DNA from: Myxococcales bacterium 68-20
Lineage (GTDB): Bacteria; Myxococcota_A; Polyangia; Polyangiales; Polyangiaceae
Reading direction: 5' to 3'
Length of the DNA: 64,000 nucleotides
Assembly: GCA_001899635.1 (NCBI GenBank)
Contig: MKVQ01000012.1
Coordinates: forward strand, 124,001 to 188,000
The notes under the pieces were generated by a model. The model was not told the origin of the DNA, made no database searches, and saw nothing but the letters and a program-made list of their open reading frames with translations. This document shows positions 1-64,000 of the stretch, piece by piece. How positions within the stretch are numbered: position 1 is the stretch's first letter; the number at the start of each line of letters is the position of its first letter. The translations under genes and the position numbers were made by a program.

Positions 1-306
1 CTTGCCGAGACGTGCGCGCCAGCCCTCGCCGATCGCGGCCGTGGCCGCGCGGTACGCGTCGAGGTCGGTGACGAACACCGTGATCTTCACGAGATGCTCG
101 GTCGCTCCGCCGGCCTCGCGCACGACCGCGATGACGTTGTCGAGCGCCTGGAGGAACTGCGTGGCGAAGTCGGGGCTGACGATCCGCGCGTCCTTGTCCC
201 ACGCGATCTGGCCCGAGATGTAGAGCGTGCGCCCCTGCGCGATGATGCCGTTCGAATAGCCGCGAGGCTTGGGGAAATGCGCGGGCGTGACGACCTGATA
301 TGCCAT
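1..306 (-). CDS. RidA (YjgF/YER057c/UK114) family protein, 3' end outside window
   Basis: The reading frame starts at the ATG at 306 and runs off the left edge, so 102 residues are visible of the usual 125-130. The N-terminal half is typical of the family: a PRGYSNGIIA stretch, then TLYISGQIAWD, and a helix with FLQALDNVIAVVREAGG. RidA proteins hydrolyse reactive enamine/imine intermediates in the cytoplasm, but many paralogues have other or unknown substrates. The arginine and glutamate that mark true deaminases lie in the missing part, so the exact subfamily cannot be set. No operon partner is visible; the next gene lies on the same strand about 90 bp upstream of this start. Confidence 0.85.
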   Translation of the reverse strand, partial: MAYQVVTPAHFPKPRGYSNGIIAQGRTLYISGQIAWDKDARIVSPDFATQFLQALDNVIAVVREAGGATEHLVKITVFVTDLDAYRAATAAIGEGWRARLGK

Positions 307-394
307 GTGACGCTCCTGCCGCCGAGCCATCAGCCAAGGAGTAGCGGCGAGGAAAGCCTTAGGCGCGATTGCTTCGGATGTAAAGGATCGGCGG

Positions 395-1408
395 TCATCG
401 GCGAGCGGCCCGAGTGAGCCGATCGGCGACGGCCCACCACGCGGGCTCGTTCGGGACCTTCTCGATCACGACGAGATCGACCGCCGCTTCGTCGACGGTG
501 TGGAGGGCTGCGAAGAGCCCGCGGGCATATCCGTCCGGCGCATCCGGCAAGACGACGAGGGGCGCACATCCCCCGGCGGCGCGCTCTGCGCCCTCTGTCA
601 CGACGATCGCCGCGACGCTCGTGAACGCTCGGCCTCCAGCGGCGAGCGCCGCGGCGACGCCTTCCCCGCCCCGCTCCGCAAGCACGACGTTCGTGCGCGG
701 GGCATAGTGCTTCGCCGCCATCCCCGGAGCCGCACGAGCGGCGTCGCCCTCGATGCTCACGAGCTCGTAGGAGATGCGCGGATCGATCGCGCGGAGCTGC
801 TCGAGCGAGACCGCGCCCGGCCGGAGCACGCGCGGCGGATCGTGCGCGAGCGCGACCACCGTCGACTCGATCCCGAACGCGCAGGGCCCTGCATCGAGCA
901 CGAGGTCGACGCGGTCGCCGAGCGAGCGCACGACGTGCTCCGCCGTCGTGGGCGAGACATGCGTGTGCGCGTTGGCGCTCGGCGCGGCCAGCGGCTCGCC
1001 GACGGCACGGATGAGCGCGAGCGCGACCGGATGCCTCGGCGCGCGGATCCCCACCGTATCGAGGCCGCCGCTCACCTCCGGCGGGACGTTCGCCGCGCGA
1101 GGCACGACCAGCGTGAGCGGACCAGGCCAGAGCTCGTTCGCGAGCCGCGAGGCGGTCGGGCTCCACGTTGCAGCATAGGACCGCGCCATCGCCTCGCCAT
1201 CCACGTGGAGGATCACGGGATGGCCTGCAGGGCGCCCCTTCGCGGCAAAGATCTTCGCGACCTCGTCCACGTGCAAGCCGCGCGCGCCGAGTCCGTAGAC
1301 CGTCTCGGTCGGGAACGCGACGAGCCCGCCCCGCTTCAGGATCGAGGCGGCCTCGGCGATGACCACGGGGTCCGGTTGAGCAGGATCGAGAGAGAGGATA
1401 CGCGGCAC
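395..1408 (-). CDS. tsaC: L-threonylcarbamoyladenylate synthase, Sua5 type
   Basis: This enzyme makes threonylcarbamoyl-AMP from threonine, bicarbonate and ATP for the t6A modification of ANN-decoding tRNAs. At 337 residues it is the long Sua5 form. A YrdC domain covers about residues 8-200, with KRGGLVAFPTETVYGLGA, AKGRP followed by HP, PSAN at 143-146 and GIESTV near 179. The C-terminal Sua5 domain carries the linker motif PGMAAKHYAP near 229-237. The GTG at 1408 is chosen because it gives the normal family N terminus. The frame stays open to 2359, but that extension is antisense to the next gene and looks like shadow sequence. The family is essential in most bacteria; no partner of the t6A pathway is nearby. 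Confidence 0.9.
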   Translation of the reverse strand: MPRILSLDPAQPDPVVIAEAASILKRGGLVAFPTETVYGLGARGLHVDEVAKIFAAKGRPAGHPVILHVDGEAMARSYAATWSPTASRLANELWPGPLTLVVPRAANVPPEVSGGLDTVGIRAPRHPVALALIRAVGEPLAAPSANAHTHVSPTTAEHVVRSLGDRVDLVLDAGPCAFGIESTVVALAHDPPRVLRPGAVSLEQLRAIDPRISYELVSIEGDAARAAPGMAAKHYAPRTNVVLAERGGEGVAAALAAGGRAFTSVAAIVVTEGAERAAGGCAPLVVLPDAPDGYARGLFAALHTVDEAAVDLVVIEKVPNEPAWWAVADRLTRAARR

Positions 1409-1504
1409 GACGCCGGGACCATAGCGCGGACGCGCTCGGGGCCAAGACTGCCCTCGCACGAGAGGATCCCCAACGCCACGATCCGAGCTACGTTGCCGAG
1501 GTCC

Positions 1505-2227
1505 ATGCCGAACAAACGCGATGCGGGCCGATCGGGCACCTCTGCGGGTCGTCGGGACACCGCTGCGGGTCGTTGGGCCGCGAGCCCGAGTCCTTCGTCT
1601 CGCGTCTGGTCGGGGGTGCTCGCGAGCATCGCGGCCGCCACCGTCGTGCTCGCCTGCGGTGGAGGCGGAGCGAAGACTCCCGCGACCGGCGCCGGCAGAG
1701 CCGATGCAGGCGCCGAGGGCGGCCCGGGAGCAGGGCTCACCACGAGCCCGCCGCCGAGCGGCCTCCCGCCGATGGCATCGATGCCGCCGCCCGGCGTCGC
1801 CGGATCGAAGAAGGCCAAGCGCCGTCCCGACGCTGCCCTCGCCGCCTGCAGCGGCGCGACGAGAACGCCGGCGAAGGATCCCGCCGACCTCGTGAAGCGT
1901 CTCGGCGACGGCTGCATGCAGGCATCGAAGATGAAGCCGGCTTCGGCGATGCTCCGCGGACAGCAGGCCGACAAGGACACGCACCAGGAGAACAAGCTCC
2001 GCGTGGAGGCGAACCGCTGCTACCGACTCTACGTCGCCGCGGACGACTCGGTTAAGGACATGGTCGTCGTGCTCCGCGACTCGGCCGGCGACATCGTCGC
2101 CGAGAGCCCCGGCCCCGCGGTCCCCGAAGACGGCGCCGTCTGCTTCAATGCTGCCGACGAGATCTCGATCCTCGTCGGTGTCGGCAGCGGCAAGGGCACG
2201 TGGGCCGCTCAGGTCTGGAGCGACTGA
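1505..2227 (+). CDS. Putative exported lipoprotein, function unknown
   Basis: The 240-residue product has a long basic n-region followed by a hydrophobic stretch ending TVVLAC-GGGG, a plausible lipobox with Cys near residue 51. An Ala/Pro/Gly-rich linker follows. The C-terminal 120 residues look folded and contain a beta-rich segment ending in a GTWAAQVW motif. This style of C terminus (RCYRLYVAADDSVKDMVVVLRD is its core) is seen in myxobacterial lipoproteins of unknown role; I cannot name a family. The ATG at 1505 is the first good start. A GTG at 1616 would leave a signal peptide without positive charges. It is divergent from the Sua5 gene, with 96 bp between starts. Confidence 0.7.
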   Translation: MPNKRDAGRSGTSAGRRDTAAGRWAASPSPSSRVWSGVLASIAAATVVLACGGGGAKTPATGAGRADAGAEGGPGAGLTTSPPPSGLPPMASMPPPGVAGSKKAKRRPDAALAACSGATRTPAKDPADLVKRLGDGCMQASKMKPASAMLRGQQADKDTHQENKLRVEANRCYRLYVAADDSVKDMVVVLRDSAGDIVAESPGPAVPEDGAVCFNAADEISILVGVGSGKGTWAAQVWSD

Positions 2228-2526
2228 CGGCGGCTCCGCTCGGCTCGGTCCACCTGGAGGACGGCTGGATCGCTCGGGCCCCGGGTAGCCACATCGCCAT
2301 GGGGAAACTCGGCCATTAGCGCAACGTCGGTCCGCGATGCGCGAGCCTCGCCCGACCAACTGGGGAATCTTTTCCGGAGGCGGATCGCTCCGTAACCCAC
2401 CTCATGGGCCCCGTTCGTCGGCCGTCGAACGACGATCCCTCGTAAATCCAGGCCTGTCAGCGCTTGGTCGCGGTCGGGCACACCGTGTGCTCGGTGGTGG
2501 ACGTCCACGCACTCGTTGGAGGCCTG
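2228..2526. other. Intergenic region, no gene seen
   Basis: These 299 bases separate two co-directional lipoprotein genes. Third-position GC bias is weak here in every frame, unlike the flanking genes. I found no convincing hairpin terminator and no confident promoter. Confidence 0.4.
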
Positions 2527-2997
2527 ATGAAGCGCTGCTCGCTCCTCACCAAGATTGTCCTGACTCTCGGCGTCGTCGGCGGCTGCACCCTCGGAGTGGG
2601 TGGCTGCGCGGTCGATGCGCTCGATGGCGAGGACGACGGCGAGGAGGTGTCGCTCGACGATCTCGATGACGAGGACGAGGCGACCGCGTCGACGTCGAGC
2701 GAGCTCAGCGGCTGCAACCAATGCACCAACTGCGTGAAGTTCGCGCGGTGCAAGCAGCCGGCTCTCCCGTTCGGCCTGACGTACTGGAGGGACAAGCTCC
2801 GGATCATCAACACCCAGACGCCTCGCGCGGGCTGCGTCGCCGTCATCAAGACCGGTAGCGCCTACGGCCACGTCGCGTACGTCCGCCGCGTCAGCGGAAG
2901 CACGGTCTACATCGACGAGGGCAACTGGGGCCGGCGCTGCAACAGCCGCTCGGGCACCGCCGCCTCGCTCAAGATCCAGGGTTACTGGTGCAAGTAG
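2527..2997 (+). CDS. CHAP-like (NlpC/P60 fold) lipoprotein
   Basis: The 156-residue product has a signal peptide with two possible lipobox cysteines (Cys20 after VVGG and Cys27 after GVGG). A strongly acidic linker spans residues 33-52. The C-terminal domain resembles CHAP amidase/endopeptidase domains: NCVKFAR places Cys69 as candidate nucleophile, AGCVAVIKTG precedes GHVAYV with His115, and the end reads STVYIDEGNW. CHAP proteins cut peptidoglycan stems or cross-bridges. Export fits a wall-remodelling or predatory role, but catalysis is inferred from motif order alone. Several extra cysteines (63, 66, 75, 103, 138, 155) could form disulfides outside the cytoplasm. Confidence 0.75.
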   Translation: MKRCSLLTKIVLTLGVVGGCTLGVGGCAVDALDGEDDGEEVSLDDLDDEDEATASTSSELSGCNQCTNCVKFARCKQPALPFGLTYWRDKLRIINTQTPRAGCVAVIKTGSAYGHVAYVRRVSGSTVYIDEGNWGRRCNSRSGTAASLKIQGYWCK

Positions 2998-3156
2998 CGG
3001 TGCGCCGCCAGGTCGACGCGCGCGAATGATGGCGACGCGCGGCGCGGCGATCGACGCTCAGCGCTTCTCGAACGCCGCGAGCTGATCGCGCAGCGCGAGC
3101 CGGAGATCGCGGACGTCACGCCGTCGTCGGATCCAGAGCCAGACGCTTCGGGAAGC

Positions 3157-3597
3157 TCAGCCACGCCGCGGTCTCGCGTTCGCTCGGCGCACGGCGTCGG
3201 CGACTGCGCGAAGGCGCGCGATCTCCTTCGCGTCGTCAGGCGTGCTCCATCCGAGGATGGTCGTTCGTCGCTCCAGCTCGTCGGCCTCGCACTGAAACAG
3301 CTTCGCGAGATCGTCCCGAAGCGCATCGGGAAGCCCCTCCAGAGCCACGACGACAGCCAGCGTCGAGCCGCAGTCGTGGTTGCGAAGCTCGAGATGGCCG
3401 CTCGCCCCATCCTCCTGAAGGCCGACGAAGTCGAGCGATCGCCATTCGCGCTCGTCGACTTCGCGTCCGCAGGACGAGCACTGCTTCGGCCACTCGCTTG
3501 CCGACCGGTAGGCCTCCTCGACGTCATCGCATGGGCACGCGAATGGCCTCATGCCACGCGCCAGGCACCACACGTGCCGTGCGGCCCGATGGCTCAT
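3157..3597 (-). CDS. Small zinc-ribbon-like hypothetical protein, probably frameshifted at its 3' end
   Basis: The 146-residue frame contains CPC at 21-23, CSSCGREV at 40-47 and a later HDCGSTLAV, a spacing typical of zinc ribbons. The second half is helical. I prefer the ATG at 3597, preceded by GGGAAG; an ATG at 3645 would add 16 residues. The annotated end (ARPRRG) is poor coding sequence. A frame shifted by one base reads on with strong codon bias from about 3185, and the original frame resumes from about 3119 to a stop at 3058. The true protein may therefore end in RDQLAAFEKR. Function is unknown. Confidence 0.6.
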   Translation of the reverse strand: MSHRAARHVWCLARGMRPFACPCDDVEEAYRSASEWPKQCSSCGREVDEREWRSLDFVGLQEDGASGHLELRNHDCGSTLAVVVALEGLPDALRDDLAKLFQCEADELERRTTILGWSTPDDAKEIARLRAVADAVRRANARPRRG

Positions 3598-3738
3598 TTT
3601 GGCGACTTCCCAGGAAATCCTGCTCGCGAAACGCGCCGCGCGCATGGGACAGACGAGCCGCTTTGCAGCGTAGGCGCTACAGCAGTGCGGCGTCGCCGCG
3701 ACACCGGAGTGGAGCGTCGTCGCGATCGCAAGCCGGGA

Positions 3739-4970
<1,232 letters not shown>

Positions 4971-4974
<4 letters not shown>

Positions 4975-6191
4975 TCCGTCCTCAGCGCCTCGATCGGGTC
5001 GAGCGACGCCGCCCGCCGCGCAGGCAAGAATCCGAAGACGACGCCGATGAACGCGCTCGTCGCCGCCGCAACGCCGATCGAGCCCAGCGTCGGTGTCGCG
5101 TTCCAGCCGAGCGCGTGCCCGAGGCCGATCGTCGCGGCCGAGCCGACGACGATCCCGAGAACGCCGCCGGTGAGCGAGAGCACGATCGCTTCGACCAGGA
5201 ACTGCACGAGGATGTCGCGCTCGCGCGCGCCGATTGAAAGTCGGATCCCGATCTCGCGCGTACGCTCGGCGACGCTCACCAGCATGATGTTCATCACGCC
5301 GATGCCGCCGACGACGAGGCTGACGCCCGCGACGGAGAGCAGGAGCGCGGAGAGCACGCCGGCGATCGCCTCTTGCGTCTGCCGCATCTCCGACTGCGTG
5401 TTGACGCTGAAGTCGGGATCGCGCCCCTCGGGGATGCGGTGCCGCTGGCGAAGGATGCTCGTGATCTGCGCCTGCGCGCGCGTTGTCGTCTCCTCCGAGC
5501 TCGCGCTCGCGAGGAGCATGTCCACACGCCCCGGGGACGTCCTCATCACGCGGCCGCGGAAGCTGCCGATCGGCATCAGGATGCGATCGTCTTGGTCCTC
5601 ACCGAACGGCGAGTTCCCCTTCGCCTCGAGCGTACCGATGATGCGGAACGGGTAACGACCGATGCGGATCGTGCGCCCGACCGGATCGAGATTGCCGAAC
5701 AGCTTCTCGGCGACGGTCTGGCCGACGACGCAGACCTTCGCCTTCACGCTCTCGTCGGTCTCGGTCCAGAGCTCGCCCTTCGCGATGCGGTAGCGGCGCA
5801 CCGGGAAGTAGCTCGTCGTGGTGCCGACGAGCAGCGTAGCGACGTTGCGATCGGCGGCGACGACCTGCCCCATCGTCGACAGCCACGGAGCGACGTTCGT
5901 GACGCTCACGGCCTCGCGGGCGATCGCCCTCCCGTCTCCCTCGGTCAACCGCCCCTGCGTCTTCGCCCGCACCCCCGACTGCTGGACGTTCTCCGGATTG
6001 ATGAAGAGCGCGTTCGACGCGAAGCTGTCGATCTGGTCCCCCACGCTCGCCGATGCGCCACCCGCGAGCGCCGTCACCATGACCACCGCGGTGACGCCGA
6101 TCAGGATGCCGAGCACGGTGAGCGCCGCCCGGAGCTTGTTGCGGACGATCGCGGACAGGGCGAGCCGGATCGCGCCGAGGAGCAGCGTCAC
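4971..6191 (-). CDS. ABC transporter permease, MacB/FtsX family (first paralogue)
   Basis: The 406-residue product has the same layout as its downstream neighbour: an N-terminal helix with VLGILIGVTAVVMVTAL, a periplasmic domain with VVGQTVAEKLFGN, three C-terminal helices with GGIGVMNIMLVSVAERTREIG, and the end GFLPARRAASLDPIEALRTE. The GTG at 6191 overlaps the TGA of the ATPase gene as GTGA. The open frame extends to 7487, but that part is antisense-quality sequence over the ATPase gene in another frame. Keeping two non-identical permeases suggests a heterodimer rather than the MacB homodimer; this is inference. Confidence 0.88.
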
Positions 6192-7435
6192 GCCGGCCTC
6201 TTCTTGCCGCCCCCCGCAGGCGCGACCAGCGGAGCGACGAGCGCGAGCACGAGGTAGCGCGCGAGCGTGACCGTTGCGAGGGCGAGGACCAGCGCGCCGA
6301 GCGCGAGCGCGAGGCGTGAGCCGGACAGACCTGCCAGCAGATCGAGGACCGGCTTGCTCCACGGCATCCATCCGAGCGCCGTCAAGGGAGCGAGCAGGAG
6401 CCCGACCCCGAGCGTGTACCCGAGCGACACGCGAACGCGCTGATCGCTCGTGAGCGGCCGGCCCATCGACTTCTGCGCGTAACGGACCGCGAAGATGGCC
6501 TCGAGCACGAAGGCGAAGGCGATCGGGATGGGCGTCGAGGAGACCTCCAGGACCGCCCGGCAATACGCAACGCCGAGCCCGAGCCCGAGCACACCGCCGA
6601 GCGCCGTCATCGCGTAGAGGGCCCGCGGGATCGGGCCGCCGAGGCGGCGGCGCTGCTCGGCCGCCGGATCCGATCCCGAGGCGCCGTCCGCCACGACGCT
6701 CGGCTCCGGCGGTGGGAGCTTCTCGAGCTCGGCCGCCGCGTCGACGCTCTTCTCCCGGACGTCGCTCACGATGCGCCCGTCGCGGAAGGTGACGACGCGC
6801 GACGCGCACGCCGCGATGTCGTGCTCGTGGGTGACGAGGACGATCGTGATCCCGCGCTCGCGGTTCAGCCGCTGGAGGAGCGCGAGCACCTCGAGGCTCG
6901 TCCGCGTGTCGAGATTGCCCGTCGGCTCGTCGGCGAGGAGCATCGGCGGCCCGGTCACGAGCGCGCGCGCGATCGCGACGCGCTGCTGCTGGCCGCCGGA
7001 GAGCTGATTGGGTGTATGATGCACACGACCGGCGAGACCGACCGCCGCCAGCGCCTCGAGCGCCTGATTGCGCCGCTCGCGGGCCGACACGCCGCGGTAG
7101 ACGAGCGGCAGCTCGACGTTCTCGAGCGCTGTCGTGCGCGGCAGCAGGTTGAAGCCCTGGAAGATGAAGCCGATGAGGCGGTTCCGCAGGATCGCGCGCG
7201 CGTCGCTCGAGCGGGTACCGATGTCGAATCCCGCGAGCTCGTAGGCGCCGCGCGTCGGCCGATCGAGGCAGCCGAGGATGTTCATCAGCGTGCTCTTGCC
7301 GGATCCGCTCGTCCCGACGATCGCGACGAACTCGCCTTGCCGGATCTCGAGATCGATCTCGCGGAGCGCGCGGACGACGCCGGCGCCGGACTCGTAGTCC
7401 TTCGAGAGCTGCCGGCAAGCGATGAGGACGTCCAT
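6188..7435 (-). CDS. ABC transporter ATP-binding protein with C-terminal membrane domain
   Basis: Residues 1-228 form a LolD/MacB-type nucleotide-binding domain: Walker [10 protein letters not shown] at 41-49, a Q-loop in [13 protein letters not shown], the ABC signature LSGGQQQR, Walker [12 protein letters not shown] and the switch histidine in LVTHEHD. A charged linker follows. From about residue 275 to the end lie four or five hydrophobic segments that are not part of normal LolD or MacB proteins. MacB has its ATPase fused to the permease; here the ATPase is fused to an unrelated membrane domain and the permeases are separate genes. The first gene of the operon, the adaptor, ends 83 bp upstream of this start. 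Confidence 0.9.
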
Positions 7436-7518
7436 CGAGGATCCTTCGGAAGACTAGGTTGCCGAGCCCATGGCTCCTCGTCGGCATGCGCCGCCCGCGG
7501 AGCCTCGGCCTCGGGACA

Positions 7519-8787
7519 CTAGAAGACCTTCCCCTTCTTCTTCTTGGCCGGGTCGTCCATCTCGTCGGTCACGAGCTTCACGTCGGACGCGAGCCCTTTG
7601 ACGATCTCCGTGTTGATCCCGTCGGTGACGCCGATGTCGACGATCCTCGTCTCCGTCTTCTCTTCGCCCGGCTTGTCGTTCACGAGCAGGTAGAGGCGGC
7701 CTGTGCCCTTCGCGAGCGGCGGCTCGGGCGGCTGCGGGATCGGTTTGCCGTTCGGGCCCATCGGCGGCGTCGGCTTGTAACGGAGGGCCGCGTTCGGAAC
7801 GCGAAGCGTCCCCTTCGCCTCCTTCGTCTTGATCGTGACCGTCGCGGTCATGCCCGGGCGGAGCTTCTCGTCCTCGTTCTCGACCTCGACGACGGCAGAG
7901 TACGTGACGACGCCCTGGACGTTGTTCGGGCTGTAGCGGACCTGCTGCACCGAGCCCTTGAACGACTCGCCGGGGAACGCGTCGACGACGGCCTCGGCCT
8001 CCATGCCTTCCTTCAGCTTGCCGACGTCGGCCTCGTCGACGTCGGCCATGACGCGCATCTTCCGGAGGTCCTGCGCGATCACGAAGAGGACCGGCGCCTG
8101 GAAGCTCGCGACGACGGTGGCCCCGGGATCGATGCTTCGCGAGACGACGACGCCGTCGACCGGCGAGTAGATCTTCGTCCAGCCCACGTTGGTCTGCGAT
8201 TGCTGGAGCTGCGCCTGGATCGCGCCGATCTGCGCCTCGGCCGCGGCCGCCTGCGCGCGCGTGACCTCGTATTGTCCTTGCGCGGTGTCGAGCTCGCCCT
8301 TGCTCGCGAGGCCTTGCTGGAAAAGGCGCTGCGTACGCTCGAAGGCGACCTTTGCTGCCGCGTGGTTCGCCTTCGAGCTCTCGACCTGAGCCTTCTGCGC
8401 GAGGACCTGCGCCGAGACCTGGTTCACCTGCGCGCCGTACTGGATCGGATCGATCTCCGCGAGGACGTCGCCCTTCTTCACGACGGAGTTGAAGTCGACG
8501 TGCACCTTCGCGATGCGGCCGTTCACCTGCGAGCCGACGTTCACCTGGAGCAGCGGCTGGACCGCGCCGGTCGCCTGGACCTTCTCCGCCACGTCGCCGG
8601 TCGAGGGGAGGGCCGTCACGTACTTCGCCGGCGGAGCGGGCTGGTTCTTCGCCCGGTAGACGAGACCGCCCCCGACGAGCGCGGCCACCACACCGAGCGC
8701 CGCCGCCCGGCGAAGCCATCGCCGTCCCCCCTCTTCGGCTGCGAGGGCACGTCGTACATCCTGAGTGATCGCAGCTTGTTCGCTCAT
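7519..8787 (-). CDS. macA: MacA-like periplasmic adaptor (HlyD/RND membrane-fusion protein)
   Basis: The 422-residue protein has an N-terminal anchor helix (about 27-43), a biotinyl-lipoyl-like motif (GSQVNGRIAKVHVD), a coiled-coil hairpin over about 100-190 rich in Ala, Gln and Glu, the second lipoyl half (IYSPVDGVVVSRSIDPG), and beta-barrel and membrane-proximal domains. A Pro/Lys-rich insert near 330-350 (PPMGPNGKPIPQPPEPP) and a lysine-rich tail are unusual. In tripartite pumps this subunit bridges the inner-membrane ABC transporter to an outer-membrane channel. No TolC-like gene is in the window, so the exit duct must be encoded elsewhere. It is the promoter-proximal gene of the four-gene operon. 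Confidence 0.9.
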   Translation of the reverse strand: MSEQAAITQDVRRALAAEEGGRRWLRRAAALGVVAALVGGGLVYRAKNQPAPPAKYVTALPSTGDVAEKVQATGAVQPLLQVNVGSQVNGRIAKVHVDFNSVVKKGDVLAEIDPIQYGAQVNQVSAQVLAQKAQVESSKANHAAAKVAFERTQRLFQQGLASKGELDTAQGQYEVTRAQAAAAEAQIGAIQAQLQQSQTNVGWTKIYSPVDGVVVSRSIDPGATVVASFQAPVLFVIAQDLRKMRVMADVDEADVGKLKEGMEAEAVVDAFPGESFKGSVQQVRYSPNNVQGVVTYSAVVEVENEDEKLRPGMTATVTIKTKEAKGTLRVPNAALRYKPTPPMGPNGKPIPQPPEPPLAKGTGRLYLLVNDKPGEEKTETRIVDIGVTDGINTEIVKGLASDVKLVTDEMDDPAKKKKGKVF

Positions 8788-9270
8788 CGGTCGTGCGTGC
8801 CCTCAGGCGTCGTCGACAAAGGGTAGGCTCAGTCGTTCGCCGAGCGCCATAAAGCCGCGTGGACCATAGATATTCCCCACGCCCTGTCCAGCTCCCCAGG
8901 ACCCCTATCTCATCCGATGCCGCTCGGTCGCATCGGGTTCGGGGCCAAATACGACGAGGCCACGTCCGCACTTACCCAAAGAAGTCCGCGGTCCTTTTGT
9001 CAGAGCCTCGTGGACACGGTATCGTCGCTTGCCGCTCTCGCTTTGGGCGGCACCGCCACGGCGGAAGAGGAGACTGAGTCGTTCTTCGGTCTGCTCTCCC
9101 TCGCCGGCGGTGATGGTGGCTCGAGCACTTCCGAATCGAGCCGCCCAGAGGTCTCGCCGGTCTCGCAAACCCGACCGGCAGGGCCGCCGCCAAAGCGCTC
9201 GCGCTCGTCGCCCGCGGGGGACCCTCCCCCAGGTTCGCCGAGAGCGACCGCGAAAGCTCGCTCCGCAACG
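8788..9270. other. Divergent intergenic region between the efflux operon and an ECF sigma gene
   Basis: This 483-bp stretch holds the promoters of two divergent units. A local AT-rich patch (ccatagatattcc, about 8864-8876) is the best promoter-like spot on the efflux side. The frame of the sigma gene stays open upstream to 8917, but that extension is low-complexity and does not match the sigma family. I see no confident gene here. Confidence 0.4.
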
Positions 9271-9861
9271 ATGAAACCAACGGACCGCGACCTCGTCGAG
9301 CGCGCGAAGAACCAGGGCGATGTAGAGGCCTTCGGTCAGCTCGTCCGCCGCCATCAGCAACGCATCCACCGCCTCGCCGTTCACATGCTCCGCGACCGGG
9401 CCGAGGCGGAGGACGTCGCGCAGGAAACGTTCATCCGAGCCTACCAAGCGCTGGCGCGCTTCGACGGCCGGAGCGAGCCGTACACCTGGTTCTATCGCAT
9501 CGCGATCAACCTCTCCCTCAACCGGATCCGGTCGAGGAAGGCGTCGCGAACGACGCACGACACCGACGATCCCCGTCTCGACGGCATCCTCGTCGACCGG
9601 GGGCCCGGGACCGCCGACCCCGCGCTGAGCGCGCAGCGCCAAGAGCTCTACGAGACGCTCACGAAGGGGATCGACCAGCTCAGCGACACGCTGCGGACCA
9701 CCCTCGTCCTCGTCTGCATCGACGGTCGATCGCACGAGGATGTCGCCCAGATCCTCGGAGCCCCGGAGGGAACGATCGCCTGGCGCATCCACGAGGCGCG
9801 GCGCAAGTTGAAAGACTTCATGCAGACCCGGGGCTTCGACCCCGAGGGAGATGGGACGTGA
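9271..9861 (+). CDS. ECF-type RNA polymerase sigma factor (RpoE-like)
   Basis: The 196-residue product contains sigma region 2 (DVEAFGQLVRRHQQRIHRLA, then RAEAEDVAQETFIRAYQAL and WFYRIAINLSLNRIRS) and region 4 (SDTLRTTLVLVCIDGRSHED with EGTIAWRIHEARRKLK). ECF factors direct polymerase to stress or envelope promoters and are usually held by a cognate anti-sigma factor. The ATG at 9271 gives the family's normal length. The stop overlaps the next gene's GTG as GTGA, so the membrane protein that follows is the likely regulator. No extra C-terminal domain is present. Confidence 0.9.
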   Translation: MKPTDRDLVERAKNQGDVEAFGQLVRRHQQRIHRLAVHMLRDRAEAEDVAQETFIRAYQALARFDGRSEPYTWFYRIAINLSLNRIRSRKASRTTHDTDDPRLDGILVDRGPGTADPALSAQRQELYETLTKGIDQLSDTLRTTLVLVCIDGRSHEDVAQILGAPEGTIAWRIHEARRKLKDFMQTRGFDPEGDGT

Positions 9862-11378
9862 GTGAGACGCGAGGCACCAACAAGGGTTCGATGGACCTCG
9901 ACGCGGCGCTACGCGAGTGGCCCCATGCCGAAAAACCCCAAGCAGACTGGGATGACCGCGCCCAGTCCGTGATGGATCGCGTCCGGCGGGGAGAGCGTGG
10001 CGCGAGCGCTGCATACGTCGCGGACGAAAATTTATTGGAAGCCCCCCTTGGACAAACCTCTACGGACGGTCATAACACCGCGACCCCAGGGGGATCGCCT
10101 GTGACCCACCCCCTGAAGCGCGAAGGAACTCCGATGACGATGTCTTCCGACCGAGAGCGCGATCGCCGAAGTCTTCAGGACCTGGCCAAGATGGCTCACG
10201 GCCTGACCCCGCCTCCGTCCTCCGTCGCTCCCGTGCCGAGCGGGATCCAGCGCGCGGTCGAGACCACGCACGACAAGGCGGATGACTCCGGCATCGTCGA
10301 TCTCGCTGCCGCGTCGACCGCCGATCCGGGCGCCGCCATCCGCGCGCAGAGCACGCCGCTCGCGAGCCAGGGCCTCTTCGACGACGAGCCCTCGCACTCG
10401 CAGCGTCCGGCGCCGCTCAGTCACATGCCCGTGACCGCGCCGCTCGGCGCCCATGCGCATGTCCCCGCGCAGCCCGCACCGTCGGTGTCGCCTCCGGCCC
10501 TGGCGTCGGTGGCCCCCGCGAGCCTGGCTCCGCAGCCGGCGGTCACGCCGTCCGTTCCGCCGGCCGGCTACGCCGCGACCTCGTCCGCGGTGCACGCGAT
10601 CCCGGAGGAGAAAAAGAAGAAGGGCGGCGCCGTCATCGCCGTCGTCTTCGGCGTCGTCGCGCTCGGCGCGGCCGCTGCGGGTGGCCTCTTCGTGATGAAG
10701 TCGCCCCAGAACACCGAAGCCACCACGGCTGCCGCCGTCGCCACCACGGAGCCCGCTGCTGTCGCGCAAGCACAGCCGCAGGTCGCCGAGGCCGAGCCGA
10801 CGCCGGCCGACCCCGCGCCCGTGGCGGCCGCGGAGCCGACGCCCGAGCCCGAGGCCGAGGCGACGCCCGCCACCACGACCGCAGTGCGCGGGAAGGTCGC
10901 GGCGCGCACCACCGCCAAGGGCGGTGCAGCCGCGAAGCACGACACCGCGGCGGCAAAGGTCGAAGGCCCCGCGAAGATGACGGAGAAGGATCTCGCCGCC
11001 GCCTCGAGCGGACCGGCGGGCGATCTCGGCGCCGCGATGAAGAAGGAGGTCGGCGACGACGGTGCGAAGACGCCGGCCGCGGCGACGACCGCCCACACTT
11101 CGATGGGCAACGTCCCGCAGAAGCCCTCCCAGGGCGCCGTCACCGGCGCGGTCGGCGCGGTCCTCCCGGGCGCGCGCGCGTGCCTCGGTCCCGACGACCC
11201 GGTCTCGCGTGCAGCGATCGTGTTCTCCTCGGCCGGCACGGTCCAGAGCGTGAACATCTCCGGCGGCGCCGCCGGCAAGCCCGCCGAGGCGTGCATCAAG
11301 GGCGCGCTCATGAAGGCGAAGGTCCAGCCCTTCGCCGAGCCGACCTACACGGCGAACATCACCGTCCGCCACAACTGA
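9858..11378 (+). CDS. Single-pass membrane protein with AgmX/PglI-like C terminus, probable anti-sigma partner
   Basis: The 506-residue protein starts at a GTG overlapping the sigma stop. The cytoplasmic N-terminal half (1-250) is acidic then Pro/Ala-rich and has no clear zinc-binding anti-sigma motif. A KKKKGG stop-transfer-type cluster precedes one membrane helix at about 257-280. An Ala/Pro/Glu/Lys-rich periplasmic linker leads to a folded domain at about 430-506, with LPGARACLGPDDPVSRA and a beta-rich end (KAKVQPFAEPTYTANITV). This resembles the AgmX/PglI C-terminal domain of myxobacterial gliding and TonB-like proteins. Coupling to the ECF gene argues for a sensing or anti-sigma role; this is inference. 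Confidence 0.8.
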   Translation: MSETRGTNKGSMDLDAALREWPHAEKPQADWDDRAQSVMDRVRRGERGASAAYVADENLLEAPLGQTSTDGHNTATPGGSPVTHPLKREGTPMTMSSDRERDRRSLQDLAKMAHGLTPPPSSVAPVPSGIQRAVETTHDKADDSGIVDLAAASTADPGAAIRAQSTPLASQGLFDDEPSHSQRPAPLSHMPVTAPLGAHAHVPAQPAPSVSPPALASVAPASLAPQPAVTPSVPPAGYAATSSAVHAIPEEKKKKGGAVIAVVFGVVALGAAAAGGLFVMKSPQNTEATTAAAVATTEPAAVAQAQPQVAEAEPTPADPAPVAAAEPTPEPEAEATPATTTAVRGKVAARTTAKGGAAAKHDTAAAKVEGPAKMTEKDLAAASSGPAGDLGAAMKKEVGDDGAKTPAAATTAHTSMGNVPQKPSQGAVTGAVGAVLPGARACLGPDDPVSRAAIVFSSAGTVQSVNISGGAAGKPAEACIKGALMKAKVQPFAEPTYTANITVRHN

Positions 11379-11410
11379 GCGAGCAGCGCCTCGAAGGCGC
11401 GACCGCGACC

Positions 11411-11450
11411 GAGAAGCGACGCCGCGCGAGCAGCGTCGCTTCTCTCGTTT
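11411..11450 (+). terminator. Intrinsic terminator-like hairpin
   Basis: A perfect 12-bp stem (GAGAAGCGACGC at 11411-11422, complement at 11433-11444) with a 10-nt loop is followed by TCGTTT. It lies 32 bp past the stop of the ECF partner gene and should end that transcription unit. Confidence 0.65.
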
Positions 11451-11560
11451 GTGGTCGACCACGAGCGCAGGCTCCCCCGGAGGGCCGCGACGCTGGGCGA
11501 AGACCAGCCCGGTACCGCCCGGGCGAGACCGAAGGTCGAGCCGCCCGGCGACGACCCGAC

Positions 11561-11589
11561 TTGACAGTCGCGGCTTCTTTCGCCATGGT
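11561..11589 (+). promoter_or_regulatory. Sigma70-type promoter candidate for the 56-aa gene
   Basis: A consensus -35 TTGACA (11561-11566) is followed by a 17-nt spacer and CATGGT (11584-11589), a weak -10 with three of six consensus bases. The predicted start would leave a leader of roughly 55-60 nt before the ATG at 11653. Confidence 0.4.
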
Positions 11590-11652
11590 GCGCGGCCCGG
11601 TTCGCCCGTTCCGTGTGGACGAGAGAGACCGGCCTACACGAGGATTTTCGAG

Positions 11653-11823
11653 ATGGTTTCGTCGACCCAGCAGTTCGAGCGTATCCGCAAGCGCAAGCAG
11701 ACCACCGCCGGCAAGCGCAACAAGCGTGTGCGCCGCCGTCTCGGCACGCCCGTGTTCCCGGTCCACCCCGAGGGCTACAGCGCGACGGCGCCGGACGCGA
11801 AGCCCGCGGCCAAGAAGGCCTGA
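11653..11823 (+). CDS. Very basic 56-residue protein, function unknown
   Basis: The short frame starts at an ATG preceded by GAGG at suitable spacing. The N-terminal half is crowded with Arg and Lys (RIRKRKQ, GKRNKRVRRR), followed by a LGTPVFPVHPEGY core and an Ala/Lys tail. The composition is that of a ribosome- or nucleic-acid-binding protein. I do not recognise a named family. A private promoter candidate upstream and hairpins on both sides show it is probably a monocistronic gene rather than a fragment. Confidence 0.65.
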   Translation: MVSSTQQFERIRKRKQTTAGKRNKRVRRRLGTPVFPVHPEGYSATAPDAKPAAKKA

Positions 11824-11834
11824 ACGGCCGCGAC

Positions 11835-11864
11835 GCACGGACGTCGCTCACCGCGCGTCCGTGC
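11835..11864 (+). terminator. Terminator-like hairpin after the 56-aa gene
   Basis: GCACGGACG (11835-11843) pairs perfectly with CGTCCGTGC (11856-11864) across a 12-nt loop. It begins 12 bp past the stop codon. There is no long T-run, as is common in such GC-rich genomes. Confidence 0.45.
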
Positions 11865-11885
11865 TCGTCTGAGACCTGACGAACG

Positions 11886-12116
11886 TCAGGCTGCGGCTAC
11901 GCCCACGGCGTAGACCGCGAGCGCGCCCGTCCATGCGTAGACGGGCGCGCGCATCCCCGCTCGCCAACCCCACACTGGCGCGAGCGGAGGGATGAAAAGC
12001 GCGAGCGCAGCTCGACGCCATTCCTGCGTGCGCGCGAAGCCGACGGCGATCGCGAGATGCGCGCCAACGTGCGCGAGGAGTGCAGCGAGGAGGAGCCACG
12101 GAAGGACGACGTTCAC
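11886..12116 (-). CDS. Small membrane protein, function unknown
   Basis: This 76-residue protein consists of about three hydrophobic segments: LPWLLLAALLAHVGAHLAIAV near the start, ALALFIPPLAPVWGW in the middle and WTGALAVYAVGVAAA at the end. A short basic loop (RTQEWRR) lies between the first two. I recognise no family. Its stop codon lies inside a 16-bp interrupted palindrome (11875-11890). Confidence 0.55.
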   Translation of the reverse strand: MNVVLPWLLLAALLAHVGAHLAIAVGFARTQEWRRAALALFIPPLAPVWGWRAGMRAPVYAWTGALAVYAVGVAAA

Positions 12117-12195
12117 CGTCCCTTCCCTTTACTGGTCCCTCGCGACGAGGTCGAGCAGCGCTCGCCTCCACGCGCGACCGCGACGCGGTCGAGCA

Positions 12196-12345
12196 CCTCT
12201 CGCCGAGGAGCGCTGACGCGGAGGTGCCCCGTGCGAGCCTCCATGCGGCGGAGCCTGGTGCGCGCCCTCTCGCCGAGGAGCGCTGACGCGGAGGTGCCCC
12301 GTGCAAGCCTCCATGCGGCGGAGCCTGGTGCGCGCCCTCTCGCCG
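12196..12345. repeat. 70-bp tandem direct repeat, 2.1 copies
   Basis: Copy 1 is 12196-12265, copy 2 is 12266-12335, and a third copy is cut after about 10 bases (12336-12345). The two full copies differ at only one base (gtgcGagcct against gtgcAagcct). The unit begins cctctcgccgaggagcgctg. It lies 28 bp beyond the end of the CstA-family gene. Confidence 0.9.
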
Positions 12346-12372
12346 CCGCTTGGAGCAACTCCACGCGCGGGC

Positions 12373-14451
12373 TCACGACGCGGCCGCGGCCTCCTCGTCC
12401 GGACGCGGCGCGCGGTAGAGGGCCCACCAGCGGATCGCGCTGCCGACGATCACGAGCGTCACGCAGAGGAGGAGGAGGGAGGTCACGATCACGTTCACGA
12501 TGCCCGTCGTGTACGTCGCAGGCTTGTCGAGCATCGGAAGGAAGATCTTCTGCACGCTCTGGATGCCCGCCGCGATCGTCGTCGTTCCGACGAAGAGCAG
12601 CGGCGCGACCGTGATGAGCGCGTAGCGCTTCTTCTTCGCTTCCCGGAGGAGGATCGTCGTGCCCACGCAAAGCGCCGTGCAGGCGAGGAGCTGATTCGCG
12701 ATCCCGAACATCGGCCAGATCGTCGAGATGTTCCCGGTGAGGATGAAGTACGACCAACCAGCAACGATGAGGGCCGTCGCGACGAACGCGCCGGTGCGGC
12801 TCGTCGACTTGCCGAGCTCGGGCGAGATGCGCCCCATGAGCTCCTGCATCAGGAAGCGCCCGATGCGCGTGCCCGTGTCGATCGTGGTGAGGATGAACAA
12901 CGCCTCGAACATGATCGCGAAGTGGTACCAGTACGCCAGCAGCGTCCCCATCCCAGGCAGGCCGCTGAAGACGCGCGCCATCCCGACGGCAAGCGAGACG
13001 CCGCCTCCCGTGCGCGCAGCGACGACCTCGTCCGCCTGACGCTGGAGCGCCGGGAGCTCCTTCACCTTCACGCCGAGGCGGGCGAAGTCGGCGTCCTCCA
13101 GCATCGTCGCCCGCGGGGCCTCGGCATCGACGTTGTAGCCGAGCGCCGCGAGCGAGCGATTCGAGAGCGAGAGCGCGTTCGAGAGCGAGACCTTCTTGCC
13201 CGCGAGCGACGACGCAGGGTCGCCCTCCGCGAGGCCGAGAAGCCCGCGATCGTGCGGCGTGAGCACGGGGTCGAGCAGCGCGAGATCGGCGGCGCTGCGC
13301 GCGAGCCCCTCCTCCCTGCCGTCCGTGCTGGCGACGATGGCGACCTGTGGGTTGGTGTTGATCGCGACGTAGTCCTCTTGCGGCATCGCGCAGGCGGCGA
13401 TGAGCGCCGTGATCCCGACGAGCCCCTCCATGAGCATCGCGCCGTAGCCGATCGCCCGGCAGTCGCGCTCCTTGTCGATCATCTTCGGAGTCGTGCCGCT
13501 GGCGACCAGTGCGTGGAAGCCGCTGATCGCGCCGCACGCGATGGTGATGAAGACGAACGGGAAGAGCGGCCCCTTCACGATCGGGCCGCCGCCGTGGATG
13601 TACTCGGTGACGCCCGGCATCTGGATGCGCGGGTTCACGACGATGACTCCGACGACGAGCAGCGCGATCGTCCCGATCTTCATGTAGCTCGAGAGGTAGT
13701 CACGCGGGCAGAGCAGCATCCACACGGGGAGGATGCTCGCGATGAAGCCGTACGCCGCCATCGCGAGCGTGAGCGTGGTCTTCGAGAGCTTGAGGTGCGT
13801 CGCGAACGTCGAGTCGCCGACGTATTTGCCGAGGAGCAGCGCGACGAAGAGGAGGACGACACCCGCGATCGTCGCCTCCCGGATCCCGCGCACGGAGCCA
13901 CCGCGCACGTTGTGGATGTAGAGGCCCATCACGAGCGCAATCGGGATCGACGCGCCCACCGTGAACACGCCCCACGCGCTCTCGGCGAGTGCCATCACCA
14001 CGACGTTCCCGAGCCCCGCGAGCGCGATGACGACGATGAAGAGGATCGCGACTCCGGTCACCAGCCCGAGCGTGGGCCCGAGCTCCTCACGGGCGATCTC
14101 CGCGAGCGAGCGGCCGTTGCGGCGCGTGCTCGCGACGAGGATCACGAAGTCGTGGACCGCGCCGCCGAGGACGACGCCGAAGAGGATCCACAGGAAGCCG
14201 GGATAGAAGCCGAACTGCGCCGCGAGGACGGGGCCGATCAGCGGCCCGGCGCCGGCGATCGCGGCGAAGTGATGCCCGAAGAGGACGACACGATTCGTGG
14301 GGTGGAAGTTCTGTCCGTCCTCGAGCCGATGCGCCGGCGTGACGCGAGCGTCGTCGAGACAGAGCACACGCGCGGCGATGAAGGCCGAATAATACCGATA
14401 TGCGATTGCCAGTACCGCCAGCGCCCCCAGCATCCACCACGCGGCTTGCAT
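12373..14451 (-). CDS. cstA: Carbon starvation protein CstA-family transporter
   Basis: The 692-residue product is a polytopic inner-membrane protein. Family-typical segments include YYSAFIAARVLCLDDARVTPA near the N terminus, GHHFAAIAGAGPLIGPVLAAQ, HDFVILVASTRRNGRSLAEIA, and SGFHALVASGTTPKMI in the middle. CstA proteins import peptides or pyruvate under carbon limitation. The ATG at 14451 is used because it opens directly on the first membrane helix; the frame extends 20 poor residues further. A hydrophilic insert near residues 390-480 separates two membrane halves, as in other CstA proteins. No BtsR/YehT-like regulator is adjacent. Confidence 0.92.
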   Translation of the reverse strand: MQAAWWMLGALAVLAIAYRYYSAFIAARVLCLDDARVTPAHRLEDGQNFHPTNRVVLFGHHFAAIAGAGPLIGPVLAAQFGFYPGFLWILFGVVLGGAVHDFVILVASTRRNGRSLAEIAREELGPTLGLVTGVAILFIVVIALAGLGNVVVMALAESAWGVFTVGASIPIALVMGLYIHNVRGGSVRGIREATIAGVVLLFVALLLGKYVGDSTFATHLKLSKTTLTLAMAAYGFIASILPVWMLLCPRDYLSSYMKIGTIALLVVGVIVVNPRIQMPGVTEYIHGGGPIVKGPLFPFVFITIACGAISGFHALVASGTTPKMIDKERDCRAIGYGAMLMEGLVGITALIAACAMPQEDYVAINTNPQVAIVASTDGREEGLARSAADLALLDPVLTPHDRGLLGLAEGDPASSLAGKKVSLSNALSLSNRSLAALGYNVDAEAPRATMLEDADFARLGVKVKELPALQRQADEVVAARTGGGVSLAVGMARVFSGLPGMGTLLAYWYHFAIMFEALFILTTIDTGTRIGRFLMQELMGRISPELGKSTSRTGAFVATALIVAGWSYFILTGNISTIWPMFGIANQLLACTALCVGTTILLREAKKKRYALITVAPLLFVGTTTIAAGIQSVQKIFLPMLDKPATYTTGIVNVIVTSLLLLCVTLVIVGSAIRWWALYRAPRPDEEAAAAS

Positions 14452-14524
14452 GGCGAATTTTCTAGCGCATCTCGATGCCCAGCAGAACGGCGCCGCGCCG
14501 GCGCGACGCATCCGACGCCCGGCG

Positions 14525-15166
14525 TCAGCGGGCCGACGCGCGGCGTGCGAGCTCGTAACGCATCAGGTGCTCGAGGCGGCCGTGCGCCGAGTCGACCTCC
14601 TTGCCGATCGCCTCGGCGACCCGCGCGAGCCGGGCGCCTTCGGGCGCGCGGCTGCTCGCGTTCAAGGCGTCACGTCCGGCGCGTGAGATGAGCTCGATGG
14701 CGGCCGAGCCGACGCTCTCCGTCGCACGGTGGATTGCCCTGCCGACCAGCGGCGCCCTCCACGCGTCGAACGGCTCGGCCTTCAAGGCGATGTCGAGCGC
14801 GAGCGCGTACGCGATCGACTGTCCGAAGACATCGTGGCTCCGCTTCACGTCGAGCACGAGCGCGACCTTCCGAAGGAGGAACCGCGCTGCAGCATTGAAC
14901 GCCTTCTCTCCGAGCCCATGGTCGGCCGCGCGTACATAGCCGTCGACGATCGCGTTCGCGAACGGCTCCTCGATCCGCTGCCCCGCCCGGTCGCTCACCT
15001 TGCGCGTGATCCGCCGGAGCAGCTGCGCGAGCAGGTAGTCATCCACGAACGGCACCGGCACGAACGACGTCACGCTCGATCCCACGGCCTCGAGCAGCAC
15101 CAGGGTGACGAGATCGCGTGTGTGCCCATTGATTGCGGCCGCCGGTTCCTTCATCGCTTGGACCAT
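14525..15166 (-). CDS. Conserved-looking hypothetical protein
   Basis: The 213-residue product is mostly helical, with a hydrophobic stretch near residues 18-45 (LVTLVLLEAVGSS, FVPVPFVDDYLLAQLL) and amphipathic helices after it. The C-terminal third is Ala/Arg/Glu-rich. No catalytic motif or signal peptide is evident and I cannot name a family. The start at 15166 is preferred; a Met five codons later is possible. It is divergent from a Ser/Thr kinase gene with 168 bp between them. Confidence 0.65.
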   Translation of the reverse strand: MVQAMKEPAAAINGHTRDLVTLVLLEAVGSSVTSFVPVPFVDDYLLAQLLRRITRKVSDRAGQRIEEPFANAIVDGYVRAADHGLGEKAFNAAARFLLRKVALVLDVKRSHDVFGQSIAYALALDIALKAEPFDAWRAPLVGRAIHRATESVGSAAIELISRAGRDALNASSRAPEGARLARVAEAIGKEVDSAHGRLEHLMRYELARRASAR

Positions 15167-15334
15167 GGGTCGCAGAGACTCGACGTCCAGGCAACTCCTA
15201 GGGTGTCGGGACGACCGATTGTCACGTTCCCGTCACACAATTTATTCAATGATGTTCAACCCTTGACCGCTACACACGGGCCGACACGCGGTAGTCGAGG
15301 CGAACGGAGCGGCGGCCGGTAGAATGAAGGAACG

Positions 15335-16831
15335 ATGGCCATCGGCGCGACCAAGCCTGCCACTCCCGCGGCAGTCGCGGATGCAGCCGCGGGCAGAGAG
15401 CGCACCGACGACATCGCGCGCGCCGCGACGGTCCCGCCTCCTGCGACCGAGTCCGCGGACGTACGCATCCCGGCCGGAACGATGGTGGCCGACCGCTATC
15501 GCATCGCGCGTGTGCTCGGCGAGGGCGGGATGGGCGTCGTGTACGCCGCCGAGCACGTGCTCATGCGCAAGGAGGTCGCCCTCAAGGTCCTCCACGCCGA
15601 GATGTGCACCATGCCGGAGGTGGTCGCGCGCTTCGAACGCGAGGCGATCGCCGCGGCGCACATCGATCATCCCAACGTCGCCGGCGCCACCGACTTCGGC
15701 CGGCTCCCCGACGGCGCCTGCTACCTCGTCCTCGAGCTGCTCCGGGGCACGAGCCTCCGCGACGAGATCTCGAAGGGCCCGATTCCGCTCGGCCGAGCGC
15801 TTCGCATCCTGCGCGGGATCGCGTCCGGCGTCTCCGCCGCGCACGCGAAGGGCATCGTGCATCGCGATCTCAAGCCGGAGAACGTGATGCTCGTCGATCG
15901 CGACGGCGATCCCGACTTCGTGAAGGTGCTCGACTTCGGCATCGCGAAGGTCGACAACTCCGTCGCGGCGGCGCCGGAGGCAGGCAGCAAGGTCCTCACG
16001 CGCGTCGGTTCGGTCTTCGGTACCCCCGAGTACATGGCGCCGGAGCAAGCCGTCGGCGACACCGTCGACGCGCGCGCAGACCTCTACGCGATCGGGGTCG
16101 TCTTCCTCGAGATGCTCACCGGGAAGTGTCCGTTCAACGGCAACGCGCTCTCGATCCTGCGCGAGCGCATCCTGGCGGTCGGTCCACCGGACATGTCCGC
16201 GGTCGACGATGCGGGCGCACGCGCGCTCATCGCCCGCCTCCTCACGCGCCAGCCCGATGAGCGCATGCAGACGTCGACGGAGCTCCTCGCCTCGGTCGAC
16301 GCCCTCCTCGACGAAACGTTCGCGCAGAAGGAGCGCGCCTCGGCGCCTCCGCTCACGATCCCGACGACTGCCGGCTCGGCTACGGTCGCGAACGGCGTCG
16401 CGAACGGCGCCGCGAACGCGATGACCGGCTCGGTCCTCGTGGGCGCCTCCGCGAGGCCGCGCTGGGTGATCCCGGCCGCGGTCCTTGCGCTGTTCGCGGT
16501 CGCGCTCGGGATGTTCGGCCTCGTGAGCGCGATCACCCGGCCGAAGGTCGAGGTCGCGACGGCCAAGAACGCAGGCACGGTCGCGCCGACCGCCGCCGAG
16601 CCGGAGCCCCCTCCCGCCGCGGCCGAGCCAGCAACGAGCGCGAGCACGAGCATCGAGCTCGATGAGCCCGCCGCCAGCGGGAGCAGTGAAGCACCTGCAC
16701 CGGCGGCCTCCGCCACGTCAGCGCGCGCGGCGCCACGACCCAAGGCCACGCCTCGCAAACGAGCCCAGCCCCCGAGGAAGACCGGCCCGGGCGGCATCTA
16801 CGTTCCCCCACCGAAAGACTGGTTCAAGTAG
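15335..16831 (+). CDS. Membrane-anchored eukaryotic-like Ser/Thr protein kinase
   Basis: All catalytic elements are intact in this 498-residue protein: the glycine loop GEGGMGVV at 62-69, Lys84 in VALKVL, HRDLKPENV with Asp178, DFG at 200-202 and APE at 235-237. A Pro/Ala/Gly-rich juxtamembrane stretch precedes one membrane helix at about 377-400. The extracytoplasmic part is a short Ala/Pro/Glu linker with a basic end (RPKATPRKRAQPPRK), without PASTA or other sensor repeats. It should therefore be an active PknB-type kinase anchored in the inner membrane. Substrates cannot be inferred from its neighbours. Confidence 0.93.
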   Translation: MAIGATKPATPAAVADAAAGRERTDDIARAATVPPPATESADVRIPAGTMVADRYRIARVLGEGGMGVVYAAEHVLMRKEVALKVLHAEMCTMPEVVARFEREAIAAAHIDHPNVAGATDFGRLPDGACYLVLELLRGTSLRDEISKGPIPLGRALRILRGIASGVSAAHAKGIVHRDLKPENVMLVDRDGDPDFVKVLDFGIAKVDNSVAAAPEAGSKVLTRVGSVFGTPEYMAPEQAVGDTVDARADLYAIGVVFLEMLTGKCPFNGNALSILRERILAVGPPDMSAVDDAGARALIARLLTRQPDERMQTSTELLASVDALLDETFAQKERASAPPLTIPTTAGSATVANGVANGAANAMTGSVLVGASARPRWVIPAAVLALFAVALGMFGLVSAITRPKVEVATAKNAGTVAPTAAEPEPPPAAAEPATSASTSIELDEPAASGSSEAPAPAASATSARAAPRPKATPRKRAQPPRKTGPGGIYVPPPKDWFK

Positions 16832-16973
16832 CCGGCATTCGAGTCTCTCCCAGCCCGCCCGGCGTCTCCGAGGCCCTGCCCCGCCCCCACCCCGCGCGGT
16901 AGAGGCGACGTCACAGTCCACGCGCGCCGCCCGATGAAGGAGCAGCCAGCCACGGCGGACGGGAGACGGACGG

Positions 16974-17837
16974 ATGGGACGAACTCGAATCGTGATCGCG
17001 GCGCTCGCTCTTGCAAGCCTAGCGGCGTGTCGTCCGAGCGAGAGCCGGCGCGCGGTCGCCGAGCCGAAGGCCGACGCGACGACGGCCGTGGGCACCGCGG
17101 CCGCGCCGGCGTCCGAGGCAATGCCCGCGGCGAAGCCCGAGACGCCCGCACTGCCCTCCCCTCCTCCGCCGGCACAGGTCGAGCGCCTCCTCGTACCGGG
17201 CGATCTCGTCGCGTCCGTCGTCCGATCGCCGGACGGCACACCGCCGGTGACGGTCTTCATGCCGGGAATGTGCTCGAACGGGAGCGCGTACCTCCACACG
17301 TTCCCCGAGGCAGCTCGAAAGCAGGGCGGCGTGGTCGCGATCGAGGGCGATCAGCCGTGCGGCTCCGAGGGCTTCCGGACCTTCTCCTGGGACGCCGAAC
17401 GCCAGCACGCGCGCGTCGAGGCTGCGCTCGCAGCGGCTGGCCTCGCGGAGATCCCGCGCGAGGGGATCACGCTCGTCGGCTATTCGCAGGGCGCCCTGCT
17501 CGCCGAGCGGATGGCGCAACGCTGGCCCGGCCGCTACGCGCGGATCGTGCTCATCGGCGCGCCGACCGATCCGTCACCGAAGAACCTCGCTCGCGCACGC
17601 GCGGTCGTGACGATGTCGTGCGATCGCGACGTGCCGGCGCGGATGAAGCAAGGAGCCGTGGCAGCAACACGGGCCGGCATCCCGGCGACGTACTTCGAGA
17701 TGCCCGGCTGCACCCACGGGAACGTCACCGAAGGCGAGCGCATCTTCGACGCGACGTTCGACTGGCTGCGCGCCAACGAACGCGCGGCGGATCCACGAGC
17801 TGCCGCGGTGAGGATCGCCGGCCCGCCGCCGTCGTGA
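16974..17837 (+). CDS. Alpha/beta-hydrolase-fold lipoprotein
   Basis: The 287-residue protein has a lipoprotein signal (SLAAC, Cys19), an Ala/Pro linker to about residue 70 and an alpha/beta-hydrolase core. The nucleophile elbow reads LVGYSQGALLAE, giving Ser171. PGCTHGNV supplies a candidate His248 and MSCDRDVPA a candidate acid near 217. It most resembles serine esterases or peptidases acting outside the cytoplasm. The oxyanion region is less clear (VFMPGMCSNGS). Substrate is unknown. Confidence 0.75.
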   Translation: MGRTRIVIAALALASLAACRPSESRRAVAEPKADATTAVGTAAAPASEAMPAAKPETPALPSPPPPAQVERLLVPGDLVASVVRSPDGTPPVTVFMPGMCSNGSAYLHTFPEAARKQGGVVAIEGDQPCGSEGFRTFSWDAERQHARVEAALAAAGLAEIPREGITLVGYSQGALLAERMAQRWPGRYARIVLIGAPTDPSPKNLARARAVVTMSCDRDVPARMKQGAVAATRAGIPATYFEMPGCTHGNVTEGERIFDATFDWLRANERAADPRAAAVRIAGPPPS

Positions 17838-17877
17838 CATTGCCGCTGGCTCGCGAGACGCGTAGCCTCGCGCCCCG

Positions 17878-18870
17878 ATGCGACACGGCGCGGTCATCCT
17901 CCTCTCCCTCTCGCTTTTCGGCTGCGCGGCGGCCGTTCGCGGCACCAAAGGCACCGTCACGATCGAGTCGGACCCTCCGGGAGCCGAGGCGACGAAGGGC
18001 CCCCGCAAGCTCGGCGTCACGCCCACGCGAGTGGATGTCGAACGGAGCGGCATCACGCAGGTCACGCTGTCGAAGAGCGGGTACGAAGACCACCACGGCA
18101 CCGTCAAGAAGCGGATGAACCCTGCCTGGCTCACGCTCGACATCCTGACGTGTGTCATCCCCGTCGCCGCCTGCATTCCGGTGATCGTCGATGCAATCAC
18201 CGGCGCCTGGTACGACGTCGACGACAAGTACATCGCCGCGTTGAAGCCCGGGACGCCGCTCGGCACGGTCGCGGCCGTCACGACACCGACCGGCGAGATC
18301 CCGATCGGCCCCGCAACGACGACCCCGGCCACGTCTGCGCCGGAGATGAGCGAATCGGAGCGCAAGGCGGCCGCGCGCGCGGCGTATCTCGAGGGCATCA
18401 AGCTCCAGGAGGCCGGCAACTGCGCCGAGGCGCTCCCTCGCCTGGAGGCCGCGCAGAAGCTGTTCAGCGCGCCGACCCACCTGCTCCATATCGGACAATG
18501 CCAGAACGCGAACGGCAAGCTCGTCGAAGCGGCGGAGACGTACGAGACGCTCGTCCGTGTTCCCCTCACGAAGGACTCGCCCGAGGTGTTCCATCAATCG
18601 CAAGACGAAGGCAGGAAGGAGCTCGCTCGGATCAAGCCGCGCATCCCGACGCTTCGCGTCCAGATCACGCCGGCGCCGAGCTCGCTCTCGAGCCTCGTCG
18701 TCAAATTGAACGGAAATGCCGTCCCGACCGCGGTGCTCGGCATCGCGCGCCCTGTCAACCCCGGCAAGTACAAGGTGACGGTGTGGGCCGCCGGCTACAA
18801 GGAAGCGGTCGAGACCGTCGACGTCGGAGAAGGCTCGTCGAAGGCGATCGAGTTGAAGCTCTCGAAATAG
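17878..18870 (+). CDS. PEGA-domain lipoprotein with C-terminal TPR-like region
   Basis: The 330-residue product begins with a short lipoprotein signal (SLSLFGC, Cys16). A PEGA domain covers about 22-75 (GTVTIESDPPGAEATKGPRKLGVTP, seen as VTIESDPPGAEA then TPTRVDVE, VTLSKSGYED). A hydrophobic pair of segments (ILTCVIPVAACIPVIVDAI) follows. From about 155 there are TPR-like helices (AYLEGIKLQEAGNCAEAL, HLLHIGQCQNANGK) and a final beta-rich PEGA-like stretch with PGKYKVTVWAAGYKEAV. PEGA domains are beta-sandwiches found in surface proteins of myxobacteria and planctomycetes. It starts 41 bp after the hydrolase gene. Confidence 0.8.
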   Translation: MRHGAVILLSLSLFGCAAAVRGTKGTVTIESDPPGAEATKGPRKLGVTPTRVDVERSGITQVTLSKSGYEDHHGTVKKRMNPAWLTLDILTCVIPVAACIPVIVDAITGAWYDVDDKYIAALKPGTPLGTVAAVTTPTGEIPIGPATTTPATSAPEMSESERKAAARAAYLEGIKLQEAGNCAEALPRLEAAQKLFSAPTHLLHIGQCQNANGKLVEAAETYETLVRVPLTKDSPEVFHQSQDEGRKELARIKPRIPTLRVQITPAPSSLSSLVVKLNGNAVPTAVLGIARPVNPGKYKVTVWAAGYKEAVETVDVGEGSSKAIELKLSK

Positions 18871-18999
18871 CTGAGGCCAAAACCGAAGACGGAGCGGCGA
18901 GCGCGGCGAGCGCGACAAGGTCCCGTGTGACTCGTGTGCGGCTCTGTAGCGGCGTTTTCCGGGTGCAACCCGGACGAGGTGGCGCGATGATTTCGAGTC

Positions 19000-21192
19000 A
19001 TGCACAGCGTGCAACCGCTCGGGCGGCTCCTCGTGACGTCGGGCCTACTCACGCAGCAAGCGCTCGACGAGGTGCTGGCTCTCCAGAAGACCGACGGGCG
19101 ACGGCTCGGTGAGCTGCTGGCGGAGAAGGGGCTCGTCCGACCGCATCAGCTCGCCCAGTTCCTGTCGCATCAGCTCGCGTGCCCGTGGGTCTCGCTCCAG
19201 CGAGTCGAGATCGCGCGTGAGGCCGTGGAGGCGCTTCCTCCCGCGATCGCGCTGAAGCATCACATGGTGCCGGTGCATCTTCGGGTCACCAAGGGAGCGA
19301 CCACCCTCTATGTCGCGATGGACGAGCCGACGGACGACATCGCGCTCGCGGCCGCTTCCGCCGCGGCGGCGATGCCGGTGAAGGCGATGGTCGCCCTCTC
19401 GAGCGAGATCCGGGCACACCTCGATCGGCTCTATGGCTCCCCCACGCCGGCGCCGGAGCCTTCTCCCTCGGTGAGGGAGCGGGCTCCGTCGTTCGCGTCG
19501 GTCCCCTCGATCGCGGTGAAGGACGACGCCAGCGGCAAGTCTTTGCCTTCGCGTCCCCCGAAGCCACCGCCGCCCAAGCCGAGCGCGCCCCTGCCCTCTC
19601 GCGACGAGCCGTCGATCCTCGACGTCGTCGATGTGATCGAAGAGGACCCGAGCTCGCGGCCGTCGCCGCGCCCGAAGGTCCTCGTCGTCGAGGCGAAGGA
19701 GAGCCTCGTCGTCAGCGTGCGCGCCGCTGCTGCCCGGTTCGGCGGTGATGCGATCGGCGTCACGCTGGCGGATGCCGCGAGCGCAGCGGCCGCGCACTCG
19801 CCCTGCGCCCTCGTCGTCACCGAGGACGTCTACGCGAACGAGCGCTCGGGTCTCGATCTCCTCGCGCTCGAGACGGGAGCCCTCCTCGTCGTCTCGAGCG
19901 AAGCCTTCGAGGGCAGGCAGCTCGAGGGCCTGCTCGAGGACGCGATCAAGCGATGGCGGCGCTCGTCGTACGAGAAGGGCGCCGTCCTGGAAGGCCGTTA
20001 CGAGCTGTTGCGAGACGTCGGCGGCCGTGTCGCCGGCTCGCGCTGGGAGGTCCGCCATCTCCGGACCGCGCGCCGCTCCTTGCTCAAGGTCGGCGTTCGG
20101 ATCGACGGCGACGAGTCGGACGCAGAGTCGGTTCGTCGGGAGCAGCTCGCACTGGCGAGCTTCATCCACCCCGGCTCGGTCGACCTGCGCGACGCCGGCA
20201 CGACGGAGCGAAACGATCCGTACATCGTGGTGGAGATGCTCGAGGGCCGTACCCTCGAGGGGCTCGTTGCGGCTCGCGGTGCGCTCCCGACCGCCGAGGC
20301 CTGCTCCGTCATTCGCCAGATCGCCGACGTGCTCGCTGCTGCACACGATGCATCCATTCGCCACGGGGAGGTCCGTCCGGAGAACGTGCTCATCGTGCGT
20401 GACGCCTGGGGCGTCGAGCGTGTGAAGCTCGTGAACTGGGAGGCCGCCATCATCGCCGACGGCGCGGCGGACGTCGCGATCGATCTCGCCGGCATCGGCG
20501 CGTGCGCGTTCCTCGCGCTCGCGGGGCGGACTCGGAACGAAGGCGAGGCGGTCCGCTCCATCGGGTCGGGGAGCGGGGCTCCGCAAGAGCTGCCCCCTGC
20601 GCTCGCGAGCGTCATCGCGCGCACGCTCGGTGGAGCGGGCGCCGATCGCTTCACCTCGACGAAGGAGCTGGTCGAGGCGCTCGACGCGGCGGCGCCTCCC
20701 GAGCCGACGCGCCTCCACCTCCTCGACGCGAAGCCCGAGCGCCGCGGGACGTCGGTCCGGCCTGGCCCGCGCTCGGCGTCGGTCGCCCCTCCCGCGGAGG
20801 AGGAGGAGGCGACAGAGAAGCCGGCGCCCCAACCGTCTTCGGATGCGACCGAGCTGCGCCGCTACCCACGCGCCGCGTACCGCACCCCCGTTCGCGTGGA
20901 GGTGCCGGGGATCGGCGCCGTGGACGGGCGAAGCGAGGACATCTCGGAGCGCGGCCTCTTCGTCGTCACGCGCGGGAAGATCGCCGACGGCGCGCAGGTC
21001 ACCGTGCGCTTCGCACTCCCCATCGACGGCAAAGTCGTCTCGGAGAGCGGCGTCGTACGTTGGAGCCGAGCGCCTCACTCAGGTGACGGCGGCGGCGCCG
21101 CGCGCGCGGTCGGCATCGAGCTCACCTCGCCGGGCCCCGAGTCCGTGAAGCAGATCTCGCGCTACGTCTCGTTCATGGCCGCAGAGAAGTAG
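19000..21192 (+). CDS. MshEN - receiver-like - pseudokinase - PilZ protein (probable c-di-GMP effector)
   Basis: This 730-residue cytoplasmic protein has four parts. Residues 1-145 form an MshEN domain, the c-di-GMP-binding N domain of MshE/PilB ATPases, with the tandem motif PLGRLLVTSGLLTQQALDEV and RRLGELLAEKGLVRPHQLAQ. Residues about 225-320 resemble a response-regulator fold without a clear phospho-Asp. Residues 332-565 are Ser/Thr-kinase-like but degenerate: no glycine loop, HGEVRPENV in place of HRDLKPEN and NWE in place of DFG. Residues 619-728 form a PilZ domain with RRYPRAAYR and EDISERG, so its c-di-GMP-binding motifs are intact. I infer a dual c-di-GMP sensor with a signalling pseudokinase core. 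Confidence 0.85.
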   Translation: MHSVQPLGRLLVTSGLLTQQALDEVLALQKTDGRRLGELLAEKGLVRPHQLAQFLSHQLACPWVSLQRVEIAREAVEALPPAIALKHHMVPVHLRVTKGATTLYVAMDEPTDDIALAAASAAAAMPVKAMVALSSEIRAHLDRLYGSPTPAPEPSPSVRERAPSFASVPSIAVKDDASGKSLPSRPPKPPPPKPSAPLPSRDEPSILDVVDVIEEDPSSRPSPRPKVLVVEAKESLVVSVRAAAARFGGDAIGVTLADAASAAAAHSPCALVVTEDVYANERSGLDLLALETGALLVVSSEAFEGRQLEGLLEDAIKRWRRSSYEKGAVLEGRYELLRDVGGRVAGSRWEVRHLRTARRSLLKVGVRIDGDESDAESVRREQLALASFIHPGSVDLRDAGTTERNDPYIVVEMLEGRTLEGLVAARGALPTAEACSVIRQIADVLAAAHDASIRHGEVRPENVLIVRDAWGVERVKLVNWEAAIIADGAADVAIDLAGIGACAFLALAGRTRNEGEAVRSIGSGSGAPQELPPALASVIARTLGGAGADRFTSTKELVEALDAAAPPEPTRLHLLDAKPERRGTSVRPGPRSASVAPPAEEEEATEKPAPQPSSDATELRRYPRAAYRTPVRVEVPGIGAVDGRSEDISERGLFVVTRGKIADGAQVTVRFALPIDGKVVSESGVVRWSRAPHSGDGGGAARAVGIELTSPGPESVKQISRYVSFMAAEK

Positions 21193-21217
21193 CCCGAACG
21201 ACGCTCACGAGAGCGCA

Positions 21218-21237
21218 GCTTCACGCGCCGGTGAAGC
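21218..21237. terminator. Weak convergent hairpin
   Basis: GCTTCAC (21218-21224) pairs with GTGAAGC (21231-21237) around a 6-nt loop between two convergent genes. It overlaps the last codons of the crotonase gene and has no T-run, so it may be coincidence. Confidence 0.25.
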
Positions 21238-22063
21238 GCGGCGGCCGCCTCTCCATGAACGCCGTCATGGCCTCGACCAGATCCTTCGAGGCGATGAACG
21301 CGGAGTTCCACACCGCTGCGTAGCGCTCGCCGTCGAGGATGCGGCGCTCTTCGCCGTACGAGAGCACCTGCTTGATGCCCTGAACGACGAGCGGCGGGTT
21401 CTCGGCGATCTCACGCGCCATCGCGCGTGCGCCGGCGAGGAGCGCGGCCTCGTCGTCGAAGACGTCGTTCACGAGGTTGATCCGGAGCGCGCGATCGGCA
21501 TCGATGTCCTTGCCCGTGAAGGCGAGCTCGCGCGTGTGACCGTGACCGATGATGCGCGGCAGACGCTGCAAGCTCCCGAGGTCGGCGACGATCGCGACCT
21601 TCACCTCGCGGACGCTGAAGCGCGCGTCGCGAGAGCAGAGCCGGACATCGCACGCGGCAGCGACGTCGATGCCACCGCCGATGCACGGCCCCGCGATCGC
21701 CGCGATGACGGGCTTGGTGCACCGCTCGATGGAGTCCGCCGCGCGCTGCCACTGGCCGATGAGGCGAAGCAGCTGCGTCCGCTCCTTCGCGAGGTTCTCC
21801 GGAGCGATCAACGGCATCAACGTCGGCGCGACCGCCTTGAGGTCGAGGCCGTAGGTGAAGATCCCGCCCTTGCCGCGGAGGATCACCACGCGCACCGACT
21901 CGTCGAGATCGAGCTCGGAGAACACCTCGGGCAGCTCGCGGAAGAACGCGAGGCCCATCGCGTTGCCCTTGCCGGGCCCCGTGAGGATGACCTCCGCGAT
22001 CGCGCCGTTACGCTCGACGGTGAGTGACTCGTAGGCGGATGTGCTCGAACCGCTGGTGCTCAT
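21221..22063 (-). CDS. Enoyl-CoA hydratase/isomerase family, dienoyl-CoA isomerase-like
   Basis: The 280-residue crotonase has the oxyanion-forming segments FTYGLDLKA and CIGGGIDVAAACDVRLCSRD. The stretch REVKVAIVADLGSLQRLPR closely matches mitochondrial delta3,5-delta2,4-dienoyl-CoA isomerase (ECH1), with the Glu and Asp that serve as catalytic acids there. Ordinary enoyl-CoA hydratases differ in this stretch. The enzyme would move double bonds in dienoyl-CoAs during breakdown of odd-position unsaturated fatty acids. No other beta-oxidation gene is adjacent. An upstream remnant (22156-22275) separates it from the next gene. Confidence 0.9.
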   Translation of the reverse strand: MSTSGSSTSAYESLTVERNGAIAEVILTGPGKGNAMGLAFFRELPEVFSELDLDESVRVVILRGKGGIFTYGLDLKAVAPTLMPLIAPENLAKERTQLLRLIGQWQRAADSIERCTKPVIAAIAGPCIGGGIDVAAACDVRLCSRDARFSVREVKVAIVADLGSLQRLPRIIGHGHTRELAFTGKDIDADRALRINLVNDVFDDEAALLAGARAMAREIAENPPLVVQGIKQVLSYGEERRILDGERYAAVWNSAFIASKDLVEAMTAFMERRPPRFTGA

Positions 22064-22155
22064 GGGAAGTGCATCTTACGCGCCCCATCGTCTCCGCGCC
22101 GAAGAGTTGAGCCCGGGCCGCGTCCGGCGAGCGAGGCGCCCTCCGCGCGCATCGC

Positions 22156-22275
22156 TCACTCGGATCGGCGCCGTGCGATGAAGACGCCGCCATCATCATT
22201 GGCCGAGACAACGCTCCTACCGTCGACAGCGAGGTCGGTGACGAGGCCACAGCCGCATGCGTCGTAGCTCGACCA
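22156..22275 (-). pseudogene. Possible 3' remnant of a WD40/propeller-type gene
   Basis: In the gap upstream of the crotonase gene one minus-strand frame reads a coding-like peptide ending in a stop at 22156, with SSYDACGCGLVTDLAVDG and SVVSANDDGGVFIA. The pattern resembles the last blade of a WD40-like propeller. No start codon or upstream body remains in this frame, because the sequence runs into a gene on the other strand. I read it as a truncated remnant; chance cannot be excluded. Confidence 0.3.
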
Positions 22276-22336
22276 TGGAGTGCGCGTGCGGCTTGCTCGC
22301 TCGGTGGAGCAAGTGGGTTACGATGAAGAGTTGGCG

Positions 22337-22927
22337 ATGACCGAGCCGATGATCAAAGGCGCGCTGATCCGCGACTTCGTGCGCTGGTACACCGAGCGTT
22401 ACGGCAAGGAGCGCCTCCGTCGCATGGCGGAAATGAGCCCGCCCGATCTCCGACATCTGGTCGAGCCGGATGCGCACGACATGCCGGCCTTGCTCGCATC
22501 GTCGTGGTACCCGGCGCGTCTCGTCCACGCGATCCTCGATGCCCTCGTCGAGCAGCACTCCGAAGTGGACCTCGAGCGACTGACGAGGGACGCGTCGCGG
22601 CACGTCGTGCGGCAATCGACGAGCGGCGTGTACCGCTTCCTCCTCGAGAAGGTCGTCTCACCCGAGCTCTACGCGGCGAGCGTCCCACGTCTCTGGGGAC
22701 AGCTCCACACGACCGGGAAGCGCCACGTGGAGCTCGTGGGGCCTGGAGAGGCGAAGAGCATCGTATCGGCCTGGTCAGGGCACCACCCCGTGCTCTGCAC
22801 GATCGTGATCGCGACGATGGCCGCCATCTTCGAGCTGATGGGCTGCCGCGACATCCGCTGGGAGCGCACCGAATGCGTGTCCCGGGGTGGACGCCAGTGC
22901 GTCACCCGGCTGACGTGGCGGACCTGA
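22337..22927 (+). CDS. Myxobacterial hypothetical protein, V4R/heme-NO-binding-like or DUF2378-like
   Basis: The 196-residue cytoplasmic protein begins MTEPMIKGALIRDFVRWY. Its C-terminal half (VSPELYAASVPRLWGQLHTT, then HVELVGPGEAKSI and a final ECVSRGGRQCVTRLTW) has the layout of V4R/heme-NO-binding-like sensor domains and of the myxobacterial DUF2378/TIGR02265 family. I cannot decide between them by eye. The two cysteines near the end (ECVSRGGRQC) are typical of V4R-type zinc sites. The ATG at 22337 is preferred, with GAAGAG upstream; a GTG at 22280 is possible. It converges with the next gene with only three bases between the stop codons. Confidence 0.7.
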   Translation: MTEPMIKGALIRDFVRWYTERYGKERLRRMAEMSPPDLRHLVEPDAHDMPALLASSWYPARLVHAILDALVEQHSEVDLERLTRDASRHVVRQSTSGVYRFLLEKVVSPELYAASVPRLWGQLHTTGKRHVELVGPGEAKSIVSAWSGHHPVLCTIVIATMAAIFELMGCRDIRWERTECVSRGGRQCVTRLTWRT

Positions 22928-22930
22928 GGC

Positions 22931-24175
22931 TCAGGCGGCGTGAGCGCAGAGGAACTGCGCGAAGTGATCCGCGACGTACGCGGCCGAGTCGGCGACACGA
23001 GCGGCGTAACGCTCGTCCGCGTCGATGACCTCGATGATTGCGAGGCAGCGCCCCCACGACATCGCAGGTGCCGCAACGACGGTGCGCGGCGCGCCCACCG
23101 CATGCAGGCGCTTCGGCGCGAGGCGCGGTAGCTCGCCGTCGAACTTCATCGTGACCGACCTCTGATTGCAGATGACCGCAGCCGCGACGAGATCGTCGTC
23201 GCTCGCCTCGGCCGACCCGATGATGTCGAAGTCACCGTCCCCGTGTGCGCCGATCGCGCGGAGCTCGCGGCTCACGAGGTCGTGCGTATGGATGACGACC
23301 GCCCGCGCGCCGAGCGCCCTCGCCAGCGTCTCGGCGCACATCTCGGCGGCCTCGCCGGTCGATCGCGCGAACGTCAGCCCATACATCCCGTCGAAGATGA
23401 GATCGGTCGGATCGTTGATCGAGAGGCGGAGCAACTGCGGCGCAACGGGCTGCGCCGGCGTCACCGGACGCATCATCGACACGGGCGGCGCCGCCGCCGA
23501 CACCAGCGGCGGCGCGACCGAAACGGGTGCCGGCGGCGTGGTCGACACCGGCGGCGGCGCGACCGAAACGGGTGCCGGCGGCGCGACCGAAACGGGCGCC
23601 GGCGGAGTGGTCGACACCGGCGGCAGCGCAACCGACACGGGCGCCGGCGGCGCGATCGACGCGGGAGCGGCTGCGACCGGTGGCAATGCCGGTGCCGTAT
23701 CCTCTGCCCACGACGGCTGCGCGAAGGAGGCGGCTGCGTCGTCCCATCCGCGCTCGATCTCGACCTCAGTGTCGATGCGCGGCCGCACCGATGGCGTGGG
23801 CGCGAACGTCGGGACAGCCGGCGGCGCGAACGAGAGCGCGGGTGCCGCGACCTTCGCCGTCGTCGGGGCCCGATCGATCAGCGCGATGCTGCTGGCGGGC
23901 GGAGGCGGAACGCTCTTCGCGCGCGGCGGCGGTGGCGCCGACGTCCCGCGGACCACCGGCACGGCGGGCGGCGCCGTCTTGATCGGCTTCACCGCGACGC
24001 CGACGATGTCACCGTCATCGAGGTCGAGTGTCGCGAGGCGTTCGCGCATCGCCGCCGCCGGCGTCGTCTTGATGAGCGCCGGCCCCGACGCAGGCGCAAG
24101 AGGAGCGGTCGGCCGAGGGGCAGCGGGAGCAGAGGTGCGGGGGCGGGGAATCGACGGGCGGACGCTCTCGCTCAT
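22931..24175 (-). CDS. Proline-rich protein with C-terminal GAF-like domain
   Basis: The 414-residue product opens at MSESVRPSIPRPRTS; the frame extends 38 residues upstream but that part is poor coding sequence. Residues about 1-275 are Pro/Ala/Ser/Val-rich, with reiterated APVSVAPP and PVSTTPP units that also show as DNA-level repeats near 23500-23660. Residues about 285-414 form a folded domain with FDGMYGLTFARSTGEAAEMC and ARAVVIHTHDLVSRELRAIG, resembling GAF domains used for small-molecule or protein sensing. No output domain is attached. It may be a scaffold or adaptor; the partner is unknown. Confidence 0.7.
   Translation of the reverse strand: MSESVRPSIPRPRTSAPAAPRPTAPLAPASGPALIKTTPAAAMRERLATLDLDDGDIVGVAVKPIKTAPPAVPVVRGTSAPPPPRAKSVPPPPASSIALIDRAPTTAKVAAPALSFAPPAVPTFAPTPSVRPRIDTEVEIERGWDDAAASFAQPSWAEDTAPALPPVAAAPASIAPPAPVSVALPPVSTTPPAPVSVAPPAPVSVAPPPVSTTPPAPVSVAPPLVSAAAPPVSMMRPVTPAQPVAPQLLRLSINDPTDLIFDGMYGLTFARSTGEAAEMCAETLARALGARAVVIHTHDLVSRELRAIGAHGDGDFDIIGSAEASDDDLVAAAVICNQRSVTMKFDGELPRLAPKRLHAVGAPRTVVAAPAMSWGRCLAIIEVIDADERYAARVADSAAYVADHFAQFLCAHAA
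23500..23660. repeat. In-gene tandem repeats coding for Pro/Val/Ser units
   Basis: Imperfect short units such as gcggcgcgaccgaaacgg and gtggtcgacaccggcgg alternate several times. Read on the minus strand they encode the APVSVAPP and PVSTTPP units of the proline-rich linker. The alternating order suggests expansion by slippage or unequal exchange. Confidence 0.7.
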
Positions 24176-24389
24176 GCCTCGAGCACGAGCAAGCCGTGTT
24201 CCGCGCGCGGAGGTGTCCCGCCGTCCGAAATTCCGTCGTGATTTGGCCGCCGCCATCTTCGGGCGCGCGCGGATCGATGCCATGTTCATGGATCACGACG
24301 CCTGACACAGAGGCCTACCAGACGCATGCACTAGCCACGGAATGGCTGGAACTTTCCGCCGACGGCGAGCAGCGCTAGGAGGCACGCAC

Positions 24390-24890
24390 ATGGCCTCTGT
24401 GAGCGAGATCGACTGGACGAAGTGGACGCCGACCGATCGCGCGACGCTCCTCTTCGTCGTCGAGCGGGAGCGCGTCCTCCTCATCGAGAAGAAGCGTGGC
24501 CTCGGCGCCGGGAAGGTGAACGCGCCCGGCGGTCGGATGGAGCCGAACGAACGTGCGATCGACTGCGCGCTCCGCGAGCTTCGCGAAGAGCTCTGTGTCG
24601 GAGCGCGTGGCGTCGTCGAACACGGGGAGCTCAGCTTCGACTTCGTCGACGGCTACAAGCTCCACTGCCACGTCTTCCGTGCCGACACATGCGAGGGCGA
24701 GCCGACGGAGACCGACGAAGCGGTGCCGCTCTGGACGCCGCTCGACGCGCTCCCGTTTCATCGCATGTGGGCCGACGACGCCCTCTGGCTACCGATGCTT
24801 CTCGCCGGCGACACCTTCCGCGGGCGGTTCGTCTTCGACGGTGACCGCATGGTCGATCACGATCTGGTGAACCTGGGCTCGGTGAGGTGA
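24390..24890 (+). CDS. Nudix hydrolase (8-oxo-dGTP diphosphatase / MutT-like)
   Basis: The 166-residue protein carries a Nudix box GGRMEPNERAIDCAL plus RELREELCV, matching GX5EX7REUXEE with Cys in place of the final Gly. The metal-binding glutamates are present. The segment LIEKKRGLGAGKVNAPGG is typical of MTH1-like 8-oxo-dGTP hydrolases, which sanitise oxidised nucleotides. The start at 24390 is fixed by a perfect AGGAGG eight bases upstream. The gene ends before a strong hairpin and stands alone. Confidence 0.9.
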   Translation: MASVSEIDWTKWTPTDRATLLFVVERERVLLIEKKRGLGAGKVNAPGGRMEPNERAIDCALRELREELCVGARGVVEHGELSFDFVDGYKLHCHVFRADTCEGEPTETDEAVPLWTPLDALPFHRMWADDALWLPMLLAGDTFRGRFVFDGDRMVDHDLVNLGSVR

Positions 24891-24896
24891 TCGCGC

Positions 24897-24931
24897 GTCA
24901 CGCCGCGCCGGCCTTCGGGGCGCGGCGTGAC
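24897..24931 (+). terminator. Strong terminator-like hairpin after the Nudix gene
   Basis: A perfect 13-bp stem, GTCACGCCGCGCC (24897-24909) with its complement at 24919-24931, encloses a 9-nt loop. It starts 6 bp after the Nudix stop. It lacks a T-run but should fold very stably. Confidence 0.6.
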
Positions 24932-25024
24932 TGCCGGCACGTCCATCGGACGGCCGGGCCCTGCCCATCGTGGCGGGGCTCTCACTCGATCGTGAAGACG
25001 AACTTCACGATCGGCGGCTCGACG

Positions 25025-25306
25025 TCAGTGCCAGGCGCCCGCCGTCTTCACGGGCTGATTCGTGCGGTCGTGCTCCTTCACCGCAGCCATCGCCTGCGGC
25101 ATGCACTTCACGCACGAGGGGAAGTTCGAGCCGTGGTCGCACGTGATGATCGTCGCCGTCGCCGGGGCCTCGAACTCGGCCTCGTCCAGGTGCCGGCCAC
25201 AAGCGATGCAGTGGATGTGCTGGTGCTGGTGCTGGTGCTGCTGCTGAGGACGTGCAGGCGCAAGTGCCTTGCGTTCGCGCTTCGTGAGCTTCGGCTGTCG
25301 CTTCAT
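25025..25306 (-). CDS. Small Cys/His-rich metal-binding protein, probably with a frameshifted C terminus
   Basis: The 93-residue protein has a basic N terminus (KLTKRERKAL), a His/Gln tract (QQQHQHQHQHIH), then CIACGRHLDE and later TCDHGSNFPSCVKCMP. The CxxC pairs suggest a zinc ribbon, and the HQHQHQHIH tract is a likely extra metal site. After the stop at 25025 a frame shifted by one base reads DVEPPIVKFVFTIE to a TGA at 24982, which looks like a natural C terminus. I therefore suspect one indel at about 25027. Function is unknown. Confidence 0.65.
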   Translation of the reverse strand: MKRQPKLTKRERKALAPARPQQQHQHQHQHIHCIACGRHLDEAEFEAPATATIITCDHGSNFPSCVKCMPQAMAAVKEHDRTNQPVKTAGAWH

Positions 25307-25481
25307 TCCGAGGGCAAATTACAGGACCGGCCGCTCCCGTGGCGACAAGAAAGGCGGCCGCAGCCCGAAAGCGAGCGAATCGTGGGCCGGCGGGAACTTT
25401 ATCGAACGCGAGCGTACGAAGCTCGAGGTGCGCGGTTCCAGGCTGCTTCTTCCGGCGGGTCTGCCCCGCAGTTTCATCCGG

Positions 25482-25835
25482 ATGCGTCATCGCATCGCCG
25501 CATTTCTCGGCGAGGCGCCGATCCTCTTCGTCGGGGTCGTCCTCGGCGTCGCCGTGCTGTTCCGGCTGGCCATCGACGTCGTCCGGCCCGCGTCCGCAGA
25601 CGCCGAGCCGGAGACGCCAGCGCCGAGCGGCGCCGCCCTTCACGAACCGCCACGAATCGCCGCGGCCGAAGGCTCGGCGCAGCGGTCGTCCCCCCCTCCC
25701 GCGGCCCCCACCGCGACGAGCCCCTCGACCCGAGGCTCTCCGCTCGGAACCTCGGCCGTCGCCCCGGGCGGCATCCCCCGAGGTCCGCTGGCAGCCCCAC
25801 CCCGGCGGAAGCCGCGCACGCACGGCCGCCGCTAG
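25482..25835 (+). CDS. Putative small single-pass membrane protein
   Basis: The 117-residue frame opens MRHRIAAFLGEAP, followed by one clear hydrophobic helix (ILFVGVVLGVAVLFRLAI) and a Pro/Ala/Ser-rich tail ending in basic residues (PPRRKPRTHGRR). The frame is open upstream to 25269, but that part lacks coding bias. No family is recognisable. The single helix with a disordered tail suggests an anchored protein. Confidence 0.45.
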   Translation: MRHRIAAFLGEAPILFVGVVLGVAVLFRLAIDVVRPASADAEPETPAPSGAALHEPPRIAAAEGSAQRSSPPPAAPTATSPSTRGSPLGTSAVAPGGIPRGPLAAPPRRKPRTHGRR

Positions 25836-25882
25836 CGTGACGGGAGCTCGCGAACAGGTGGGGGCCCGCCCCCGAACGGCGG

Positions 25883-25920
25883 GGCTCGCCATCCAGCCCG
25901 CTGCGCGGCGGGAGCGAGCC
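25883..25920. other. Imperfect stem-loop upstream of the DUF2277 gene
   Basis: GGCTCGC (25883-25889) pairs with GCGAGCC (25914-25920), and inside it CCCGC (25897-25901) pairs with GCGGG (25908-25912). It lies between a small membrane gene and the DUF2277 gene, so it could end transcription of the former. Confidence 0.35.
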
Positions 25921-25963
25921 GATTGACAGACGCAGGAGTCGCCCGTACGCGTTGGTCGAGGCC

Positions 25964-26308
25964 ATGTGTCGCAACATTCGCGTCCTTCATCACTTCGAGC
26001 CGCCGACGTCGCCCGAGGAGATCCGCGCCGCGGCCGAACAGTACGTCCGCAAGGTGAGCGGACTGACGAAGCCGGCGAAGGCCGACGTCGCCGAGATCGC
26101 ACGCGCGGTCGAGGCCATCTCCCGCGCGACGGCGCGGCTGCTCGACAACCTCCCCACGCGTGGCGCGGCCCGCACGCGCGAAGGTGAACGCGAGCGGGCC
26201 AAGGCGCGCTGGATGTCGCGCGAGGCGCGTATCGTGAGCAAGGCTTCAGCCGCGAAGGCACCTGCGCGCAAGAAGGCGGCCGCGACCCGGGCCCCCTCGC
26301 CCCGATGA
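25964..26308 (+). CDS. DUF2277 family protein
   Basis: The 114-residue product begins MCRNIRVLHHFEPP, the family hallmark, followed by EEIRAAAEQYVRKVSGLTKP and an amphipathic helix (VEAISRATARLLDNL). Typical DUF2277 proteins are about 85-90 residues; this one has an extra Lys/Ala-rich tail (KASAAKAPARKKAAATR). The ATG at 25964 is preferred over one 12 bases earlier because it gives the conserved N terminus. The stop overlaps the next gene's ATG as ATGA. Function is unknown. Confidence 0.85.
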   Translation: MCRNIRVLHHFEPPTSPEEIRAAAEQYVRKVSGLTKPAKADVAEIARAVEAISRATARLLDNLPTRGAARTREGERERAKARWMSREARIVSKASAAKAPARKKAAATRAPSPR

Positions 26309-26916
26309 TCATCGGCCGCGTCGACGAGGTCGACGGGCACTTCGTCGCGACCAAGTTCGTCGCGTTCGCCGTGCCGACGGCATGCTTGTACGTTGCACCC
26401 AAAAGCCCGCGCACGAGCGTCGCCGGCGCGACCACCGACGGCGTGCTCATCCAGACGGAATGGAGGAGCATTGCTCTCGGCTACGCGCGTGTCTGGCTTC
26501 CGGTGGCGGCGATCGTGCTGCCGATCGTGGAAGCGGCAGTCTCCGGCGGGCTACACCTCGCGACTGTGATCGCGAGCATCGTCGTCCTCGCTCTCGCTGT
26601 TCTCGCGTACCGCGCAGGACGACTTCCGGAGGAGGAGAAGGCGCGCTTGCGCGTCCTTGGAACGGTGACGGGACTTCGCATCGACCCCTCGAAGCTGAAG
26701 GACGCCACGCGCATGATCAAGCACGCGTCGCTCGGCGACCTCATGGAGAAGGGCGGCATTCCGATGAGCCCCGAGGGCATCCTCTCCGTGCTCGAGGACA
26801 TCCCAATGCCGGCGATGCCGCTCGTCTACGGCTACGCCTGTTATGCAGGCGACGCCCCGGAGTGGCGCGAGTGCGCGGCGCGCTGCTACGAGCGCTACCA
26901 GCAGGGCGACATCTGA
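26305..26916 (+). CDS. Two-helix membrane protein, function unknown
   Basis: The 203-residue protein overlaps the DUF2277 gene by ATGA, so the two are probably co-translated. Residues 1-60 form a beta-rich region (ATKFVAFAVPTACLYVAP). Two membrane helices follow at about 62-83 (VWLPVAAIVLPIVEAAV) and 86-102 (LATVIASIVVLALAVLAY). The C-terminal half is soluble, with Cys residues near the end (YGYACYAGDAPEWRECAARC). I recognise no family. Confidence 0.7.
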   Translation: MIIGRVDEVDGHFVATKFVAFAVPTACLYVAPKSPRTSVAGATTDGVLIQTEWRSIALGYARVWLPVAAIVLPIVEAAVSGGLHLATVIASIVVLALAVLAYRAGRLPEEEKARLRVLGTVTGLRIDPSKLKDATRMIKHASLGDLMEKGGIPMSPEGILSVLEDIPMPAMPLVYGYACYAGDAPEWRECAARCYERYQQGDI

Positions 26917-26976
26917 CGGCTCTTCCCAGCGGCGCACCAGCCGCGTGACTGTCGGCTCATCCGTGACCGCGCGACG

Positions 26977-27921
26977 TCACCGCGTTCGCGCTCGACGCCG
27001 TCGCGCGACCAGGACGCCGGCGAGCCCGAGCGCGACGGTGCCTGAGGCTGCCCACGACGCCGTCGGCATGGGCATGGCGCAGCAATTGTTCTCGGACTTC
27101 GGCGTCGAGCACTCGGCCGAGAAGCCATGTCTCGGGCTTGGATCGCACAGGGCCGCGACGATCGTCCCGGTCGAGCTGACCTGATCGCTCACGACGCGCG
27201 TCGACTCGTTCGGATAGATGGCACACAGCCCGGCGACATCGTCGGGCGCGAGGGTCCGGAGCGCAGCCGATCCCGGCTTGTAGCTCGCGAACATCGTCGA
27301 CCGCACGTCGGTCGCGTGCGCGAGCCCCAGGAAGTGCCCCACCTCGTGCGTGATCACGCTCTGGAGATCGAACCCCTTCGCCGGCACTTGATCCGTGATC
27401 GACAAATTGCGGGCGGAGGAATTGATCTCCATGTCCGCGTCGTAGATCTCGCCCGTCTCGGCGTTGAAGGTGACCGTCGTGAGCCCGAGCGTGCTGTAGG
27501 GATCGTCGTACGGCCAGACGTCGTCGCGGAACACGATGACGTTCTGGTTCGTCGAGTCGGCGTTGTAGCGGACCTCACCGCACTTGGACGGGCCGATGTT
27601 CGAGACCGAGATTCCGGGCGCGTTCCCGTCAGCACAGGCCGCATTCATCCACGTGGCGAACGAATCATCGATGATGCGCTTCGCCTCATCGTACGGGATG
27701 TTCCTGCTCGCCCCGTGATTGATGCTGTAGCTGACGCACGCATTCCGCCAGAAGAGGTACAGCCCCTGCGTGAAGCAGCCGCGGTTCGGGCTGTAGTTGG
27801 CCGGCAGCGGCTGCGTGGTCGTGCGGCAATAGGCATGGGCCGCCGTGGGCACGGACAGAGTGCACAGGGCAACGGCCGCGAGCATGAAGCGCATCCCGCG
27901 AGGCCCAAGCAAGAAACGCAT
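26977..27921 (-). CDS. Secreted matrixin-like zinc metalloprotease with MYXO-CTERM-like tail
   Basis: The 314-residue preprotein has a signal peptide ending near TAAHA (residue 30). The zinc motif is THEVGHFLGLAH, with His192, Glu193, His196 and His202, and a Met-turn follows at STMFAS (Met210), as in M10-type matrixins. The C terminus has a Cys-Cys pair (ENNCCAMPMP), a hydrophobic segment (GTVALGLAGVLVARRRR) and an Arg cluster. This is the layout of the MYXO-CTERM sorting signal, which anchors proteins at the cell surface after processing. It is likely an extracellular or surface protease, possibly predatory. A second Met ten codons in is an alternative start. Confidence 0.88.
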   Translation of the reverse strand: MRFLLGPRGMRFMLAAVALCTLSVPTAAHAYCRTTTQPLPANYSPNRGCFTQGLYLFWRNACVSYSINHGASRNIPYDEAKRIIDDSFATWMNAACADGNAPGISVSNIGPSKCGEVRYNADSTNQNVIVFRDDVWPYDDPYSTLGLTTVTFNAETGEIYDADMEINSSARNLSITDQVPAKGFDLQSVITHEVGHFLGLAHATDVRSTMFASYKPGSAALRTLAPDDVAGLCAIYPNESTRVVSDQVSSTGTIVAALCDPSPRHGFSAECSTPKSENNCCAMPMPTASWAASGTVALGLAGVLVARRRRARTR

Positions 27922-28015
27922 CTCTCGAGGCTAGCACGCGTTGCCCGCCCCGGCGCACCTCCACGTCCGCTCGACCGTGTCCGCCTGGCTCCTGTCTCGC
28001 GCCGTCTCGGTCGAG

Positions 28016-28048
28016 TCGGCGGGATGTCGGCGGGATGTCGGCGGGATG
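28016..28048. repeat. 11-bp direct repeat, three perfect copies
   Basis: The unit TCGGCGGGATG occurs three times in a row at 28016-28026, 28027-28037 and 28038-28048. It lies in the 275-bp gap upstream of the matrixin gene. It could be a slippage repeat or a stacked regulator-binding site. Confidence 0.85.
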
Positions 28049-28196
28049 TCGCCCGACGATCGAGGTGCAGCGACGTGGCCAGATGCGGCCTTCGCCCGTG
28101 CGGCCCGAGACGAGCGCGACGACCGGCCGGTGAAGCGGGCGGGCACGAGGCGGTGGGCCTCCGCGGCGAGGCGCCCTCACTCGCGTCGCGCGGCCC

Positions 28197-28559
28197 TCAG
28201 CCGAAGGTCTCGCGGTACGCGTCCTCGTCGAAGCCCACGAGGACGTGCTTCGACGTGACGACCACGGGGCGCTTCACGAGCTTGCCGTCCTGCGTGAGCC
28301 ACCGGACGATCTCCTCGTCCTTCGCGGCGTCGACCTTCTGCTTGCCGATCGCGCGGTAGCTCTGACCGCTGGTGTTGAGCCACTTGCGGACGGGGCGCTT
28401 GCTCTTCGGGATCCACTCACCGAGCTCGTCGGCGCTGGGCGGCGCGTCCACGATCGGACGAACGTCGACCGCGATGCCCTGGTCCGCGAACCAGCGCAAC
28501 GCCTTCTTGCAGGTCCCGCAACCTGCATACGAGAGCACGAGGGGTTTGTGATCAGGCAT
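28197..28559 (-). CDS. ArsC/Spx/MgsR-family thioredoxin-fold protein
   Basis: The 120-residue product carries the redox motif YAGCGTCKKALRWF (CxxC, as in Spx and MgsR) and the family C terminus KRPVVVTSKHVLVGFDED. The length matches YffB/Spx proteins. Members act as arsenate reductases with glutathione or, as Spx, bind RNA polymerase alpha. The arsenate-specific residues cannot be judged by eye, so I do not assign a substrate. It follows the TPR gene at a distance of 76 bp, with a 14-bp perfect palindrome in the gap. Confidence 0.85.
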   Translation of the reverse strand: MPDHKPLVLSYAGCGTCKKALRWFADQGIAVDVRPIVDAPPSADELGEWIPKSKRPVRKWLNTSGQSYRAIGKQKVDAAKDEEIVRWLTQDGKLVKRPVVVTSKHVLVGFDEDAYRETFG

Positions 28560-28577
28560 CGTGGGAAGCTCGCTCTT

Positions 28578-28591
28578 GGGGCTCGCGCCCC
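28578..28591. repeat. Palindromic element, copy A
   Basis: The palindrome-like 14-mer GGGGCTCGCGCCCC lies between two genes and is identical to 37879-37892. Both copies are followed by a similar CAxCxACCCGC, so this looks like a dispersed intergenic element. Confidence 0.5.
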
Positions 28592-28635
28592 AACGACCCG
28601 CTGAGGTGCGCTTTCGGCGCTCGGCCATTAGCACA

Positions 28636-31600
28636 TCACGTGGCCGCGAGGCTCCGGCGAAGCGCCACCGTCTCGCTCGCGAGCGCAAACGACGCGAGGT
28701 CCCGGCTCGACGAGCGACCGAAAACTGCAGTGAGCGAAGCCGGGCCCGGAACGCGCAGCGCCTCTGCGAGCGCCGCGTCCGTCGGAGCCACTGCGTCGAG
28801 CGATGCGCGGAGGCTCCCCGAGAGGAGGAACGCCGCGCGAGCCTCGGTCGCGAGGACGGCTTCGGCGAACGCAAGCTCGTCCACCGCCGGCGCGCGCTCG
28901 AGCATCGGCTCGAGCTCCTCCAGCATCCGCCGCCGCCTCCGGTCGGTCGCGCGACGCGCCCGCTGCTCGAAGTCCGCGACGAGCGGCTCGACGCGCTCGC
29001 TCGGACGCGCCGAGAACCCCGGCGCGACCTGGCGAGCAAACGCGACGACGAGGGCGAGCACCTCGTGCGAGCCGAGGGCGCCGAGCCACGGAACGCCGAG
29101 CGCGAGGCGCACCATCGGGCGCGCGAGGGCGGCAAGCGCGTGCGCATCGGAGAACGAGCCGAGCGTGGACGGCACGATCACCCACGGCACGTCCTCGCAC
29201 GCGATCACGGGGGCGGCGACGTGATCGGAGACGGCGAGCTCGATCTCGCCGAGCTCGAACACCCGCGTGACGCGATCGAAGAGCGGCCGAATCGGGTGCG
29301 ACGCGCGCGGCTTGACCCGGTCGCGCGTCGACGAGCCCTGCTCCGAGAGCCCGACGCGCGCGAGCTTGCCGGCGAACGACGACGCGATCACGGCGACGTC
29401 CCACACCGGATGGCGCCCCAGGGCGCCCGGCATCACGGACCTGCGGAGCGACGCAGCCGACAGCCCTTCGACCGGCGAGGCGCTCCGCATCCGGGCGTCG
29501 AGCCCCGCGTGTTCTTCGGGCGCGAGATCGCCGGCCATCGCGCGAAGCTCGCGAGCGACCCATTGCTCCGTCGTTCGACCTGCGCCCGCGAGCGAGCTCT
29601 CGAACAGACGCACGACGCTCGCATCGATCGGCAGCCGTCCCGAGGACGCGACGATGACGGGTGCGAGCGCCTCGACGGCCGGCTCATGGCGTCCCCGCGC
29701 CGCCAACGCTCGAGCGAGCGCCACACGAGCGTCGTCGCGCGTATCGTCCGCACGCAGCGCCTCCTCGAAGCGCTCGATCGCGTCCTCGTGGCGACCGAGG
29801 TCGAGCTCGATCCGCCCGAGCCCGACAAGCCAGGTCGGATCGATCGCACGACCGCCTTCGTGCGCGCGTGCGACCGCGCGCGAGAGCACGCGCGCGAGCG
29901 CGTCCGTGTCCCTTCCGACGGCGGCGCGAACACGCTCGAGCATCGCCGGATCGGGCGAAAGCGACGCCGCCTCCACGAGCGCCCCCTCGGCGCCCGCGGT
30001 GTCGCCGACGACCCGTCGCGCGTCGGCCAGCTCGAGCAGCGCCTGGAGGCGCTCCGCTGGAGCGGTCTCCCCGATCACGAGCCGGCCGAGGAGCGTGGCG
30101 CGCTCGTCCTTCGACACGAGGTCGCCGAGATCGAGCAGGCCACGAACGGCGCGGGGGTCATGGGGATCGATCTCGAGCGCAGCGCGCAGCTCCGCCTCCG
30201 CGAGCGCGGGCTGGTTCATCACCCGGCGATAGATGCTCGCGCGCCCCACGAGAGCCACGAGCTTCTCCGCGCTCTCGCTCGTCGCGTTCACCGTCTCGGC
30301 GAGGGCGACGAGCGCCTTGTCCCATGCACGCTGGCCGATGAAGAGCTCCGCAAGGAGGAACAGCGACGGCACGTGCGTCGGCGCGACCTCGCGAACACGC
30401 TCGAGCGCCGAGATCGCGAGCAGCGGATCGGGCGGGGAGAGATCCTTCCTCGCGACGTCGGCGAGCTCCGACGCGATCGGAATGATCGCCTCCTCGTTCT
30501 TCGCTCGCGCGAGCACGTCACCGAGGACGCGTGCGAGATCGGTGAAGGAACGACGGGCACGCTGGATCGCGGAGAGGCGCGCGGCCGTCTGCACCTCCTC
30601 GGGATTCGCCTGGAGCGCTTGCTCGAGGAGCTCGGCCGCGGCGTCCTTCTCCCCGCGCGCGGCGCACAGATCGGCGGCATCACGGAGGAGATCGGCCCGC
30701 GCCCGCTTGTCCGTAACGATGCCGGCAAGCGCGCGAGAGGCGACGATCGCTGCGTCGTCATCGCCGAGCTCAACGGCGATCTGCGCGAGGAGGCATGCTC
30801 CGGAGAGGCTCGTCGGATCCGCCGAGAGCGCTCGCTTGCAGTGACCGCCGGCCTCCGGCGTCGCCCCGGCGCGGCGAAGGAGCCGCGCGATGTCGAGGTG
30901 GAGCACCAGCCGCTCGGTATCGTCAGCGGCGCTCTCCGCACGGCGCAGCAGCGCGCGCGTCGATGCCTGGATCGCCGCCCGATCGCCGGCGAGCGCACGC
31001 TCGTGCGCTCGGCGCACCAGGGTGTCGAGGCCGGGCAGGTCTGCCGCGCCGAGCGCGAGCAGCCGCTCCCACGGCTCGTAGTCGTCGCTCTTCGGCAACG
31101 TCCAGGCGACGAGCGACGCAAGGCCCTCGAGGGCGCGGCAGCCGAGGACGCCCGAGGGATAGGCCTCGGCCGCGAGAGCGAGCGCGTTCGCGAGCTGAGG
31201 TGCCGATCCGGCACGACGCGCGAGCCGCTCCGCCATCCGGAGCGTGGCGATGTCGCGCGCTCCGGTGGCGAGCAGCGGCTCGGCGCTCCCTGCATCGCCT
31301 GCGTCGATCGCACGCACCGCCGTCGTCAGCGGAGCAACGAGCGCGCGCGAAGCCTCGCCGAGCGGGACACGAGCGCCGATGCGCACGAGACGGTCGGCAA
31401 GAAGCGCTTCGTCCGGCGTCCCCTCGCAAGCGCGCTCGTAAGCCGCGACCGCGTCAGCATCGCGGCCGTGCTGCTCGTCGAGCTCGGCGGCCCGAAGGAG
31501 GAGAAGCGCGCGGGCGTTCGGCGAGCTCGCGCGGTCGGCGAGCCCCCCGAGCTCGGAGCGGAGCCGCTCCGCGTCGCCGAGCAGCTCGAGGGCCTCGAGC

Positions 31601-33750
31601 GATGCCGCACGCACCGCGGCGTCGTCCTGGAGCTCGCGTGGCAATCGGTCGATCGCAGCGAGGGCGCGTTCCGGAGCGCGGAGTCGATCGAGGAGGATGT
31701 TCGCCTCGGCGAGCACGAGCGCGACCTTCTGCGCCCCTTCGCTCGCAGAGGCACGGCGCGCGAGCGACTCCGCAGCGCGATCCCAGCGCGCGGCGGCGGC
31801 ATGGAGGCGGGTCACGACCTCCGCCGCGCGGGCGCCGACGACGGGCTCTCGTTCGAGCTCCTCGGCGAGGGCCAGCGCGCGCTCCGGATCGATCGACGCG
31901 ATCGCCTCGGCCGCTCGCAGACGAAGCTCCGCGCGCGCGGCGGAGTCTCCCGTTACGTCCGCCTGCGCGATGAGCGCCCGCGCGAGCGCCTTGTCGTCGC
32001 CGGCGCGCGTCGCGACGGAGGCGAGCCCGACGATCGCGCTGAGGCGTGCCGGCTCGATCGCGAGGATCTCCTCGTAGATGCGCGCGGCCTTCGGAGAGTC
32101 TCCCACGACGTCGTCCGTGAGCCAGGCGAGCTTCTCGAGGAGATGGATCTTGCGGTCCGGATCCTTCGTCGCGCGGATCGCCTGTTCGTAGAGACGGATG
32201 CGCTCGTCGATGGCCTCGGTCGGGGCCACGGGAGCGAGCCGCTCCGCGAGAGCGTCGTAAACGCCGGGCGCGGTCGGAGCGGTGAGCCACGCGGACTCGC
32301 GCTGCCGCGTGGCGTCCATTTCGCGACCACCGGTAAGGGAGGCCGCAGCGGAGACGAGGAGCGCACGAGCCTTCTTCGCGGGCTCGTCGATCCGCGCCGC
32401 CTCGCGCATCCAGAGCACGGCGCGGGCCTCGTGACGCTTGGACGCTTCGAGCAGGCGATCGAGATCGCCGAGCAGCGTTGCATCGTCCGGCTCGAGCACT
32501 CGCGCGCGTTCGAGCGCGAGGACCGCATCGTCGATCTCCCCTGCCCTCTCCGCCGAGGTGACGATCGCGCGGAGCGCCACCAGCTCCTCGCGAGGATCGT
32601 CGAGCGACCTCAGCGCAGCCTTGCGCGCGCGCAGCGCATCCCCGTGTCTTCCCTCGGCGTCGTAGAGACGCCCGAGCTCTTCGCTCACGCGAAGATCGAC
32701 GAGCGCCGACGTCGGAGCCCGCCCGTGCGCACGCTCGAGGACCTTCACGATCCGGGCGCGATCGGTCCCGGCACGCCGATGCGCGAGCGCGGCATCGAGC
32801 TCGAGCCGGGCCGCACGGGCCTTGTCCGGCTCCAGGCTGGCCTCCGATTCGAGCAGGCCCGCGAGTCGCGCGTCGTCACGGTGACGTACCGCGTGATCGA
32901 CGAACGCCGCTCGCACCGGGCCGATCCCAGGAGATAGGTCGAGCGCACGCGTGAGCGCCGCGCGCGCACCGGCCACGTCGCCGAGCCGGCGGTCGAGGAG
33001 GAGTGCACGCTCGACGTGGAGCCAGGCCGCCGCCTCGTCGTTCTTCAACAGCTCCGCCAGCCGCGCGAGCAGCTCGGCAAGCTCGGAATGGCGTCCCGTA
33101 CCGTCGAGCGCCGCCTCCGCGCCGTAGAGCGCACCGGCGTGATCGGGGACGAGGGCGAGTGCGTCGTTCCACGCCGCCACCGACTCGCGGGTCACGCCGT
33201 CACGCGCCTCGATGAGGCGCGCCCGCTCGCAAAGCCAATCCGCGCGAGCGCTCTCGCTCGCCGCGTGGGCCACGAGCTCGTCGACGTGCGTGAGCTGCGC
33301 ATCGATCTCCTCTCGGCCGAGGAGCAGCGCGCGCAGCAACGCGTGCGCCGCCGGCGCATGTTCGCCGACCTCCGCCGCCGCCTTCGCCTCGACGAGCGCG
33401 GCGCTCACCTGACCGCGCGCGAGCACCGCGACCGCGAGCTCGAGACGAGCGCGGAGCTCGCCGACGGGATCCCCGCTCCGCGCGGCGACGAGCGCCCGCA
33501 AGCGACCGAGCTCCACGTCCTCGGGATCGGACGACGCGCCCTCGTGGATCTCCTCCGGGCTCGGCAGTCGTACGCGAGGCCGGTGGAGCGGCGGCGAGAT
33601 GACACCGTGGGTCCCGGTCAGCATCGCGATGTTCTGCGCAGTCGCGGCAGCCGCGATGAGCGAAGCTCGACTTTCGTCGACCTCGACGAGATCCTCCGAT
33701 CCCAGCTCGACGACGGTACCCGGCAGCGCCCCTGGCCTGGATCCACGCAT
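28636..33750 (-). CDS. 1704-residue tetratricopeptide-repeat protein
   Basis: The product is helical almost throughout, with dozens of TPR-like pairs, for example HGDALRARKAALRSLDD, AARIYEEILAIEPARLSAIVG, ALVEAKAAAEVGEHAPAAHA and HEDAIERFEEALRADDTRDD. No signal peptide or membrane helix is seen. The final 250 residues (from about SFAGKLARVGLSEQG) depart from the repeat pattern and include a hydrophobic stretch (ALAALARPMVRLALGVPWLGAL). Long TPR proteins of this type are common in Polyangia and act as protein scaffolds. The gene is divergent from a lipoprotein gene with 72 bp between starts. Confidence 0.9.
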   Translation of the reverse strand: MRGSRPGALPGTVVELGSEDLVEVDESRASLIAAAATAQNIAMLTGTHGVISPPLHRPRVRLPSPEEIHEGASSDPEDVELGRLRALVAARSGDPVGELRARLELAVAVLARGQVSAALVEAKAAAEVGEHAPAAHALLRALLLGREEIDAQLTHVDELVAHAASESARADWLCERARLIEARDGVTRESVAAWNDALALVPDHAGALYGAEAALDGTGRHSELAELLARLAELLKNDEAAAWLHVERALLLDRRLGDVAGARAALTRALDLSPGIGPVRAAFVDHAVRHRDDARLAGLLESEASLEPDKARAARLELDAALAHRRAGTDRARIVKVLERAHGRAPTSALVDLRVSEELGRLYDAEGRHGDALRARKAALRSLDDPREELVALRAIVTSAERAGEIDDAVLALERARVLEPDDATLLGDLDRLLEASKRHEARAVLWMREAARIDEPAKKARALLVSAAASLTGGREMDATRQRESAWLTAPTAPGVYDALAERLAPVAPTEAIDERIRLYEQAIRATKDPDRKIHLLEKLAWLTDDVVGDSPKAARIYEEILAIEPARLSAIVGLASVATRAGDDKALARALIAQADVTGDSAARAELRLRAAEAIASIDPERALALAEELEREPVVGARAAEVVTRLHAAAARWDRAAESLARRASASEGAQKVALVLAEANILLDRLRAPERALAAIDRLPRELQDDAAVRAASLEALELLGDAERLRSELGGLADRASSPNARALLLLRAAELDEQHGRDADAVAAYERACEGTPDEALLADRLVRIGARVPLGEASRALVAPLTTAVRAIDAGDAGSAEPLLATGARDIATLRMAERLARRAGSAPQLANALALAAEAYPSGVLGCRALEGLASLVAWTLPKSDDYEPWERLLALGAADLPGLDTLVRRAHERALAGDRAAIQASTRALLRRAESAADDTERLVLHLDIARLLRRAGATPEAGGHCKRALSADPTSLSGACLLAQIAVELGDDDAAIVASRALAGIVTDKRARADLLRDAADLCAARGEKDAAAELLEQALQANPEEVQTAARLSAIQRARRSFTDLARVLGDVLARAKNEEAIIPIASELADVARKDLSPPDPLLAISALERVREVAPTHVPSLFLLAELFIGQRAWDKALVALAETVNATSESAEKLVALVGRASIYRRVMNQPALAEAELRAALEIDPHDPRAVRGLLDLGDLVSKDERATLLGRLVIGETAPAERLQALLELADARRVVGDTAGAEGALVEAASLSPDPAMLERVRAAVGRDTDALARVLSRAVARAHEGGRAIDPTWLVGLGRIELDLGRHEDAIERFEEALRADDTRDDARVALARALAARGRHEPAVEALAPVIVASSGRLPIDASVVRLFESSLAGAGRTTEQWVARELRAMAGDLAPEEHAGLDARMRSASPVEGLSAASLRRSVMPGALGRHPVWDVAVIASSFAGKLARVGLSEQGSSTRDRVKPRASHPIRPLFDRVTRVFELGEIELAVSDHVAAPVIACEDVPWVIVPSTLGSFSDAHALAALARPMVRLALGVPWLGALGSHEVLALVVAFARQVAPGFSARPSERVEPLVADFEQRARRATDRRRRRMLEELEPMLERAPAVDELAFAEAVLATEARAAFLLSGSLRASLDAVAPTDAALAEALRVPGPASLTAVFGRSSSRDLASFALASETVALRRSLAAT

Positions 33751-33822
33751 GGGCCTCAGGCTAACACCTAGGCTAAGATGGACGCGCGCGCCGGCGCATG
33801 GCGGCGTGAGGGAGCTCCCATC

Positions 33823-34365
33823 GTGCCTCGTTCTTCCCTTCTCTACGTCGCCGTATCACTCACCTGCACGGCAGTCCTGGTAAGCGCATGTGCCGGTGCC
33901 GAGAGCCAGGATGTGCTCTCGGGCAGCCCGGGCGCGGCCTCGTCGTCGTCCTCGTCCTCGTCGTCGTCTGGCGGGAACAGCAGCGGCAACGGCGGTTCGT
34001 CGAGCGGAGCCTCGGGCACGACGAGCTCGAGCGGAGGCACCGAATGCGAGCCGGAGTCGGAGCCCAACGACAGCGAGAACGACGCCAACGAGCTGGCGCC
34101 CGTGCGTTGCGGTACACTCTCGCGCAGGGACAAGCGGGACTACCTCACGTTTCGGCTCAAGCCCCAGACGAAGACGATGGAGCTCAACTTCACCGGCAGA
34201 GTTCGGCTTCGCGTCGACGTCGACGGCGGCGACACCGCCGAGCTGACCCCCGACAGCGCCGGCGTCGTCCCGTTCATCAAGGACGCGGACTATTTCGTCG
34301 AGGTCACGCCGCTCACGGACATCAGCTCCGACATCAAGTGGCGCGTCGAGCTCGTGGAGAACTAG
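33823..34365 (+). CDS. Ser-rich-linker lipoprotein, function unknown
   Basis: The 180-residue product starts at a GTG preceded by GGGAG. The signal peptide ends in VLVSAC-AG. A linker of Ser and Gly follows (long Ser run, then SGGNSSGNGGSSSG). The C-terminal 90 residues open with ECEPESEPNDSENDANEL, resembling the start of the bacterial pre-peptidase C-terminal (PPC) domain, and read on as a beta-rich fold. PPC-like domains are secreted adhesive modules. No catalytic domain is attached. Confidence 0.75.
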   Translation: MPRSSLLYVAVSLTCTAVLVSACAGAESQDVLSGSPGAASSSSSSSSSSGGNSSGNGGSSSGASGTTSSSGGTECEPESEPNDSENDANELAPVRCGTLSRRDKRDYLTFRLKPQTKTMELNFTGRVRLRVDVDGGDTAELTPDSAGVVPFIKDADYFVEVTPLTDISSDIKWRVELVEN

Positions 34366-34395
34366 TCGGCGGGCGCTTGGCTCAGGTCAATCGCC

Positions 34396-34887
34396 TCAGG
34401 TCAGTCGACCGAGCGGACCGAGATCGAGGTTGAGGTCCTCGGGAGCCAGGCCGAAGCGTGCCGCGAGATCGTGCACGGCCTCCTCGAGGCGCATGAGCGC
34501 GAGGCCGATCCGCTCGACCTCGTCCGGCTCGAGCGTCTCGGCTTCCATGCGACGGATCGCCTGACGCTCGAGCAGCTTGCGAAGGAATTCCACGAGCGCG
34601 AGCACGAGCTGGGCGACCGATTTCTGCACGTCCTCCGGGTTGGCGTTCCAGCGCGGAAGGAGCTCGGCGCTCTTCCGCTCGACCTCCGCTCGCAGCGACT
34701 CGATCTCGTTCACGCGGAGCTCGGCAACGCCGGCCGTCCCGAGCGGCGCGCGCCGGCGGCTCGAAGGCCGCCTCGCGCTCGGCTTCTTCACCGCGCGCGT
34801 CTTCTTCACGGCGCGCGTCTTCTTCACGACGCTCGGCTTCTTCACCGCGCTCGCCTTCTTCACGGCGTTCTTCTTCGGCTTCGTCAT
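34396..34887 (-). CDS. gvpK: Gas vesicle protein K (GvpK) with Lys-rich N-terminal extension
   Basis: Residues about 65-163 match GvpK: VAQLVLALVEFLRKLLERQA, a MEAETLEPDEVERIGLALMR stretch and LAARFGLAPEDLNLDLGPLG. This end is diagnostic. The first 60 residues are an extra tail rich in Lys, Val and Arg (VKKTRAVKKTRAVKK) not present in ordinary GvpK proteins. Its ATG overlaps the stop of gvpF/L as ATGA. GvpK is a minor component needed for gas vesicle assembly in bacteria and archaea. No gvpA or gvpN is in the window. Confidence 0.9.
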   Translation of the reverse strand: MTKPKKNAVKKASAVKKPSVVKKTRAVKKTRAVKKPSARRPSSRRRAPLGTAGVAELRVNEIESLRAEVERKSAELLPRWNANPEDVQKSVAQLVLALVEFLRKLLERQAIRRMEAETLEPDEVERIGLALMRLEEAVHDLAARFGLAPEDLNLDLGPLGRLT

Positions 34888-35540
34888 GCAAGCTCCGCGA
34901 AGGCCCACGGCGGCCACGGCCCTGTCACGGTCACCGTCACGCCGCGTGGGAGATCCATGATCGAGCGCGCGAAAGCGCGCTTCCAGGCACGAACATCCTC
35001 TCGCGCGACGAGGTGGTAGACGGACGCGATGCGGGGCCCGTGGTCGTGACGCTCTGCACGGACCTCGCGGACCCACGGGCGCGTGGCCTCGCTCACAGCG
35101 GTGAGCTCCGGGACCTCGTGCCTTGCGCGGCGCTCTGCGAGCCAGCGCGTTCCGGGACCGGTTCCCGCCGGCGCTCGCTTCGCGGGAGCTCGAAGGCCGT
35201 CGACTCGAAGCGTGAACTGCACTGCACCACGCACCCGCTCGAAGGCGCGCTCGAGCATGCCACCGAGCGGCGCGATCGCCGCCTTCACCGCGACGCGGTC
35301 GACAGCCGTCGCACCGAACCGGAGCGGCAGTACCGACGGAGCGAGCCGCGCGATCCGACGAACGACGCGGTCGTGCGCGACGATCGCCGCGGGCGTCGCC
35401 TCGCGAGCCTCGGCGGGCTCCACGACGACGTACGCCTTCCCGGCTCGAACGAGCGCCAGCGGCTTCCGCGCGATCCCTCTCCCGAGAAGCTCCGGGCTTC
35501 GCGGCGGCCGATCCACGATCGCGTACAGGTAGAGGCTCAT
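34884..35540 (-). CDS. gvpF: Gas vesicle protein GvpF/GvpL family
   Basis: The 218-residue product begins MSLYLYAIVDRPP and carries VLPLRFGATAVD in the middle, both hallmarks of GvpF/GvpL. The C-terminal half includes YHLVAREDVRAWKRAF and ends TVTGPWPPWAFAELA, matching the family's final VTGPWPPYSF-like motif. GvpF/L proteins are early assembly factors that contact GvpA at the growing vesicle. The gene overlaps gvpK by ATGA and lies upstream of it. The start at 35540 fixes the normal N terminus; the frame extends about 44 residues further without support. Confidence 0.9.
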   Translation of the reverse strand: MSLYLYAIVDRPPRSPELLGRGIARKPLALVRAGKAYVVVEPAEAREATPAAIVAHDRVVRRIARLAPSVLPLRFGATAVDRVAVKAAIAPLGGMLERAFERVRGAVQFTLRVDGLRAPAKRAPAGTGPGTRWLAERRARHEVPELTAVSEATRPWVREVRAERHDHGPRIASVYHLVAREDVRAWKRAFARSIMDLPRGVTVTVTGPWPPWAFAELA

Positions 35541-35743
35541 CGAGCTGAGGCCGCAGCTTCGCATCTCCGAGGAGCACAGCGAAGTGGTCGCTTCCTCGTC
35601 GCCTTCTTCGCCGCGTTCAGCTCTCGAGCTTGGGCTTGCGGCTCGCGGCTCGCGCCCAGCCCCCGGCGGCACGTCGACGGTCTCGCGTCGCTGGTCGCGC
35701 GGTCATTGACGGGGCCCCTCAGCCTAGGTCAACTCGTCGACCG

Positions 35744-37819
35744 ATGGCCCCCGTTGCGCGCGCGCTCCTCGTCGCCGGTCTCGTCTTCCTCGGCGGCTGT
35801 AGTCGGAAGGAGAGCCCGAGCCCGGCCGTCTCCGCCTCTCCCGAAGGCGGGGTCGCGGTCGTCGATGCCGCCGCTCCTGCCGCGCCCTCGACGGCGAGCG
35901 CCGCTCCGAAGACGCGGCCCGTGTGGACCTCGAAGCTCGCGTCGGAGGAGGACTTCCTCGACTACTCCAAGGAGGCCTCCGGCGAACGGTTCACCAAGTT
36001 CGTCATCGATCTGAAGACATCGGCCATCTACTACGCCGATGCCGACCTCTACCCGATGCACAAGGACTTCGTCTTCGCCGAGCTCCTCAAGGTGCCTCGG
36101 ACGAAGGAGGCCGAGCAACGCTTCGATCGGAACTACGGCAAGGACAAGCCGAGCTTCCTCATGGGGTATCTGGTCCACCATCTCGGCCCGGACGTGTGGA
36201 CGCTCGCATTCTGGGACGGCGACAAGGCCACGGCCGCGCATGTGAAGCTCGCCTTCGCGCGCGTCCGGGAGACCTTCTACCTCGCGTCGAAGCTGAAGTT
36301 CCGACCGAACTCGAACGACCAGGAGGCGGTCGCCGCCGAGCTCGACGAGATCCCGATCGTCACGAACGACGTCCTCTACAAGGCGGTCGGCTATCAACCG
36401 TTCCACAAGGGCACGGCGGTCGGGAAGCTCCGGATCGTGCGCGCCGCAGCCCCCGGCGAAGATCCGACCACGCTCACGTTCGCCCCCGACGAGATCGTGA
36501 TCCTGCCGGAGCCGCTCACGGACATCACGCCCGTCGCCGGAATCGTCTCGGAGAGCTTCTCCACACCGCTCTCGCACGTGAACCTCCGCGCGGCCACCTG
36601 GGACATCCCGAATGCCGGCCTGCGCAATGCCGCGAAGACCTACGCCGCCCTCGACGGCAAGATGGTGCGCTTCGAGGCAGGGGCGACCAACGCCACCCTG
36701 CGCTTGGCGACGCCGGAGGAGATCGCCTCCGCGCAGAAGCAGATACGCGATCGCACGGCGGTGAAGATGCGGAAGGCGAACCTCGAGCCGACGAAGCTCG
36801 CTCCGCTCGACACGCTGCGCGCGGCGGACGCCAGCGCGTACGGAGCCAAGACGGCGAACCTCGGCGAGATCGTGTCGGCCAAGCTGCCGGGGGTGACGGT
36901 CCCGCCCGGCTTCGGTGTGCCGATCTCGTTCTACACAGCACACCTTCGCGCCGCGGGGATCGACACTCGCATCGACGCGATGCTCTCGGATCCGACGTTC
37001 CTCGGGAGCCTCGAGGTCCGCAAGAAGGAGCTCGCGAAGCTCCGTCAGGAGATCCAGGACGCGCCGCTCGCGCCCACCTTCGTCTCGACGCTCGGCGAGG
37101 CGCTGCAGAAGCTCGCTCTCGTGGTCGAAGCCGCGGACGGCGGCGCCGAGGGCGGCTCGAGCGTGTTCGTCCGGAGCTCCACCACCGCCGAAGACCTGCC
37201 CGGGTTCTCCGGAGCGGGCCTCTACGACACCGTCCCGAACGTGCGCGGCGAAGAAGCGGTCGCGAATGCGGTGAAGAAGGTCTGGGCGAGTGTATGGAAC
37301 CTCGCGGCCTACGAGGAGCGCGAGATGTTCCACATCGATCATCGACGCGCGTACGGCGGCGTGCTCGTGCAGAGCGGGATCGACGCGACCGCAGCCGGGG
37401 TCCTCGTCACGGCCCACCCCACCGATCCGACGGATACGCGCACCTTCACGATCAACGCGAAGAACGGCCTCGGCATGCGCGTCGTCGACGGCAAGAAGGT
37501 GCCCGAGATCATCCTCTACAACACCTTCAACAAGGGCCTTCGTATCGTCTCTCGCTCCGACGAGGACACGATGCTCGTCTTCGACCAGGACGGCGGCGTG
37601 CAAGAGGTCCCCAACCCGAGGAAGGGGGCCCCGATCCTCTCGAACTCGCGCGTGGCTCGCCTCGCAGACGCGGCGCAGAAGATCCGCGGCGTCTTCCCGA
37701 AGGATCGCCCGCTCGACATCGAGTGGGTGCTGCGCGGGGAGGAGATCTTCATCGTCCAGGCGCGCCCCTTCCAGGGCAGCCCCACGACGTTCGGGACCTC
37801 GCCCCGCCCGGCGCCGTGA
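35744..37819 (+). CDS. Lipoprotein with phosphohistidine swivel and PEP/pyruvate-binding ATP-grasp domains (glucan-water-dikinase-like order)
   Basis: The 691-residue protein has a lipoprotein signal (LVFLGGC, Cys19) and an Ala/Pro linker. Residues about 60-220 are of unknown fold. A swivel domain near 240-300 has SFSTPLSHVNLRAATWDIPN, with His278 as candidate phosphohistidine. From about 362 there is a PPDK N-terminal-type ATP-grasp domain (AYGAKTANLGEI, VRSSTTAEDLPGFSGAG, and the end EEIFIVQARPF). The order swivel then ATP-grasp is that of plant glucan/phosphoglucan water dikinases, not of PPDK or PEP synthase. Export by a lipobox is puzzling, since free ATP is absent outside the cytoplasm. 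Confidence 0.88.
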   Translation: MAPVARALLVAGLVFLGGCSRKESPSPAVSASPEGGVAVVDAAAPAAPSTASAAPKTRPVWTSKLASEEDFLDYSKEASGERFTKFVIDLKTSAIYYADADLYPMHKDFVFAELLKVPRTKEAEQRFDRNYGKDKPSFLMGYLVHHLGPDVWTLAFWDGDKATAAHVKLAFARVRETFYLASKLKFRPNSNDQEAVAAELDEIPIVTNDVLYKAVGYQPFHKGTAVGKLRIVRAAAPGEDPTTLTFAPDEIVILPEPLTDITPVAGIVSESFSTPLSHVNLRAATWDIPNAGLRNAAKTYAALDGKMVRFEAGATNATLRLATPEEIASAQKQIRDRTAVKMRKANLEPTKLAPLDTLRAADASAYGAKTANLGEIVSAKLPGVTVPPGFGVPISFYTAHLRAAGIDTRIDAMLSDPTFLGSLEVRKKELAKLRQEIQDAPLAPTFVSTLGEALQKLALVVEAADGGAEGGSSVFVRSSTTAEDLPGFSGAGLYDTVPNVRGEEAVANAVKKVWASVWNLAAYEEREMFHIDHRRAYGGVLVQSGIDATAAGVLVTAHPTDPTDTRTFTINAKNGLGMRVVDGKKVPEIILYNTFNKGLRIVSRSDEDTMLVFDQDGGVQEVPNPRKGAPILSNSRVARLADAAQKIRGVFPKDRPLDIEWVLRGEEIFIVQARPFQGSPTTFGTSPRPAP

Positions 37820-37822
37820 CCG

Positions 37823-37855
37823 CGAGCTCCCCGCTCGGTCGAACCGGGGAGCTCG
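37823..37855 (+). terminator. Terminator-like hairpin after the dikinase-like gene
   Basis: CGAGCTCCCCG (37823-37833) pairs perfectly with CGGGGAGCTCG (37845-37855) across an 11-nt loop. It begins four bases past the stop codon and separates this gene from the polyketide operon. Confidence 0.6.
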
Positions 37856-37878
37856 ATCCGCATCTCCACGACGAATTC

Positions 37879-37892
37879 GGGGCTCGCGCCCC
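37879..37892. repeat. Palindromic element, copy B
   Basis: A second identical copy of the 14-mer at 28578-28591 sits in the 172-bp gap before the polyketide operon, again followed by CAxCxACCCGC. See copy A. Confidence 0.5.
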
Positions 37893-37991
37893 AGCCACCC
37901 GCAGGTGGGCCGTCGGCCCGCGTCGAATCCGGAACGAATCGTCGGCCGACAATCCCAACGCGGAAGGCATCCCTCTTGCGAGCGGACGCGC

Positions 37992-39053
37992 ATGCAGGTC
38001 GGTGCCAGACCCGAAAGTGCGCTCGAATGGCTGACACTCCAGCTCGACCTTGCGCCGGTGCCCATCGCAGACACCCACATCGCGTTCACCGCGGCGCGTG
38101 CGATCATGGCAGGCACGTCGCTCGGGATCTTCGATGCGATCGCCAACGGCGAGCGCTCGGCCGAATCGATCGCAGCCGCGTGCGGAACGGACACACGCGC
38201 GACAGGAGCGCTCGTCGATTGTCTCGTCGCGCTCGGCTACCTGCGGCTCACGAACGGTCGCTACGAGAACACACGCCGGGTCGAGAAGTGGCTCCTCGCG
38301 CGATCGCCCCGGTCCCTACGCGACAAGCTCCTGTTCCAGCGGGTCGAGTGGGATCTCCTCGCGAAGCTCGAGGACTTCGTGCGTACCGGCAGAGGGCTCG
38401 ATCTCCATGCCACGCTCGGTCAGGAGGGATGGACGCTCTACCAGGATGCCATGCGCGCTCTCGCGGTCGACAATGCACCGCTGATCGCTCGAAGGATCCC
38501 GCTTCCGCCACGCGCACAGCGCATGCTCGACATCGGCGGCTCACACGGCCTTCATTCGGCCGCGCTCTGCCGGCTGCATCCGACGCTCCGCTCGGAGGTC
38601 CTCGAGCTCCCGGCAGCGATGAAGCGCTCGCGCTTGCTCTTGGAACAGGAGCGTTTGGGCGAGCGCGTGGTCCACCGCGCCGGAGATGCTCTCCGCGATG
38701 AGCTCGGTGAGAACGCGTACGACCTCGTGCTCGTGATCAACCTCGTGCACCACTTCTCGGAGGAGCAGAACCGGGAGCTCTCGTTCCGCATTGCGCGGGC
38801 GCTTCGTCCGGGGGGCCTGTTCGTCATCGGCGACATCGAGAAGGGAGCCGATCCCCGCAGCGCGGGAGCCATCCGCGGGACGATGGACCTCTACTTCGCG
38901 CTCACGAGCACATCCGGCACATGGAAGCTCTCGACGATGCGAGAGTGGCAAGAGGCCGCCTTCCTCGAGCCACGGCGGGCGATTCGGCTCCCGCAGATGC
39001 CCGGCTTCGTGCTCCAGCTGGCGCAGAAGCCGAAGCGCTCACCTCGGCGCTGA
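37992..39053 (+). CDS. SAM-dependent methyltransferase, O-methyltransferase 2-like
   Basis: The 353-residue enzyme has an N-terminal winged-helix dimerisation part (AFTAARAIMAGTSLGIFDAI, SAESIAAACGTD) as in plant-type small-molecule O-methyltransferases. The SAM site motif LDIGGSHG is at 179-186, and DLVLVINLVHHFSEEQN with ARALRPGGLFVIGD follows. Such enzymes methylate phenols or carboxyls. It is the first of four co-directional genes ending with a flavoprotein, 112 bp before the polyketide synthase. It probably tailors the polyketide product. Confidence 0.88.
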   Translation: MQVGARPESALEWLTLQLDLAPVPIADTHIAFTAARAIMAGTSLGIFDAIANGERSAESIAAACGTDTRATGALVDCLVALGYLRLTNGRYENTRRVEKWLLARSPRSLRDKLLFQRVEWDLLAKLEDFVRTGRGLDLHATLGQEGWTLYQDAMRALAVDNAPLIARRIPLPPRAQRMLDIGGSHGLHSAALCRLHPTLRSEVLELPAAMKRSRLLLEQERLGERVVHRAGDALRDELGENAYDLVLVINLVHHFSEEQNRELSFRIARALRPGGLFVIGDIEKGADPRSAGAIRGTMDLYFALTSTSGTWKLSTMREWQEAAFLEPRRAIRLPQMPGFVLQLAQKPKRSPRR

Positions 39054-39165
39054 ACGTCGGACCGGACCGGCCACGCGCGACGGTACAGCACCTGCACGAC
39101 GGACCTCGCTCCGGCTCGCGAGGGCTCACCTCTCCCGAGTGAAGCGCAGCCGGTGCGGAGAAAAG

Positions 39166-40326
39166 ATGAGCCACGCCCGGGTTCCCTTCGCGCGCGACCG
39201 CCGCCTTCTCGTCGAAGCACGAGCCCCCTATGTCGCGCCGGTCGAAGTCGCATTCCCGGAGCACCGTTACGACCAGCGCGCGCTCGTGGAGAGCCTCAAG
39301 CGTCGATGGAGGGCTCGGCCGCAGGTGACGGCGCTCGTCGAGCGCCTCCACGCGTCGGTCCAAGTAGAGGAGCGCTGCCTCGCTCTCCCCCTCGACGAGT
39401 ACGATCGACTCGGCGACGACTTCGGCGCATCGAACGACGCCTTCATCCGCGTGGGCACCGAGCTCGCGGCGAGAGCCTTCACCGGTGCGGTGGCTCGGGC
39501 CGGCCTCGCACTGGACGACGTGGACGCCGTCTTCTTCACCACCGTGACCGGCGTGGCTGCTCCGACGATCGATGCGCGGCTCGTCAACGTGCTCGGCCTC
39601 CGACCCGACATCCGGCGAACACCGATGTTCGGGCTGGGGTGTCTCGGGGGCGCCGCCGGCCTCGCGAGGACGAGTGACTACCTCGCGGGTCACCCGACAC
39701 ACGTCGCCGTCCTCCTCGCGGTCGAGCTGTGCTCGCTCACGCTACAGGACGACTTCTCGGTCGCGAACCTGGTCGCTTCGGGTCTGTTCGGTGATGCAGC
39801 AGCCGCAGTGGTCCTCACGGGCAGCGCTTGCCCTCCGAGCGGGGCCCGCGCGATGGTGCCGCCATCGAACGGTTCGCCAGCCATCGACGAGCAGCCGCGG
39901 GCACGCGTCGTCGATACGCGAAGCGCCTTCTTCCGTGGGACCGAACGCGTGATGGGGTGGGACATCGGCTCGAGCGGCTTCAAGGTCGTCCTCAGCGCCG
40001 ACGTCCCCAACATCGTGAAGCTCCATCTGCCCGGAGTAGTCGACGGGTTCCTCCACGATCACGGACTCTCGCGCGGCGACGTCCGCCACTGGATCTGCCA
40101 CCCCGGTGGGCCGAAGGTGATCCTCGCGATCGAAGAGTCGCTTGGCCTTCCCGACTCTGCCCTCGCGCTCACGCGCCAATCCCTGGCCTCCGTCGGCAAT
40201 CTCTCGAGCGCATCGGTGCTCGATGTGCTCGGCAGGACGCAGCCGCACGCGCTACCGGACGACATCGGGCTCCTCATCGCCATGGGCCCGGGTTTCTGCG
40301 CCGAGCTCGTCCTTCTCTCATGGTGA
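39166..40326 (+). CDS. Type III polyketide synthase (chalcone/stilbene synthase superfamily)
   Basis: The 386-residue enzyme has the complete catalytic triad: Cys159 in FGLGCLGGAAG, His312 in CHPGGPKV and Asn345 in SVGNLSSAS. The family end motif is MGPGFCAELVLL. The sequence resembles bacterial alkylresorcinol/alkylpyrone synthases (SrsA, BpsA, PKS18 type), which extend fatty acyl starters with malonyl-CoA. The ATG at 39166 has GGAG upstream. The following ICMT-type methyltransferase and flavoprotein match the srsB and srsC positions of the Streptomyces phenolic-lipid operon. The exact product is unknown. Confidence 0.93.
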   Translation: MSHARVPFARDRRLLVEARAPYVAPVEVAFPEHRYDQRALVESLKRRWRARPQVTALVERLHASVQVEERCLALPLDEYDRLGDDFGASNDAFIRVGTELAARAFTGAVARAGLALDDVDAVFFTTVTGVAAPTIDARLVNVLGLRPDIRRTPMFGLGCLGGAAGLARTSDYLAGHPTHVAVLLAVELCSLTLQDDFSVANLVASGLFGDAAAAVVLTGSACPPSGARAMVPPSNGSPAIDEQPRARVVDTRSAFFRGTERVMGWDIGSSGFKVVLSADVPNIVKLHLPGVVDGFLHDHGLSRGDVRHWICHPGGPKVILAIEESLGLPDSALALTRQSLASVGNLSSASVLDVLGRTQPHALPDDIGLLIAMGPGFCAELVLLSW

Positions 40327-40330
40327 CGTG

Positions 40331-40852
40331 ATGGGCACCTCACTCATCGCGTACGAGGTCCTGATCGGCGCCGTCGTCATCGAACGTGCGGTGGAGCTCG
40401 TCGTCTCGAAGCGCCATGCACGCGCCCTCTTCGAGCGAGGTGCCGTGGAGCACGGCGCCGATCACTACCCGCCGATGGTGGCCTTGCACATCGCCTTCCT
40501 CGTCGGGTGTGCGCTTGAGCCGTGGCTCGAGCACCGTCCGTTCATCGCGGTGGTGGGCCTACCGATGCTCGCCCTCGCCCTCGCTGCGCAGACGATGCGG
40601 TGGTGGGCCATTGCCACGCTCGGCGTGCACTGGAACACCCGTGTGATCGTCCTCTCCGGTGCACCGCGGATCACCGGTGGGCCCTACCGCTGGCTCACGC
40701 ATCCGAACTATGCGGCCGTCGTCGTCGAAGGGGTCGCGCTACCGCTCGTCCATACGGCCTGGATGACGGCGCTGCTCTTCACGTTACTGAATGCGAGTCT
40801 CCTCTTCGTGCGTGTCCGCACGGAGAACGCGGCGCTCGTCGCGATGAGATAG
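40331..40852 (+). CDS. Isoprenylcysteine carboxyl methyltransferase (ICMT)-type membrane methyltransferase
   Basis: The 173-residue protein has four or five membrane helices and the ICMT signature GGPYRWLTHPNYAAVVVEG near the C terminus. An upstream arginine-containing segment (MRWWAIATLGVHWNTRV) is also typical. Proteins of this family beside type III PKS genes (SrsB, BpsB) methylate alkylresorcinols or alkylpyrones, not prenylated proteins. It starts four bases after the PKS stop and ends two bases before the flavoprotein start, so the three genes form one tight operon. Confidence 0.88.
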   Translation: MGTSLIAYEVLIGAVVIERAVELVVSKRHARALFERGAVEHGADHYPPMVALHIAFLVGCALEPWLEHRPFIAVVGLPMLALALAAQTMRWWAIATLGVHWNTRVIVLSGAPRITGGPYRWLTHPNYAAVVVEGVALPLVHTAWMTALLFTLLNASLLFVRVRTENAALVAMR

Positions 40853-40854
40853 GC

Positions 40855-41979
40855 ATGAAGCACGTGGCCGACGTCGTCGTCGCAGGTGCCGGCCCAGCAG
40901 GGCTCGCAGCGGCGATCCACGCCTCACGCGCGGGACTCCGGGTTGCCGTGCTCGATCCTCGTCCAGGCGTGATCGACAAGGCGTGCGGCGAAGGGATCAT
41001 GCCCGGTGGTGTCGAGGCCCTCACAGCGCTCGACATCCACCCGTTCGGCCTCCCCTTCCCCGGGGTGCGCTTCGCCGACGCGGTCGATCCCGACCTCGAT
41101 GCCGTGGGCCGGTTCCCGGTCGGGCTCGGTCTCGCCGTCCGTCGCACCGTCTTGCACGGCGCGATGCGAGAGCGAGCAGCAAGCCTCGGAGTCCGGTTCC
41201 ACGAGGTGCGTCTCGCCTCGTACGTGCAACGCTCCGACGGCGTCATCGTGAACGGCGAGCTGCGCGCGCGCTGGCTCGTGGCAGCGGACGGCCTTCGCTC
41301 GCATGTCCGGCGCACGCTCGGCGTCGAACGTCCGGCGCGAGGAAGCCCGCGGCTCGGCCTCCGACGTCACTATGCAATGCGCCCGTGGACCGATCGCGTA
41401 GAGGTGTACTTCGGCGAAGGTGTGGAGGCATACGTGACGCCGGTCGACGTGGACCTCGTCGGCGTCGCGTTCCTGTTCGAGGAGCGACCCGGGCGAGAGA
41501 CCGCAGCGAGGCGATTCGACGAGCTCCTCGCGAGCTTTCCGATCCTCGCGAGGCACCTCGCAGACAAGCCGTTCGGCTCGCGACTGCGCGGCGCGGGTCC
41601 GTTCGAGCAGAGGGTCGACAGGCGCGTCGTGGGAAACGTGCTGCTCGTCGGAGACGCGGCGGGCTACGTGGATCCGCTCACGGGAGAAGGTGTCGCGCTC
41701 GGTCTGGCGACCGCCGAGGCTGCCGTCGCGAGCATCCTCGAGGGGATGCCGGACGCGTACGAGTCGCGCTACCGGCGGCTCACGCGCCGCTACTTCGCGA
41801 TGACGCGCGGGCTCCTCGCCGTCGCGCGCCGACGTAACTTGCACGCGCCGATGTTGCGCCTCGCCCGTGCCATGCCCCGAGCCTTCGACGCGGCGCTCGG
41901 CGCGCTTGCTCATCTCCACGCGGCCGATGATGCGAACACTCGGCCCGCTGACCGAAGATCTCTACCGCAGACGTCATGA
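40855..41979 (+). CDS. FAD-dependent oxidoreductase, geranylgeranyl reductase/hydroxylase family
   Basis: The 374-residue flavoprotein has a dinucleotide-binding VVVAGAGPAGLAAAIHASR near the N terminus, a second FAD motif WLVAADGLRSHVRR and GDAAGYVDPLTGEGVALGL near residue 265. CGEGIMPGG is typical of the geranylgeranyl reductase/SrsC-like group. The position matches SrsC, the hydroxylase that converts methylated alkylresorcinol to a quinone-type product. The ATG at 40855 lies two bases after the ICMT stop. NADPH use is expected but not shown by sequence. Confidence 0.9.
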   Translation: MKHVADVVVAGAGPAGLAAAIHASRAGLRVAVLDPRPGVIDKACGEGIMPGGVEALTALDIHPFGLPFPGVRFADAVDPDLDAVGRFPVGLGLAVRRTVLHGAMRERAASLGVRFHEVRLASYVQRSDGVIVNGELRARWLVAADGLRSHVRRTLGVERPARGSPRLGLRRHYAMRPWTDRVEVYFGEGVEAYVTPVDVDLVGVAFLFEERPGRETAARRFDELLASFPILARHLADKPFGSRLRGAGPFEQRVDRRVVGNVLLVGDAAGYVDPLTGEGVALGLATAEAAVASILEGMPDAYESRYRRLTRRYFAMTRGLLAVARRRNLHAPMLRLARAMPRAFDAALGALAHLHAADDANTRPADRRSLPQTS

Positions 41980-42020
41980 CCGGCTGATCGAGCGCCGCCT
42001 CACTTCGCGAGGGTTCCTGT

Positions 42021-42437
42021 TCATCTGGCGGAAGCCCTCCGCGATGCGCGCGCGCGCAGCAGTCTCCGGCCAACGATCGTCGCCCATACCGCCGTGATGG
42101 CGAGCTCCGAGAGGGCGTCGAGGAGGTAGATGGGTGAGATCCGACGCTTCGACGCGTAGATGAAGCTGATGCCCCCAAGGGACGCCGCCGCGCCAGCGCC
42201 GAGAACCGAGACCGTTTTCCATTCCTTCGCCCGAGCTCCGACGAGCAGCGCCGTCCCTGTCACGACGATCAGGACACCGACCGTCTTCACGAGCCAGCCT
42301 TCACGCTTCGGCCCCGTCACCGCCACGAAGGACGGCATGTGGAGAATCGGCCACAGGCCGGCGAGGACGTACCAGGCCCCCTGCGCCCGCGCGAGCGTTG
42401 CGAGGGTCGTGTCTCGAACGGCGGTGCTCTCTTGCAT
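42021..42437 (-). CDS. Four-helix membrane protein, function unknown
   Basis: The 138-residue protein has about four hydrophobic segments: WYVLAGLWPILHMPSFVAV, VKTVGVLIVVTGTALLVGA, a Gly/Ala-rich ASLGGISFIYAS and a last helix near LLDALSELAITAVWATIV. The start at MQESTAV is used; a Met seven codons upstream is possible. Its end lies 41 bp from the end of the flavoprotein gene on the other strand. I recognise no family. Confidence 0.65.
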   Translation of the reverse strand: MQESTAVRDTTLATLARAQGAWYVLAGLWPILHMPSFVAVTGPKREGWLVKTVGVLIVVTGTALLVGARAKEWKTVSVLGAGAAASLGGISFIYASKRRISPIYLLDALSELAITAVWATIVGRRLLRARASRRASAR

Positions 42438-42599
42438 CGAGCTACGACGTGCATGCACGGGGCCATCACGGTGCGCAGGAACGACGCATGATCACCGGTG
42501 AGCCTTGCTGTCCACTGGTGTCACGCGCGTCGTTGCGGCACGAGCTTTCGTTTCCGCGGAGCGCTCGTGGTCTACCGGCTCGTCGAGGCCGCTACCTGT

Positions 42600-43598
42600 T
42601 CACGCGCCGCGGTCGGTGCGGAGCGTCTTCGTCGCGCGCGCGTCGCCGGCCGACTCGCGACCGGCAAGCAGACCGATCCCGACGATCCCGACGACGACCA
42701 GCGCCGCGCCGGCGGCCGAGAGAGAGCGTGGCGCGTGCTCGCCGAGGAAGGCGACGCCAAGCGCGGTCGAGATCAGAAGCTCGGCGGCCTGCATCGCCTC
42801 GACCGCGCCGAGCGCGCCAGGATCGCTCTGCACCATGCCGGTCGCCTGGAAGAAGAGGATCGTCGCGATCGTGCCGGCGAACAGCGCGACGCCGGCAGCG
42901 AGGAGGATCTGCCGTGGCGCCGGCGCACCGGCGACGCTTCCTGCATAGGCTGCGATGAGCCACCAGAACGGTTGGCTTGCCAGCGTCATGCCGAAGACGC
43001 GCTGGGTGGCGTTGAGCTCCTCGCCGCTTCGTTCGAGGTGAAGCAGGATCGCGCGGTTGCCGAGCGGATAGAGGAACGCAGCGACGGTCACCGCGGCCAG
43101 CGCTAGCCAGGCATTGGCATCGAGCCGCCCGCGGAAGTGGCCGGCCTGCATGATCGCGACGCCGAGCACGATCACGCCGCCGAGCGCGAGCGAACGCCGA
43201 GGCACACGCGCACGCGCATCGCGATAGAGCAGCGGCGCGAGCAACATGCCGGCGATCACGGTGAGCTGGAACGTACCGGCGACGAGCCAGGACGGAGCGA
43301 ACGCAGCGGCCCACGTCAGACAGACGCAGAACAGGGTGAAACCGATCCCGCTCCAGGCCAGCCACGTCCACGGATGCGCGCGGAGCGCGCGCCACACCGC
43401 CGCGAAGCCTCCCTGCCATGGCATCACGACGGCGAGCATCGGCAAGGTCAGCAGATACCGCAGCGCGGCCGACCACGCCCAGTGCCCGCCGGCGCTCGCG
43501 ATCGCGCGGTTCAGCACGTAGGTCGCGGTGAAGAACAGCGCGGAGGCGAGCCCGAGCGCGACGGCAGTGAATGCGGTAAGGCGAGAGGACGCGGTCAT
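42600..43598 (-). CDS. DMT-superfamily multidrug efflux transporter-like protein
   Basis: The 332-residue protein has about ten hydrophobic segments and internal repeat symmetry, as in EamA/DMT transporters. It opens with AVALGLASALFFTATYVLNRA, and LVAGTFQLTVIAGMLLAPLLY and VEAMQAAELLISTALGVAFLG mark the two halves; the last is typical of the multidrug-resistance-efflux branch. The start at 43598 is preferred over 28 poor upstream residues. The substrate is unknown. It is divergent from the formaldehyde-dehydrogenase-like gene. Confidence 0.85.
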   Translation of the reverse strand: MTASSRLTAFTAVALGLASALFFTATYVLNRAIASAGGHWAWSAALRYLLTLPMLAVVMPWQGGFAAVWRALRAHPWTWLAWSGIGFTLFCVCLTWAAAFAPSWLVAGTFQLTVIAGMLLAPLLYRDARARVPRRSLALGGVIVLGVAIMQAGHFRGRLDANAWLALAAVTVAAFLYPLGNRAILLHLERSGEELNATQRVFGMTLASQPFWWLIAAYAGSVAGAPAPRQILLAAGVALFAGTIATILFFQATGMVQSDPGALGAVEAMQAAELLISTALGVAFLGEHAPRSLSAAGAALVVVGIVGIGLLAGRESAGDARATKTLRTDRGA

Positions 43599-43847
43599 GG
43601 ATTGGGTCGGCGCGCAGGCGCCAGGGCCGATCGAGCATGCGCAGGCCGCGCTCGCTCGCTCTTCGGATCGGCGTCGGCGCACCTTAGCAGGAGCGCTCCG
43701 GCGGAAGGTCGGGTGTCGCCATCGTTCACAGGCGCGTCACAGGCTCGCGAGCGACGAGCTCTTCGTTGGCCGCGGAGCTCGGCCGCTCCGTCTCCCCGCG
43801 CTCTCCAGGTACGCAACTTGAATCAACGGCGCACGAAGGAGCGGCCC

Positions 43848-45050
43848 GTGAGAGCTGTGGTGTTGGGAGGCACACGCGAGATCTCGGTCGAGCAGGTGCC
43901 CGATCCGGAGATCGAGGCCCCGACGGACGCGATCATCCGAGTCACCTCAGCCGCGATCTGCGGGAGCGACCTCCACATGTTCGCAGGCCGGACGGTCGCC
44001 CCGCCAGGGCTCGTCCTCGGGCACGAACCTCTCGGCGTGGTCGAGGAGGTCGGCCCAGCGGTGACCACCGTCCGCAAGGGCGACCGCGTCGTCATCCCTT
44101 TCAACATCGCCTGTGGTGTCTGCTTCAATTGCACGCGCGGCTTCACGTCGGCCTGCCTCGCGGTGAACGCCGACTCGGCGGGAGGTGCCTATGGCTACGT
44201 CAACATGGGCCCGTACCGCGGCGCGCAGGCCGAATACCTCCGCGTGCCTTTCGCCGAACGGAACTGCCTGAAGGTTCCGGGTGAGCCAGGAGACGAATGG
44301 GAGGACGACTTCGTCCTCCTCGCCGATGTCTTTCCCACCGGCTGGTACGCAAACGAGCTCGCGGGTGTCGGTGAAGGCAGCACCGTCGCCGTGTTCGGCG
44401 CAGGGCCGGTCGGGCTCCTCTCCGCGTACAGCGCCTTGCTCAAACGAGCGAGCGAGGTCTACGTCGTGGATGGCGTCGATGATCGGCTGGCGATGGCCGC
44501 CGAGATCGGCGCGTGCCCGATCGACTTCCGCCGCGGCGATCCGGTCGAGCAGATCGTCGAGCAGCGCCGGCGAAGGACCGCGGGCAAGCTCCAGCCCGGC
44601 GAGGAGAAGATGCTGGGTGTCATGTGCGGGATCGAAGCGGTCGGCTACCAGGCCGTCGACTGGAACGATCCGACGATGGCGGAGAACCCCAGTCGCGTGC
44701 TGGAGGATCTGATCGGCCTCGTCAATCCGACAGGTCGGATCGGCTCCGTCGGGCTCTACGTCCCCAACGATCCGGGCGGGATCAATCCTCACGCCAAGCG
44801 AGGCGAGTTTCGCCTCTCGTTCGGCAAGCTGTGGGAGAAGGGCCTGTCGCTCGGAACCGGCCAGACGCCCGTCGCCCGATTCGCGCCCGCGCTCTGCAAC
44901 ATGATCGTCGAGGGCAAGGCCAAGCCGAGCTTCTTGGTGACCCAGCGCCTTCCGTTGGAAGCGGCCCCCGAGGCCTACGCGAAGTTCGAGCAGCGCGCCT
45001 TCGGCTACACCAAGGTGATCCTCAGGCCGGACCTTCGGGTGAGCGGATGA
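43848..45050 (+). CDS. Zinc-dependent alcohol dehydrogenase, glutathione-independent formaldehyde dehydrogenase-like
   Basis: The 400-residue enzyme carries ICGSDLHMFAGR with the catalytic zinc Cys, GHEPLGVVEEVG, and the four structural-zinc cysteines in ACGVCFNCTRGFTSAC. A GGAYGYVNMG stretch and a Rossmann motif FGAGPVGLLSA follow. Length and the PFN and AYGYV segments match FdhA of Pseudomonas rather than ordinary alcohol dehydrogenases. The GTG start has AGGAG seven bases upstream. It overlaps a response regulator gene by ATGA. Such enzymes oxidise formaldehyde or other aldehydes with NAD; the true substrate is not shown here. Confidence 0.88.
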   Translation: MRAVVLGGTREISVEQVPDPEIEAPTDAIIRVTSAAICGSDLHMFAGRTVAPPGLVLGHEPLGVVEEVGPAVTTVRKGDRVVIPFNIACGVCFNCTRGFTSACLAVNADSAGGAYGYVNMGPYRGAQAEYLRVPFAERNCLKVPGEPGDEWEDDFVLLADVFPTGWYANELAGVGEGSTVAVFGAGPVGLLSAYSALLKRASEVYVVDGVDDRLAMAAEIGACPIDFRRGDPVEQIVEQRRRRTAGKLQPGEEKMLGVMCGIEAVGYQAVDWNDPTMAENPSRVLEDLIGLVNPTGRIGSVGLYVPNDPGGINPHAKRGEFRLSFGKLWEKGLSLGTGQTPVARFAPALCNMIVEGKAKPSFLVTQRLPLEAAPEAYAKFEQRAFGYTKVILRPDLRVSG

Positions 45051-45433
45051 CGCCGACGATCCTGACGGTGGAGGACGACGCCGACCTCCGGACCCTCATC
45101 AGTGTCGTCCTGGAGGAGGAAGGCTATGTCGTGATCACGGCGATGAACGGGCGCGAGGCTCTCGCTCGCGTCCAGGAGCACATGCCCGATCTGATCCTGC
45201 TCGACCTCAGGATGCCCGTCATGTCGGGCGTCGAGTTCGTCTCGCAGTATCAGGCTCGGTATGGGAACGGCCCGAGAGCACCTTTCATCGTGATGACCGC
45301 CGGAGAGCACGCATCTCGGCGCTGCCAGGAGCTCCGCGGGAGCGGCTTCCTTCCGAAGCCGTTCTCCACCGACGAGCTGCTCGACGTGGTCAGGAAACAC
45401 GCTCCGCTACGTCGGCCTGCACTGGGAGTGTGA
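45047..45433 (+). CDS. Single-domain response regulator (receiver only)
   Basis: The 128-residue product is a complete CheY-like receiver: acidic pair EDDAD near residue 9, phospho-acceptor Asp53 in LLDLRMP, Thr84 in IVMTAG and Lys104 in FLPKPF. It has no output domain. The ATG overlaps the dehydrogenase stop by ATGA, so the two are co-translated. Its 3' end overlaps by 44 bp, tail to tail, the gene for a large pseudokinase-histidine kinase, which is the natural candidate partner. Confidence 0.93.
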   Translation: MTPTILTVEDDADLRTLISVVLEEEGYVVITAMNGREALARVQEHMPDLILLDLRMPVMSGVEFVSQYQARYGNGPRAPFIVMTAGEHASRRCQELRGSGFLPKPFSTDELLDVVRKHAPLRRPALGV

Positions 45434-47831
45434 GGTGGAAGGTGCTTCCCTCTCCTTCTCTGCTCTCCGCCTCGACGTTCCCTCCGTGCAGCACGGCGAC
45501 GGCCTTCGCCACGTAGAGCCCGAGCCCGAGGCCACCGGAGTCGTACGCAGTGTCCGTATGGGCGCGATAGAACGGCTCGAACAGGTCCGCCTGCTTGTCC
45601 TTCGGGATGCCAATCCCGTGGTCCTCGATGTCGACCGTCGCGCGACCATCCTTCCGCCCCATCCGGATCTGCACGTCGCCGCCACCGGGCGAATAGCGGA
45701 GCGCATTGTCGAGGAGACCGACGACCGCTCTCTCGACCAGCAGTCGGTCCGCGGTGACGATCATGGGGCGGCAGCTCACGACCTCGACGCGGCGGGAGGT
45801 CTCCCGCTCGAAGCGCCCGACGACCAAATCCACGAGCTCGACGAGGTCGACCCCAGCCTCGGGCGCCAGGGCGAGCCGGCCCGTCTGCAGCTGCCACAAG
45901 AGCAAAAGATCGGTGACGAGCCGATCGATTCGGTCGGTCCCGCGGATCAGCGCATCGAGGAATCGCTGCTGCTTTCCGGAGGCCTTGTCGATCCGGCGAA
46001 GGAGGTCCGCGTATCCCTTCACGATCGCGACCGGCGTCTTCAGCTCGTGGGCGACGACGCGGATGAACTGCTCCTTGAGCCGATCGAGCTCGATCGCCTC
46101 GGTCACGTTCAGCGCCAGCGACACGGCTCCGGCGAGGGCACCGCGCTCGTCCTGGAGCGGCGCCGCGCTCACGCGCAGGTGAATCGCGCGGCCGGTGCCC
46201 GGATGACGAACGGTCATGTCGACCGAGCTCAGGACCTCACCAGCGAGCGCGCGCAGCAGCGGGAGCTCGTCGACCTCGAACGGCTCGCCGTCGGGGCGCA
46301 TCGGGCGAAGGCGCTGGCAGAACATCTCCACCGGCAACGGTCCCCCTCCGGAGACGTCCACGAGCCCGAACAGGCGCAGCGCCGCTGGGTTGGTGAACGT
46401 GAGCCGCCCGGCGCGATCACACACGAGGACGGCATCGACCATGTTGTCGAGGATCGCGCGCAACGTTGCCTCGGCCTGTTGCCGCTCCGCGATCTCCCGC
46501 AGCTGCGCGGCGTGGAGCTTTGCATTCTCGAGCGAGATGCCGGCCTGGTCGGTGAGGAGCTCGGCCACCGCCATCCTGTCCTTGGTGAATGCCGACGCGA
46601 CGAGATCGTTCTCGAGGTAGACGATCCCGAGCAAGGTCGTGTGGCGGACGATCGGAAGGCAGGCGATCGACTTCGGCCGCTTCGTCGCGATGTACGGATC
46701 AGTCGAATGGGGGTTGGGAATGCTCGCATCGCTGATGAGCAGCCGCTCGCGCGTGCGGATCACCTGCTCGACGATGGACGCCGGCACACCGCCGACCGGA
46801 CCAGCCGAGCACTCGATCGCCGAGCCACCGCCCGAGACCGAGAGGAACACCGCTCTCCGCGCGCCTGCCTGCTCCGTGAGGAGTCGCGTCAATCCGCGAA
46901 GAAGTCTCCACCGCGCGGTCTCGTTCGAGAGCACCTGCGCGAGCTCGAGCAACGTGCCCCGCATCGCGGCCGCGGTGGCGCCGCTGGGCGCAGAGGCTGC
47001 TCCGTCGAAGAGCTGCTGCGACGACGGCACGTCGAGGCAGCGTGCGAGATCGTCGTGCAGCTCCGCCGCGGTTTGGTAACGATCCTCCGGGAGCTCCTGG
47101 AGGAGCTTCGACACGATGTCCGAGACGGCGCACGCCGGATGGAGGGCGGACGGCCGCACGGCCTCGGCGAGATGGCGCTGCGCCCACCCGAGCACGTCGT
47201 CCTTCTCACCGGGTCGCAGCCCCGTGAGCATCTCGACGAGGATCACGCCGACGGCGTAGAGGTCCGCGCGCCGGTCGAGCGCCCTGTCGAGCCGACCGCC
47301 CTGCTCCGGCGCCATGTACGGCGGCGTTCCCTCGATCGCGTTGCTCGCGGTGTCGTGTCGTCCCTCCGCAGTCGTCGTCGCGATCCCGAACCCCGTGAGC
47401 TTGACCTCACCGGTGCGAGCGTCGAAGTACACGTTCTCGGGCTGGAGGTTCCGATGGACGAGGCCCTTGCGATGAACGCTCTCGAGGCACGAGGCCAGCC
47501 GCGCCGCGATCCGCAGCGCGAGCCCGACCTCCATCGGAGCGCCCATCGCCTGCCGCAACGGAACGCCGCCGAAATCTTCGAGCACGAGCGCCGGGCGACC
47601 TTCGAACGTGCTCATCTCCACCGGATGAAGCGCGACTGAAGGGTCGAGCGCGCCGGCGACCTCGAGCTCACGCCGCAAGGGATCGGCCGCGCGCGGGTCG
47701 TTCGTGCGCTGGACCTTGAGCAGACGGCTGCGACCGTCCCGAGCGCTCACGACACGGCGGATCGAGACACATCGATCCTCGTGGACGATCCGAAGGACCC
47801 GGTAGGGCTCTGCAGCCAGGGTCGCCGTCAT
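45390..47831 (-). CDS. Pseudokinase - GAF - PAS - histidine kinase hybrid
   Basis: The 813-residue protein starts with a Ser/Thr-kinase-like domain (about 8-265). Lys39 and APE (PPYMAPEQ) are kept, but the catalytic Asp is Asn128 in LVHRNLQPENV and DFG is GFG at 147-149, so phosphotransfer is unlikely. A GAF domain (about 300-440), a PAS domain (about 455-580), a HisKA domain with His595 in VVAHELKTP and a HATPase domain (690-805; NALRYSPGGG, DHGIGIPKD, GGLGLGLYV) follow. The histidine kinase half looks active. The start at 47831 fits the kinase fold. It converges on and overlaps the response regulator gene. Confidence 0.92.
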   Translation of the reverse strand: MTATLAAEPYRVLRIVHEDRCVSIRRVVSARDGRSRLLKVQRTNDPRAADPLRRELEVAGALDPSVALHPVEMSTFEGRPALVLEDFGGVPLRQAMGAPMEVGLALRIAARLASCLESVHRKGLVHRNLQPENVYFDARTGEVKLTGFGIATTTAEGRHDTASNAIEGTPPYMAPEQGGRLDRALDRRADLYAVGVILVEMLTGLRPGEKDDVLGWAQRHLAEAVRPSALHPACAVSDIVSKLLQELPEDRYQTAAELHDDLARCLDVPSSQQLFDGAASAPSGATAAAMRGTLLELAQVLSNETARWRLLRGLTRLLTEQAGARRAVFLSVSGGGSAIECSAGPVGGVPASIVEQVIRTRERLLISDASIPNPHSTDPYIATKRPKSIACLPIVRHTTLLGIVYLENDLVASAFTKDRMAVAELLTDQAGISLENAKLHAAQLREIAERQQAEATLRAILDNMVDAVLVCDRAGRLTFTNPAALRLFGLVDVSGGGPLPVEMFCQRLRPMRPDGEPFEVDELPLLRALAGEVLSSVDMTVRHPGTGRAIHLRVSAAPLQDERGALAGAVSLALNVTEAIELDRLKEQFIRVVAHELKTPVAIVKGYADLLRRIDKASGKQQRFLDALIRGTDRIDRLVTDLLLLWQLQTGRLALAPEAGVDLVELVDLVVGRFERETSRRVEVVSCRPMIVTADRLLVERAVVGLLDNALRYSPGGGDVQIRMGRKDGRATVDIEDHGIGIPKDKQADLFEPFYRAHTDTAYDSGGLGLGLYVAKAVAVLHGGNVEAESREGEGSTFHLTLPVQADVAERVS

Positions 47832-48119
47832 GGCACCACATTGTCTAGGCCGCCGAGCGCCGCTTCGCGAACTCACGCTCAGCTCGGATAGCGACGCGGC
47901 AGATGTTCTTCTCGTGCTCGTCACTCGACGGCGCGGAAGGTCAGCTCTTCGCGCGTCCCGCGGTTGGCCTGCCGGCCGCTTGGCCCGGTGCCCGCCCGAC
48001 GCCGCAGCGTGAACCGGCACCTCGCGGCGAGGAAGCTCACCGACGGGGCGGGCGTTGGCTCCCCCCGAGCATGCGATTAGGATGCCGATGGATGTCAGCG
48101 CGGTTCGGTGAGCCCCCAC
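47832..48119. other. Divergent intergenic region, no gene seen
   Basis: These 288 bases lie between the histidine kinase start and the MazF-type gene. I looked for a small antitoxin frame with coding bias upstream of the toxin and found none. Confidence 0.4.
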
Positions 48120-48506
48120 ATGGATACGACAGTGATGCCAACGAATAGGGGCATCCATTGCGGTGACGTCTTCTGGATCGAGCCCGATGAGTCACGAGGG
48201 TCGATTCCGGGCAGCCCGCACCCCCACGTCGTCGTCCAGGACGACGTCTTCAACCGCTCTCGGGTTCACACCGTGATCGTGTGTGCACTGACCTCGAACT
48301 TGAAGCGCGCAACCGAACCCGGGAACGTCCTCCTCGACGTGGGCGAAGGCAGCTTGTCCAAGCAGAGCGTCGTGATCGTGTCGCAGGTATCTTCCGTGGA
48401 GAAGACCAAGCTCGGTGAGTACATCGGGGCGCTCTCCGAGCTGCGAGTGCAGCAGATTCTGGACGGCATGCGGTTCCAGCAAGCGTCCTTCTTCGGTCGT
48501 CGGTGA
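48120..48506 (+). CDS. MazF/PemK-type toxin-like protein without visible antitoxin
   Basis: The 128-residue protein has the MazF/PemK core: GDVFWIEPDESRG, HPHVVVQDDVFNRSRV and VCALTSNLKRATEPGNV, with SVVIVSQVSSVEK and a C-terminal helix. MazF proteins are sequence-specific mRNA endonucleases normally paired with an antitoxin gene just upstream. No such gene is seen in the 288-bp gap. The ATG at 48120 is used; a GTG at 48108 and an ATG at 48135 are possible. It ends 29 bp from the end of the WD40/HEAT gene on the other strand. Confidence 0.83.
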   Translation: MDTTVMPTNRGIHCGDVFWIEPDESRGSIPGSPHPHVVVQDDVFNRSRVHTVIVCALTSNLKRATEPGNVLLDVGEGSLSKQSVVIVSQVSSVEKTKLGEYIGALSELRVQQILDGMRFQQASFFGRR

Positions 48507-48535
48507 CCGATCAGCGCGGTTTCGTGCTCGCCGAT

Positions 48536-51500
48536 CTACGCGGTCATGGTCACCCGGTAGATCGCACCGCTGCCCATGCCGACGAGGAGCTCCTCCTCGC
48601 CGGTGAATGTGACGCCCATCGTCTCGTGCTCGCCCGACGAGCCCCAGGCATTCACCAGCGTCATCAGTGTGCCGGAGGCGATGTCGCGGACCTCGAGGGT
48701 ACTGTCGTACGTGAACGCGACGAGCTTGCCACTCGGTGAGAACGCAGCGGTGTTGAAGATGCCGCTACCGCGGAGACAACGGAGCATCCGCTCGCCCTTC
48801 GGACCGTCGAAGACCCGGACGGCGTCGTCCGAGCCGACGCTCGCGAGGAGCTCCCCATGCGTCGCGAGGTACCCCACGGTCCGGTGCGGGTCTCCGTAGA
48901 GTTGGCCCTTGAGCATGTCGATGCCGTGCTCGACACGCTTCCAGAGGACGGTCCCCTGGGGGTCGAGGCATGCGATCTCGCCATCGTCGCTCCCTGCGTA
49001 GAACCGACCCGACGCGTCCACGGCGAGCGACTCGACGTCCTCGAACGGGACCATCGCGACTTCCTCGCCCCGCTGGCGATCTACGACGTGGACGCCGTCG
49101 TTACCGGCCCACGCCACGTGGGTGCTGGAGGCGGCGACGTGCTCGACCTTGGGCATGTGCTCGGCGATGTCCTCCTCGATGTCGTCGCCGCCCACGATGG
49201 TGGTCACCTGACGCGACGCGAGGTCGAGGCAGCGCAGGTTGTGCTCGTCACCGAAGTACACGCAGTCCGCCTCCGGCGGCACGGCGACCTGGTCGATGCG
49301 GCCGTCACGAGCGACGAGCGGCTCGGCGATCCCGCCTTCGGGCTTCCAGAGAAGGACTCGCCCGTCCCAACCGTTGGTGAGGAGGCGCCCGTCCGGCAGG
49401 CGCCGGATGCCGCAAACATGGTTCTGGTGCACGCTGGTGACGACCGAAGCAGCTTCGTCCGTATGGAACCTCACGAGCGTGTCAGCGAAGAGCGCGTAGA
49501 TGCGCTTGCCGGAAGCCGCGAGGCCACCGGCCGGACCCCGCCGGATGTCGTCGAAGCGCGGTGACTTGCCGCCGAGCTTCACGCGCTGGAGCCGCTCGGC
49601 GAATCGAAGAACGAGCGACTTGTCGTTCTCGATCGCGAGATCGAGGATGGGCTCGTCGGTCTCTACCTCGAGCTTCGGTGCCAGCTTGGAATCGTGGATG
49701 GCCGCTGACCTCTCGCCTGCGGTGGCGAGCCACTTGCCGCACGTCACGAGCCTGGTCGCGAGCGGGACGGCGACGACAGCGCTCTTGTTCTTCGGGACGT
49801 CGACGTCGACGAGGACGCTCTTCTTCGCCTTGTCCGCGAGGAAGACGGCGCGCTTCGCTCCGAGCCAGCCGGCACCACGCACCGTGCCGGGCGCCTTGGC
49901 GTCGAACACCTCTTTTCCGTCCTTCACATCGAGGACGCGGAGGACGTTCGCGCTCGTGCCACAGGCGATCTGCGCGGCGTCGGGTGAGAACGCAATCGCG
50001 GTCACCTGGCCGGGCGCCTCGAGCCGTCCGACGAGCTCACCGCTCTTGCCGTCGTACACGCCGATCTTGTTGCCGCGAACGAGCGCGAAGCGTGAGCCGT
50101 CGGCGGCGATCGCACACGCGGTGACGTCCTCACCGTCACCGAGCGAGAGCAGGCGCTCGTTCGCTCGCGGGTCGAAGAGGAAGGACTCCGGCCCGACGAC
50201 GAGGATGCGTTCCGCGTCCTCCGCTAGCACCACGTGGGAGGCGCCGCGCGCGAACACGTACGCCGGTGCGTCGAAGCGCTCGACGCGCGCCTTCCTGAGA
50301 GGAGCGTCCTCCGGCCGCGTCCTCGCGCTCGTGCCGTCCGCGTTTTCGGGCTCGTCGGCGCCGAGGATCTTCACCTGCACCCAAGGGTTCTTGCTCGCAG
50401 CGAAGATCTTCTTCGCGGGTCCACCCGCGAGCTCCTCACCGACCTCGAGGTAGACGCCGATGTCGACGTCGAGCTCGATGTCGTCCCCATACGGCATCGT
50501 CATCCGCTCTTCGATTCGCTCGACGATGAACGTCGCGACCTGCGTCTTCGCCTTCGAGTCCTCCGCGAGCACCTTGACGATGTTGTGGCGGAAGAGCGCG
50601 GTACCATCCGCGAGCGCATCGAGGAGCGCTTTCGTCCCGCCGTTCTTCTTCGTCCACGCCACGCGTCCGGGGTCCCAAGCCACGAGCACCGGCGGCACGT
50701 CGAACGCCTTCTTCGCCGCCTCGCGAACGACGCGATACGGGCTCGTGATCTCCTTCTGCGCGAGCTTCCTGTCCTTCGCGTCGCCGTGCTCGGCAAGCGC
50801 GGACACGGCCATCGCACGGAGCGCGAGCGCCTCGGGTTCGTTCGTATGGTAGTCGATGATGGGCCAGTGGATGGCCGAGCGCGGGAGATCGAGCGGGAGC
50901 TTCTCTCCGAACGCACGGAGCAGGTGCTCGGCCGACAGACGAACGATGTCGACGCTCCACCCATCACCGCGCGTCTCGCGCAGGAGCCTCCGCGCGGGCT
51001 CGATTGCACGCTCGTCCTTCAGCTTCGCCAGCGCTGCGAACGCATGGATGAAGATCCCGGTGTGCACGTAGCGGAGGATCGCCGGCGCCGCGCGCTTCAC
51101 GTCTGCGTCGGCGAGGGTCGTCATGAGCTGCTCGGCCTCGCGAAGCGAGTCATCTTCGTCATCGACCTTCTCCAGCCGCGCGATCGCCTCATCGATGCCG
51201 ACTCCATGCGGGAGGAGCCGGTCCTGGAGGTCGGGGTTGGCGGCCAGCAGGCCTTCGGCGGGCTTGGTCTCGCCGATCTCGGCGAGCGAGCCCGCCACCT
51301 GGACCGATACGCGCGCCCACGAGTCCCCCTCATCCTGCGTCTTTTTCTTCGAGCGTAGCGCCTGGGCCTTGTCGTCGGTTCGCTTCAAGAGCGCAAAGAG
51401 GCCGGCGGATGCCTGCTTCGGAAACGTGTCGTCGAAGCGTTGCAGTGTCTGCACGAGGGAATACGGGTGGTCCTCGACGAGACAGTGCGCGAGGACGAGC

Positions 51501-51697
51501 GGGGCGAGGAGCGCGCCCGCCCCTTCAGCGCGAACCGCAGCATCGACGTCGGAGTCCTGGTCCTCCAGCGCGGCGTCGAAGCGAGCTAGCGCGAGGCCCA
51601 CATCGTCGCGCGTCTTCGCCTCGGCGGAGTAACGCTTCCTCAAAGCGGCAGCGTCGTGGACCAGAGAGAAGAGCGCGTCGAGGAGGGCGTCCGTCAT
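48536..51697 (-). CDS. Large HEAT-like plus WD40-type propeller protein
   Basis: The 1053-residue protein has no signal peptide or membrane helix. The first half is helical and HEAT-like (SLREAEQLMTTLADADVKRA, SPYRVVREAAKKAF). The second half, from about residue 500, holds WD40-like blades: VTAIAFSPDAAQIACGTS, ICGIRRLPDGRLLTNGWDG (seen as HVCGIRRLPDG then GRVLLWKPEGG), ASVGSDDAVRVFDGP and FNTAAFSPSGKLVAFTYDS. The ATG at 51697 lies 67 bp from the divergent start of the WGR-DUF4132 gene, so both probably share a regulatory region. Function is unknown. Confidence 0.88.
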   Translation of the reverse strand: MTDALLDALFSLVHDAAALRKRYSAEAKTRDDVGLALARFDAALEDQDSDVDAAVRAEGAGALLAPLVLAHCLVEDHPYSLVQTLQRFDDTFPKQASAGLFALLKRTDDKAQALRSKKKTQDEGDSWARVSVQVAGSLAEIGETKPAEGLLAANPDLQDRLLPHGVGIDEAIARLEKVDDEDDSLREAEQLMTTLADADVKRAAPAILRYVHTGIFIHAFAALAKLKDERAIEPARRLLRETRGDGWSVDIVRLSAEHLLRAFGEKLPLDLPRSAIHWPIIDYHTNEPEALALRAMAVSALAEHGDAKDRKLAQKEITSPYRVVREAAKKAFDVPPVLVAWDPGRVAWTKKNGGTKALLDALADGTALFRHNIVKVLAEDSKAKTQVATFIVERIEERMTMPYGDDIELDVDIGVYLEVGEELAGGPAKKIFAASKNPWVQVKILGADEPENADGTSARTRPEDAPLRKARVERFDAPAYVFARGASHVVLAEDAERILVVGPESFLFDPRANERLLSLGDGEDVTACAIAADGSRFALVRGNKIGVYDGKSGELVGRLEAPGQVTAIAFSPDAAQIACGTSANVLRVLDVKDGKEVFDAKAPGTVRGAGWLGAKRAVFLADKAKKSVLVDVDVPKNKSAVVAVPLATRLVTCGKWLATAGERSAAIHDSKLAPKLEVETDEPILDLAIENDKSLVLRFAERLQRVKLGGKSPRFDDIRRGPAGGLAASGKRIYALFADTLVRFHTDEAASVVTSVHQNHVCGIRRLPDGRLLTNGWDGRVLLWKPEGGIAEPLVARDGRIDQVAVPPEADCVYFGDEHNLRCLDLASRQVTTIVGGDDIEEDIAEHMPKVEHVAASSTHVAWAGNDGVHVVDRQRGEEVAMVPFEDVESLAVDASGRFYAGSDDGEIACLDPQGTVLWKRVEHGIDMLKGQLYGDPHRTVGYLATHGELLASVGSDDAVRVFDGPKGERMLRCLRGSGIFNTAAFSPSGKLVAFTYDSTLEVRDIASGTLMTLVNAWGSSGEHETMGVTFTGEEELLVGMGSGAIYRVTMTA

Positions 51698-51764
51698 GGG
51701 CAGACCAACGTATCCAGCTCGTTCTCCTCCGTCACCGGTGAACATCTTGCGCTACCTTCCCGAC

Positions 51765-54700
51765 ATGCGGCGCTTCGAGCTGGTGGACGGTACGTCGTCG
51801 AAATTCTGGGAGATCGACACGGAGGGCGCGAGGCTGACGATCCGCTTCGGCAGGATCGGGAGCGCGGGACAAACGAAGTCGAAGGAGCTCGCGAGCGCGG
51901 CGAAGGCCGAGACGGAAGCTGCCAAGCTCGTCGCGGAGAAGACCGGCAAGGGCTACATCGAGATCGCGAGCGCGAATCCGGCGACCGAGGCGAGCACGAC
52001 GACGCCGAGACCTGCGCGTCCGGAAGAGGAGGTCATCGAGGCTCCGAGCGCGGCCCCGGTTGCGACGGTCGTCACGACGACCGCGACGGACGAGGGCGAG
52101 GACGAGGGAACGATCTCCTTCGACAGGCAACACTTCACGAAGAAGCTGCACGACGAGATCGTCGTCGTTTCGTGGCGGAACGCCCCCGCGCCGTACACGC
52201 CTGCCCCAAAGCCGCTCTCCCCGGCGGGGACGTTGCTCGCCCAGCTGCGCGCGGTCTTGCCGAAGGTGAAGGCCGAGGCAGAGACGGCGAAGGGCACGCC
52301 GTCATCCACCTCCGCAGAGCGCATGGCGCGCGTGTACGGCTGGAAGAGCATCGACGAGCTCGATGTCGAGCTCGCGGCGAATGCGTTCGCGCTCTTCCGC
52401 AACGCCGCGATCGGTCTCGAGACGCTGGTGCGCACGTTCGTCGCGGCGAAGGGTCTCGCATTCGCGCTCGAAGCGCTCGTACGCGGAGCGGAGCGTGGCC
52501 TGATCGTCGACACCGACGACTGGCCTTACCGGCTCATCGAAGGCCTCGTTCCATTCGCCGAGCACGAGCCCGCGAGAGCCGACGAGCGGGCCTTCAGCGC
52601 GCTCGAGAACGCAGCGCCCGGCCTCTACGCGCTACGGCGGCTCGTCGCCGGCGCCGACGATGCGAACTATGCGTCGGTGGTCACCGCCGCGCGGCGGCTG
52701 AGCGGCGACGCCACGAACGCGGGAGCGCTCGCCATCGCCGTGGTGCTGTCGGAGGAGACCGAGCTCGTCGATGCTGCCGCTCGCGCGATCCTCGCACCGC
52801 CGCCCGAGGCGGTCAGGGGTCCGGGCGCCGCGCTCGTCCTCACGTCGCTTCGCAACGTCGAGCTCGGGCGAGAGCTCTTCACCCGAGGGCTCGTCGTTCT
52901 CCACGATGACGAAGAAGACAGCCCCGCCTGGACGATGATCGCGCGGCTCGGCGTCCGTGCCGGATCGATTCTGGCGGCCGTCTCCGAGGACCAGAGGGAC
53001 GACGTCCTGACGTTCCTCGAGGCTGTGCGTGCTCCGGCCTCGTTCCGCGCACTCCTCTCGTTCCTCGGCAAGAAGAGCACTGCGAAGTCCGTCCAGCGCC
53101 TCCTCCTCGAGCATCCGAAGATCACGGCCGCAGCGCTCGCGCCCGTGCTCGCTCAGCCGAAACATGCCGACCATGCGAGCGCGAAGGTCCTCGCTGCCGC
53201 GCTCGCGAAGGCCCGTCCCGATCTCGACCTGCTCGCGGCGGCCCCAGCAGCTTCGGCGGCCCCGTCGCTGCCGCTGGCGACGGAGCACGATCTCCCGGCC
53301 TTTCTCGTCGAGCCGCCCTGGTCCAAGAAGGCGAAGGCGAGCGCGGACAAGCCCGAGAAGATCGAGCTCGAAGTCGAGCGCGTCCCGCTGTCGTGCACGT
53401 TCGAGGAGGGCGACCTCGACGCGCTCGCGGCGTACAGCGACTGGGGAGCGGAGGTCGGGGCCAACGCGAAATCGCGGACACGCGGTCAGTGGGAGCAGGA
53501 GATCGCCGAGGATCACAAATACGACCGCGTCATCGACCTCGCGCTGATGTTCGTCGGCCCCGAGGAACTCGCGCTCGCGGAGTGGAACGACGCCTCGGAC
53601 GAGCGCCGCCTCTACTACCCGAACGCCTACTACGGGGGCGCGTTCGCGGTGGCGCTCGCTCGTCGCGGAGTGAAGTTCGCGCCGGGCCTCTTGAAGCTGC
53701 TCCGTCTGCGACCAAGCGGTGCGGACCGCATGCCGATCGACGTCCTCGAGCCCGTCCTCCTCGGGTACGAGGGCACCGAGGTCGCCGAGCTCTTCATCGA
53801 CACGTTCGACTCCGGGAAGAAGATCCGCGCGGTCGCCGAAACCTGGAGCCGACGTCATCCCGAGACGATGGCGAAGACGGCAATCCCGATCGCGCTCGCT
53901 GGCGGCAAGCGCGCAGCGAACGCGATCGCGCTCCTCCAGTCGCTCGTCGCGCGTGACCGGGCGAGCGTCGTCGACGCCGTCGCGCGCGCGTACGAGGGCA
54001 CGTCGAAGAAGCCCGTCTCGCAGCTGCTCGACGCGATCGTAGGCACCGATCCGCTCGCCTACGTTCCCGCGAAGCTTCCCAAGCTGCCGGACCTCTTCAC
54101 CCCGAAGGCGCTTCCGCCGATCGTGACGAAGAAGCAGAAGGTCCTCCCCCCGGAGGCGGTCATGCACGTGGGGACGATGCTCGCCATCTCGGGCTCCGAC
54201 GCTCCTTACGCCGGACTTCGCCTGCTGCGCGAGGCGTGCACCGAGGCCAGCCTCCGTGAGTTCACGTGGGCGCTGTTCGAGTCTTGGATGGCGACCGGAT
54301 CTCCTCCGAAGGAAATGTGGATCCTGCATGCCCTCGGTTTCCTCGGCGACGACGAGACTGCACGCCGCCTCACGCCGATGATCCGCGCGTGGCCGGGCGA
54401 GCGCGCCGCTGCACGAGCCGTCGAGGCCCTTGGCGTCCTCGCCAACATCGGGACCGACCTCGCGCTCATGCTGCTGAACGGCATCGCGGAGAAGGTCCGA
54501 TTCGCGAGCATCCAGGAAGGCGCTCGGGCACGCATCGCCGAGATCGCGAAACGGCGCGGCCTAACGGCGGAGGAGCTCGGCGACCGGCTGGTGCCCGATC
54601 TCGGGCTCGACGTGCGCGGCGAGACCACGCTCGACTTCGGGCCGCGCTCCTTCCGCGTCGGATTCGACGAGCACCTCCAGCCGTTCGTCGTCGATCCTGA

Positions 54701-55544
54701 AGGGAAGAAGCTCGGTGCGCTCCCGAAGCCGGGGAAGAACGACGACGCATCGAAGGCGAAGGAAGCGACCGATCGCTTCAAGGCGCTGAAGAAGGACGTC
54801 GCCGCGATTTCCCGCATGCGCATCGAGCGCCTGCAGGCGACGATGATCTCCCGGCGCCGCTGGGACGAGAGCACGTTCCGCATGCTCTTCGTCGACAAGC
54901 CGCTCGTCCTCCAGCTCGCGCGCCGTCTGGTCTGGGGTGCGTGGGACTCTGCGGGCAAGCGGAGCGCGACGTTCCGGGTCGATCTCGATCGAGCGCTCTC
55001 GCACGAACGCGACGAGGCGTTCACGCTTCCGGAGCACGCAATGGTGGGCGTCGTTCATCCTTTCGATCTCTCGAAGGAGGAGCTGACGCGCTGGGGACAG
55101 CTGTTCGCCGACTACGAGATCGTGCAACCGTTCCCGCAGATCGGACGAGAGGTGTTCCGCGCGAACGACGAGGAGAGCAAGTCCGCCTCGCTCGCGCACG
55201 AGGCGCGGACCAACTTGCTCGAGAGCCGGCTCGACCGCTCGTTCCCTGCTCCGAAGCTCGTGTTCGGACTCGAGAAGCTCGGATGGAAGCGCGGCGGAGC
55301 GAGCGATGGCGGCTCCTTCTCCGGCCACTGGAAGGACTTCGTGGGCACAGACCTGATCGCCCACGTCGAATACGACGGCGCAGTCGGGATGGGCTACATC
55401 GACGAGAAGGAGACGCTCACGCTCTCGAGCATCTCGTTCGAGCGCCAGGTGAATCGCGAGTCGACGGGTCTCCCGATCGGCGACGTCGATGCGATCGTCG
55501 TAAGCGAGGTGCTGCGTGATCTGAGCCTGCTCGAAGGAGCGTGA
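51765..55544 (+). CDS. WGR-domain and DUF4132 protein (MolR/YehI-like)
   Basis: The 1259-residue protein begins MRRFELVDGTSSKFWEI with the WGR signature GRIGSAGQTKSKEL, a domain found in PARPs and bacterial nucleic-acid-linked proteins. An Ala/Thr/Pro linker leads to a long helical HEAT-like middle part. The last 250 residues, with FRMLFVDKPLVLQLARRLVW, HPFDLSKEELTRWGQLFADY and GHWKDFVGTDLIAHVEYDGA, match DUF4132. This arrangement is known in MolR/YehI-like proteins. The ATG at 51765 gives the canonical WGR start; a GTG at 51738 is possible. It is divergent from a WD40/HEAT gene. Confidence 0.9.
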   Translation: MRRFELVDGTSSKFWEIDTEGARLTIRFGRIGSAGQTKSKELASAAKAETEAAKLVAEKTGKGYIEIASANPATEASTTTPRPARPEEEVIEAPSAAPVATVVTTTATDEGEDEGTISFDRQHFTKKLHDEIVVVSWRNAPAPYTPAPKPLSPAGTLLAQLRAVLPKVKAEAETAKGTPSSTSAERMARVYGWKSIDELDVELAANAFALFRNAAIGLETLVRTFVAAKGLAFALEALVRGAERGLIVDTDDWPYRLIEGLVPFAEHEPARADERAFSALENAAPGLYALRRLVAGADDANYASVVTAARRLSGDATNAGALAIAVVLSEETELVDAAARAILAPPPEAVRGPGAALVLTSLRNVELGRELFTRGLVVLHDDEEDSPAWTMIARLGVRAGSILAAVSEDQRDDVLTFLEAVRAPASFRALLSFLGKKSTAKSVQRLLLEHPKITAAALAPVLAQPKHADHASAKVLAAALAKARPDLDLLAAAPAASAAPSLPLATEHDLPAFLVEPPWSKKAKASADKPEKIELEVERVPLSCTFEEGDLDALAAYSDWGAEVGANAKSRTRGQWEQEIAEDHKYDRVIDLALMFVGPEELALAEWNDASDERRLYYPNAYYGGAFAVALARRGVKFAPGLLKLLRLRPSGADRMPIDVLEPVLLGYEGTEVAELFIDTFDSGKKIRAVAETWSRRHPETMAKTAIPIALAGGKRAANAIALLQSLVARDRASVVDAVARAYEGTSKKPVSQLLDAIVGTDPLAYVPAKLPKLPDLFTPKALPPIVTKKQKVLPPEAVMHVGTMLAISGSDAPYAGLRLLREACTEASLREFTWALFESWMATGSPPKEMWILHALGFLGDDETARRLTPMIRAWPGERAAARAVEALGVLANIGTDLALMLLNGIAEKVRFASIQEGARARIAEIAKRRGLTAEELGDRLVPDLGLDVRGETTLDFGPRSFRVGFDEHLQPFVVDPEGKKLGALPKPGKNDDASKAKEATDRFKALKKDVAAISRMRIERLQATMISRRRWDESTFRMLFVDKPLVLQLARRLVWGAWDSAGKRSATFRVDLDRALSHERDEAFTLPEHAMVGVVHPFDLSKEELTRWGQLFADYEIVQPFPQIGREVFRANDEESKSASLAHEARTNLLESRLDRSFPAPKLVFGLEKLGWKRGGASDGGSFSGHWKDFVGTDLIAHVEYDGAVGMGYIDEKETLTLSSISFERQVNRESTGLPIGDVDAIVVSEVLRDLSLLEGA

Positions 55545-55696
55545 GGTCGACGCGAGCGTTGCATCTTTGGGCCGAAGGGCGCGAAGCTGCGCCGTCGAGG
55601 GCGGCATCGCGACCGATCCCGCGCCTCGGATCGTCCCGTCACCGCTCGTCGGAATTTCCTATCGGCGCGGTCCATGGCAGCGTGAGAAAAGCGCGA

Positions 55697-56836
55697 ATGA
55701 CCGAGCTCAGCTTCGAGGTGGCGCGCGGGCTCGCCGCGACCATGCAGGGCTTCGGGCGTCGCCCACGGGCTCGAGCGTCGCGATGGAGGCTCGGGGCGGC
55801 GCTCGCGACGCTCACGGCGCTCGTCGTCGCGCCGCATCCGGCAGAAGCGTCCCCCGACGAGACGCCCGCGACGATCGAGCTCCGATACTTCGTCGCGAAA
55901 GGCATCGCTCGCTGCTTCTCGGAGGACGAGTTCCGCGACGCCGTTCGGGCGCGCCTCGCGGACCACTCGTTCGCCTCGCGAAGACCCACCATCGTCACGA
56001 CGAGCATCACGCGCGAAGGGTCACGGCTGCGCGCCACCGTGACGCTCCGCGAGGAAGGCGACGCCAGCTCCGAGGGCGAGGTGACGAAGGAGACCTTCGC
56101 CGCGCCCAGCGAGTGCAGGACCTTGAGCGCGGCCGCAGCCCTCGCGGTGAGCCTCGCGATCGAACGCGCGCGCAGCGAGGCTCCCCCGCCGCCCGAGGCC
56201 CCGCCCGAAGCGCCAGCCGAGACGCCACCCGAAGCACCTCCCGAGCCTGAACCCGAGCACGAACCGACGCGCGAGCCACGACGAGCAGCTCAGCCGCTCG
56301 CTCCAAGCCGACCGCCGCAGCCACTCCGTCCGCAACGCGCCCCGTTCGAGCTTCGAACACACGCCAGCCTCACCGGCGAATACGGCATCCTGCCGGGGCC
56401 ATCGATCGGAGAGTCCGTCGGTGCATCGCTGCGGATCGACGGCTGGTCGGCTGGGCTCGAGGTCGGGGCGTGGCTTCCCGCGTCGGTCTCGTCTTCCGCG
56501 AGTCGCGCCGGCGCGAAGGCATGGCTGAGCTTCATGTCCGGCTCAGCTTGCGCGGAGCGCGCTCGCTTGTTCGTATGTGGCGTCGGCACGCTCGGCGACT
56601 TTCGTGCGTCGGGGACCGGCCGCTTGCTCAGTCGCTCGTCCGGTTCCCTCTACGTCGCGCTTGGTGTGCGCCTCGGCACCGAGATCCCGCTCGTGGGGCC
56701 CTTCTCTCTCGCAGTTCATGGCAGCGTGCTCACTCCGCTCCTCCGACCGACGCTCCGCATCGGTGACGCTCTGCTCTGGCGAGCGCCGATCGCCGGGGGC
56801 GAATTGGGCATCGGCCTGCGGATGTCGATTTTGTGA
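55697..56836 (+). CDS. Exported proline-rich protein with C-terminal beta-rich domain
   Basis: The 379-residue product has a signal peptide (RWRLGAALATLTALVVAPHPAEA) after a basic stretch. Residues about 50-165 contain a periplasmic domain with ELRYFVAKGIARCFSEDEF. A Pro/Glu-rich linker (APPEAPAETPPEAPPEPEPE) follows. The last 160 residues are beta-rich and outer-membrane-like (LTGEYGILPGPSIGESVG, GSLYVALGVRLGTEIPL). No known family is evident. The ATG at 55697 is used; one at 55742 would place the signal peptide closer to the start. It begins 152 bp after the WGR-DUF4132 gene. Confidence 0.7.
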   Translation: MTELSFEVARGLAATMQGFGRRPRARASRWRLGAALATLTALVVAPHPAEASPDETPATIELRYFVAKGIARCFSEDEFRDAVRARLADHSFASRRPTIVTTSITREGSRLRATVTLREEGDASSEGEVTKETFAAPSECRTLSAAAALAVSLAIERARSEAPPPPEAPPEAPAETPPEAPPEPEPEHEPTREPRRAAQPLAPSRPPQPLRPQRAPFELRTHASLTGEYGILPGPSIGESVGASLRIDGWSAGLEVGAWLPASVSSSASRAGAKAWLSFMSGSACAERARLFVCGVGTLGDFRASGTGRLLSRSSGSLYVALGVRLGTEIPLVGPFSLAVHGSVLTPLLRPTLRIGDALLWRAPIAGGELGIGLRMSIL

Positions 56837-56869
56837 CGACCTCGCAAAGACCCGCCCAATACCTGGGTG

Positions 56870-57436
56870 ATGGCCGCGCAGATGGCCATAATCGCAGACG
56901 GCGTGAACGAGGAGCAGGTTAGGCGCGCGGACTTTCGCGCTCTCTTCCGGTCCCACTTTCGCTTCGTGTGCGTCACCCTGAGACGCCTCGGCGTCCGGGA
57001 CAGTGACGTCGAAGACGTCGCGCAGGAGGTCTTTGTCTCCGTCCACCGGAAGCTCGACAGCTACGACGCCACTCGTCCGCTCGAGCTCTGGCTCTTCGGC
57101 TTCTGCCTTCGGACGGCCTCCACGTATCGACGCCTCGCGCGTCACACCCGGCTCGTGCACGAGGAGACCGACGTCGAGATCGCCCACTCCGAGCCCTTGG
57201 CCGACGACCAGATCGCCGCGGAGCAGAACCGCCGAATGGTCCTCGCCGCGCTCGACGCCATCGACAACGACCGGCGTGCCGTCTTCGTCATGCACGACCT
57301 GAACGAGTTCCCCGCTTCGCAGATCGCCGAGATGCTCGCCCTTCCCGTCAACACCGTCTACTCGCGCCTCCGCCTCGCACGCGAGGAGTTCCGGAAGGCC
57401 GTGTTCCGCATTCGCGCGGCGCAAGGCTCACGATGA
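56870..57436 (+). CDS. ECF-type RNA polymerase sigma factor
   Basis: The 188-residue protein contains region 2 (RALFRSHFRFVCVTLRRLG, DSDVEDVAQEVFVSVHRKL, LWLFGFCLRTASTYRRLAR) and region 4 (RRAVFVMHDLNEFPASQIAE, then NTVYSRLRLAREEFRKAV). Its stop overlaps the next gene as ATGA. The order of ECF factor, single-pass TPR protein and lipoprotein genes suggests it drives this cluster. It is only distantly like the ECF factor at 9271. The start at 56870 is used; a GTG three bases earlier and an ATG at 56882 are possible. Confidence 0.9.
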   Translation: MAAQMAIIADGVNEEQVRRADFRALFRSHFRFVCVTLRRLGVRDSDVEDVAQEVFVSVHRKLDSYDATRPLELWLFGFCLRTASTYRRLARHTRLVHEETDVEIAHSEPLADDQIAAEQNRRMVLAALDAIDNDRRAVFVMHDLNEFPASQIAEMLALPVNTVYSRLRLAREEFRKAVFRIRAAQGSR

Positions 57437-58203
57437 TCGATCACACCGACAACGATCATCCGGGTCCGATCGACGCGGAGCTCCGCTCGCTCCTCGACGA
57501 CGCGCGCTCGCGCGATGCGCTGGATCCGGCGTTCGAGGAGCCCGCGCGCGAGCGGGTGCTCGGACGAGTCGAGCAGGTGCTCGATCGAGCTCCGGGCGCT
57601 GCTCGTGGCGGCTTCGGACTCCGGTCGGGTGTGATGGCCGTCTCCGTCGCTCTCATCGCAGCGCTGGCCGGAGGAAAGATCCTCGGCGGGGACCCCGGCG
57701 ACTCGTCGGATGCTCGCGCCCCCGTCGCGAGCGCCATCGCTCCGCAGGTCGCCATCGATCGTCCCGGCGCACCGCCGACCGCTCCCGCGCCGGCCCAGCC
57801 GCAAGGCGATGCCGTCCCGCTGATGCGCATCGACGAGCTCCCGTCGCCTCCGACGCCTGCTCCTGCTCGGTCGAGTCGGATCGATTCGTCGCGCGGCTCC
57901 GCGCCCTCGGGCACCGACCTCGCCGAGGAGTATCGGTTGGTCGATGGGGCGCGCGCCAAGCTGGCAGCGAAGGACTACACCGGTGCGCTCCAGTCGGTCC
58001 GCGAGCATGAGAAGCGCTTCCCGAGCGGCCAGCTGAATCAAGAGCGCGAGAGCCTCTACATCCAGGCGCTCGTCGAAACGGGGCGCATCCCGGAAGCGCG
58101 CGAGCGAGCAGAGCGCTTCCGCACGCGCTTCCCGAGCGGCCTTCTACTCCCGACCGTCGCGCGAGCCATCGCGAGCAGCGCGCCGAACTCCGCGCCTCGC
58201 TGA
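57433..58203 (+). CDS. Single-pass membrane protein with TPR-like periplasmic domain, probable anti-sigma factor
   Basis: The 256-residue product has a short acidic N terminus (residues 1-58), one membrane helix at about 65-83 (GVMAVSVALIAALAGGKIL), a Pro/Ala linker and a C-terminal TPR/YbgF-like domain (AEEYRLVDGARAKLAAKDYT, ALVETGRIPEARERAERFR). The layout of cytoplasmic stub, helix and periplasmic sensor is that of anti-sigma factors. No zinc-binding motif is seen in the stub. The gene overlaps the ECF gene by ATGA. The lipoprotein series starts 61 bp downstream. Confidence 0.82.
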   Translation: MIDHTDNDHPGPIDAELRSLLDDARSRDALDPAFEEPARERVLGRVEQVLDRAPGAARGGFGLRSGVMAVSVALIAALAGGKILGGDPGDSSDARAPVASAIAPQVAIDRPGAPPTAPAPAQPQGDAVPLMRIDELPSPPTPAPARSSRIDSSRGSAPSGTDLAEEYRLVDGARAKLAAKDYTGALQSVREHEKRFPSGQLNQERESLYIQALVETGRIPEARERAERFRTRFPSGLLLPTVARAIASSAPNSAPR

Positions 58204-58264
58204 CGTCCTCTCGCGACGACAGCAGACCGAGCCTCTTCATCTCCGTCCTCACGTCAGGGTGCAC

Positions 58265-59497
58265 ATGTTCCCCAGCAGATACAGGTCGATCTTTGTCGTG
58301 ACGATGCTCACGGGCTCCGCCGTGGCGCTCGCGAGCGGGTGCGCCGAGACCTCGATCGAGGTCGGGACGCTCGTCGATCAGGATGCGGGTCCGCAACCAC
58401 CGAGCTTCACGGATCCGGACTCCGGAAGTGACGCCGATGCGCGTGCGCAGGAGCCCGTCCTGCTCTGCATCGCGACCGCGTGCCCGGCGCCGTTCGACAC
58501 GTGCGGAACCGGCTACCGCTGCAGCACCAACCTCTCGAACGATTCGAACAACTGCGGGGAGTGCGGGAAGGTCTGTCCGGACTCGTTCGGCTACCTGAAC
58601 ATGACGTCCACGTGCGTGGATGGGACGTGCGAGCCGACGTGCGGCAAGAAGCTGGCCGGCGGCAAGTTCTGGAACTATGCAGACTGCAACGGCGTCGCCG
58701 AAGACGGATGCGAGATCAATATCTCCACCGATCCGAACAACTGCGGCGCGTGCGGGAACAAGTGCGCGGACGGCGTGGAGTGCATCGAGGGCAAGTGCGG
58801 ACTCCCTCCCGGACACGCGCTCTGCTGGGGGGAGGTCATCGACGTTCGGAACGACGACTACAACTGCGGAGCGTGCGACAACTGGTGCGAACCACCCCCG
58901 GGCGCCGACGAGCTGCCGGACCACATGGTCTACGGCTGCACCAACGGCGAGTGCGGTCAGCCGAAGTGCAAGGACGACTTTGGCGATACCTGGATGGACT
59001 GCGACGGAAACCCGAACAACGGCTGTGAGGTCTACGTCGGGTGGGACTCGTCGCTGGCCGACCCGAACAACTGCGGCGCGTGCGGGAAGAAGTGCACGGG
59101 AGATCAGATCTGCGCGGTCCGCCAACTTGCGGACCGTCCGTCATGCACCTGCGAGAACCCGCAGGAGACACGGTGTGGAAGCACCGATACCTACGACCTC
59201 GGCTGCTTCGACCTGCTGAACGATCCGAACAACTGCGGGACCTGCTTCAACAAGTGCACCGCCTACGCGCGCAATACGGCCGCGTCGTGTCGGAAGGGAG
59301 TCTGCGAGTCCGGCTGCTTGCCGGGCTGGGGTGACTGCGACGGAGACCCGAGGAACGGCTGCGAGACCAACCTCATGGTCAGTGACGGTCACTGCGGCGC
59401 GTGCGGGAACCGTTGTGACACGCAAGCTGGTCAGCCGTGCGTCGAGGGCCAGTGCGCGATGACGGAGTGCGATGCAGGGAGCGTTGTGCCGCAATGA
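58265..59497 (+). CDS. Cys-rich lipoprotein with DCDGxPxNGCE / NNCGACGxxC repeats
   Basis: The 410-residue protein has a signal peptide ending in VALASGC-AE. The body has about six copies of a Cys repeat: NNCGECGKVC, NNCGACGNKC, YNCGACDNWC, NNCGACGKKC, NNCGTCFNKC and HCGACGNRC, several preceded by DCxGxxxxGCE. These repeats are a myxobacterial surface-protein theme and must be disulfide-linked. The ATG at 58265 is used; a GTG six bases earlier is possible. Its stop overlaps the start of the next lipoprotein by ATGA. Confidence 0.85.
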   Translation: MFPSRYRSIFVVTMLTGSAVALASGCAETSIEVGTLVDQDAGPQPPSFTDPDSGSDADARAQEPVLLCIATACPAPFDTCGTGYRCSTNLSNDSNNCGECGKVCPDSFGYLNMTSTCVDGTCEPTCGKKLAGGKFWNYADCNGVAEDGCEINISTDPNNCGACGNKCADGVECIEGKCGLPPGHALCWGEVIDVRNDDYNCGACDNWCEPPPGADELPDHMVYGCTNGECGQPKCKDDFGDTWMDCDGNPNNGCEVYVGWDSSLADPNNCGACGKKCTGDQICAVRQLADRPSCTCENPQETRCGSTDTYDLGCFDLLNDPNNCGTCFNKCTAYARNTAASCRKGVCESGCLPGWGDCDGDPRNGCETNLMVSDGHCGACGNRCDTQAGQPCVEGQCAMTECDAGSVVPQ

Positions 59498-60729
59498 ACT
59501 GCCCGTCGAAGAAGAATCTCATGGTGGCGTCAGGCCTCGTCGGCCTTCTCATGCTCGCCTCGGCGGTCGCGAGTTGCGCCGAGTCTGAAGCAGGAACGGA
59601 GGCGCCCGAGCCGACGCATCCTCTCCCCGATGCGCAAGCGGACCTCGACGCGGGCGCGGATGCATCGGCGGACGCCGACTGCCTCGGCGACGGCGACGGC
59701 GGCTGCACGACCCACGAGCTCACCTGCGCCGAGGCCGACTTCTGCGCGGTCACCACCGGGGTCGATAGCCGCTACGCGCTCCTCGACGTATGGGGCACGT
59801 CGGACAAGGACGTGTGGGCGGTAGGCTCGGGCGGCACGGTCATCCACTGGGACGGCTCCGCGTGGAAGGGCATCCCCCTCGGGCGGAGAGAAACGCTTCG
59901 CGGCGTGGGCGGCCGCTCCGCGAACGACGTGTTCATCGTCTCGTCGATGAACGTCGTCTTTCACACCACGGGCGTTCAGAACGGCAGCGCCACCTTCACC
60001 CTCGAGGCGCCCGTCGATCGCCAGAACCCCAACAACTCCCAGGGATACACGCTGACGAAGGTCTGGGCGGCCCCGACGGGCGAGCTCTTCGTCGGTGGTC
60101 CGGCCACGTTCACGTCGCCTCAGAACAGCCTCTGGCGTCATCATCCCGGCGTCGTTCCGAACGAAGGCGGGGCTTATCCCTGGGAGGCCGCGTCGACGTT
60201 CTGCACGGTGCAGCCGTGCTTCAGCGTCAACGCCATCTGGGGAACGAGCGCGAACGATATCTGGGTCGTCGGGAAAGATGGCGGCCTCCGCCGGTCGAAG
60301 GGCCCCGTCGGCGGCGGCGGCGCCGAGCAGTGGGACAACATCAGGACGACGCTCACGACCGCCGAGCTCAACGGGATCTGGGGGAGCAGCGCGTCGGACG
60401 TGTGGATCGTCGGCGATGAAGGGACGATCCGGCACTGGGCGAACGACGGCACGGAGCGTTGGGAGATCGTGGAGTCTCCCACGAAGAAGAACCTGCGTGC
60501 GGTGTGGGGGACGAGCCCGACAGACGCGTGGGCCGTCGGCGATGAAGGGACGATCCTGCACTGGGACGGTAAGGCGTGGAGCCTCGCGACTGCGACCTTG
60601 CCGGTCGGACCGAAGCCGCGCCTCTACGGCGTGTGGGGGAGCGGTCCGAACGACGTGTGGGTCGTGGGCGAAGCCATCGCTCTCCACTTCACGGGAGCAA
60701 AATCCCCGATGACGACGAAGGCCAACTGA
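59494..60729 (+). CDS. Lipoprotein with WG..VW..G beta-propeller-like repeats (first)
   Basis: The 411-residue protein has a lipoprotein signal (LASAVASC-AE) and an Asp/Ala-rich linker (ADLDAGADASADADC). The body has about six repeats of the form DVWGTSDKDVWAVGSGG, GIWGSSASDVWIVGDEG and VWGTSPTDAWAVGDEG, each followed by an HWDG-type strand. Such repeats build beta-propellers. The gene overlaps the Cys-rich gene by ATGA and is followed after two bases by a related gene. The role is probably surface binding; the ligand is unknown. Confidence 0.85.
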   Translation: MNCPSKKNLMVASGLVGLLMLASAVASCAESEAGTEAPEPTHPLPDAQADLDAGADASADADCLGDGDGGCTTHELTCAEADFCAVTTGVDSRYALLDVWGTSDKDVWAVGSGGTVIHWDGSAWKGIPLGRRETLRGVGGRSANDVFIVSSMNVVFHTTGVQNGSATFTLEAPVDRQNPNNSQGYTLTKVWAAPTGELFVGGPATFTSPQNSLWRHHPGVVPNEGGAYPWEAASTFCTVQPCFSVNAIWGTSANDIWVVGKDGGLRRSKGPVGGGGAEQWDNIRTTLTTAELNGIWGSSASDVWIVGDEGTIRHWANDGTERWEIVESPTKKNLRAVWGTSPTDAWAVGDEGTILHWDGKAWSLATATLPVGPKPRLYGVWGSGPNDVWVVGEAIALHFTGAKSPMTTKAN

Positions 60730-60731
60730 CG

Positions 60732-62039
60732 ATGACCCCCATCACGAACCGGCGGATCCTCTTCACCACGCTTCTCGCCTCTGCCCTCGCCGCGCCAGCG
60801 ATCGCTTGCTCGAACGGCGACGACACGAACGGCATCAGCGACGACGGACAGCCCGACGCGAGCGCTCCCGACGCGCCCGCGATCCCGAACGACGCAGAGG
60901 ACGCTTCTGCCCCGGACGGCGACGCGAGCACGGAGGCCGGCGCCACGGATGCAGCTCCGCGCACGTGCTCCGAGGACGCGGTCTGCCATACACCGCTGCC
61001 TCCGAGCTCGTTCCTGAGGGACGTATGGGGCGACGGCGACGGCGTGGTCTGGGCCATCGGCTGGAAGCACCGCCTCCACACCAACGCCGACGGCGTCATC
61101 CTTCGCTGGGACGGCACAGCCTGGACAGAACATTCCACGATCCCGTTGCGCCTCAACGCCGTGTGGGGGAGCAGCCCGACGGACATCTGGGTCGGAGGCG
61201 ACGGCGGTCTCTTCCACGGGACGGGCCCGTCCTCGGCCGCGATCACGTGGACGAAGGTGCGGAGCGAGCCCATCCTCTCGATCTGGGGCTCGAGCGCGAA
61301 CGACGTCTGGGCCGTCGGTCACACACAATACTCCTTCAACGGGAAGGTGCTTCACTACCGAGGCGGTGGCGACGGCTGGGAGATCGATCCGATCTCGTCG
61401 CGCCCGGCCGCGTATCGAAAAGTGTGGGGCACGAGCGCCTCCGACGTGTGGCTCGGCGCGAACGAGTTCTCCACATGCGGATACGACCACTGCAACGGCA
61501 CGCGCGCGTTCGCCCTGCACAGAGCTCCTGACGGTACGTGGAGCGAGGATGGGCTGCCCGATTTCATCGGCCTCGGGCAGGGGGGCGGCCTCAACCCCGG
61601 CAGCGAGTTCTCCGGCGGCGGTTCGATCACGGAGGGCAGCGTCTGGATGATGGGCAGCCGGGCGCCGACGACGTACGAGTACCCGACGTGGGGCCCCGTC
61701 ACCGACGTGCTCTTCGTCGGCACGCGGAAGGCCGACGGCTCCGGCTACACCTGGTCCGACACGACGTTCGGGACGTGCATCGGGTTCGACTGCAAGGGCA
61801 TCTGGTTCAATCGCGCGGTCTGGGGAAAGACCCCGAACGACGTGTACCTCGCCGGTGACCAGGGCCAGCTCCGACACTGGAACGGGACGAGCTTCTCCTA
61901 CGTCAAGACCAAGCTCGAGAAGATCCCCTTGATGACCTCGTTCTACGCGATGTGGGGCTCGTCGAGCACCGATCTCTGGATCGTTGGCGACGAGGTCGCG
62001 CTCCACAAAGTCGACAAGAGCGAGCGCTCCAAACTCTGA
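60732..62039 (+). CDS. Lipoprotein with WG..VW..G beta-propeller-like repeats (second)
   Basis: The 435-residue paralogue of the preceding protein has signal ASALAAPAIAC-SN, a long Asp/Ala/Pro linker (PDASAPDAPAIPNDAEDAS) and repeats such as AVWGSSPTDIWVGGDGG, SIWGSSANDVWAVGH and KVWGTSASDVWLGANEF. A Gly-rich insert (LGQGGGLNPGSEFSGGGS) breaks the pattern. It starts two bases after the previous stop, so co-translation is likely. The two proteins have diverged strongly outside the repeats, indicating an old tandem duplication. Confidence 0.85.
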   Translation: MTPITNRRILFTTLLASALAAPAIACSNGDDTNGISDDGQPDASAPDAPAIPNDAEDASAPDGDASTEAGATDAAPRTCSEDAVCHTPLPPSSFLRDVWGDGDGVVWAIGWKHRLHTNADGVILRWDGTAWTEHSTIPLRLNAVWGSSPTDIWVGGDGGLFHGTGPSSAAITWTKVRSEPILSIWGSSANDVWAVGHTQYSFNGKVLHYRGGGDGWEIDPISSRPAAYRKVWGTSASDVWLGANEFSTCGYDHCNGTRAFALHRAPDGTWSEDGLPDFIGLGQGGGLNPGSEFSGGGSITEGSVWMMGSRAPTTYEYPTWGPVTDVLFVGTRKADGSGYTWSDTTFGTCIGFDCKGIWFNRAVWGKTPNDVYLAGDQGQLRHWNGTSFSYVKTKLEKIPLMTSFYAMWGSSSTDLWIVGDEVALHKVDKSERSKL

Positions 62040-62056
62040 AGCGAAGGCGCAGGTTC

Positions 62057-63406
62057 ATGAACCGCCGAGAACGATTCTATTTCATCGTGGCAGCGCCGCT
62101 GGTGGCGGCGAGCGTGCTCCTCGCTTGCAGCGACGACGAGCGGCAAGTCTTCGAGGAAGCGCCCGACGCGGGCCCGGACTCGCTGCCGAGCCTTCCCGAA
62201 GCCGCGACGCCGCTCGATGACGCCGGCGTACCCGACGTGCGCGTTCCGGTCGATGCGAGCGACGAGCCCGTGGTGTGCACCGCAAAGCCGTGCGTCACGC
62301 AGCTCACCGGAGGCGGATTTCATTTCTGCGCTCTCCTCGACGACAAGACCGTCCGCTGCTGGGGAAACGCGTATCGCGCGCTCGGCATCTACGACGCGGG
62401 CGGCGATCCTTCCCCGGCGCAGCCGACCCCGATGTCGATGGGGCTTTCGGGGGTGGAGCAGATCAGCGCGGGGAACCAGACGACGTGCGCACGCCTGACG
62501 GACGGCACGGTGACGTGCTGGGGCGCGAACTATGCGAACGAGCTGGGCCTCGATCCGCCGAAGTCCGACTACGTGGCTCACGACCCCGCGCTCGTCGCGT
62601 TCGACGGCGGCGTGCTCGACGGCGTTACGCGGGTCGACGTCGGCACGACCGGGGTGGTGTTCGCCACGAAGGCCTCCGGAGAGCTCTGGTCGTGGGGCGA
62701 CAACGCCGAGGACGTGCTCGGCCGAATGAAGGAGGCCAGAAACTACGTGGGACCCGGCCGGGCGACGGACTTCGCCGGCGAGAAGATCCGGCGCGCCGGA
62801 GGCGTGGTAGCTCGGGACCAGTACGGGACCGGCTTCGCCATCACCTACGATGGACGGCTCCTCACGTGGGGAACCTCGAAGTCGACGGTCGCGTATCCAG
62901 GTCCGGTCCCGATCGCCGTCGCGGGTTTCGAAAACGTGAGCAGCGCTGCGGGGATCACGGAAAACGTCTGCGCGGTTGCGGATGGACGCCTCTACTGCTG
63001 GGGGCTCAGCGGCACCAAGGCCTGCTCCGGGAGCGCCGACCCCATCATGAGCCCGCTCCAGATCCGGACGCGAGGCGACGCCCCCGCGCAGCAGGTCAGC
63101 GTCAATAGCAGCAACACCTGCGTGCGGCTGACCGACGGCACGATCGAGTGCTGCGGGAGCGACTCTTTCGGACAGCTCGGAACGGGCATCACCGACGCGG
63201 GACCTTCGGCCGCCTCGCCGCTCTTGACCAAGGCCACAGCGTTCACCGGGCACGCCGTTCAGGTCGTCATCGGCAACAGCACGACATGTGCGCTCGTCCA
63301 GGGCGGAGCCGTGCAGTGCTGGGGCAGCAATCAATACGGTGAGCTCGGCCAGGGCACGCGAGACAACGAACGTCATCCCGTACCCGTCACCGTCACGTTC
63401 GACTGA
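62057..63406 (+). CDS. RCC1-repeat-like lipoprotein
   Basis: The 449-residue protein has signal AASVLLAC-SD and a Pro/Asp/Ala linker. The body has RCC1/BNR-like blades with regularly spaced cysteines: HFCALLDDKTVRCWGNAYRA, TTCARLTDGTVTCWGANY, NVCAVADGRLYCWGLSG, NTCVRLTDGTIECCGSDSFG and TTCALVQGGAVQCWGSNQYG. Such proteins form seven-bladed propellers and are frequent in myxobacterial surface proteins. It starts 17 bp after the previous stop, with a Cys-stabilised fold suited to the outside of the cell. Confidence 0.87.
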   Translation: MNRRERFYFIVAAPLVAASVLLACSDDERQVFEEAPDAGPDSLPSLPEAATPLDDAGVPDVRVPVDASDEPVVCTAKPCVTQLTGGGFHFCALLDDKTVRCWGNAYRALGIYDAGGDPSPAQPTPMSMGLSGVEQISAGNQTTCARLTDGTVTCWGANYANELGLDPPKSDYVAHDPALVAFDGGVLDGVTRVDVGTTGVVFATKASGELWSWGDNAEDVLGRMKEARNYVGPGRATDFAGEKIRRAGGVVARDQYGTGFAITYDGRLLTWGTSKSTVAYPGPVPIAVAGFENVSSAAGITENVCAVADGRLYCWGLSGTKACSGSADPIMSPLQIRTRGDAPAQQVSVNSSNTCVRLTDGTIECCGSDSFGQLGTGITDAGPSAASPLLTKATAFTGHAVQVVIGNSTTCALVQGGAVQCWGSNQYGELGQGTRDNERHPVPVTVTFD

Positions 63407-63424
63407 GGATCGAGGAGAATCGTC

Positions 63425-64000
63425 ATGCGGTTGGATTTCACCGTCGCGTTCGTCTCGGTGTGCGCCATCGCCTTTGCGTCCGCCTCGTGCGCTGGTCAAA
63501 GCCGTTCCTTCATCGAAGAGCCGCCGGGCGGTCAGCTCGACACGGACGGCGGCGGCGCCGAGCCACCGCCGTCTTGCGAAGGCCTCCGCTGCTCGCGTGA
63601 CCTGAAGCGGGTGGTCGACGGGTGCACGGAGGACGTCGTCCAAGAGTGTGGGCAGGAGAAGGGGTGTGCGAAGGGGACGTGCGTCGACCCGTGCACCGCC
63701 GCCGAGGTCGCGAAGGGATCGACCGGCTGCTCCTTCTTCACGCTCCCGCCGGACGAGCCCAACTATGGCGTCGGATCCTGCTTCGCGGCGATGATCGCGA
63801 ACACGTGGGACCTTCCCGTGACCATCACGGCCGAGTACGGCGCTGCGCCGCTCGATCTCGGCGCTTCGCTCTTCACGGCGGACATGGTCGGGACGGACGT
63901 GAAGTACACGAAGCTCGAAGGTCCGCTCCCGCCGGGGCAGGTCGCTCTCGTCTTCCTTTCAGAGATCCGCCCCGCGCCCAAGGGCAGCACCGGCAGCTGT
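63425..64000 (+). CDS. IgGFc-binding-like lipoprotein, 3' end outside window
   Basis: The first 192 residues are visible. The signal ends in SASC-AG. A Cys-rich stretch with CEGLRCSRDLKRVVDGCTED and CGQEKGCAKGTCVDPC is followed by KGSTGCSFFTLPPDE and GSCFAAMIANTWDLPVTITA. This matches the N-terminal part of the large IgGFc-binding-type proteins of myxobacteria, which are secreted or surface adhesins. GAGGAG precedes the ATG by about eight bases. It is the fifth lipoprotein gene of the cluster, 18 bp after the RCC1-like gene. Confidence 0.82.
   Translation, partial: MRLDFTVAFVSVCAIAFASASCAGQSRSFIEEPPGGQLDTDGGGAEPPPSCEGLRCSRDLKRVVDGCTEDVVQECGQEKGCAKGTCVDPCTAAEVAKGSTGCSFFTLPPDEPNYGVGSCFAAMIANTWDLPVTITAEYGAAPLDLGASLFTADMVGTDVKYTKLEGPLPPGQVALVFLSEIRPAPKGSTGSC

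Follow-up and report, generated by a model that had tools for sequence, protein, structure and literature searches.

A WGR-DUF4132 gene divergent from a HEAT/double-WD40-propeller gene in a Polyangiaceae genome: a possible two-gene unit

DUF4132 operons and propeller-bearing conflict systems

The usual setting of a DUF4132 gene is an operon of the form MoxR-DUF5682-(WGR-)DUF4132-VWA-SWIM, which is intact in Escherichia coli, Sinorhizobium and Iodobacter. The E. coli version, yehF/yehH-yehI-yehL-yehM-yehP-yehQ, encodes WGR, DUF4132, MoxR, DUF5682, VWA and SWIM proteins, and in E. coli CP088875 (locus L104) one annotated protein joins WGR and DUF4132, as in the protein described here. DUF4132 had been called a domain of unknown function in a first-pass annotation of this DNA; that description still holds, but the family can be placed by its customary operon. 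Within the order the domain is patchy and often an orphan, with DUF5682 within 15 kb at 31 of 103 DUF4132 places and without it at the other 72, some of which are contig ends. Nineteen plasmid records contain a DUF4132 match, and the five inspected comprised four examples of the known operon and one orphan gene; no WGR-DUF4132 gene was found in phage records or in viral contigs. In Deinococcus, the WGR gene DR2173 and the DUF4132 operon drA0165-0166 are strongly upregulated upon depletion of DdrO (PMC8533742).

Very large proteins that combine helical regions with beta-propellers, as at the present locus, also occur in the MoxR-vWA-beta-propeller ternary systems, which are proposed to be conflict systems (eLife e52696). 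Those systems carry a vWA-propeller fusion and a MoxR gene, whereas vWA and MoxR are absent from both of our proteins and from the neighbors scanned, and the main text of that article makes no mention of DUF4132, WGR, MolR or DUF5682 (eLife e52696). One named PADLOC set, HEAT-ARM_XIII and WGR_XIII, has the same kinds of domain. HEAT-ARM_XIII matched the HEAT-WD40 protein at 2.8e-7 over ∼110 residues of a single propeller (∼107 of 1972 profile positions) and WGR_XIII matched the WGR protein at 0.079 over 61 of 973 positions. Membership in this set, which we take to be retron type XIII, was dropped because so little of either model is covered and none of four HEAT-WD40 relatives matches HEAT-ARM_XIII.

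Anatomy of the locus

The window is a 64,000-nucleotide stretch of contig MKVQ01000012.1 from Myxococcales bacterium 68-20, and the positions, strands and spacings of its three genes of interest (Table 1) are as they had first been annotated. The WGR-DUF4132 and HEAT-WD40 genes diverge from starts 67 bp apart. The MazF stop at 48506 faces the HEAT-WD40 stop codon that begins at 48536 on the opposite strand, with 29 bp between them, and these two genes are therefore convergent. Codon-position GC follows a coding-like pattern in all three frames.

Table 1. Coordinates of genes, domains and the candidate control region in the window.
Feature	Position	Strand	Remarks
WGR-DUF4132 protein	51765..55544	+	1259 aa from ATG 51765; in-frame GTG 51738 possible
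WGR domain	51771..51971	+	Pfam PF05406; closest solved WGR protein 2ra8
DUF4132 domain	54702..55193	+	Pfam PF13569, 148 bits
HEAT + double WD40 propeller protein	48536..51697	-	1053 aa; start codon at 51697
HEAT-like helical N-terminal region	50300..51697	-	∼residues 1-466; alphaRep/HEAT profile matches; model helices
Two WD40-type beta-propellers	48539..50299	-	∼residues 467-1053; predicted fold; VIA-align to 1nr0
Candidate shared control region	51698..51764	.	67-bp gap between divergent starts
MazF/PemK-type protein	48138..48506	+	122 aa from ATG (GTG 48108 possible); judged a neighbor, not a part

The WGR domain scores 60.8 bits against a curated cut-off of 22, with 2ra8 matched at E 8e-14, and DUF4132 exceeds its own cut-off of 27 by a wide margin. 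These were the only Pfam domains in the 1268-aa reading frame, which has no PARP catalytic domain. If the ATG is used, the protein begins MRRFELVDG, and YehF and the WGR protein of a distant relative (G402, below) begin at the same place. Homology in DUF4132 extends over several hundred residues, with 37% over 66% of the query against the Sinorhizobium pBSY16_2 protein (tblastn). The window protein shows this homology, and its DUF4132 aligns with three DUF4132 paralogues in the host genome; a genome-wide search of the same 11.9 Mb returned its WGR domain as the only one. A single-sequence AlphaFold model of DUF4132 reached a pLDDT of 41.9 and was set aside. The protein is a member of the YehI/'MolR' DUF4132 family and is free-standing here, as a Pfam scan of the genes around the locus identified no MoxR, DUF5682, VWA or SWIM.

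The opposing protein carries WD40 repeats (PF00400, 47.6 bits, cut-off 27). Its HEAT label stands on matches of the family profile to alphaRep chains, which are designed HEAT-like proteins (E down to 3e-12), and on a predicted fold with N-terminal helices, modeled at low confidence over ∼residues 104-215. The two seven-bladed propellers of 1nr0 were aligned by VIA-align with Z 32.3 over 551 residues at an rmsd of 5.4, in rows confined to the propeller part. AIP1 (1nr0) and Utp21 (4nsx) are scaffolds with two WD40 propellers similarly in tandem, and Foldseek included Utp21 in its matches (E 1.4e-21, TMt 0.68). However, both are eukaryotic, share only ∼10-14% identity over the match and leave the HEAT half outside it, so that the likeness is one of predicted fold only. 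Foldseek against viral proteins returned generic propellers for the most part, and neither Pfam nor structure comparison revealed a recognized catalytic domain. The gene is single-copy in the host, and its family is rare: of 317 genomes in the class, 5 have it in a search by the HEAT half.

The 67-bp gap could control both divergent genes. It contains no LexA-like site of the form that we take to be myxobacterial, and eight such sites occur in the window where 15.9 are expected. A sigma-70-like scan was likewise empty in the gap, and is uninformative in this DNA.

Recurrence of the gene pair and of MazF

The first-pass annotation had proposed that all three genes are linked, and this claim is upheld only for the HEAT-WD40/WGR pair, and there in part. 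In G402 a HEAT-WD40 family member (L068:8078-10441, minus strand) is followed 27 bp downstream by a WGR gene on the same strand. The pair is thus co-directional rather than divergent, and the WGR partner has two WGR copies and a TIGR02996-LRR region (a partial match to NCBIfam STM4015) in place of DUF4132; the G402 HEAT-WD40 protein also has a shortened propeller region, with ∼290 model positions missing, and a propeller number that differs from that in the window. In the other three of the four additional genomes that have the family, WGR genes sit away from it, and a HEAT-WD40 neighbor was absent beside every one of the 13 further WGR-DUF4132 genes inspected. Given the window, the probability of adjacency in at least one of four other genomes is ∼0.0046 under a uniform gene-order model, which is a rough figure. 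The repeat adjacency is therefore unlikely to be due to chance, although it rests on one extra locus. The five HEAT-WD40 loci have no other neighbor family in common. A TPR-CHAT gene was considered as a general partner of WGR-DUF4132 and rejected, being divergent from it only in two related genomes of genus g17 (L171, L182).

The three-gene linkage did not survive comparison: a MazF homologue was present at none of 43 other loci by phmmer at 1e-5, a search blind to more distant homologues and to ORFs below 80 aa. The window gene is a clear PemK/MazF match (PF02452, E 7e-22, 78 bits, cut-off 23.1) and is MazF6-like in comparison with PDB chains. The conserved arginine of the RP motif has a catalytic role in MazF proteins, and a histidine aligns with it here when compared with MazF6 and another mRNA interferase chain from the PDB. 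Directly upstream, where a type II antitoxin gene would be expected, the single ORF scanned (47903-48148, 81 aa) matched no Pfam family, and PADLOC returned no match for the MazF protein itself.

Candidate module and alternative readings

It is highly improbable that the three genes form a conflict system with WGR-DUF4132 as the sensor of damage or phage, HEAT-WD40 as scaffold and MazF as the RNA-cutting effector. Adjacency, seen in the window only, and the MazF profile match would favor such a system, but the failure of MazF to recur at the 43 other loci, its histidine at the RP-motif position and its lack of a PADLOC match all count against the idea, and convergence on HEAT-WD40 means that a promoter cannot be common to both. 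MazF looks to be a bystander whose convergence on its neighbor is incidental, and we reject it as a system part on recurrence, orientation and the histidine. It is quite possible that the remaining genes are also chance neighbors, an orphan WGR-DUF4132 gene and a lineage-specific HEAT-WD40 gene that share with a solitary MazF nothing but their place. The unpaired relatives of both families and the patchy distribution of DUF4132 speak for it. Against it stand the second adjacency in G402, at ∼0.005 by chance given the first, and the 67-bp divergent spacing.

The partners that the E. coli yeh locus holds in one cluster lie elsewhere in this genome, insofar as they were found. Contig C30 has an adjacent set of MoxR, DUF5682 and VWA genes (Pfam AAA_5, DUF5682 and VWA_CoxE), homologous to YehL, YehM and YehP at phmmer E values of 1e-148, 2e-155 and 1e-130, and includes the only DUF5682 match in the genome but no DUF4132 gene. 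The WGR-DUF4132 protein might thus act in trans as the detached part of a yehI-yehLMPQ-type system, with HEAT-WD40 incidental or an added platform. The intact operons, and the DUF4132 places near DUF5682, are consistent with this; however, any of the three other DUF4132 proteins could fill the vacancy and no SWIM gene was identified among those scanned at C30, and we consider this decidedly unlikely.

The reading that we tentatively favor, at less than even confidence, is a two-gene WGR/scaffold unit beside an unrelated MazF gene. In its favor are the rarity of the HEAT-WD40 family, the adjacency of the host's sole WGR domain to its single-copy HEAT-WD40 gene, the second pairing in G402 with no other neighbor family in common, the double-propeller fold and the response to DdrO depletion in Deinococcus; against it are the unpaired relatives of both families, the differences between the two linked loci and the lack of a LexA-like site in the gap. 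Binding of nucleic acid, or of a damaged end, would probably fall to the WGR domain, and the long helical body and DUF4132 domain would relay that signal to an output of unspecified kind. The HEAT-double-propeller protein is most likely a scaffold or docking partner that would contact the WGR protein. Such a module is perhaps damage- or nucleic-acid-responsive, and may have a stress or defense role. It is unlikely that the pair exemplifies an undescribed two-component module of this bacterial class, in which a fixed HEAT/WD40 scaffold would serve a damage- or invader-sensing complex, and the WGR protein would be the variable sensor or effector with DUF4132 or TIGR02996-LRR as its swappable rear.

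DUF4132 is widespread, is carried on plasmids in conserved operons and, in Deinococcus, is upregulated on depletion of the DNA-damage repressor DdrO (PMC8533742). A free-standing WGR-DUF4132 gene with one candidate partner would be a smaller test case than the five-gene operon for the binding and function of this family.

The locus and its toxin-like neighbor

The window lies on a 337 kb contig of an 11.9 Mb genome (52 contigs), and the three genes that the first-pass annotation had placed there, with their spacings, are borne out, each domain label being backed by Pfam. The stops of MazF/PemK and HEAT-WD40 converge, 29 bp apart, and the starts of HEAT-WD40 and WGR-DUF4132 diverge, 67 bp apart. 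A protein-kinase/GAF/PAS/histidine-kinase fusion in a single reading frame (Ser/Thr-kinase, GAF, PAS, HisKA and HATPase), an adjoining response regulator gene and a dehydrogenase form the left flank. On the right an ECF-type sigma factor precedes predicted secreted or lipoprotein-like genes, a series of Cys-rich, BNR-like and RCC1-repeat proteins of which some have lipoprotein-like N-termini. The flanking genes that were scanned include no reverse transcriptase and no MoxR, VWA or SWIM gene.

Genes of the locus and further features of the window
Feature	Position	Strand	Support
MazF/PemK gene	48138-48506	+	Pfam match
HEAT-WD40 gene	48536-51697	-	Pfam match
WGR-DUF4132 gene	51765-55544	+	Pfam match
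Kinase/GAF/PAS/histidine-kinase fusion	45390-48158	-	
Sigma factor and following series	56867-63406	+	
MshEN, protein-kinase and PilZ in one protein	19000-21192	+	
Chalcone-synthase-like gene, then FAD-binding monooxygenase-like gene	38791-41979	+	

Elsewhere in the window, one protein carries its kinase between two c-di-GMP-type domains, MshEN and PilZ being kinds of domain that bind c-di-GMP in other proteins, and a chalcone-synthase-like (type III polyketide synthase) gene and its neighbor may form a small biosynthetic pair.

The arginine of the MazF RP motif is catalytic. The MazF of the window is a clear family match, with MazF6 the closest solved chain, and has a histidine at this position; no antitoxin-like match was found in the one upstream ORF tested. 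A MazF relative was found at none of 43 other loci (36 stretches with DUF4132, WGR or DUF5682, three paralogues and four relatives of HEAT-WD40), and with this lack of recurrence and the convergent orientation, the proposal that the toxin belongs to a conflict or stress system with its neighbors finds no support.

A rare scaffold-type protein and its linkage with WGR

HEAT-WD40 is a single-copy gene in its genome. In a search of the order, 47 of 144 genomes pass E 0.001, and besides the window's own only G102 and G059 match over most of the length, the remainder being partial and mostly in the propeller. A three-row profile passes 1e-20 in 13 of 377 genomes of the phylum, with model-wide matches in five (the window's own, G102, G059, G396 and, in two pieces, G402) and partial matches in eight; a profile of the HEAT half recovers the same five when 317 class genomes are searched. 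Among named genomes, a scan returned three full-length relatives (Myxococcales, Sandaracinus and Kofleriaceae MAGs), whose coordinates or genes agree with those of G102, G059 and G396, and four matches confined to part of the propeller region. The predicted model (four-row alignment; pLDDT 71.6) has a helical half, poorly predicted at residues ∼104–215, and two propellers that VIA-align superimposes on the two seven-bladed propellers of 1nr0 (Z 32.3, 551 residues, rmsd 5.4). No catalytic domain was recognized, and this is a scaffold-type protein.

The relative in G402 has 787 aa, with ∼290 propeller-region positions missing. Its downstream neighbor, on the same strand and 27 bp away, encodes a protein that combines two WGR domains with TIGR02996 and leucine-rich repeats. 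The fetched stretches around the relatives of G396, G102 and G059 hold no WGR gene; these genomes have two, one and one WGR matches elsewhere, 10 proteins of G402 carry 11 WGR domains between them, and the window's genome has only the one at the locus. Under random placement, assuming one gene per 1150 bases, the chance of at least one such adjacency among the four other genomes is ∼0.0046, a figure that excludes the window because the window prompted the question; counting it gives 6e-6, which overstates the case.

Recurring linkage of the three genes held in one part only, the HEAT-WD40/WGR adjacency seen once more in G402. HEAT-WD40 neighbors were found beside 0 of 13 other WGR-DUF4132 genes, four of which have relatives of MoxR, DUF5682, VWA or SWIM close by on their stretches, and the 43 loci yielded no HEAT-WD40 relatives beyond the four HEAT-WD40 loci themselves. 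When all neighbors were compared with one another, the clearest recurrent family was YehM relatives (three genomes); a two-genome group including a YehQ relative, several more two-genome groups and two larger groups (seven and four members, at varied distances) were also obtained.

DUF4132 within and away from its usual operon

E. coli K-12 has the order yehF (WGR), yehH (pseudogene), yehI (DUF4132), yehK, yehL (MoxR), yehM, yehP (VWA) and yehQ (SWIM), and Sinorhizobium and Iodobacter plasmids carry the same gene set, DUF4132 included. Another E. coli record (L104:8492-15922) has WGR and DUF4132 in one intact gene, with YehM annotated as DUF5682; this gene resembles the locus protein but sits inside the yeh operon, whereas the locus copy lies outside such an operon. 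K-12 has yehF and then pseudogene yehH (L045:6475-13912) where L104 has the single gene. Two genomes of genus g17 have a divergent arrangement of WGR-DUF4132 and a TPR-CHAT protein whose N-terminus is signal-like (L171:10898-13990, L182:3309-6176), and in L182 DUF5682, VWA and SWIM lie downstream.

Across the order, 35 of 144 genomes contain DUF4132, at 103 places in all; at 31 of these (22 genomes) DUF5682 lies within 15 kb, a lower bound owing to contig ends. The window's genome has four DUF4132 proteins sharing a core of several hundred residues: that of the locus, two without WGR (L042, L044) and a 1443-aa fusion (L043:8809-13137, contig C35) that begins with a propeller region of BNR/YCF48 type and has DUF4132 at its C-terminus, with an HSP70-family gene nearby. 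No PDB chain matched the family profile. The genome's sole DUF5682 match is on contig C30, flanked by adjoining MoxR and VWA genes (L167:6872-12741); no DUF4132 gene lies beside them, and no SWIM gene was identified there. The MoxR frame spans 783 aa (start codon provisional) vs 362 aa in E. coli YehL. The WGR-DUF4132 of the locus thus belongs to a known family but stands away from its usual operon.

Possible function and standing of the pairing

WGR domains occur in PARPs. A link with DNA damage is drawn from this occurrence and from a report (PMC8533742) that, upon depletion of the repressor DdrO, D. radiodurans strongly upregulates the WGR gene dr2173 and the DUF4132 operon drA0165-drA0166. 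The two divergent genes may encode a complex in which WGR would touch nucleic acid and the HEAT/propeller protein would dock partners. It is a live alternative that WGR-DUF4132 acts detached, together with the MoxR-DUF5682-VWA genes of C30, which are genes of its usual setting.

The portions of the DUF4132 literature consulted describe no HEAT-WD40 partner, and term counts in the main text of a 2020 eLife survey on conflict systems of the MoxR-vWA type returned no DUF4132, WGR, MolR or DUF5682. Within these searches, the pairing is undescribed. With one HEAT-WD40/WGR recurrence and none of MazF, the locus is not demonstrated as the new system first proposed. Its WGR-DUF4132 is a genuine orphan of ordinary appearance, from a family that is poorly understood, and HEAT-WD40 is a rare scaffold gene beside whose family WGR proteins recur once.

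Follow-up and report, generated by a model that had tools for sequence, protein, structure and literature searches.

Independent histories of a control module and a surface-protein module in a lipoprotein cassette repeated across the genome of Myxococcales bacterium 68-20

Introduction

At one end of the window analysed here (64,000 nucleotides, positions 124001-188000 of contig MKVQ01000012.1), the genes of an ECF sigma factor and of a partner protein (PART) are followed by five genes for lipoproteins. How is such a unit built, is it confined to this locus, and does its sigma factor govern the surface proteins encoded behind it? The genome of Myxococcales bacterium 68-20 amounts to 11.9 Mb in 52 contigs, with a contamination estimate of 4.2%. 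Searches of open-access papers turned up no account of the cassette, of its components or of an expansion of ECF factors in these bacteria.

Organization of the unit

An earlier note, made from the letters of the window alone, had described overlapping ECF and partner genes and, behind them, closely spaced genes for a Cys-rich, two propeller, one RCC1-like and one IgGFc-binding-like lipoprotein. This arrangement is borne out (Table 1). The ECF and PART genes overlap by ATGA, and the gaps before the five lipoprotein genes are, in order, 55, -4, 2, 17 and 18 nt. The family names are upheld by Pfam and NCBIfam profile matches, those of the propellers being weak or without a clear match. The operon exists, and its gene order, which recurs in more than 110 places, is far beyond chance. 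However, it is not led by the ECF gene, as had been thought: OMP, the gene immediately upstream, is the first of the unit. The last gene runs past the end of the window, with its stop at 65,206. The advice to look beyond 64 kb for more members proved sound, two further whole cassette copies being found head to tail directly 3′ of the unit.

Table 1. Features of the unit, numbered from the first nucleotide of the window
Feature	Positions	Strand	Remarks
OMP gene	55697..56836	+	first gene of unit; start codon uncertain, 55541-55697
ECF sigma factor gene	56867..57436 (ATG at 56870)	+	PF04542/PF08281, TIGR02937
PART gene (ECF partner; presumed anti-sigma/sensor)	57433..58203	+	TPR like BamD/YbgF
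Cys-rich lipoprotein, whole gene	58259-59497	+	
Cys-rich gene, 5′ part: signal peptide, lipobox Cys, linker	58259..58400, right border approximate	+	control head
Cys-rich (STIG1-like) domain, start of the putatively exchangeable tail module	58400..59497	+	PF04885, NF041328
Propeller 1 lipoprotein, YCF48-like	59494..60729	+	PF14870, weak
Propeller 2 lipoprotein	60732..62039	+	matched by own HMM of propeller 1
RCC1-like propeller lipoprotein	62057..63406	+	PF13540 E=2e-36, PF00415 E=7.5e-23
IgGFc-binding-domain lipoprotein	63425..64000 in window, to 65206 (L009:9425-11206)	+	PF17517; end of tail and unit

Proteins encoded by the unit

The ECF protein (189 aa) contains sigma-70 regions 2 (r2, E=1e-8) and 4 (r4_2, E=2e-12) without regions 1 and 3, which places it among the ECF factors, and all three of its profiles score over cut-off. 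OMP matches no Pfam or NCBIfam family. It has a signal peptide. In its AlphaFold model (pLDDT 80), a periplasmic beta-alpha-beta-beta-beta-alpha domain, in which two Cys are conserved, is joined by a Pro-rich linker to an 8-stranded outer-membrane barrel; NspA, OmpA and OmpX are its best structural matches in Foldseek. PART would consist of two short helices in a poorly conserved N-terminus, one membrane helix predicted at low confidence, a disordered low-complexity stretch that bears a V-D-x-L-P motif, and, at the C-terminus, a confidently modelled TPR domain. No anti-sigma match to PART was found in Pfam or NCBIfam; its role as anti-sigma factor and sensor is presumed.

In the tail, the full-length IgGFc protein matches its profile at E=1.9e-106 (356 bits for a cut-off of 25.6), and IgGFc binding is predicted from this domain. 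The RCC1 protein carries RCC1 repeats, both profiles lying above their curated cut-offs. The Cys-rich protein matches STIG1-like PF04885 (E=7.5e-8) and also NF041328 (E=5.9e-21), yet below the cut-off of the latter. Propeller 1 stays below the cut-off of its YCF48-like profile (E=1e-5), and propeller 2 has no clear Pfam match. The common Asp/Ala/Pro linker that the earlier note saw behind the lipid Cys is found genome-wide in all five families, D, A and P together making up 0.32-0.45 of it, compared with 0.23 in the protein bodies. The notion of disulfide-rich adhesins fits the Cys-rich lipoprotein only (about 15% Cys); Cys makes up 3.4% of the RCC1, 1.8% of the IgGFc and 0.6% of the propeller proteins, and adhesion is putative. 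Behind its lipid Cys, the Cys-rich lipoprotein shows a short aliphatic-Gly motif in 0.36 of copies and a PxF motif in 0.51, the corresponding fractions in the other four lipoproteins being 0.03-0.07 and 0-0.10; both patterns were picked post hoc, after inspection of the sequences.

Copy number and conservation

Searching the same genome by tblastn gave more than 120 matches with the PART query and at least 150 with the ECF query. The 140 regions fetched were re-annotated with an own HMM for each gene, yielding 147 ECF (a minimum for the genome), 142 PART, 139 OMP, 131 RCC1, 129 Cys-rich, 121 IgGFc and 241 propeller genes, the HMM of propeller 1 also picking up second propellers. Complete cassettes in the order ECF-PART-Cys-rich-propeller(s)-RCC1-IgGFc number 114, with a median span of 9,381 bp. 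Exactly two propellers are present in 110 of them, and in 101 OMP lies directly upstream on the strand of ECF. Since about 10 of the 127 IgGFc genes that exceed 600 bits in a genome-wide profile search lie beyond the fetched regions, the total is near 125. In five cases, a head (OMP-ECF-PART) that lacks this tail has other lipoproteins with a similar start behind it.

The median identity to the nearest copy is 0.63 for ECF, 0.48 for PART and 0.70 for IgGFc, and any pair of copies reaches at most 0.80 in ECF and 0.90 in IgGFc. The nearest named relatives are Labilithrix metagenome genomes; every genome in the comparison is a draft assembly, and most or all of them are MAGs. The Labilithrix MAGs have the same cassette gene order, and many of their cassettes have a specific orthologue in the 68-20 genome, at 79-91% nucleotide identity in most pairs. 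Median dN/dS over the eight cassette genes is 0.16-0.42, indicative of purifying selection. In most pairs, the DNA conserved across species starts 56-207 bp ahead of the OMP model start, and in most it ends no more than about 17 bp from the IgGFc stop. One same-genus genome has about 33 strong IgGFc genes, and the other genomes of the genus 0-17 matches. The cassette copies are old and have diverged, and purifying selection acts on them. A single design, joining a sigma-factor circuit to a five-protein surface module, recurs in more than 110 selected copies and occupies about 1.07 Mb, close to 9% of the DNA of this genome, in the 114 complete cassettes.

Two modules with independent histories

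Have the genes of the cassette been inherited together? Pairwise-identity matrices were compared over 97 full cassettes (Spearman r, 99 permutations). Among the five lipoproteins, r is 0.70-0.82 and the nearest copy is the same in 51-62 of the 97 cassettes. OMP, ECF and PART also agree with each other (r 0.35-0.39; same nearest copy in 41-49). From one group to the other, r ranges from -0.04 to 0.08, for permutation maxima of 0.07-0.13, and the nearest copy coincides in 2-7 cassettes. Correlations inside the head are moderate only.

In a segment scan, the switch of allegiance falls between PART and the Cys-rich gene: every sixth of PART that tracks anything tracks ECF and OMP, and every sixth of the Cys-rich protein tracks RCC1 and IgGFc. 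The DNA of close-tail pairs refines this border. Their homology starts 7-130 bp into the Cys-rich gene and mostly stops no more than 22 bp from the IgGFc stop codon. The signal peptide of the Cys-rich protein, with the first residues after the lipid Cys, shows 0.27 identity in close-head pairs versus a background of 0.17 (p=1e-3), and its linker likewise tracks the head (p=8e-5); close-tail pairs are at background. Hence the module border lies inside the Cys-rich gene, behind anchor and linker. The head is made up of OMP, ECF and PART together with the first lipoprotein's signal peptide and linker; the tail is the remainder.

Tails at 0.68-0.84 identity are found on unrelated heads (0.20-0.33; 30 pairs shown). 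Tandem neighbours have similar tails (median 0.57 vs 0.35, p=1e-4) but not similar heads. From these comparisons, copies have exchanged their control half and their surface-protein half. With about 125 of them, the cell would own a large mix-and-match stock of surface coats.

A chimera and its crossover box

An exchange can be followed at the nucleotide level in the second cassette of L194, from another Labilithrix genome (L194:15009-21716). Its head corresponds to that of the cassette at C40:523481 in the 68-20 genome, at 80-90% identity per 200-nt window (2739 bits), the tail of that cassette scoring 402 bits. Its tail corresponds to that of the cassette at C17:74150 (64-92% per window, 4170 bits), the head of which scores 0. 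The crossover maps to the SYC codons, immediately ahead of PSSQCPPGWTTCPDSRFPCD and just behind the lipid-anchor linker. The PSSQCPPGWTTCPDSRFPCD stretch is a DNA box conserved across copies, with a mean column conservation of 0.75 versus 0.55 in the linker, as measured on the 51 cassettes that are alignable with the strict motif. The position of the crossover at this box points to homologous recombination through it as the probable mechanism of exchange. At PART-tail junctions, no conserved recombination site other than this coding box was found. These species share little gene order in general (the 10-kb flank of the L214 cassette falls on four contigs), so that exchange events can be assigned neither a date nor a locus. 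A cassette of L207 was rejected as a swap example, its head-best cassette scoring nearly as high over the tail.

Promoter and transcription unit

Gaps and upstream regions were searched across copies by EM with an order-4 Markov background; a mononucleotide background had let the search drift to the GCTCGAGC bias of the genome. One shared motif, g-n-TAG-nn-T, was obtained before OMP (log-likelihood ratio 169 vs 20 for random DNA); it lies a median of 62 bp ahead of the point where the OMP model match begins and looks like a sigma-70 -10 box (TAnnnT). With regard to separate promoters for each gene, which the earlier note had counted against its own proposal, the motif model is high before 59% of OMP genes, a figure inflated because the model was trained on this set, and before 2-10% of internal genes, where the threshold leads one to expect 5%.

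The restriction of the shared motif to OMP, and the conservation of DNA from OMP to the IgGFc stop, support a single transcription unit, which would extend over all these genes. In this respect the proposal of one operon is supported. Control by its own sigma factor is unproven, because OMP leads the unit, the motif is of the sigma-70 type and an ECF-type site (GGAAC -35, CGTC-like -10) was not found before the cassette or in the OMP-ECF and PART-tail gaps, where copy-specific sites could be missed.

Alternative explanations

The data are probably best explained by a two-module surface-display cassette in about 125 copies, in which an envelope-sensing head has been recombined onto exchangeable surface tails. 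Had cassettes been duplicated whole only, the correlation between head and tail would have been lost through saturation of fast-evolving heads, and head identities are indeed low (medians 0.35 for ECF, 0.26 for PART and 0.20 for OMP). However, these saturated heads still agree among themselves on the nearest copy, tails of 0.84 identity sit on heads at background level, and the signal peptide of the first lipoprotein tracks the head. The L194 chimera, with its head at 80-90% nucleotide identity, contradicts whole duplication, and this reading is very improbable. Still harder to credit is a repeat-driven misassembly of a metagenome-derived genome. The fragmentation into contigs, the contamination estimate and the MAG origin of the related genomes would suit it, but the copies are too diverged to collapse, and the same order and breakpoint recur on many contigs and in several independent genomes.

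Sharp ends of homology at OMP and at the IgGFc stop could also denote a transposable unit moving as a block from site to site, all the more as the flanks of one species' cassette match those of other cassettes in the 68-20 genome. This site-to-site mobility lost ground when gene order between the species proved low in general. Moreover, L198 matches its own locus in the downstream flank, and L184 and L185 do so in their upstream flanks; no recombinase gene or conserved end is seen within the unit, and a motif search of gaps and upstream regions returned the -10 box only. Such movement is unlikely. More weight, although clearly less than to the two-module reading, may be given to the idea that the ECF factors do not control their own cassettes, which would be constitutive sigma-70 units, the ECFs acting elsewhere or in a cross-talking network. 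The position of the TAnnnT motif and the lack of an ECF-type motif in the gaps agree with it. On the other side, one ECF and one PART are coupled to each tail in about 114 copies, OMP, ECF and PART co-evolve, and a search for common motifs would miss promoters specific to each copy.

A possible mechanism

In the two-module cassette, the head, from the sigma-70-type promoter to the linker of the first lipoprotein, would be an envelope-signalling unit. The barrel of OMP and the periplasmic TPR domain of PART may monitor the condition of the outer membrane or detect when the first lipoprotein arrives. It may be imagined that the N-terminus of this lipoprotein is what the sensor reads, because the two are inherited together. 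The cytoplasmic end of PART would bind ECF and hold or release it, and the released factor would transcribe its targets, putatively the cassette itself or other genes. The five lipoproteins of the tail would form an assembly at the cell surface, with adhesion, recognition, predation and phage evasion as candidate roles. Recombination between paralogous cassettes, at the box behind the linker and near the IgGFc stop, would join tails to other heads, and in this way the wiring of sensor input to surface output would change in the course of evolution. One may go further, tentatively, and imagine a combinatorial repertoire of more than 100 insulated ECF heads, each reading the N-terminal tag of its own lipoprotein, with tails freely swapped at the conserved box and new wirings arising within populations for recognition, predation or evasion; taken as a whole, this extension is rather doubtful. 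The cassette set offers natural data on how more than 100 related ECF circuits are kept apart and on how regulatory input is re-wired to surface output by recombination.

Comparison with known systems

Cell-surface signalling by ECF factors is known from systems of the FecI-FecR-FecA type and from the ECF/anti-sigma-controlled Sus loci of Bacteroides. As in these, genes for an ECF factor, for a partner predicted to cross the membrane once and to have a periplasmic domain, and for an outer-membrane protein accompany those of the surface lipoproteins that they would serve, in many parallel copies per genome. In contrast, PART has TPR and no FecR domain, and the cassette has no TonB-dependent receptor or transducer with a signalling domain, whereas OMP combines an 8-stranded barrel like that of OmpX or OmpA with a periplasmic domain at its N-terminus. 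Further differences are the single fixed tail of five lipoproteins, repeated about 125 times, and the apparent exchange of heads and tails by recombination.

Lipoprotein sensing at the outer membrane is represented by OmpA-RcsF. An 8-stranded barrel and the N-terminus of a surface lipoprotein could likewise form a sensing pair in the cassette, a contact suggested by the co-inheritance of the two; the signal would, however, reach the ECF factor via a TPR partner. Gene-conversion repertoires of surface proteins, such as pilE/pilS and vlsE, resemble the cassette in that exchangeable sequence follows a fixed 5′ end (promoter, signal peptide), the two meeting at a conserved box. Unlike them, every copy of the cassette has its own promoter and head, a whole operon of five genes is exchanged, and the exchange observed is one between species, exchange within a strain being hypothetical.

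The head in other genera

Outside the Labilithrix group, IgGFc genes are mostly solitary. Of 57 genomes from the order, 45 carry the PART family, with 1-17 copies in those other than 68-20, and OMP, ECF and PART stand together in all ten loci sampled from other genera. The triad is apparently an order-wide unit of putative envelope signalling that had not been described. In another family of the order, a locus of L247 reads IgGFc-OMP-ECF-PART, followed by a weak Cys-rich match. In other genera, too, some heads have different lipoproteins with a similar start behind them.

Tandem arrays and variant cassettes

Some cassettes of the Myxococcales bacterium 68-20 genome are found in tandem arrays of two to four, where adjoining copies tend to have similar tails (the five-lipoprotein part) and unrelated heads (genes for the outer-membrane barrel, OMP, the ECF factor and its membrane partner, with the signal peptide/linker of the first lipoprotein). 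In some cassettes, the OMP gene lies on the strand opposite its ECF gene or 3′ of the IgGFc-binding lipoprotein gene, and the head would thus be open to rearrangement.

At five loci, orphan heads (OMP-ECF-partner) precede a different lipoprotein or Cys-rich protein. The proteins encoded there include a 391-aa protein, a Cys-rich repeat protein and a 635-aa VWA-like protein, among others, and several have a similar N-terminal start. It looks as though the same control head had been joined to surface proteins of other kinds.

The great majority of genomes of the order have STIG1-like Cys-rich repeats (matches in 51 of 57 genomes, more than 100 in some), with none in 14 control genomes. Several cassettes carry one or two additional RCC1 genes 3′ of the IgGFc gene.

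Tandem arrays and variant loci (C, contig; L, locus)
Feature	Position	Strand
Tandem array L066-L069	C17:56100-95070	
Tandem array that includes the window's cassette	C12:179781-208331	
Further tandem arrays	C4, C16, C33, C40, C48, C6	
OMP, altered position/strand	C3:11415-12407	
OMP, altered position/strand	C44:108627-109640	
OMP, altered position/strand	C8:184822-185874	
OMP, altered position/strand	C48:316691-317695	
Orphan head L054	C14:156587	+
Orphan head L065	C17:9921	+
Orphan head L046	C10:107046	-
Orphan head L089	C27:147846	-
Orphan head L135	C43:74324	-
Extra RCC1, example	C45:2225-15160	
Extra RCC1, example	C36:134586-145280	
Extra RCC1, example	C42:244178-255042
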